Positions 1-20,918 of a stretch of DNA of 20,918 nucleotides are shown here, piece by piece. Numbering within the stretch: the first letter of the stretch is position 1; every line of letters begins with the position of its first letter. Source of the DNA: Prevotella sp. UBA3294 (lineage in GTDB: Bacteria > Bacteroidota > Bacteroidia > Bacteroidales > Bacteroidaceae); the NCBI GenBank assembly GCA_002361535.1, contig DETG01000004.1, forward strand, positions 1 through 20,918, written 5' to 3'. The position numbers and the translations under genes were made by a program. The notes below the pieces were generated by a model. That model did not search any database. It had not been told where the DNA came from and saw nothing but the letters and a program-made list of their open reading frames with translations.

Positions 1-1761
1 CGGATCTCCTCGCAACCCTCGTCGTACACCGCTGATATCAAACTCCGACATCCCCGTCTGTGGACCCTTGAGACCCCCTATATATATAAGGTAAGGACAG
101 AAATACGTGTTGGTAATAAAATTGTTGATGTGTATAATACCAACACGGGAGTGAGGAGCTTCCGCTTTGATCCCAAGGCGGGCTTCTCACTCAATTCGAA
201 AAACATGAAGATCAACGGGGTGTGCGAACACCATGACTTGGGTTGCTTAGGGGCTGCCCTCAATGAGGATGCCCTGCACCGGAAACTATCCAAACTGAAG
301 GCAATGGGTGTGAACTCCATCCGCTGCTCTCACAATCCACCGGCTCCCGAGCTGTTGAATATGTGCGACACCATGGGACTCATCGTCATGGATGAGAGTT
401 TCGATATGTGGCGCAGGAAGAAGACACAGAACGATTATGCCCGGTTCTTTGATGAGTGGCATGAGCGTGACCTGAGCGACCTGATCAGACGTGACCGCAA
501 CCATCCCTCGATCTTGATGTGGTCGATCGGTAACGAGGTGTTGGAGCAGTGGTCATCGGCAGAGGCCGACACGCTGTCCTTGGAGCAGGCGAACCTCATT
601 CTCAATGCAGGTCACGATGCCTCTACGTTAGCTAAGGAGGGCGAGATCAGTGTGAACTCCCTGCTGACCCGTCATCTGGCGGAGATCGTGAAACGGTATG
701 ACAAGACACGTCCGATCACGGCTGGCTGTAATGAGCCGGATCCCAACAACCATCTCTTCAAAAGCGGCGCCATCGACATCATCGGCTTCAACTACCATCA
801 TCAGTGGGTGAAGGATGTGCCGAAGAACTTCCCCGGTAAACCGTTCATCATGAGTGAGAGTGTATCGGCCCTGCAGACACGTGGCTTCTATATGATGCCG
901 TCAGACAGTGTCTATGTGGCACCGAAGGAGTGGTGGCTTCCCTATACCGATCCTACCTACATGTGCTCTTCCTATGACAATATGCATGCCTCGTGGAGCA
1001 GTACACATGAGGAGACATGGGATGTGGTGAAGAACAACCCGTTTGTGTGCGGTCAGTATATCTGGACAGGCTTCGACTATATCGGGGAACCTACACCTTA
1101 TGGCTTCCCGGCTCGCAGCAGCTATTTCGGTATCATCGACCTGGCAGGCTTCCCCAAGGATGTCTATTATATGTATCAGAGCGAGTGGACCGACAAGTCC
1201 GTGCTCCATCTCTTCCCTCACTGGAACTGGGTTCCTGGTGACGATATCGACCTGTGGTGCTATTATAACCATGCCGATGAGGTAGAGTTGTTCATCAATG
1301 GCAAAAGTCAGGGCGTCCGGAGGAAAGGTGACCATTCTCCACTCACCACACCATATCATGTGGGTTGGCGCGTGACCTTTGATCCCGGCGAGGTAAAGGC
1401 TGTGTCGAGGAAAGGCGGGAAGGTAGTATGTGAGCAGACCATCAAGACGGCGGGTGCCCCCGATCATGTGCGCCTGTCGATCGATTATCAAGGTAAGGAA
1501 ACGACTTTCATCACCGCCGAGGTGGTGGATAAAGACGGGAACCTCTGTCCGTGGGCAGACGACCTGATCTATTTCATCTATGAGGGAGATGGTAAGATAT
1601 TGGGTACTGACAATGGCTGTCAGACCTCCATGGAGCGATTCACTTCGTCAGAGCGTAAGGCTTTCTTCGGGAAATGTCTTGTGGTGGCCAAAGGTAACGG
1701 CTCTATCACGGCGAAGTCGGCCACCCTGAAACCGGATGTGATACAGTTTACAGTACAATAA
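1..1761 (+). CDS. GH2 family glycoside hydrolase (beta-galactosidase-like), 5' end cut off by the window
   Basis: The reading frame is open from base 1, so the start lies outside the window; the GTG at 130 is internal. The visible 586 codons hold the end of the immunoglobulin-like domain (ending near 'YNTNTGVRSFRF'), the TIM barrel and C-terminal beta domains. The acid/base glutamate lies in 'WSIGNE' (Glu at 535-537) and the likely nucleophile in 'FIMSES' (Glu at 856-858), the normal GH2 order. After the barrel, 'VELFINGKSQG' resembles the DUF4982-type domain and the last ~100 residues a GH2 C-terminal Ig-like domain. Such enzymes remove beta-linked galactose or similar sugars from oligosaccharides in the periplasm or at the surface. 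The GH31 gene follows after 26 bp without a terminator, so the two are probably one transcript. Family call is firm; exact substrate is inferred. Confidence 0.9.
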   Translation, partial: RISSQPSSYTADIKLRHPRLWTLETPYIYKVRTEIRVGNKIVDVYNTNTGVRSFRFDPKAGFSLNSKNMKINGVCEHHDLGCLGAALNEDALHRKLSKLKAMGVNSIRCSHNPPAPELLNMCDTMGLIVMDESFDMWRRKKTQNDYARFFDEWHERDLSDLIRRDRNHPSILMWSIGNEVLEQWSSAEADTLSLEQANLILNAGHDASTLAKEGEISVNSLLTRHLAEIVKRYDKTRPITAGCNEPDPNNHLFKSGAIDIIGFNYHHQWVKDVPKNFPGKPFIMSESVSALQTRGFYMMPSDSVYVAPKEWWLPYTDPTYMCSSYDNMHASWSSTHEETWDVVKNNPFVCGQYIWTGFDYIGEPTPYGFPARSSYFGIIDLAGFPKDVYYMYQSEWTDKSVLHLFPHWNWVPGDDIDLWCYYNHADEVELFINGKSQGVRRKGDHSPLTTPYHVGWRVTFDPGEVKAVSRKGGKVVCEQTIKTAGAPDHVRLSIDYQGKETTFITAEVVDKDGNLCPWADDLIYFIYEGDGKILGTDNGCQTSMERFTSSERKAFFGKCLVVAKGNGSITAKSATLKPDVIQFTVQ

Positions 1762-1787
1762 CAAACAAAATAACGATTGCCAAGTTT

Positions 1788-4112
1788 ATGAAGAAAATAC
1801 TCTGTGCCATGATGTTGCTGTGCGGTGTGCTCACCGCCAGTGCCCAGATCCAAACCAATGCGGGTATCCAGTACCTGCAGTGCATGCCAAAGGATATGTC
1901 AACGGATTTCAGTGATCTGTCGAACACCTATTTCTTAGCCGACTCGTTAGTTCGTTTTGACACGACAAAGGGCGAAGGACTGGTGAATTGGAAACGCTAC
2001 CGGATGTCACCGCGACAGGCGTTCAACCTGAACGGTTACTGGCCGGTGCGTATGCAGATGCTCGATTTCCCTGATGCGGCGTATGAGAATGACCCGGATC
2101 TGAAGATCAAGATCGATTTCGTCTCTCCCCGCACTGTTCGTGTCCGTATGCTCTCCACCCCTGTGGATCCCAAGGATAGCGATCGGGATGACGTGATGTT
2201 CTGTGATGCCTTCAAGGCAAAAGGAAAAGACTCCTCTTGGCATCCAGTACGCAATGGTAATACTGTTACCTACACCTCCACCTATGGCAGCATCGAGTTA
2301 CAGTCGTATCCTTGGCGTATCGTGATCAAGGATGCGAAAGGAAAGGTGCTTACGCAGACACGCCATATCATCGACAACGACTCCTCGCAGATCAAACTGC
2401 TGCCGTTCTCGTTCATCAAGCGCGGCTCGGATAACTCACGGAGCTTCAACCCGGTGTTCACGCTGGCACCCGGGGAGCGTATCTATGGCTGCGGCGAATC
2501 GTTCACTTCCTTGAATAAGGTAGGACAGAAGGTTCACCTCTCCGTGACCGATCCCCAAGGACCAGAGAGCGACGGCCAGTACAAGCCCGTGCCGTTCTTT
2601 TTCTCCAACCGCGGCTATGGCATCTTCATGCACACCTCGGCACCTGTCACTTGTGATTTCGGACAGAGCTATATCGGTGCCGACCGTTTGTTCATGGCCG
2701 ATGAAAAGATGGACTTCTTCATCTTCTTCGGGGAGCCGAAGGATATCCTTGATGAATATACCGACATCACGGGAAAGAGTCCGATGCTCCCCCTCTGGAG
2801 CTTCGGTACCTGGATGAGTCGTATTACCTATTTCTCACAGAAGGAAGGACTGGAGATTGCACATCAGTTGCGTAGTCACCGCATACCTTGTGACGTGATC
2901 CACTTCGATACGGGATGGTTCGGCGTGGATTGGCAGTGCGACTACCAGTTTGCGAAGGATCGTTTCGAAAATCCTGAGAAAATGCTACGTCAACTGGCAA
3001 AAGATGGCTTCCATACCTGTTTGTGGCAGTTGCCCTATTTCACACCGAAGAACCGTTTCTTCCCCGAGATTATCCAGAACGGACTGCATGTGAAGAACGC
3101 TGATGGCGGTATGCCTGTGGAAGATGCGATTCTCGACTTCTCCAATCCCCAGACCGTCAGCTGGTATCAGTCGAAGATCCTCGGTTTACTGAAACAAGGT
3201 GTCTCTACCATCAAATGCGACTTCGGTGAGGCGGCTCCTTACAATGGTTTCTATCACAGTGGCAAGGGTGGTCTCTATGAGCATAACCTCTATCCGCTGC
3301 GGTACAACAAAGCCCTTTGGGAGGCTGTGGAACAGCAGTATCCTGGTAACGGCATTATCTGGGCACGCTCTGCCTGGGCTGGTTCACAGCGCTATGCCTT
3401 GCACTGGGGTGGTGATGCCGCCACCACCAATACGGGCATGTTGGGTGATTTGCGTGGTGGTTTGTCGTTCGGCTTGAGCGGTTTCTCTTTCTGGAGTCAT
3501 GATATGGGTGGTTTCGTGACGGCCTCTCCCGAAGATATCTATCGTCGTTGGCTACCCTTCGGCTTCCTGAGCAGTCATACCCGTGCCCATGGTGCTCCTC
3601 CCACGGAGCCGTGGCTCATCAGTGAAAGTTTCACCGAAGCCTTCCGCCGTTGTGCCGAAATGAAGTATCAGCTGATGCCATACGTCTATGCACAAGCCAA
3701 GGATTGCTCCGAGAAAGGACTGCCCATGGTGCGTGCGCTGTTGGTGGAATACCCCCACGATCCCGGTGCATGGCTCGTAGAAGATGAGTATATGTTTGGC
3801 AGTCAGATCCTGGTGGCTCCGCTATTGGAGAGTGGCAACAGTCGTACGGTCTATCTGCCAAAAGGTAAGTGGATCGACTACCAGACGGGGAAGATCTATG
3901 AGGGTGGCTATCAGGAGATAGAGGCTGGTGAGATACCCTGCATCATCTTAGTGCGCGACGGTTCACTGATTCCTCATGTGCCCGTTGCCCAGCGTACCGA
4001 TCAGATCGATTGGGACAAGATTGAGTGGAAAGCTTATCAGGCAGATGCCAAGGAATGCCGTGGCCTTCTGTATAAGCCGGGGGATGAGAGGTTGCAGGAA
4101 AAAGTGCAGTAG
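1788..4112 (+). CDS. GH31 alpha-xylosidase (YicI type)
   Basis: A 774-residue retaining glycosidase, almost the length of E. coli YicI (772). Residues 1-19 form a signal peptide (cut near Ala-Ser-Ala|Gln), so it is exported. The nucleophile is Asp478 in 'IKCDFGEAAP', matching the YicI 'KTDFGE' motif; the acid/base is Asp543 in 'HWGGD', the same spacing as Asp416/Asp482 of YicI. Blocks 'LRGGLSFGLSGFSFWSHDMGGF' (in part) and 'GLLSSH'-like 'GFLSSHTRAHG' also match that subfamily. The family releases alpha-1,6-linked xylose from xyloglucan-type oligosaccharides, or alpha-glucose in other subfamilies; the DFGE motif favours xylose. It lacks the PA14 insert of larger Bacteroides enzymes. It sits 26 bp after the GH2 gene, fitting stepwise trimming of xyloglucan side chains (inference). 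The ATG at 1788 is set by the signal peptide. Confidence 0.9.
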   Translation: MKKILCAMMLLCGVLTASAQIQTNAGIQYLQCMPKDMSTDFSDLSNTYFLADSLVRFDTTKGEGLVNWKRYRMSPRQAFNLNGYWPVRMQMLDFPDAAYENDPDLKIKIDFVSPRTVRVRMLSTPVDPKDSDRDDVMFCDAFKAKGKDSSWHPVRNGNTVTYTSTYGSIELQSYPWRIVIKDAKGKVLTQTRHIIDNDSSQIKLLPFSFIKRGSDNSRSFNPVFTLAPGERIYGCGESFTSLNKVGQKVHLSVTDPQGPESDGQYKPVPFFFSNRGYGIFMHTSAPVTCDFGQSYIGADRLFMADEKMDFFIFFGEPKDILDEYTDITGKSPMLPLWSFGTWMSRITYFSQKEGLEIAHQLRSHRIPCDVIHFDTGWFGVDWQCDYQFAKDRFENPEKMLRQLAKDGFHTCLWQLPYFTPKNRFFPEIIQNGLHVKNADGGMPVEDAILDFSNPQTVSWYQSKILGLLKQGVSTIKCDFGEAAPYNGFYHSGKGGLYEHNLYPLRYNKALWEAVEQQYPGNGIIWARSAWAGSQRYALHWGGDAATTNTGMLGDLRGGLSFGLSGFSFWSHDMGGFVTASPEDIYRRWLPFGFLSSHTRAHGAPPTEPWLISESFTEAFRRCAEMKYQLMPYVYAQAKDCSEKGLPMVRALLVEYPHDPGAWLVEDEYMFGSQILVAPLLESGNSRTVYLPKGKWIDYQTGKIYEGGYQEIEAGEIPCIILVRDGSLIPHVPVAQRTDQIDWDKIEWKAYQADAKECRGLLYKPGDERLQEKVQ

Positions 4113-4123
4113 TGTTGTTGTGT

Positions 4124-4270
4124 TTTCTTTGTGTAAAGAAACAAACATTTCTTTGTCAAAGAAACAAACCTCATTCCTCTTTTCTTTGGTGCAAAGAAAA
4201 CTTCATTCTTCATTCTTTCTTTGATGCAAAGAAAATTTCTCTGTCACTCTTTTCTTTGGCGCAAAGAAAA
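4124..4270. repeat. Left cluster of five TTTCTTT/AAAGAAA palindromes
   Basis: Five short palindromes lie at 4124-4141, 4148-4164, 4180-4200, 4216-4234 and 4250-4270. Each has arms TTTCTTT and AAAGAAA around a variable centre of 3-5 bases (GTGT, GTC, GGTGC, GATGC, GGCGC). They start 11 bases after the GH31 stop. Each could form a hairpin in RNA or bind a dimeric protein in DNA. The fifth is also the outer end of the 155-bp element. Confidence 0.85.
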
Positions 4271-4403
4271 GAGACAAAAGAAACATCCACCCCTACCAAA
4301 CCTCCCCCTATATGGGGAGGCTTAACCGCTCCCTCCTGTCGCTCTTTCACTAAGGTACCTCAGGGCATCAAAGCCCTGAGGTGCTTTTTTGTCGGCTGGC
4401 GCA
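4249..4403 (+). repeat. 155-bp structured repeat element, left copy
   Basis: This segment matches, as reverse complement, the segment at 4889-5044 over nearly the same length. In order it has a TTTCTTT/AAAGAAA palindrome (4250-4270), a hairpin with stem CCTCCCC/GGGGAGG and loop CTATAT (4301-4320), the conserved text 'GCTCTTTCAC' (4341-4350), and a terminator-like hairpin with loop ATCAAA (4357-4382) followed by TTTTTTGTCGGCT. The right copy keeps the loops but changes both stems in a paired way, so structure appears conserved. No coding potential was seen. Confidence 0.75.
4357..4390 (+). terminator. Rho-independent terminator-like hairpin within the repeat element
   Basis: A perfect 10-bp stem (ACCTCAGGGC at 4357-4366 with GCCCTGAGGT at 4373-4382) encloses the loop ATCAAA and is followed by GC and six T. 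It could end the GH2-GH31 transcript, although it lies 245 bases after the stop codon. The same hairpin shape recurs, reversed, in two more copies nearby. Confidence 0.7.
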
Positions 4404-4526
4404 TAGCTCCTTAATTGTGACACTTGTCTAGTGTCAAATTTCAATTATCAAATATCAATCAAAAGGAGCGACTTGGCTTTAGTCGGCTTACACCTGTACA
4501 TTGGGACGAGAAGTTTTCCGCATGGC

Positions 4527-4645
4527 ACTCCCCTCCCTTGTAGGGGAGGGGCAGGGGTGGGGTCAGTAACTTGACACAAATGAATATATACAGACCTCAC
4601 CCCACTCTTCGAGCACCCCTCCCCTTGATGGGAGGGGAGGGGCTG
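4527..4645. repeat. Inverted pair of G-rich REP-like hairpins with a G-quadruplex motif
   Basis: The left arm (4527-4566) has a CCCCTCCC / GGGGAGGGG hairpin with loop TTGTA followed by a GGGGTGGGG run. The right arm (4591-4645) is the same design reversed, with loop TTGAT. The two face each other across about 24 bases. At 4543-4562 four runs of four G follow with 1-2 base spacers, a textbook G-quadruplex pattern on the plus strand. The layout resembles paired bacterial REP sequences; no REP-associated transposase lies in the window. Confidence 0.75.
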
Positions 4646-4780
4646 CGCGATAGCTCTCAATAACAAGAGTTACTTTTTCATGCGGACTCAACCCCTCACT
4701 ACTTTACACTATCCCATTTCCTCCTTTCAATGATCTCTTTTCAATGATTATCTTTTCTAATATAACCTTATCTATCGCCA

Positions 4781-4833
4781 TGCGTAAGCCGACAAAAAAC
4801 AAGTTGCCCCTTTGATGGGGCGAGCTTACCTTT
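4781..4833 (-). repeat. Partial third copy of the structured element (ATCAAA hairpin part)
   Basis: Read on the minus strand this has AAGGTAAGC, stem GCCCC/GGGGC around loop ATCAAA, a T-run and GTCGGCTTACGCA. It is nearly identical to the hairpin end of the copy at 4889-4942, and both point the same way. The outer GTAAGC/GCTTAC bases can also pair. It lacks the CTATAT hairpin and the TTTCTTT palindrome. Confidence 0.75.
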
Positions 4834-4839
4834 GTTTAT

Positions 4840-4873
4840 AGTTCATAGTTCATAATTCATAGTTCATAATTCA
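4840..4873. repeat. Heptanucleotide tandem repeat (AGTTCAT/AATTCAT)
   Basis: About five consecutive 7-base units alternate between AGTTCAT and AATTCAT. They lie between the partial and complete copies of the structured element. Confidence 0.75.
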
Positions 4874-4888
4874 ATGATCAACGTACAT

Positions 4889-5044
4889 TGCGTAAGCCGA
4901 CAAAAAAATCAAGCCGCCCCTTTGATGGGGCGAGCTTACCTTAATGAAAGAGCGACGGGAGGAGCGGTTGAGCCTTCCCATATAGGGGAAGGACGGGTTG
5001 GGGTGGATGTTTCTTTTGCTTCTTTTCTTTGCGCCAAAGAAAAG
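4889..5044 (-). repeat. 155-bp structured repeat element, right copy (inverted)
   Basis: This is the reverse-oriented partner of 4249-4403. On the minus strand it starts with the TTTCTTT/AAAGAAA palindrome (5023-5043), then a CCTTCCC/GGGAAGG hairpin with loop CTATAT (4973-4992), GCTCTTTCAT, AAGGTAAGC, and the GCCCC/GGGGC hairpin with loop ATCAAA followed by a T-run and GTCGGCTTACGCA. One stem pair is C-G in the left copy and T-A here. The lower hairpin stem differs from the left copy on both sides but still pairs. Confidence 0.75.
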
Positions 5045-5101
5045 AATGATTGAAGTTTGTTTCTTTACACAAAGAAATGAAAGTTTCTTTACCCAAAGAA
5101 A
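5023..5101. repeat. Right cluster of three TTTCTTT/AAAGAAA palindromes
   Basis: Palindromes at 5023-5043, 5060-5077 and 5084-5101 have the same arms as the left cluster with centres GCGCC, ACAC and ACCC. They end seven bases from the mntP stop codon. As RNA hairpins on the minus strand they may help end the mntP transcript; that role is an inference. Confidence 0.8.
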
Positions 5102-5107
5102 AGGATG

Positions 5108-5683
5108 TTATTCAAGAAGATGCTCGGATAAAATCTTGATGCCTATAGCGATTAAGATCAGTCCACCCAACAACTCGGGTTTCAGTCGGCTACGGATGGC
5201 ATGACCTAAGCGGATGCCTAATTCATGACCGAGAAGTCCGAAGAAAAACGAGACCATACCGATGATGACGAGGGGAGCGGTGAGATCGCTGATGCGCTTA
5301 TATCCCATGCACGACAGGGAGACACCCACGGCAAGGGCGTCGATGCTCGTTGCCACAGCAAGGGTAAGCTGCGTAAGCAGTAGGGTGGGGTTGAAGTGAT
5401 GTTCTTCCTCTTTAGAGAAAGCCTCGCGAATCATGTTGATACCTAAGAAGACGAGTAGGGCAAAGGCGATCCAATGGTCGTAAGCCTCTATCTGTTCGGT
5501 GAAGTGGGAGATACCGAACCATCCGATCAAGGGCATCATTGCCTGGAAGAGTCCGAAGAGGAAACTGATCCTCAGGATCACGCCCCATATCCTGCGTTGC
5601 AGGATCACCCCGCTCACGATAGATACCGTGAAGCAGTCCATGGCTAAGGCTACAGCCAGCACCCATAGTTCTATATCATTCAT
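5108..5683 (-). CDS. mntP: Manganese efflux pump MntP
   Basis: A 191-residue inner-membrane protein of the MntP (formerly DUF204) family, which exports Mn2+ and protects against manganese excess. It has about six hydrophobic helices and the two family motifs: 'LAMDCFTVS' near the N-terminus and 'ATSIDALAVGVS' in the second half. The ATG at 5683 was chosen because it places the key aspartate at residue 16, as in E. coli MntP. An ATG lies directly upstream at 5686, and a TTG at 5701 is too close to the promoter to be likely. The gene stands alone, with repeats downstream and a divergent LRR gene upstream. The promoter at 5712-5743 leaves about 20 bases of leader, too short for the yybP-ykoY riboswitch that controls mntP in some bacteria. 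Confidence 0.93.
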   Translation of the reverse strand: MNDIELWVLAVALAMDCFTVSIVSGVILQRRIWGVILRISFLFGLFQAMMPLIGWFGISHFTEQIEAYDHWIAFALLVFLGINMIREAFSKEEEHHFNPTLLLTQLTLAVATSIDALAVGVSLSCMGYKRISDLTAPLVIIGMVSFFFGLLGHELGIRLGHAIRSRLKPELLGGLILIAIGIKILSEHLLE

Positions 5684-5711
5684 CATGATGTTTTCAATCA
5701 ATTGGATGGCG

Positions 5712-5743
5712 CGAAGGTACGAAAAATCTGGGAGATAAGCAAA
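5712..5743 (-). promoter_or_regulatory. Probable mntP promoter
   Basis: On the minus strand, TTTG (5740-5743) is followed after 20 bases by TACCTTCG (5712-5719). This is one mismatch from the Bacteroidota TTTG-N19-TAnnTTTG consensus. Transcription would start near 5705, about 20 bases before the chosen ATG. Confidence 0.6.
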
Positions 5744-5802
5744 AAATTCAGTGTGTTAACAATCTTTAAGTGGTTGGTAATCAATCATAACTATATATTT
5801 TG

Positions 5803-5810
5803 TACATTTG
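5803..5810 (+). promoter_or_regulatory. -7 promoter box for the LRR gene
   Basis: TACATTTG matches the Bacteroidota -7 consensus TAnnTTTG exactly and lies 29 bases before the ATG at 5840. The -33 box is poor: a TTGG at 5774-5777 is too far away (25 bases). Transcription would start near 5815. Confidence 0.55.
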
Positions 5811-5839
5811 CATAGAGTAATCATTAAAATGTAAATGAC

Positions 5840-8281
5840 ATGAAAACGAACCGACTAACCCATTCCATGCGAATGTTCACGGCTGTTGCCGTGTTGATGA
5901 TATGTGCAACCCTTTGGGCCGACGTTACCCCTGGTAGCAATAGTGATCCGGAGTATTTCGATGAAGTATATAACGGTATCAAACTGAGGTATCAGGTTCA
6001 CAGCGATTTTGAAGGATATGTCAACGTCATGGGATTCGCCGATGCTGCAGGAAAGAATTTCGAAGGCGAACTCGTTATTCCTGCTACGATCACCCATGAG
6101 GGAAAGAGGTACACCATTTTTGACATCAGCGGATACGCTTTCTACTACAATGGCAAATTCTCCAGTGTAGTTATCAAGTCGGTACACAGAATCAACGAAT
6201 CGGCGTTCGATCATTTGGATAAGTTACAATCCGTGACGATCGAGTCTATCTACAAAATGAATTCAGGCTATTATCCGGAGGGTGGTATTAATAGGAATGC
6301 CTTCTTCGCCTGTAACAATCTTATGACGGTGACACTGCCCAGACAGCACAACAATGAAAACACTCCATATTTCATTCATCAAGATGCTTTCGTTAGTGGC
6401 AAAATCAAGTCGTTTACCGTCACTAACAGCAATCCAAGTCTGAAAGGTGCCTATTACTCTTCCAATGACGTCCTGTTCTTATACAGCGCAGACGGTCAGA
6501 GAATGCTCTATATGTATCCTGAAACCAAGACCCAAACATCCTACACCATTCCCTCCAACGTGACGTCTATGAGGTACGAATCAATGTCCTGGAACGGGAA
6601 CCTGAAGACAGTGGTGGTGCCAGAGGGCTTCACGGAGATTCCGTCAAGTGCTTTTAGAGGGTGTACGAATCTTGAAAACGTTACGCTTCCCAGGAGCTTG
6701 AAGAAAATCGACCAGAGTGCATTCAACCAGTGTTCCAGTCTGACAAGTATCAAGCTGCCCTATCAATTAGAGGAGATCAGAAGTGATGCTTTCTCGGGAA
6801 CAGCGTTGACCGACGTGGTGGTGAAGAATCCGACCGTTCCGATTTGCGATGGTGATGCCTTCGATGGCATTGAATCGCAGATCCACCTGTATGTGCCCGT
6901 GGGCTCTGACTATGCGCAGTGGGAACCGTGGAGCCGCATGACTATCACCGAGACCAACGACGTGTACGACAAGTATGGCGTCAGCGTGGCTGGGATCGAC
7001 GTGAACGAAGTCAACTACAATGACGTACTGGGCGACGGTACGGTGAAATTCAGACTCCCTAACATCCTGACGATGAACAATGCGACAATCTACGTTCCCG
7101 CCGGAAAGGACGGTATCGTGAACAGCGGCGTCGATGATCTCATCATCCAGCTCACTGGAACCAATAAGATCATAAGTCTTAACAACGATGCCCTCATCTT
7201 CGAAAAACCTACCACCCTCTCTGGAGATTTACTGTTCGCGATGGGCATGACCAGTCTGAAAGGCAGTTCGGTGTATTTGTTCAATAAGGCCACGCAGTTA
7301 GTGGGTTCAAAGGTGTTCGACATCAGTACCAACCTCACCGTCAGTGGTCTTAGCACCCTGATAGCGACTTCTATGTCGCAGATGGGAACGGTGAAGGGAC
7401 TAAGTATCGGTTCCGGCAATGAATTGATTGCCTTGCAAGATGGGCACACCATCACCTATGATGCCACAACAGGCTATTTCAAGGATAACGGACAGTACAT
7501 GACGGGCGAGAAGAGTCTCGGCATCGGAGTGTACTATCCGCTCTACTACAACGGCTATCAGCTGAGTTCGGTGAGCAGTCTGTTAACTGATGAATACGAT
7601 GTCATTGAAGAATATGACGAGGAGGTTCCCGGACTGCGGCTTCGCGGCACGCTGAACGCTACCAGCACAAAAACGCTCTTCCGCTCGGAGGCTGATAATC
7701 TGATCATCGAGCTGACGGGCGACAGTGAGCTGAATACCACTCAAGAGAATGTCACGATGAAGCTCAATGGTAACACGACGATCTGCGGCGAAGGGAAGCT
7801 GACGTTGAAGAACCAGAGTGGTACGGCTATCTGGATGAACGGTCCCTCCACACTCACACTGAAAGACATCGATTTCGACATGACGGCTCTGTTCTCCATC
7901 TATGGGAGCATTGGTACCACTGCGGATGACGATACGGAGTATCTTTCTACGGTGGTGATGGATGATGTGAGCGGCACGATGTACTCCCCACAAGGTGCTT
8001 CGTGCATCATCGATGTCAACAACCTTATCTGCAACGGCTGCTATTTCCTGAATCATGTTCAATTCAACAGTCAGCAGCACAGAGTGCCTGCCAGTCAGCT
8101 GCAAGTGGTAAGAGGGGAGGATCCCAACGCGGTGGTAACTGCTATCGGGGAGGCACCACATCAAGAGATCACGGTGAATGGCAAGGATGGGGTGTACTAC
8201 GACTTACAAGGTCGGCGCGTGATGACACCTGAACAAAAGGGTATCTATATCAGTAATGGACGCAAGGTGATCGTGAGGTGA
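5840..8281 (+). CDS. Secreted BspA-like leucine-rich-repeat protein
   Basis: 813 residues. A signal peptide covers about residues 8-27. Residues ~95-370 hold LRR_5/BspA-type repeats, seen in phrases such as 'IPSSAFRGCTNLENVTLP' and 'IDQSAFNQCSSLTSIKLP'. Residues ~380-690 carry two related beta-rich modules, each with a 'D(D/N)LII(Q/E)LTG' core (431-440 and 619-627), resembling beta-helix carbohydrate-binding modules; that resemblance is tentative. The tail 785-813 ('YYDLQGRRV...GIYISNGRKVIVR') is the short C-terminal pattern common on exported Prevotella proteins and probably related to type IX sorting domains. BspA-like proteins bind host matrix proteins or other bacteria at the surface, so adhesion is the likely but unproven role. 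It has its own promoter, divergent from mntP. Confidence 0.82.
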   Translation: MKTNRLTHSMRMFTAVAVLMICATLWADVTPGSNSDPEYFDEVYNGIKLRYQVHSDFEGYVNVMGFADAAGKNFEGELVIPATITHEGKRYTIFDISGYAFYYNGKFSSVVIKSVHRINESAFDHLDKLQSVTIESIYKMNSGYYPEGGINRNAFFACNNLMTVTLPRQHNNENTPYFIHQDAFVSGKIKSFTVTNSNPSLKGAYYSSNDVLFLYSADGQRMLYMYPETKTQTSYTIPSNVTSMRYESMSWNGNLKTVVVPEGFTEIPSSAFRGCTNLENVTLPRSLKKIDQSAFNQCSSLTSIKLPYQLEEIRSDAFSGTALTDVVVKNPTVPICDGDAFDGIESQIHLYVPVGSDYAQWEPWSRMTITETNDVYDKYGVSVAGIDVNEVNYNDVLGDGTVKFRLPNILTMNNATIYVPAGKDGIVNSGVDDLIIQLTGTNKIISLNNDALIFEKPTTLSGDLLFAMGMTSLKGSSVYLFNKATQLVGSKVFDISTNLTVSGLSTLIATSMSQMGTVKGLSIGSGNELIALQDGHTITYDATTGYFKDNGQYMTGEKSLGIGVYYPLYYNGYQLSSVSSLLTDEYDVIEEYDEEVPGLRLRGTLNATSTKTLFRSEADNLIIELTGDSELNTTQENVTMKLNGNTTICGEGKLTLKNQSGTAIWMNGPSTLTLKDIDFDMTALFSIYGSIGTTADDDTEYLSTVVMDDVSGTMYSPQGASCIIDVNNLICNGCYFLNHVQFNSQQHRVPASQLQVVRGEDPNAVVTAIGEAPHQEITVNGKDGVYYDLQGRRVMTPEQKGIYISNGRKVIVR

Positions 8282-8306
8282 TTTCCCCTCCAAAAGAGCA
8301 GGAAAA

Positions 8307-8490
8307 GTGCAAGACTGTTGCACGAAGTGTGCAAGGCTTTTGCACTAAGTATGCAGACCCTTTGCACAAGTTGTGCAAAGGCTCTGCACAATCTGTGCAG
8401 AACCGTTGCTCATATTATGCACAACTTGTGCAGATTTGTTACTCATATTTTGCACAACTTGTGCAGATTTGTTGTTCGTATTGTGCACAA
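8307..8490. repeat. Array of TGCACAA/TTGTGCA palindromes
   Basis: About eight palindromes follow one another after the LRR gene stop: 8307-8323, 8318-8334, 8341-8355, 8361-8379 (9-bp perfect arms), 8385-8399, 8418-8432, 8451-8465 and 8481-8490. The core is TGCACAA-N-TTGTGCA. The last units repeat every 33 bases together with a GATTTGTT spacer. Short frames crossing the array are products of the repeat and are not called as genes. Confidence 0.85.
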
Positions 8491-8501
8491 ACTTACAGTA
8501 C

Positions 8502-8548
8502 AAAAACACCAGCAGCTATATGCCTCTTGATGGGAGCATATAGCTGCT
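8502..8548 (-). terminator. Terminator for the C10 protease gene
   Basis: A 13-bp perfect stem (8511-8523 with 8536-8548; AGCAGCTATATGC and its complement) has a 12-base loop. On the minus strand it is followed by GGTGTTTTTG. It lies about 120 bases after the protease stop codon. The stem may also act on the plus strand, but no T-run follows there. Confidence 0.65.
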
Positions 8549-8594
8549 GATGGTATAGACGGGCTCTTGTGAAGAGAAGTTTACATAGTCAATT

Positions 8595-8682
8595 ACTTAA
8601 TCACGACCTTGAACTTCGTTCGAACTCGTTCACGCTCGGGAGTGTAAACAAACTTGCACTTCTCTCACTTAATCACGACCTT
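8595..8682 (-). repeat. Duplicated C-terminal coding scrap flanking a 56-bp insert
   Basis: The 16-base text ACTTAATCACGACCTT occurs at 8595-8610 and again at 8667-8682, where it encodes the last residues (KVVIK) of the protease. The outer copy in minus-strand frame also reads F-K-V-V-I-K followed by TAA. The frame between the copies stays open and reads 'FVYTPERERVRTKFKVVIK' before that stop. It looks like a remnant of a second gene tail or a small inserted repeat. Confidence 0.6.
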
Positions 8683-11600
8683 CTGTCTGTTCATGATATA
8701 CACACCCTTTGCCTTCGGTTTGCTGTTGAGCTTCTTACCATCCAACGAATACCACTGTTTTGTACCGCTTTGGACTCCTACTCCATCCAGACCGGTAACA
8801 ATGCCGTTTCCAAGGATGGTGATGGTTGACTCCTGTAAGTCAGTGCTATGACTAACTGCATTCACATCAGAGATAGCGATGTTCTTCAGCAGCAATGGGT
8901 ATTCGCCAGCATTGAGTTCTGGATTAACATGGATGGTTACCAATGCCACCTCGCCATCATTGCCGCTGATAGAAGAACCATTGGTGGAAGCTGCCAGTAC
9001 GCGCAGAGAGCCATCCTGCTGAATCACAGCATCGAAGCTGTTGGTCTTCCGTGAGTTGGTACGTTCTGTACTCAGACTAACCTCGGCAAATCCATCCGCA
9101 TCGGTTACAAATGTCATACCATCTGGCAGATAGAGATCGAATTCAAAGCCTTCAGCCTCAACAGCATTCTTCATCTTCACCGACAAGGTGACTTCCGACT
9201 GTCCCTGAACGCTAACAGGTTCTATATAGAGATAGTTCTCATTGGCAGGAGTTCCACTCAGCATCATATACGGTCTTGCCCCTGCGGTATTTGTTGGCTT
9301 CGTCACAGAGCCATATAAGATAAGGTGTGCGATAGCGGTGAGGTCGCCCACATCAATCTTGTTGTCCGTATTGGCATCAGCAGCCTTCTGGTGGAACTTT
9401 TCTGGCGTGCGGTTCAACAGGTGGTGTGCTGTTGCGGTGAAGTCAGCCACATCTACCTTCTTGTCAATGTTTGCATCACCAATAGTATAGGTATTTACCT
9501 TGATGGTACTTGTCGTTATCGGTGAGGAATGGCTCGTTGCGTTCTCGTCAGAGATGGCGATGTTCTTAAAGCATACTGTATAATCACCTTCAATCATATC
9601 ATCGGCTAAGGCCACTTTCACCTGAACAACCTCACCATCATTACCGCTGATGGCAGAGCCGTTGGTGGATGCAGCAAGTACACGTAGTGAACCGTCAGCA
9701 TTGAATACCGCATCGAAGCTGTTGGTCTTACGAGCTGTCGTTCGCTCCGTACTCAGCGTCACCTCAGGGAATCCATCCTCATCCTCCACCACTGTAATAC
9801 CTTCAGGCAAATACATATCGAACTCGAATCCCTCTGCCACCACCGCATTCTTCATCTTCACGGACAGCACTGCCTCTGTACCGCTCAGCACCTCCATGTC
9901 GTTCATGTAGATGGTGTTGTCGTAGTTAGGCACTTCGGTGGAGGTAATGGTGATATTGACATCCATCTTTTCAACAGTGCTATTGGCTACATCATATTTG
10001 TATGTGATTCTTTTGGGGATTGATGTGGTTGAGAACAAGAGTGTTCCGTTTACCACTGTTGGAACTACACTAACGTTATCCACTTTAAATTCTGAAACTC
10101 TGGAGATGTCAAAGTTTGTTGGTAACGAAATGTTGTACAAATTGGAACCGGTTGATAATGCAGATAAGCTGTGGTAGCATCCCAATGATGTCAAATTTGG
10201 ATTATCTGACAAGTCCAAACTCGCATGCTCATAATAACCGCAATGCAAATTTCTCAATGCCGTACACCCCGACAAGTTTAGGCACGTCAGCTGATTGTTG
10301 TCGCAATATAAACTTTCAAGTGCTATGTTCTTTGACACATCAAGGCTCGTAAGAAGGTTGTGGGAACAACCCAGTTGTGTAATTGCAGTGTTCTTAGACA
10401 CGTCAAGGCCTGTCAACTGATTATTAAAGCAATACAATTCAGTTATTGCAGTATTTTTTGACACATCAAGGTTTGTCAGCTGATTTTTGTGGCAATACAA
10501 TTCGATAATTGCTGTGTTCATGGACACATCAAGGCTCGTCAACTGATTGTCGTGACACCATAACCTATTCAGTTCTGTATTCTTCGACACGTTAAGGCTC
10601 GTCAGATTGTTTCTATTGCAGTACAATTGTTTTATTGCAGTGTTCTTAGACAAATCAAGGCTTGTCAGTTTGTTGTTTTGGCAGCCTAATGAATCTGATA
10701 AAGCAATGTTTTTAGACACGTCAAGGCTCGTCAATTTATTCGAAGAACAACCTAATGAAGTAAGTGCTGTATTATTAGTCACATCAAGAACAGTCAGTCG
10801 ATTTGCGCAGCAATTCAGATGAGTCAACATTGTATTCTTGGATACATCAAGGCTGGACAACCCGTTATAATGACAGTCAAAATACTCAAGTTCCGTATTC
10901 TTTGTTACATCAATACTGTTTATGCTCCAATTATATCCACAGTCCAAATATGTCAATGCTGTGTTATGGGTTACGTCAAGGCTGGTCAACCTATTAGAAT
11001 GACAATCCAAATGAGTAAGAGCCGTGTTTCGAGTCACGTCAAGGCTGGTTATCTCATTATTCCCGCACTTTAGGGTCGTCAAACAATTGAAGAATTCAAT
11101 GCCTTTTAGACTTGCTATTTTATTTGTCCAATAATCATTATTGCTGACACTTACATCAATAGACTTGATTGACAACAGCTTCTCATCACTAATCGTTCCT
11201 CCTTCTGCCACACCTGTGAGATTTGAGATATATGCACGGAAGGTGTCATCTGGGAAATTGGTGGCATTAAGGATAACGCCATTGCTAGATTGCACATCGT
11301 CTGTAATTAGCAATTTGATGTAGCCTACATATAACACATTGTTATTTGAGTCAACAATCTCCACTTTGATGAGCGGTTCATGGTCAATTGCCTCACGAGT
11401 TGCAGGTACTTGTTCAAGGGATGAACCATTCTCATTGTATCTTATAGATTGAGGAGTCAGAATCACTTGCTCATAGCCAAAGTCTGCGGTTGCATTTACT
11501 TTGGGCTCGATTGATATATGACGAGACTCACCTGTAGCGTGATTACCATCCTCATAGTCAACAACAGAGAACGCATACCTCAGTCCTAAACTCTTAAAGG

Positions 11601-13737
11601 TTGCAGCATCCATTACCTGACTATATTCAGTCCACTTTGACTTTTTCCCAATATATGTAACGTGTGTTTCAATAAATGGCAGGATATCAAGAGTCTTGTT
11701 ATAAGGAATAGAGTGAGTAAAGTCGGCATCGATAGCCTGATTAGCATTTTTGTACATTGTTCCTGCATTCTCATTTCTCTTGGATGGCCAATTCTCATCT
11801 GTGGTCAAACAATCCAACACTTTGCTCTCTGGCTTGTTGTCCACAATACCATTAATGAGTAAAAATGCGTGAATGACGGGAGCCTTTTCTGATGTAATGG
11901 TAGGCTCGCCTTCTTTCGTTAGCTGAAGAGATATGAAATTAACAGAATCTTTATAAGTCTCTTCATCAACTCTGTCGAAATAGTACCATAGATCTTCTAC
12001 GTATTTCCCCCAGTCAGATAACTTGAAAGGAACTATCAGCACACCACCTTCCACATTGTATTTACTACCATCGCGGTCAATAGGACTGGCAAAATTATCA
12101 GCCATGCTATTCTCATAACCTGTATTCTTCATTTCTATCTTTCCGGTAGCAATCTTTGTTGATGTACTAAAGTCTATAGTATAGCCGTTCGGCGAGAAAG
12201 AGGCAGGGCTCACTTGGTAAGTTGCTGTAACAGCTGGTACGATCTTAGCGGTCTTTAAGGCTGCAAATTTTGAAATAAAGTCACGATAGAGAGGCAGCAT
12301 GGTTCCTTCAATAGGTTCACCTGGATATTCGTAACCACTCATGGTCGCAGGATCCCACTGCAAAGCGGGGAAAGTTGCTATAGGAGCATTCCCACCATCA
12401 TCGAAGCGCCAGCCAAGACCTTCCAGTTTCTTACCCTTATTATCAATATAGTAATAAGCCTCTTTCTTAGAGTTAACATCTTTAGCATAGATTACCGGCT
12501 GATAATATAGAGCTGGAACTTCAAAAGATTGTAATCCATTTTCAAATATAGGTGTCAAAGTGATCGTATTATCGATGGCTGGTTCTGCCCCAATCATTGC
12601 CTGTTGACTACTATTGTAGCCACCTGATGACCCACCAGTACCTTGGTCTTGTGGAGTGAGGTCGGACAGAAGGAAATAGGTGTCGCAATAGCCGCCCCAT
12701 CCCCAGTTGATGTGGTAGTAACCATCACTGTCGTAGCCATCGCATACAAAGGCATGACCACCACCTGATGAGGTTACACCACTATAGAAAACAGGACGAT
12801 GGTTTGAAAGTTCATTGTAGATCAGGTTATCCCAACTATCATTTGTATAGTTATCACGGCTTACCAACTGAGTGTTGTCACTATAACCAAAATATGTTTT
12901 CAATGCTTCGGGCACATCTTCAGAATAAGCACCCGACCCACCATTCTCACCATTGGCATAGTTCATGGATACCGATGCACCGCAATAGAACATCAAGTCA
13001 GCAACAGCCTTCTTCTGGGTTGCAGTTTCAGAGCCAGTATAGTTTGTGAGCATATTATTCCAATCGATGACAGAACCTGCAGGAACTGCAGCTACAGAAA
13101 TCTGCTGTGCTCCTGCTTCGGAGTTCCATTTTGACCTACATGTATAGGCTGGAATAGTAGCGGATATCTGACTGACAGAACGGTTTCGATGGTAATACAT
13201 AATCTGTGCCATGGCTGTTGCTACACAACCAGTCACGCTCTTTCCGTATGTAAAGAAATCAGGGCAGCTCTGGTTATATGGATCATCTTGGTCCCAAGTT
13301 GTCGTCATCAAAGGTGATATGGCCGCATGGGTGGAAGTGATTGGAGTACTGCCTTTAATTCCTTGTTCCTGGATATAACTAATCTGCTTGTCATAACTAT
13401 CCAACCAGGCTTTCAGATTGGCAGGCATGGCTTCAATCAGAACCGTGCCACGACTGGAATAGCCTAAGATGGCAGGAACCTGATCATCGGCTGATGCAAT
13501 GACAAAACCTTCGTTATTCCCAACGTTGAACACAAAGTAGTTCTTTGAGGTGGTGCCCTTTGACGAAATGTCGTGCAAAGCCGACTTTGCCACCGTTTTC
13601 CCTTTCTTCTTCAGGAAATCCATTACATTCTGCTGAGCCTGCTGGGATGTGATGGGAGAAGCAAATGCCGTTCCAAGTGGAATGACACTGCTCAGAATCC
13701 AAAGGATCAGCATGGTGAAGGTGATTCTCTGTTTCAT
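8665..13737 (-). CDS. Secreted C10 cysteine protease with LRR array and cohesin-like/dockerin/cohesin-like domains
   Basis: 1690 residues. Residues 1-27 are a signal peptide and ~28-135 a C10-type propeptide ('FVIASADDQVPAILGYS'). The peptidase C10 (streptopain/interpain) domain spans ~140-385, with Gln150 (oxyanion), Cys171 in 'VTGCVATAMAQ', His328 in 'GGGHAFVCDGY' and 'HINWGWGG' at 342-349, so it looks catalytically complete. Residues ~390-815 are unassigned. About 14-15 leucine-rich repeats of 21 residues fill 886-1190, with a cysteine at one fixed position. Two near-duplicate cohesin-like beta domains (~1274-1415 and ~1500-1640) flank a dockerin type I pair (1418-1477) with intact calcium loops. 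The tail 1662-1690 is a short sorting-like sequence. Family members are secreted and cleave host or competing-microbe proteins. A terminator follows at 8502-8548 and a structured leader precedes it. The order of domains is unusual; the catalytic call is firm. Confidence 0.88.
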   Translation of the reverse strand: MKQRITFTMLILWILSSVIPLGTAFASPITSQQAQQNVMDFLKKKGKTVAKSALHDISSKGTTSKNYFVFNVGNNEGFVIASADDQVPAILGYSSRGTVLIEAMPANLKAWLDSYDKQISYIQEQGIKGSTPITSTHAAISPLMTTTWDQDDPYNQSCPDFFTYGKSVTGCVATAMAQIMYYHRNRSVSQISATIPAYTCRSKWNSEAGAQQISVAAVPAGSVIDWNNMLTNYTGSETATQKKAVADLMFYCGASVSMNYANGENGGSGAYSEDVPEALKTYFGYSDNTQLVSRDNYTNDSWDNLIYNELSNHRPVFYSGVTSSGGGHAFVCDGYDSDGYYHINWGWGGYCDTYFLLSDLTPQDQGTGGSSGGYNSSQQAMIGAEPAIDNTITLTPIFENGLQSFEVPALYYQPVIYAKDVNSKKEAYYYIDNKGKKLEGLGWRFDDGGNAPIATFPALQWDPATMSGYEYPGEPIEGTMLPLYRDFISKFAALKTAKIVPAVTATYQVSPASFSPNGYTIDFSTSTKIATGKIEMKNTGYENSMADNFASPIDRDGSKYNVEGGVLIVPFKLSDWGKYVEDLWYYFDRVDEETYKDSVNFISLQLTKEGEPTITSEKAPVIHAFLLINGIVDNKPESKVLDCLTTDENWPSKRNENAGTMYKNANQAIDADFTHSIPYNKTLDILPFIETHVTYIGKKSKWTEYSQVMDAATFKSLGLRYAFSVVDYEDGNHATGESRHISIEPKVNATADFGYEQVILTPQSIRYNENGSSLEQVPATREAIDHEPLIKVEIVDSNNNVLYVGYIKLLITDDVQSSNGVILNATNFPDDTFRAYISNLTGVAEGGTISDEKLLSIKSIDVSVSNNDYWTNKIASLKGIEFFNCLTTLKCGNNEITSLDVTRNTALTHLDCHSNRLTSLDVTHNTALTYLDCGYNWSINSIDVTKNTELEYFDCHYNGLSSLDVSKNTMLTHLNCCANRLTVLDVTNNTALTSLGCSSNKLTSLDVSKNIALSDSLGCQNNKLTSLDLSKNTAIKQLYCNRNNLTSLNVSKNTELNRLWCHDNQLTSLDVSMNTAIIELYCHKNQLTNLDVSKNTAITELYCFNNQLTGLDVSKNTAITQLGCSHNLLTSLDVSKNIALESLYCDNNQLTCLNLSGCTALRNLHCGYYEHASLDLSDNPNLTSLGCYHSLSALSTGSNLYNISLPTNFDISRVSEFKVDNVSVVPTVVNGTLLFSTTSIPKRITYKYDVANSTVEKMDVNITITSTEVPNYDNTIYMNDMEVLSGTEAVLSVKMKNAVVAEGFEFDMYLPEGITVVEDEDGFPEVTLSTERTTARKTNSFDAVFNADGSLRVLAASTNGSAISGNDGEVVQVKVALADDMIEGDYTVCFKNIAISDENATSHSSPITTSTIKVNTYTIGDANIDKKVDVADFTATAHHLLNRTPEKFHQKAADANTDNKIDVGDLTAIAHLILYGSVTKPTNTAGARPYMMLSGTPANENYLYIEPVSVQGQSEVTLSVKMKNAVEAEGFEFDLYLPDGMTFVTDADGFAEVSLSTERTNSRKTNSFDAVIQQDGSLRVLAASTNGSSISGNDGEVALVTIHVNPELNAGEYPLLLKNIAISDVNAVSHSTDLQESTITILGNGIVTGLDGVGVQSGTKQWYSLDGKKLNSKPKAKGVYIMNRQKVVIK
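9307..9486 (-). other. Dockerin type I calcium-binding repeat pair (within the protease gene)
   Basis: Residues 1418-1477 hold two copies of the dockerin pattern D-x-N-x-D-x-x-(I/V)-D-x-x-D. The residues are D1421, N1423, D1425, D1429, D1432 and D1454, N1456, D1458, D1462, D1465, each followed by a hydrophobic helix (TATAHHLL, TAIAHLIL). All ligand positions are present. It lies between two cohesin-like domains. Confidence 0.75.
10177..11082 (-). repeat. 63-bp tandem repeats encoding the LRR array
   Basis: The DNA repeats every 63 bases, with texts such as GACACATCAAGG and GTCAGCTGATT recurring, encoding 'LTSLDVSKNTAxTxLxC..N' units. One unit is 21 codons, so recombination between units would keep the frame. 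The central units are most alike and the outer ones more diverged. Confidence 0.85.
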
Positions 13738-13776
13738 AATCTTGAGCTTTGATTGACTAAGATACGCCTATAGACA

Positions 13777-13903
13777 CCCAGATTCGGCAGAAAAAGTCTC
13801 GGTTATATAAACGCGAAAGACGTGGGAGTCTCTACTTCTCGCTTATCCCACATCTGGGCTCTCGCATTGCCTTGCATCAGGATAAGCAACTCGAGTTAGC
13901 CCA
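13777..13903 (-). promoter_or_regulatory. Structured 5' leader of the C10 protease gene with competing stems
   Basis: On the minus strand AGCCCAGAT (13860-13852) can pair upstream with TGGGCT (13898-13903) or downstream with ATCTGGG (13777-13783); the two pairings share bases and exclude each other. The upstream stem is extended by CTCG/CGAG and TGC/GCA. The downstream stem encloses a GTGGGA/TCCCAC hairpin (13822-13827 with 13846-13851). This resembles an attenuator or riboswitch layout; no known class was recognised and function is unproven. Confidence 0.45.
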
Positions 13904-13929
13904 CGCCATGATACATTATACAGATTGTC

Positions 13930-13937
13930 CAAAATTA
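13930..13937 (-). promoter_or_regulatory. -7 promoter box for the C10 protease gene
   Basis: On the minus strand this reads TAATTTTG, a full match to TAnnTTTG. The expected -33 region has only GGTG about 18 bases upstream. Transcription would start near 13922, giving a leader of about 185 bases that contains the competing stems. Confidence 0.45.
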
Positions 13938-13941
13938 GATG

Positions 13942-14340
13942 AACAGGGTATAATACACCTAACGCGGACGTTTCGGTTGCGCTTCTTCCGATGCTTGAAT
14001 TTGCGAGATTCAGATGTAGAAGATAACGTTCGTAAACGTCCTATTCCAACGAAAATACGACCAGTCAGCCTATGAGGTCAACTGATACGATGCAAAAATA
14101 ATGAATAATCCTGTAACTGCCAAAGAAATCTGAAGAAAAGTGATGCGAAAGGTAACCAAATGATTGGTTAGATGATCTGTTTGCGCACCCAAGGATTTGT
14201 TTGATTCTGAATTAGATTTTGTTGGATTTGCTTTTCCCCGTAGGCAGCGACCGTTGGTTCTTGCGGTAGGCGACAAAGAATTCGTCAAATTTGTCTAATT
14301 CGTAGAGAAGAAAACGAACATGGATGGCACGGATCCAACG
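13942..14340. other. Non-coding stretch between the protease leader and the symporter terminator
   Basis: No convincing gene is present. Short frames on either strand have no recognisable motif and atypical composition. There is an 8-base inverted repeat, GGACGTTT at 13966-13973 with AAACGTCC at 14034-14041, and an intergenic repeat at 14288-14308. Confidence 0.5.
14288..14308 (-). repeat. Dispersed 'CTCTACGAATTAGACAAAT' repeat, copy 1
   Basis: This 21-base segment is an exact reverse complement of 18629-18649. It lies just after the symporter terminator on the minus strand. A related, diverged copy lies beyond the other end of the symporter gene at 15797-15824. Confidence 0.75.
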
Positions 14341-14343
14341 GAT

Positions 14344-14377
14344 AAAAAAGGACGAAACGGGTCTCCGTCTCGTCCTT
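14344..14377 (-). terminator. Rho-independent terminator of the symporter gene
   Basis: On the minus strand, AAGGACGAGACGG pairs with CCGTTTCGTCCTT (13-bp stem with one G-T pair) around a 4-base loop and runs into TTTTTT. It lies 20 bases after the stop codon. Confidence 0.85.
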
Positions 14378-14397
14378 ATGGTAATAAATTCTTGTAT

Positions 14398-15783
14398 TCA
14401 CTCATCGTTCATATCCTTATCCAGTTGTCCTTCCCACAGATAGTGCTTAGTTTCTTTTACCAGCACACCACTGAGGAAGAGTAGGGAGAGGAGGTTGGGG
14501 ATGGCCATGAGTGCATTCATGCAGTCTGCGAGGTTCCACACCACCGCGAGGTTCATCACGGCACCGAAGAAGATAGCGAGGATATATAGGATACGGTAGA
14601 TATTCTTAGCCTGGAACTTTGATTCTGGCGATTGCTTCCCTAGGTTTCCTAAATACTCCACAGCACGTTCGCCATAGAGTTCCCACCCCAGGATGGTAGA
14701 GAAGGCGAAGGTGAGCAGTCCGAAGGTGAGCAGGGGTGCACCGATATAGGGTATCTTACTGAATGCCACCTTGGTGAGGGTGGCTCCGTTCTCGTACGAG
14801 ATATCGGGATAGGCGATGACACTGCTCACGATGACCAGTCCGGTAAGGGCACAGATCACCACGGTGTCCCAGAAGGTACCGCTGGATGATACCAAAGCCT
14901 GACGTACGGGGTTGCGCGTCTGTGCTGCTGCCGCTACGATGGGCGCACTACCCATACCCGACTCGTTGGAGAACAGACCGCGGGCAATACCGAAGCGGGC
15001 GGCCATCATCACCGTGCTCCCTGCAAAGCCGCCACCAGCTGCCTGTGGGGAGAAAGCCGATTCGCAGATGAGTTTCAAGGCTGGCCATACATATTCACCG
15101 TTCATGAAGAGGATGATGATGCAGCCGATGACATAGAAAAAAGCCATGAAAGGAACGAGCATGGTGCAAACCCGGGCAATACTCTTGATGCCGCCTAACA
15201 CCACGGCACCTGTGAGGAGCATGATGACAATGCCAGTGATATAGGGAGAGATATGGTAGGTCTCGTTGGTAAGAGTGGCAATGGCGTTGGCCTGTACGGT
15301 GTTACCGATGCCGAAGGAAGCGATGGCAGTGAACAGGGCGAAGAGGATGGCCATGCCTTTCCATCCCAAACCGCGCTCCAAGGCGTACATCGGACCGCCT
15401 AACATCCTTCCGTCGGCGGTCTTTTCACGGTATTTCACGGCTAACAGACCTTCGGCATACTTCGTGGAGATGCCAAACAGACCGGTAAGCCAGCACCAGA
15501 GGACGGCACCGGGACCACCCAGGGCCACAGCGGTAGCTACGCCCACGATGTTACCAGTACCGATGGTGGCGGCGAGTGCGGTGGCTAAGGCCCCGAACTG
15601 CGACACGTCACCTTTCGATCCCTTGTCTTTCTTGATGCTCAGCCGAATGGCAGTCCATAAGTAACGCTGCGGGAATTTCAATCGGATCGTTAAGAACAGG
15701 TGCGTTCCCAACAGTAATATGATCATTGGCCAGCCCCAGAGGAGACCGCTTATGTCTGTCAATAATTCATTAATCTGGCTCAT
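14398..15783 (-). CDS. AGCS family sodium:alanine/glycine symporter
   Basis: A 461-residue inner-membrane transporter with about ten or eleven hydrophobic helices. It carries family landmarks 'ATIGTGNIVGVATAVALGGPGA' (in part; residues 72-93), 'LTGLFGISTKYAEGLLA' (99-115) and 'FSNESGMGSAPI' (271-282). The family imports alanine or glycine with sodium. Length is typical and no part is missing. The gene is single, with a strong terminator at 14344-14377 and a 118-base gap to the DUF4230-type gene upstream. No clear promoter of the Bacteroidota type was found in that gap. Family assignment is firm; which amino acid it carries is not visible. Confidence 0.93.
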   Translation of the reverse strand: MSQINELLTDISGLLWGWPMIILLLGTHLFLTIRLKFPQRYLWTAIRLSIKKDKGSKGDVSQFGALATALAATIGTGNIVGVATAVALGGPGAVLWCWLTGLFGISTKYAEGLLAVKYREKTADGRMLGGPMYALERGLGWKGMAILFALFTAIASFGIGNTVQANAIATLTNETYHISPYITGIVIMLLTGAVVLGGIKSIARVCTMLVPFMAFFYVIGCIIILFMNGEYVWPALKLICESAFSPQAAGGGFAGSTVMMAARFGIARGLFSNESGMGSAPIVAAAAQTRNPVRQALVSSSGTFWDTVVICALTGLVIVSSVIAYPDISYENGATLTKVAFSKIPYIGAPLLTFGLLTFAFSTILGWELYGERAVEYLGNLGKQSPESKFQAKNIYRILYILAIFFGAVMNLAVVWNLADCMNALMAIPNLLSLLFLSGVLVKETKHYLWEGQLDKDMNDE

Positions 15784-15796
15784 GTTGCTTGTTCTT

Positions 15797-15824
15797 CTCT
15801 ACGAGTTTGTCGAATTAGACGAAT
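15797..15824 (+). repeat. Dispersed 'CTCTACGA' repeat, copy 2 (diverged)
   Basis: It begins CTCTACGAGTTTGTCGAATT and ends AGACGAAT, related to the copies at 14288-14308 and 18571-18649. It lies 14 bases upstream of the symporter start codon and, with copy 1, flanks that gene in inverted orientation. Confidence 0.55.
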
Positions 15825-15856
15825 GATGTCGTTATTGATTCTATGTCCAATTACAT

Positions 15857-15919
15857 TCTTCACTCTTCACTCTTCATTCTTCACTCTTCACTCTTCACTC
15901 TTCACTCTTCACTCTTCAC
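15857..15919. repeat. Nine-unit heptanucleotide tandem repeat (TCTTCAC) covering a stop codon
   Basis: Nine consecutive 7-base units (TCTTCAC, one of them TCTTCAT) run through the last codons and TGA stop of the DUF4230-type gene at 15902. On the minus strand the unit reads GTGAAGA. Three units make 21 bases, so every frame meets TGA within the array. Changes in copy number would alter only the last few residues. Confidence 0.9.
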
Positions 15920-16660
15920 TATTACCTTAATATTCTCATGTCCCATGGATCGCATGAGTTGATAGAATTGGCGGGTGGCATTATCTTCGGCACTGGCGAT
16001 GTTCTCTTTAGTCATGCAGCGATCCTTCATCTTATGGTAAGCGCGTTGATACATTGCCTCACGGTCGGCATCGGTCCATTTGCCCGACTCGTAGAATGAC
16101 TGGGTGCGGGCTTCATCGATGAACTTCTCGTCAAGGAGTTTGATGGGAGGGAGCGTTACCATGATGGAGTCTTTCTCCTTCTCAATCCAGTTTTCCTGTA
16201 CATCATTCATGTCGATGCCTAAGCGGAGTGTACCGTAATAGATACGGATGAGCTGGTCGTCGGTGAAGAAACCGTTGCGGATGGTATCAATCATCTCCTC
16301 GTCGGCGATGGCGAGGAACTCCCATTGTCCGATGTCTTTCATCGACTTGATCTGTGTGGGGGTGACACCGATGCGTTGGTCAATCTCGACATTGGCGTTG
16401 GCATCAGTCACGGTATGGAACAGATAGTAGGTGACACCTAAAGCAATAGCCACCAGGGCAAGGATGGCAATGACGGTCCACTTGCTGGCTTTGCCGATCA
16501 TCTCGAACAAGGCTGTGAGCACATCCTCAATGCCTTTTGTGATCTCCTCCTGTGTGGCGTCGGCAGCCTGCTTTGTCTCCTTGGACTTGTTGGCAGACTT
16601 CTTCGTCACTGTGGTCTTCTTTTTCTTGGATGTCGAAGGGGTGGTATCTGGCTTGGTCAT
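15902..16660 (-). CDS. DUF4230-type single-pass membrane protein
   Basis: 252 residues. The N-terminal ~60 residues are rich in lysine, serine and threonine and probably cytoplasmic. One membrane helix lies at 61-81 ('WTVIAILALVAIALGVTYYLF', in part), and the rest should face the periplasm. The outer part has the pattern of DUF4230: 'YYGTLRLGIDMNDV', then 'DSIMVTLPPIKLLDEKFID', then a helical stretch ending 'GHENIKVIVKSEE'. Function is unknown. Its ATG overlaps the stop of the upstream gene by four bases (ATGA), indicating translational coupling with a second DUF4230-type protein. The C-terminus and stop codon lie inside a 7-base tandem repeat. Family call is by pattern recall. Confidence 0.75.
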   Translation of the reverse strand: MTKPDTTPSTSKKKKTTVTKKSANKSKETKQAADATQEEITKGIEDVLTALFEMIGKASKWTVIAILALVAIALGVTYYLFHTVTDANANVEIDQRIGVTPTQIKSMKDIGQWEFLAIADEEMIDTIRNGFFTDDQLIRIYYGTLRLGIDMNDVQENWIEKEKDSIMVTLPPIKLLDEKFIDEARTQSFYESGKWTDADREAMYQRAYHKMKDRCMTKENIASAEDNATRQFYQLMRSMGHENIKVIVKSEE

Positions 16661-17325
16661 CGTGCGAAAGATTTTGAGTCAAACAATTTGGGGAGGTCTC
16701 TTAAGGTGAACTCCTTACGGAACGTAATTGTGATGTTCTCCTCGGCATAGCCCATGGCCACGATCATGGGGACGAGGGTCTTGGTGGCACTGGCCTGAGC
16801 CATCGGGAGAATACCCATGCGGGGAATGTCGTTCACGATGGCTGCCCGTCCTTGATTCTCGTAGCTGGCCATCTCGGCATCGGAGAAGTTGGAACGGAGA
16901 ATCGATACCTGTTTCTTGATCTCGGCATGGTTGATCTTGCTGCTGGTGAGCTCCACCACGGGATCGGGAAGGATGATCTCGATCTTGTCACCATGGCGTT
17001 TGACATTCTTTTTGGTGAATTGACTGAAATCGATGGATGCTTTCAACGTGGCATCCATGGGAATGGCAATCTTCCGCTGTCCTACTGGCAGGGTGATATT
17101 GAACTCTTTCTGCAGGAAGGAGCCCTTGAGCTTCATCTGGTCATCGTGGGTCACGATCTTATGGACGTGATATTCAGCGGTATAGAGCTTGGCACATTTC
17201 TGTATCTGCATCACCATCATGGGGATGGTGTCGATGGGCTCTGGCTCTGGCACTGTAGGCTTGTTGTCACCGCAGGATGCCATGAGGAGCAGGGAGAGTA
17301 GGGCAAACCATATTGTTTGTTTCAT
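16657..17325 (-). CDS. DUF4230-type lipoprotein
   Basis: 222 residues. A lipoprotein signal ends at 'LLMASC' with Cys18, followed by Gly-Asp-Asn, which fits export to the outer membrane or cell surface in Bacteroidota. The body follows the DUF4230 layout: 'ATLKASIDFSQF', 'DKIEIILPDPVVELTSSKIN', a helical middle, and 'NITITFRKEF' near the end. It is the first gene of a two-gene operon and overlaps the next gene by four bases. A well-formed promoter lies at 17400-17431. Because both proteins share the fold but differ in anchoring (lipid versus membrane helix), they may work as an envelope pair; that is an inference. Confidence 0.75.
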   Translation of the reverse strand: MKQTIWFALLSLLLMASCGDNKPTVPEPEPIDTIPMMVMQIQKCAKLYTAEYHVHKIVTHDDQMKLKGSFLQKEFNITLPVGQRKIAIPMDATLKASIDFSQFTKKNVKRHGDKIEIILPDPVVELTSSKINHAEIKKQVSILRSNFSDAEMASYENQGRAAIVNDIPRMGILPMAQASATKTLVPMIVAMGYAEENITITFRKEFTLRDLPKLFDSKSFAR

Positions 17326-17399
17326 GATGCGTTCTATTTTCTTTCTATATCACTATAGTTATAAACATATCTGCTTTCGCATAAACGAAAAGTTTGTTG

Positions 17400-17431
17400 C
17401 AAAGGTAGTAAATTTTCGGCATTCATCACAA
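17400..17431 (-). promoter_or_regulatory. Promoter of the DUF4230-type operon
   Basis: On the minus strand TTGTG (17427-17431) is followed after exactly 19 bases by TACCTTTG (17400-17407), a full match to the Bacteroidota -7 box. The start codon lies about 75 bases downstream. Confidence 0.75.
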
Positions 17432-17465
17432 TTTTCTTTCAAAATGTTAGTTAATATAAGAAACA

Positions 17466-18038
17466 ATGATAGTAATGAAGATAAAACATCGTTTGGAAGT
17501 GGCAGCCTCCTTAATAGTGGCCTGCCTGATGATGTCGTGTGCGGAAAAGAAACAGTCGAATGTGATCATCGCACCAAAACCAGTGGAACATAAACCTGCA
17601 GCACCTGTCAGAATGAGTGAGTTCAAACAGACGGATGAGGTGAAATGGCTGGAAAAGACTTATAAGGTAGAGGTGCACCGTTTCGTGGCCGACAGCTTAC
17701 CGAAGGTGAAGGATGAGCAGGGGAATGAGTACTATGATAATATGGTAAGGGTGCGCGTGCTTCGTGCCGACGGATCGGAGTTCTTCAACCGTGTGTTCTC
17801 CAAGAAGAGCTTCGCCGATTATGTGGATGCGAATACCCGTGAGCATGGTGTGTTGTTGGGACTCGTACTCGACAGGGCCGAGGGGGATAACCTGTTTTTC
17901 GGTTCCAGTGTGGGATCACCCGATAAACTGAGTGATGAGTATATCCCTTTGATCGTCACCGTTTCTCGTATGGGGGAGGTGAGTGTCAAGAGGGATACGC
18001 AAATTGATTCGGCATTGCCGGAGGAAGAAGAAAATTAA
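17466..18038 (+). CDS. Lipoprotein of unknown function (possibly DUF4738)
   Basis: 190 residues from the ATG at 17466; a second ATG at 17475 is equally possible. A lipoprotein signal ends at 'CLMMSC' with Cys25, followed by Ala-Glu-Lys-Lys. After a proline-rich linker, a beta-rich domain follows with 'NMVRVRVLRADGSEFFNRVFSKKSFADYV' (in part) and 'EYIPLIVTVSRMGEVSV'. This resembles the Bacteroidales DUF4738 family by recall; no function is known. It is divergent from the DUF4230-type operon, with about 140 bases between them, and converges on the small gene at 18168. No clear plus-strand promoter was found. Confidence 0.7.
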   Translation: MIVMKIKHRLEVAASLIVACLMMSCAEKKQSNVIIAPKPVEHKPAAPVRMSEFKQTDEVKWLEKTYKVEVHRFVADSLPKVKDEQGNEYYDNMVRVRVLRADGSEFFNRVFSKKSFADYVDANTREHGVLLGLVLDRAEGDNLFFGSSVGSPDKLSDEYIPLIVTVSRMGEVSVKRDTQIDSALPEEEEN

Positions 18039-18060
18039 CTGGGAAGTGAGAGGTAAGAAA

Positions 18061-18126
18061 TGAGAGGTATGATTACACCCTGGAACAAGCACTAAAGCCA
18101 ATTCTTGAAAGTAATCATACCTCTCA
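18061..18126. terminator. Long inverted repeat between convergent genes
   Basis: A perfect 16-bp inverted repeat (18061-18076 with 18111-18126; TGAGAGGTATGATTAC and its complement) encloses 34 bases. It is extended on both sides by repeated GAGAGGT / ACCTCTC units, three on the right. It lies between two genes that run towards each other and may stop transcription in both directions, though no T-run follows. Confidence 0.55.
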
Positions 18127-18167
18127 GTTCTCACCTCTCAGTTCTCACCTCTCAGTTAATGAAGAGC

Positions 18168-18551
18168 CTACGCTCTTCTCAGTGCTTTTTGGCTCTCCTC
18201 AAAGCTTCTGGGACAATTACCGAGGAAGATGGCATTGATCAGGATGTTGGCCGCTATCTCCTCATCGGAGAGGTCAACATACTTGTCGCGTTTCACCTCT
18301 TTCCCTGCCAACACATCCCAAGAGGTCTTGAACGTGGAGTCTTGGGCTCCAAAGTAGGTATCGTGCGACTCGCTGTCTTCAATTACCATATAACGCACGT
18401 TCTTGTTACTGGGCGTGACACGGATATTCTGCAGGATGTCGAAGGCCTCCTGGAACTCACGCTTGTGGCGTTTGGCATTGGGATACATATTGGCGACTGT
18501 GGGAAAGAGATCCTCAAACTCAAAGGTCTCTAATAAATCTTTTACTTTCAT
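18168..18551 (-). CDS. Small conserved protein (DUF6557-like)
   Basis: 127 residues, soluble, no signal peptide or membrane segment. It begins 'MKVKDLLETFEFEDLFPTV' and has 'AKRHKREFQEAFDILQNI', then 'YFGAQDSTFKTSWDVLAGKEV' (in part) and 'DLSDEEIAANILINAIFLG'. The pattern resembles the Bacteroidales DUF6557 family by recall; function unknown. Its last codons contain a GAAGAGC/GCTCTTC hairpin (18161-18178). The gene stands alone between a convergent lipoprotein gene and repeats upstream. Confidence 0.75.
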   Translation of the reverse strand: MKVKDLLETFEFEDLFPTVANMYPNAKRHKREFQEAFDILQNIRVTPSNKNVRYMVIEDSESHDTYFGAQDSTFKTSWDVLAGKEVKRDKYVDLSDEEIAANILINAIFLGNCPRSFEESQKALRRA

Positions 18552-18570
18552 CTCTTATTCTTCTTATTCT

Positions 18571-18649
18571 TCTTTACGAATTAGATTGTACTCTACGAAT
18601 TGTTTTCGTTCTTTACGGGTTAGATGGTTCTCTACGAATTAGACAAATT
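18571..18649 (+). repeat. Four tandem ~20-bp units of the 'CTCTACGAATTAGA' repeat
   Basis: Units start at 18571, 18591, 18611 and 18630: TCTTTACGAATTAGATTGTA, CTCTACGAATTGTTTTCGTT, CTTTACGGGTTAGATGGTT and CTCTACGAATTAGACAAATT. The last is exactly repeated, inverted, at 14288-14308. They lie just upstream of the DUF6557-like gene and read away from it. Confidence 0.7.
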
Positions 18650-18711
18650 CTCCTCATTTATCTCTCATCTCTCCTCTCTCCTCTTTCCTCTCTCCTCTCT
18701 TCTCTTTTCTT
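18650..18711. repeat. Pyrimidine-rich tract after the exonuclease gene
   Basis: The plus strand is almost only C and T; 18668-18711 contains no purine (44 bases). It is made of irregular CTCTC and TTCC units and reaches the exonuclease stop codon. Confidence 0.8.
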
Positions 18712-19465
18712 ACTCCTCTATCACCAGCTCCACCGGACAGTGGTCGCTGCCATAGATCTCTGTATGGATCTTGGCATCTTTCATCTTTTCAGCGATGCGG
18801 TTCGATACAACAAAGTAATCGATGCGCCACCCTGTGTTCTTTTCACGAGCTTTGAAACGGTAGCTCCACCAAGAGTAGATATTCTCCTGATGGGGGTAGA
18901 AGTAACGGAAAGAGTCGGTGAAGCCGTTGGCTAACAGAGTAGAGAACTTAGCACGTTCCTCATCGGTGAAGCCGGCATTCTTATGATTCGTCTTCGGGTT
19001 TTTCAAGTCAATCTCCTGATGGGCCACATTGAGGTCACCACAGAAGATAACGGGCTTTTGGGCATCTAACTTCTTGATATAGTTCAGGAAATCGTCCTCC
19101 CATCGCATACGGTAGTCAAGACGTTTCAGTCCGTCTTGTGAGTTCGGTGTATAGACAGTGACGAGGAAGAAGTCTTGCATTTCCAATGTGATGACACGCC
19201 CTTCATGATCATGTTCTTCAACACCGATGCCGTAACTGACGTTTATAGGCTGATGCTTGGTGAAGATGGCGGTGCCGCTATACCCTTTCTTCTCGGCATA
19301 GTTCCAATAAGAGGTGTAGCCCTCGAACTGCAAATCCAACTGACCAGCCTGCATCTTTGTTTCCTGCAGACAGAAGATGTCGGCATCAATGGCCTTGAAG
19401 GTCTCACTGAACCCCTTTCCCTCACAGGCACGCAGCCCGTTCACGTTCCAACTGATAAGTTTCAT
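18710..19465 (-). CDS. xth: Exodeoxyribonuclease III (Xth/ExoA type AP endonuclease)
   Basis: 251 residues from the ATG at 19465, the usual size for the family. It cuts DNA at abasic sites and trims 3' ends in base excision repair. Catalytic residues are in place: Asn7 in 'SWNVNGLRA', Glu35 in 'LQETKM', Tyr105 in 'TVYTPN', Asp144 and Asn146 in 'CGDLNVAH', and Asp241-His242 in 'GSDHCPVE'. An upstream ATG at 19513 is open in frame but lies inside or before the -33 box of the promoter at 19484-19515, so it cannot be used on that transcript. The gene is transcribed alone; a terminator for ribH lies between it and the upstream gene. Confidence 0.96.
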
Positions 19466-19483
19466 ATTCTGGTGATGTTTTTG

Positions 19484-19515
19484 CAAAGATACGGATAAGC
19501 AAGCAAAATGCAAAA
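19484..19515 (-). promoter_or_regulatory. Promoter of the exonuclease III gene
   Basis: TTTTG (19511-19515) is followed after exactly 19 bases by TATCTTTG (19484-19491) on the minus strand, a full consensus match. Transcription should start near 19478, about 12 bases before the ATG at 19465. Confidence 0.8.
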
Positions 19516-19550
19516 GATTTGATTGTTTTTTTGCATTTAAATAGAGATAA

Positions 19551-19582
19551 ACAAAAGAGGGTATGCCGAAACATACCCTCTT
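19551..19582 (-). terminator. Terminator of the TPR-ribH operon
   Basis: An 11-bp perfect stem (AAGAGGGTATG at 19555-19565 with its complement at 19572-19582) has a 6-base loop. On the minus strand it runs into TTTTGTTT. It lies 18 bases after the ribH stop codon. Confidence 0.8.
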
Positions 19583-19599
19583 GCTGTGATTGGGTTCTC

Positions 19600-20070
19600 T
19601 TAGAACTTCGCCATTTTAATAGCTACTACAGCACACTCGTCACCTTTGTTCCCTAACCGGCCACCGGCGCGATCCTTCGCTTGCTGCAGGTCGTTAGTGG
19701 TAAGAAGTCCATAGACTACGGGAATCTCACTGGTAACATTCAGATGGGCGATGCCTTGTGTCACTCCCTGACAGATATAATCGAAATGAGGAGTCTCACC
19801 GCGGATCACACTGCCTAAGATAATGATGGCATCGTAACCGCCGTTGAGTGTCATCTGATGTGCACCGTAGATCAACTCGAAAGAGCCGGGAACGGTCTTT
19901 ACATGGATATTCTCCGGCAGGGCTCCGTGTTTCTCCAACGTGTTGACGGCACCATCAAGCAAAGCACCAGTAATCTCTGGATTCCATTCGGCTACCACAA
20001 TGCCAAAACACATGTTACTGGCATCAGGCACCTTTTCCATGTTGTATTCCGAAAGGTTCTTAGTAGCCAT
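19600..20070 (-). CDS. ribH: 6,7-dimethyl-8-ribityllumazine synthase
   Basis: 156 residues, normal for RibH. The enzyme condenses 5-amino-6-ribitylamino-uracil with dihydroxybutanone phosphate to lumazine, the last step before riboflavin. Motifs in order: '[13 protein letters not shown]' (22-34), '[12 protein letters not shown]' (60-71), '[15 protein letters not shown]' with catalytic His95, '[17 protein letters not shown]' and '[14 protein letters not shown]'. Its ATG overlaps the stop codon of the upstream TPR gene by one base (TAATG), so translation is probably coupled. No other riboflavin genes and no FMN riboswitch lie here, so ribH is separate from any rib cluster. Confidence 0.97.
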
Positions 20071-20762
20071 TATTGAGCGCTTGCACGTTCGATATACTTG
20101 TCAATCTCCTGAGAGATCGGAGAGTTCACGTACTTCTTCTTGATGTCCTGATAGATCTTCAGAGCCTCGGCCTTATTGTTCTGACTCTCCAACAGGGTAG
20201 CGGCCTGCAACAGGAAAGTGGGTGCCAGACTGTTGTTGGTGTTCTCGAGAGCCTGACTGTCAGCCATCTTTGCAGCTTTCTTCAGATTGGCAACAGCCTT
20301 GTCGATCTCTTTCACATGAGCGTATGCGTTACCTAATGCTGCTACGGCAGCAGGACTTACCATCTCATCATCGGCAGGAGAATATTTGTCGAGGAAGTTC
20401 ACGGCCTCTTGCCATTTGCCTAAGTTCGCATAGCACAGACCTGCATAGAGATTGGCCAGGTTGCCAGCAGCGGTGCTGCTGTAGTCGGAGGCAATCTTTG
20501 CGAAACCAGCGAAAGCAGCTCCATCGCCATTAAGTGCTTTGTCGAACTGTTGGTTGTTAAACAGATCCTGACCTTTGGCCAGTTCAGTACTTGCTTCAGC
20601 CTCACGAGGAGCCTTCACGAAGTTGTTGTAGAGGATGATACCTGCGATAATCACCACTAAGGCGATGACCGCGTACATGATGGTCTTCTTGTTCTTCAAC
20701 AGGAATTCCTCACCTTTGTTGATTGTCTCAACATTCTGTTCTTTCACGTTTACGTTTGCCAT
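20070..20762 (-). CDS. TPR-containing single-pass membrane protein
   Basis: 230 residues. A short cytoplasmic N-terminus is followed by one membrane helix at about 27-46 ('[19 protein letters not shown]', residues 27-45). The rest has helical repeats of TPR type: '[20 protein letters not shown]' region (~98-126), '[21 protein letters not shown]' region (~140-165) and '[22 protein letters not shown]' region (~183-205). The layout resembles YfgM-like proteins that act as periplasmic chaperone partners; that role is not shown here. It is the first gene of a two-gene unit with ribH, has its own promoter, and is divergent from a gene outside the window. Confidence 0.85.
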
Positions 20763-20822
20763 TTATTGAATTGTTTTTATTGACTTCTGTTATACCGCTG
20801 GGCGGTTCAATCATTTGGGTTG

Positions 20823-20854
20823 CAAAATTACAGAATTTATTCCACTTATTGAAA
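20823..20854 (-). promoter_or_regulatory. Promoter of the TPR-ribH operon
   Basis: On the minus strand TAATTTTG (20823-20830) matches the -7 consensus in full. TTTCA about 19 bases upstream (20850-20854) is a weak -33 box. The start codon is about 60 bases downstream. Confidence 0.6.
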
Positions 20855-20869
20855 TTTATTGCTGTTTTT

Positions 20870-20901
20870 TTTCGTTCTGCACTCTTTTTTTCATAACTTT
20901 G
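20870..20901 (+). promoter_or_regulatory. Divergent promoter for a gene beyond the right edge
   Basis: TAACTTTG at 20894-20901 on the plus strand is a full -7 match, with TTTCG (20870-20874) as a weak -33 box at 19 bases. The gene it serves lies outside the window. In related genomes recF is often a neighbour of this TPR gene, but nothing here proves it. Confidence 0.45.
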
Positions 20902-20918
20902 AATAAGTTACAATGCAC

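What the first reader, a model, noticed from the sequence alone, without database searches (positions are those of the whole stretch)
8665..13737. C10 protease joined to LRRs and a cohesin-like/dockerin/cohesin-like block
One 1690-residue secreted protein has a complete C10 catalytic domain (Cys171, His328), a ~15-unit 21-residue LRR array, and two near-duplicate cohesin-like domains around an intact dockerin pair. Cohesins and dockerins normally sit on different proteins to build complexes. Having both in one chain could allow self-assembly into fibres, intramolecular closure, or docking with other dockerin- or cohesin-bearing surface proteins. Known facts: C10 proteases cleave host proteins; cohesin-dockerin pairs bind through calcium. 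The assembly idea is inference.
Basis: partly seen in the sequence, partly recalled or inferred. Interest (0 to 1): 0.7.

Follow-up and report, generated by a model that had tools for sequence, protein, structure and literature searches.

The report
Protease with built-in docking block
A Prevotella-type bacterium encodes a large secreted protease whose tail end carries a plug and two sockets in one chain, and in related bacteria the same parts can lie on neighbouring genes, which suggests a way of hanging different proteins on the cell surface by plug-and-socket docking.

The parts
8665..13737 (-). whole gene, 1690 aa: signal peptide - I69 propeptide - C10 protease - unassigned region - LRR - cohesin - dockerin - cohesin - tail
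13660..13737 (-). Sec signal peptide, residues 1-26 (read by eye, no predictor run)
   Evidence: sequence itself
13381..13662 (-). Inhibitor_I69 / Spi-type propeptide, residues 26-119
   Evidence: Pfam PF13734, 1.2e-23
12673..13296 (-). C10 catalytic domain, residues 148-355; Cys171 codon 13225-13227, His328 codon 12754-12756
   Evidence: Pfam PF01640; alignment to streptopain
11260..12576 (-). residues 388-826, no Pfam or NCBIfam match at E <= 1 in the whole-protein scans
10195..11082 (-). LRR array, residues 886-1181, 14 units of 21-22 residues with a cysteine in each
   Evidence: (Internalin J 2.8e-58)
9496..9921 (-). cohesin domain C1, residues 1273-1414
9310..9489 (-). dockerin D, residues 1417-1476, two calcium-loop repeats with matching recognition positions
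   Evidence: Pfam PF00404
9241..9309 (-). linker D to C2, residues 1477-1499, low predicted confidence in its core
8815..9240 (-). cohesin domain C2, residues 1500-1641
8668..8754 (-). short C-terminal tail of the type that tracks T9SS (SprA) in this family, residues 1662-1690

Best explanation
The C-terminal third is a docking-and-anchoring cassette. The dockerin D is a working, calcium-loaded, two-fold symmetric plug; C1 and C2 are sockets of one specificity; the short tail sends the chain through the type IX secretion system. In this protein D is most likely seated on C2 of the same chain (joined by a flexible 23-residue linker), which leaves C1 as an open socket next to the protease and LRR arms. 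In relatives the same bond joins two proteins: a tail-less protein ending in C-D plugs into a separately made, tailed cohesin protein with its own signal peptide. Shown by tools: the domains, the recurrence of the module, the split genes, the segregation of the tail, the tail/SprA association. Predicted: the cohesin folds and D placed on C2. Inferred: calcium-dependent binding, surface location, C1 free as an acceptor, LRRs as substrate or target binders for a propeptide-controlled protease.
For: Cohesin fold for C1 and C2 models (by their titles all 50 rows listed for the C2 model are cohesins or cohesin-bearing scaffoldin chains). AF2 on D-linker-C2: pTM 0.88 despite 12 residues under pLDDT 50; a free D should give about 0.6 (own estimate). 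Module C-D-C in 118 of 121 proteins (the window protein counted twice, as P0001 and P0002), C1-D spacing 2-4 residues in 117 of 118. Split genes: of 58 adjacent pairs, 23 are tail-less with D then tailed with C, 13 tailed then tail-less with D; 38 of 49 multi-gene runs have exactly one tailed gene; 57 of 58 second genes have a signal-peptide-like start; 12 of those 57 starts overlap the preceding stop as ATGA. Tail versus SprA: 106 both, 5 SprA only, 4 tail only, 36 neither of 151 genomes (recounted in 105; Fisher 7e-25). SprA in the own genome. Dockerin repeats agree at positions that vary between proteins (18/51 in 92%, 22/55 in 85% of 109 chains) while neighbouring positions do not (20/53 7%, 23/56 5%), the signature of dual-mode dockerins (PMC5429695, PMC8063739, passages). 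C1 resembles C2 of its own chain more (0.537) than C2 of other chains (0.455); the within-chain agreement is stronger on strands 3, 5, 6 and 8 than elsewhere (p 0.003).
Against: No coordinates were available, so the face used by D in the model was not seen. The whole block gives only pTM 0.65, so the placement of C1 is open. 22 of 69 tail-less D genes have no detected partner next to them (two of these, L107 and L183, have a tailed neighbour with a sub-threshold cohesin match). 5 of 49 multi-gene runs show no tailed gene, 6 of 58 pairs are tailed-tailed and 11 tail-less-tail-less; 15 chains end in D and still have a tail. The ATGA overlaps lie mostly in pairs whose first gene is the tailed one, not in the tail-less D then tailed C pairs. 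The cohesins of split genes do not sort cleanly into C1-like and C2-like (p 0.11). Over random pairs C1s of different chains are as alike (0.561) as C1 and C2 of one chain (0.537). Covariation statistics are not corrected for descent; gene conversion could make C1 and C2 alike. The tail matches no NCBIfam model, and C1 no Pfam family.
Confidence: 0.6

Rival explanations
1. Self-closed stalk: D seats on C2 in cis for good, and the whole block is only a calcium-rigidified spacer between the protease/LRR arms and the outer membrane. C1 is a leftover copy.
For: Tailed C-D-C genes make up 21 of the 55 runs with a single cohesin/dockerin gene; confident D-C2 placement; the own genome has only one other, divergent cohesin.
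Against: Split genes in relatives would make the bond intermolecular; C1 keeps the same conserved residues as C2 and agrees with it on the binding sheet, which a leftover copy need not do.
Confidence: 0.17
2. Fibre or network: D of one chain binds a cohesin of the next, giving head-to-tail polymers, based on a tailed cohesin anchor.
For: C-D units carry one plug and one socket; L099 holds three C-D genes followed by one tailed C gene and L097 two, as expected for repeating units plus an anchor; dockerin symmetry would suit exchangeable cohesins.
Against: No dimer could be modelled; in the fused chain the local C2 should outcompete other chains (inference); none of the listings or passages seen mentions such fibres.
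Confidence: 0.15
3. Ligand binding: the beta-sandwich domains bind glycans or host protein, and the dockerin is a mere calcium knob.
Confidence: 0.06

Closest known systems
Type I cohesin-dockerin pairs of cellulosomes (e.g. CaCohA2-CaDoc0917, 6kgf)
   Different: Sequence identity 16% in that alignment; plug and sockets on one chain; T9SS-type tail; few cohesins and dockerins in the genome.
Non-cellulosomal cohesins of Clostridium perfringens (2jh2, 2vo8) and Archaeoglobus fulgidus (2xdh)
   Different: Other phyla. That they lack a C-D-C unit and a T9SS tail, and that C. perfringens joins secreted enzymes with them, is recalled.
Interpain A / streptopain (peptidase family C10)
   Same: Propeptide and catalytic domain align (query 54-387 to streptopain, 66-363 to interpain A); Cys and His kept.
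   Different: The matched PDB chains are constructs of 251-380 residues; that the full-length proteins lack the LRR-cohesin-dockerin-cohesin extension is recalled.
Internalin J LRR
   Same: LRR match to 3bz5 at 2.8e-58; 21-residue repeats with a cysteine per repeat (the cysteine ladder of InlJ is recalled).
   Different: Listeria protein without protease or docking block (recalled).
Ruminococcus flavefaciens RflaF_05439 (NlpC/P60-like cysteine peptidase repeats with X-dockerin; PMC3573020, abstract read)
   Same: A cysteine-peptidase-type module joined to a dockerin in a rumen bacterium.
   Different: Different peptidase superfamily; two tandem modules and an X-dockerin dyad only, no cohesin in the chain.
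Dockerin proteins reported in rumen Prevotella MAGs (PMC7480376, passages read)
   Same: Dockerins in Prevotella; the passage says the role of dockerins in such settings is not defined.
   Different: No cohesin partner, split genes or sorting tail in the passages seen.

Membership tests
Peptidase family C10 | C10 catalytic domain with Cys/His pair | tested here: met
   PF01640 212 bits against cut-off 26; Cys171 and His328 aligned
Peptidase family C10 | Proteolytic activity and zymogen processing | not testable with these tools
   needs biochemistry
Cohesin | Nine-stranded cohesin fold | tested here: met
Cohesin | Over the Pfam PF00963 cut-off | tested here: not met
   C2 22 bits against 24.1; C1 no match. 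A relative exceeds it: L096 tailed partner 27.5 bits
Cohesin | Binds a dockerin | tested here: inconclusive
   prediction only, pTM 0.88 for D-C2; no binding data
Dockerin type I | Two calcium-loop repeats, over cut-off | tested here: met
   PF00404 24.4 and 30.5 bits against 22.9; repeats
Dockerin type I | Matching recognition positions in both repeats (internal symmetry for dual mode) | tested here: met
   principle from PMC5429695 and PMC8063739 (passages); the exact positions are recalled
Cellulosome | Scaffoldin with many cohesins plus dockerin-bearing plant-wall enzymes | tested here: not met
   the own genome (80.7% complete) has three cohesin matches and one dockerin over the cut-off
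T9SS cargo | Genome encodes the translocon | tested here: met
   SprA at G000:C27, 2636 bits; other T9SS parts not searched
T9SS cargo | Recognised C-terminal sorting domain model | tested here: inconclusive
   no NCBIfam match at E <= 1 for 22 tails, but presence tracks SprA
T9SS cargo | Secretion depends on T9SS | not testable with these tools
   needs mutants

The most novel reading that the evidence does not exclude
A sorting signal that works in trans: in these Prevotella operons, large tail-less proteins ending in cohesin-dockerin are exported and held at the surface only because their dockerin plugs into a neighbouring cohesin protein that carries the type IX sorting tail; C-D units can stack on such an anchor into chains, and the window protein is the all-in-one form in which cargo, plug, socket and tail are fused.
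Probability: 0.35. Interest if true: 0.82.

Novelty: new variant of a known kind. Interest (0 to 1): 0.62.

Why it matters
One rumen study found dockerin proteins in Prevotella and called the role of dockerins in such settings undefined (PMC7480376, passages); another states that cohesins and dockerins were absent, consistent with other Bacteroidetes genomes (PMC5831590, passage). The present data give such dockerins local partners, a genetic logic (plug gene next to socket-and-tail gene) and direct tests. If the tail-less partners really leave the cell with a tailed carrier, type IX secretion could move complexes or use a sorting signal in trans; I saw no description of that in the listings and passages. 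It would also supply natural, self-contained cohesin-dockerin pairs from Gram-negative gut bacteria.

Tried and rejected
Frameshifted or mis-assembled fused genes as the cause of the split: rejected in general, because 57 of 58 second genes have their own signal-peptide-like start and 19 of 21 tailed single-cohesin proteins carry 194 or more residues after the cohesin, against 49 in the window protein. It may hold in single cases: in L136 a tail lies in an overlapping other frame. Lipoprotein anchoring of tail-less partners: 1 of the 64 tail-less genes that could be judged has a lipobox-like motif, 14 could not be judged. Split cohesins as clean C1-like and C2-like types: only a trend (16 of 21 tailed cohesins score higher with the C2 model, tail-less ones 21 of 41; p 0.11). 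Similarity of the two cohesins within a split operon: higher than between operons (0.340 against 0.238, p 5e-5, 19 pairs), but carried by about six pairs and confounded by descent. Plasmid spread: no match of the block in 72,556 plasmid records. Spread over the phylum: of 296 genomes only the own one holds the full-length block at E <= 1e-10; the other 8 match a part, mostly the dockerin. Weak dockerin matches at C60 and C36 lie in frames that look like TonB-dependent receptors by eye and were taken as chance. In the fold comparisons the listed rows cover the cohesins, not the dockerin.

Selection effects: the 121 proteins are the 120 listed of 352 hits found with the block as query, plus the window protein (which is also the cluster P0002), so the C-D-C share is biased upward. 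The 94 loci stand for the listed rows other than the window; weaker matches are not listed there and were not examined. Seven tail calls that two rules disagreed on were settled by hand. The signal-peptide and start calls are a simple script rule. A comparison of pairs chosen for divergent C1s (0.557 within a chain, 0.473 C1-C1) is biased by that choice and is not used as evidence.

Full report
What is there. The window lies on contig C108 of a 2.73-Mb, 133-contig genome of 80.7% completeness. Two same-genus genomes have contigs of the same length as records titled Prevotella sp. (G171:C10 22,984 bases and G223:C114 107,224 bases), so the genus is taken as Prevotella (inference). The minus-strand ORF 8665-13737 encodes 1690 residues. 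Pfam places an I69-type propeptide (26-119), a C10 protease (148-355), LRRs and a dockerin (1420-1473). Streptopain and interpain A align over propeptide and catalytic domain, with Cys171 and His328 kept in the streptopain alignment. The LRRs resemble Internalin J (2.8e-58): 13 units fit a 21-residue pattern plus one of 22 residues, each with a cysteine. Residues 388-826 match nothing at E <= 1.

A recurring module. A search with the C-terminal block found 352 proteins; 120 were listed. With the window protein added, 118 of 121 contain cohesin-dockerin-cohesin in that order, 109 of them as exactly C-D-C (the window protein is in twice, as P0001 and P0002). The C1-D spacing is 2-4 residues in 117 of 118; the D-C2 linker is 16-35. 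The parts in front vary by the Pfam accessions listed: C10 protease in 8 of 120 rows (one being the window's own cluster; 5 of the 8 also bear LRR_4), BspA-type LRRs, bacterial Ig-like domains, RCC1 repeats, an alpha-amylase domain (most names recalled from the accession numbers). The query biases these counts.

Split genes. A cohesin profile was run on 299 same-genus genomes; 140 have a match. The listed matches fall, beside the window, into 94 loci, which were fetched and scored for cohesin, dockerin and tail. Of 162 ORFs, those whose last domain is a dockerin lack the tail in 67 and have it in 15 cases (1 open); those whose last domain is a cohesin have it in 65 and lack it in 11 (3 open). 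There are 58 adjacent same-strand pairs within 200 bases: 23 tail-less with D followed by tailed with C; 13 tailed followed by tail-less with D; 11 both tail-less; 6 both tailed; 3 tailed followed by tail-less C; 2 others. Of 49 multi-gene runs, 38 have exactly one tailed gene, 6 more than one, 5 none. Examples: L096 (963-aa frame ending C-D with BspA-type LRRs, then a 423-aa frame with signal, cohesin and tail), L097 (two C-D genes, one anchor), L099 (three C-D genes, one anchor). Second genes have a signal-peptide-like start in 57 of 58; 12 of the 57 starts overlap the upstream stop as ATGA, mostly in pairs where the tailed gene comes first. 22 of 69 tail-less dockerin genes had no cohesin or dockerin gene beside them. 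The own genome has one such neighbour pair too: on C94, a frame of 1878 residues with a dockerin and, 18 bases downstream, a frame of 2730 residues with a signal-like start, divergent cohesin and tail. Domains that are fused in some genomes and sit on adjacent genes in others are likely to bind each other (inference).

The tail. The last 29 residues belong to a tail found 43 times in the own genome and in 110 of 151 family genomes. SprA, the type IX translocon, is in 111 of the same 151, the own genome included. Both occur in 106, neither in 36; SprA alone in 5, tail alone in 4 (recounted; Fisher p 7e-25, not corrected for descent). No NCBIfam model matches the tail, so its role as a T9SS signal rests on this association and on its position. 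Known type A signals are seven-stranded domains with an almost invariant, functionally important lysine (PMC10994853, passages); whether a lysine of this much shorter tail corresponds to it was not tested.

Does D bind the cohesins? The block 1271-1690 gave mean pLDDT 87.8 and pTM 0.65. D-linker-C2 alone, 225 residues with the linker core under pLDDT 50, gave pTM 0.88. A freely tumbling D would cap pTM near 0.6 (own estimate), so the model places D firmly against C2. In 109 C-D-C chains the dockerin repeats agree at positions that change from protein to protein (18/51 I-I, T-T or S-S, 92%; 22/55 N-N or H-H, 85%; 15/48 72%), while positions between them do not agree (20/53 7%, 23/56 5%). Internal symmetry of this kind supports two binding orientations in clostridial dockerins, and the partner face is the 8-3-6-5 sheet (PMC5429695, PMC8063739; passages). 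In 37 less redundant chains, the agreement of C1 with C2 beyond chance is greater on the strands taken as 3, 5, 6 and 8 (0.260) than on the other strands (0.103) or loops (0.147), p 0.003, and highest on strands 6 and 5 (strand numbers assigned from the model). Over random pairs of chains, C1 and C2 of one chain are 0.537 identical, C1 and another chain's C2 0.455; C1s of different chains 0.561. This fits two sockets kept to one specificity by one plug; gene conversion and common descent are possible alternatives.

Mechanism. Most likely the chain is exported by T9SS, D seats on its own C2, and C1 stays open beside the LRR and protease arms, ready for dockerins of other chains. In split relatives the same bond links a tail-less cargo to a tailed carrier. 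Whether the carrier also takes the cargo through the outer membrane, or only holds it there, is open. The protease is presumably made as an inactive precursor and aimed by its LRRs; nothing here tests its substrate.

What is known. Cohesins and dockerins outside cellulosomes, LRR surface proteins, C10 proteases and T9SS cargo are all known kinds. Ten paper searches were run (listings seen); of nine papers opened I saw passages of seven, the abstract of one, and in one the terms found nothing. In these I found no description of a C-D-C unit with a T9SS-type tail, nor of split plug and socket-with-tail genes in Bacteroidota. One study reports dockerin proteins in Prevotella MAGs and calls the role of dockerins in such settings undefined (PMC7480376); a rumen metasecretome study assigned some cohesin and dockerin sequences to Bacteroidetes families by best hit (PMC4035507); a third found none and called that consistent with other Bacteroidetes genomes (PMC5831590). 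I file this as a new variant of non-cellulosomal cohesin-dockerin assembly. In the phylum sample only the own genome of 296 has the full block; the closest named relatives are in records titled Prevotella, Prevotellaceae and other Bacteroidales.

Noticed in passing
window 5840-8281 (+): BspA-type LRR_5 protein (813 aa) ending in the same kind of C-terminal tail (8192-8278, third row of the tail matches listed), convergent with the protease gene.
   Followed up: partly
L192 (G000:C94) 3497-17323 (-): In the same genome: an 1878-residue frame with a dockerin and, by eye, a tail-like end, followed 18 bases later by a 2730-residue frame with signal-like start, divergent cohesin and tail.
   Followed up: partly
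L195 (G000:C107) 5076-6800 (-): The only other C10 protease found in this genome (575-residue frame): has the tail but no cohesin or dockerin match.
   Followed up: partly
151 genomes of the family: A 30-residue C-terminal tail not matched by NCBIfam tracks SprA closely (106 both, 36 neither, 5 and 4 discordant); it could serve as a marker for T9SS cargo in Prevotella-like bacteria.
   Followed up: yes
L149: Four consecutive genes: C-D-C with tail, D-C with tail, tail-less C-C-D, C with tail, perhaps a larger surface assembly.
   Followed up: no
P0025, P0041, P0042, P0059: Relatives with three to five cohesins around one dockerin.
   Followed up: no
L096-L189, ends of tail-less C-D proteins: A number of them end in -EPQ, -DPQ or -DPE, several shortly before the next start codon; unexplained.
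   Followed up: no
window 15902-17325 (-): Two tandem DUF4230 genes.
   Followed up: no
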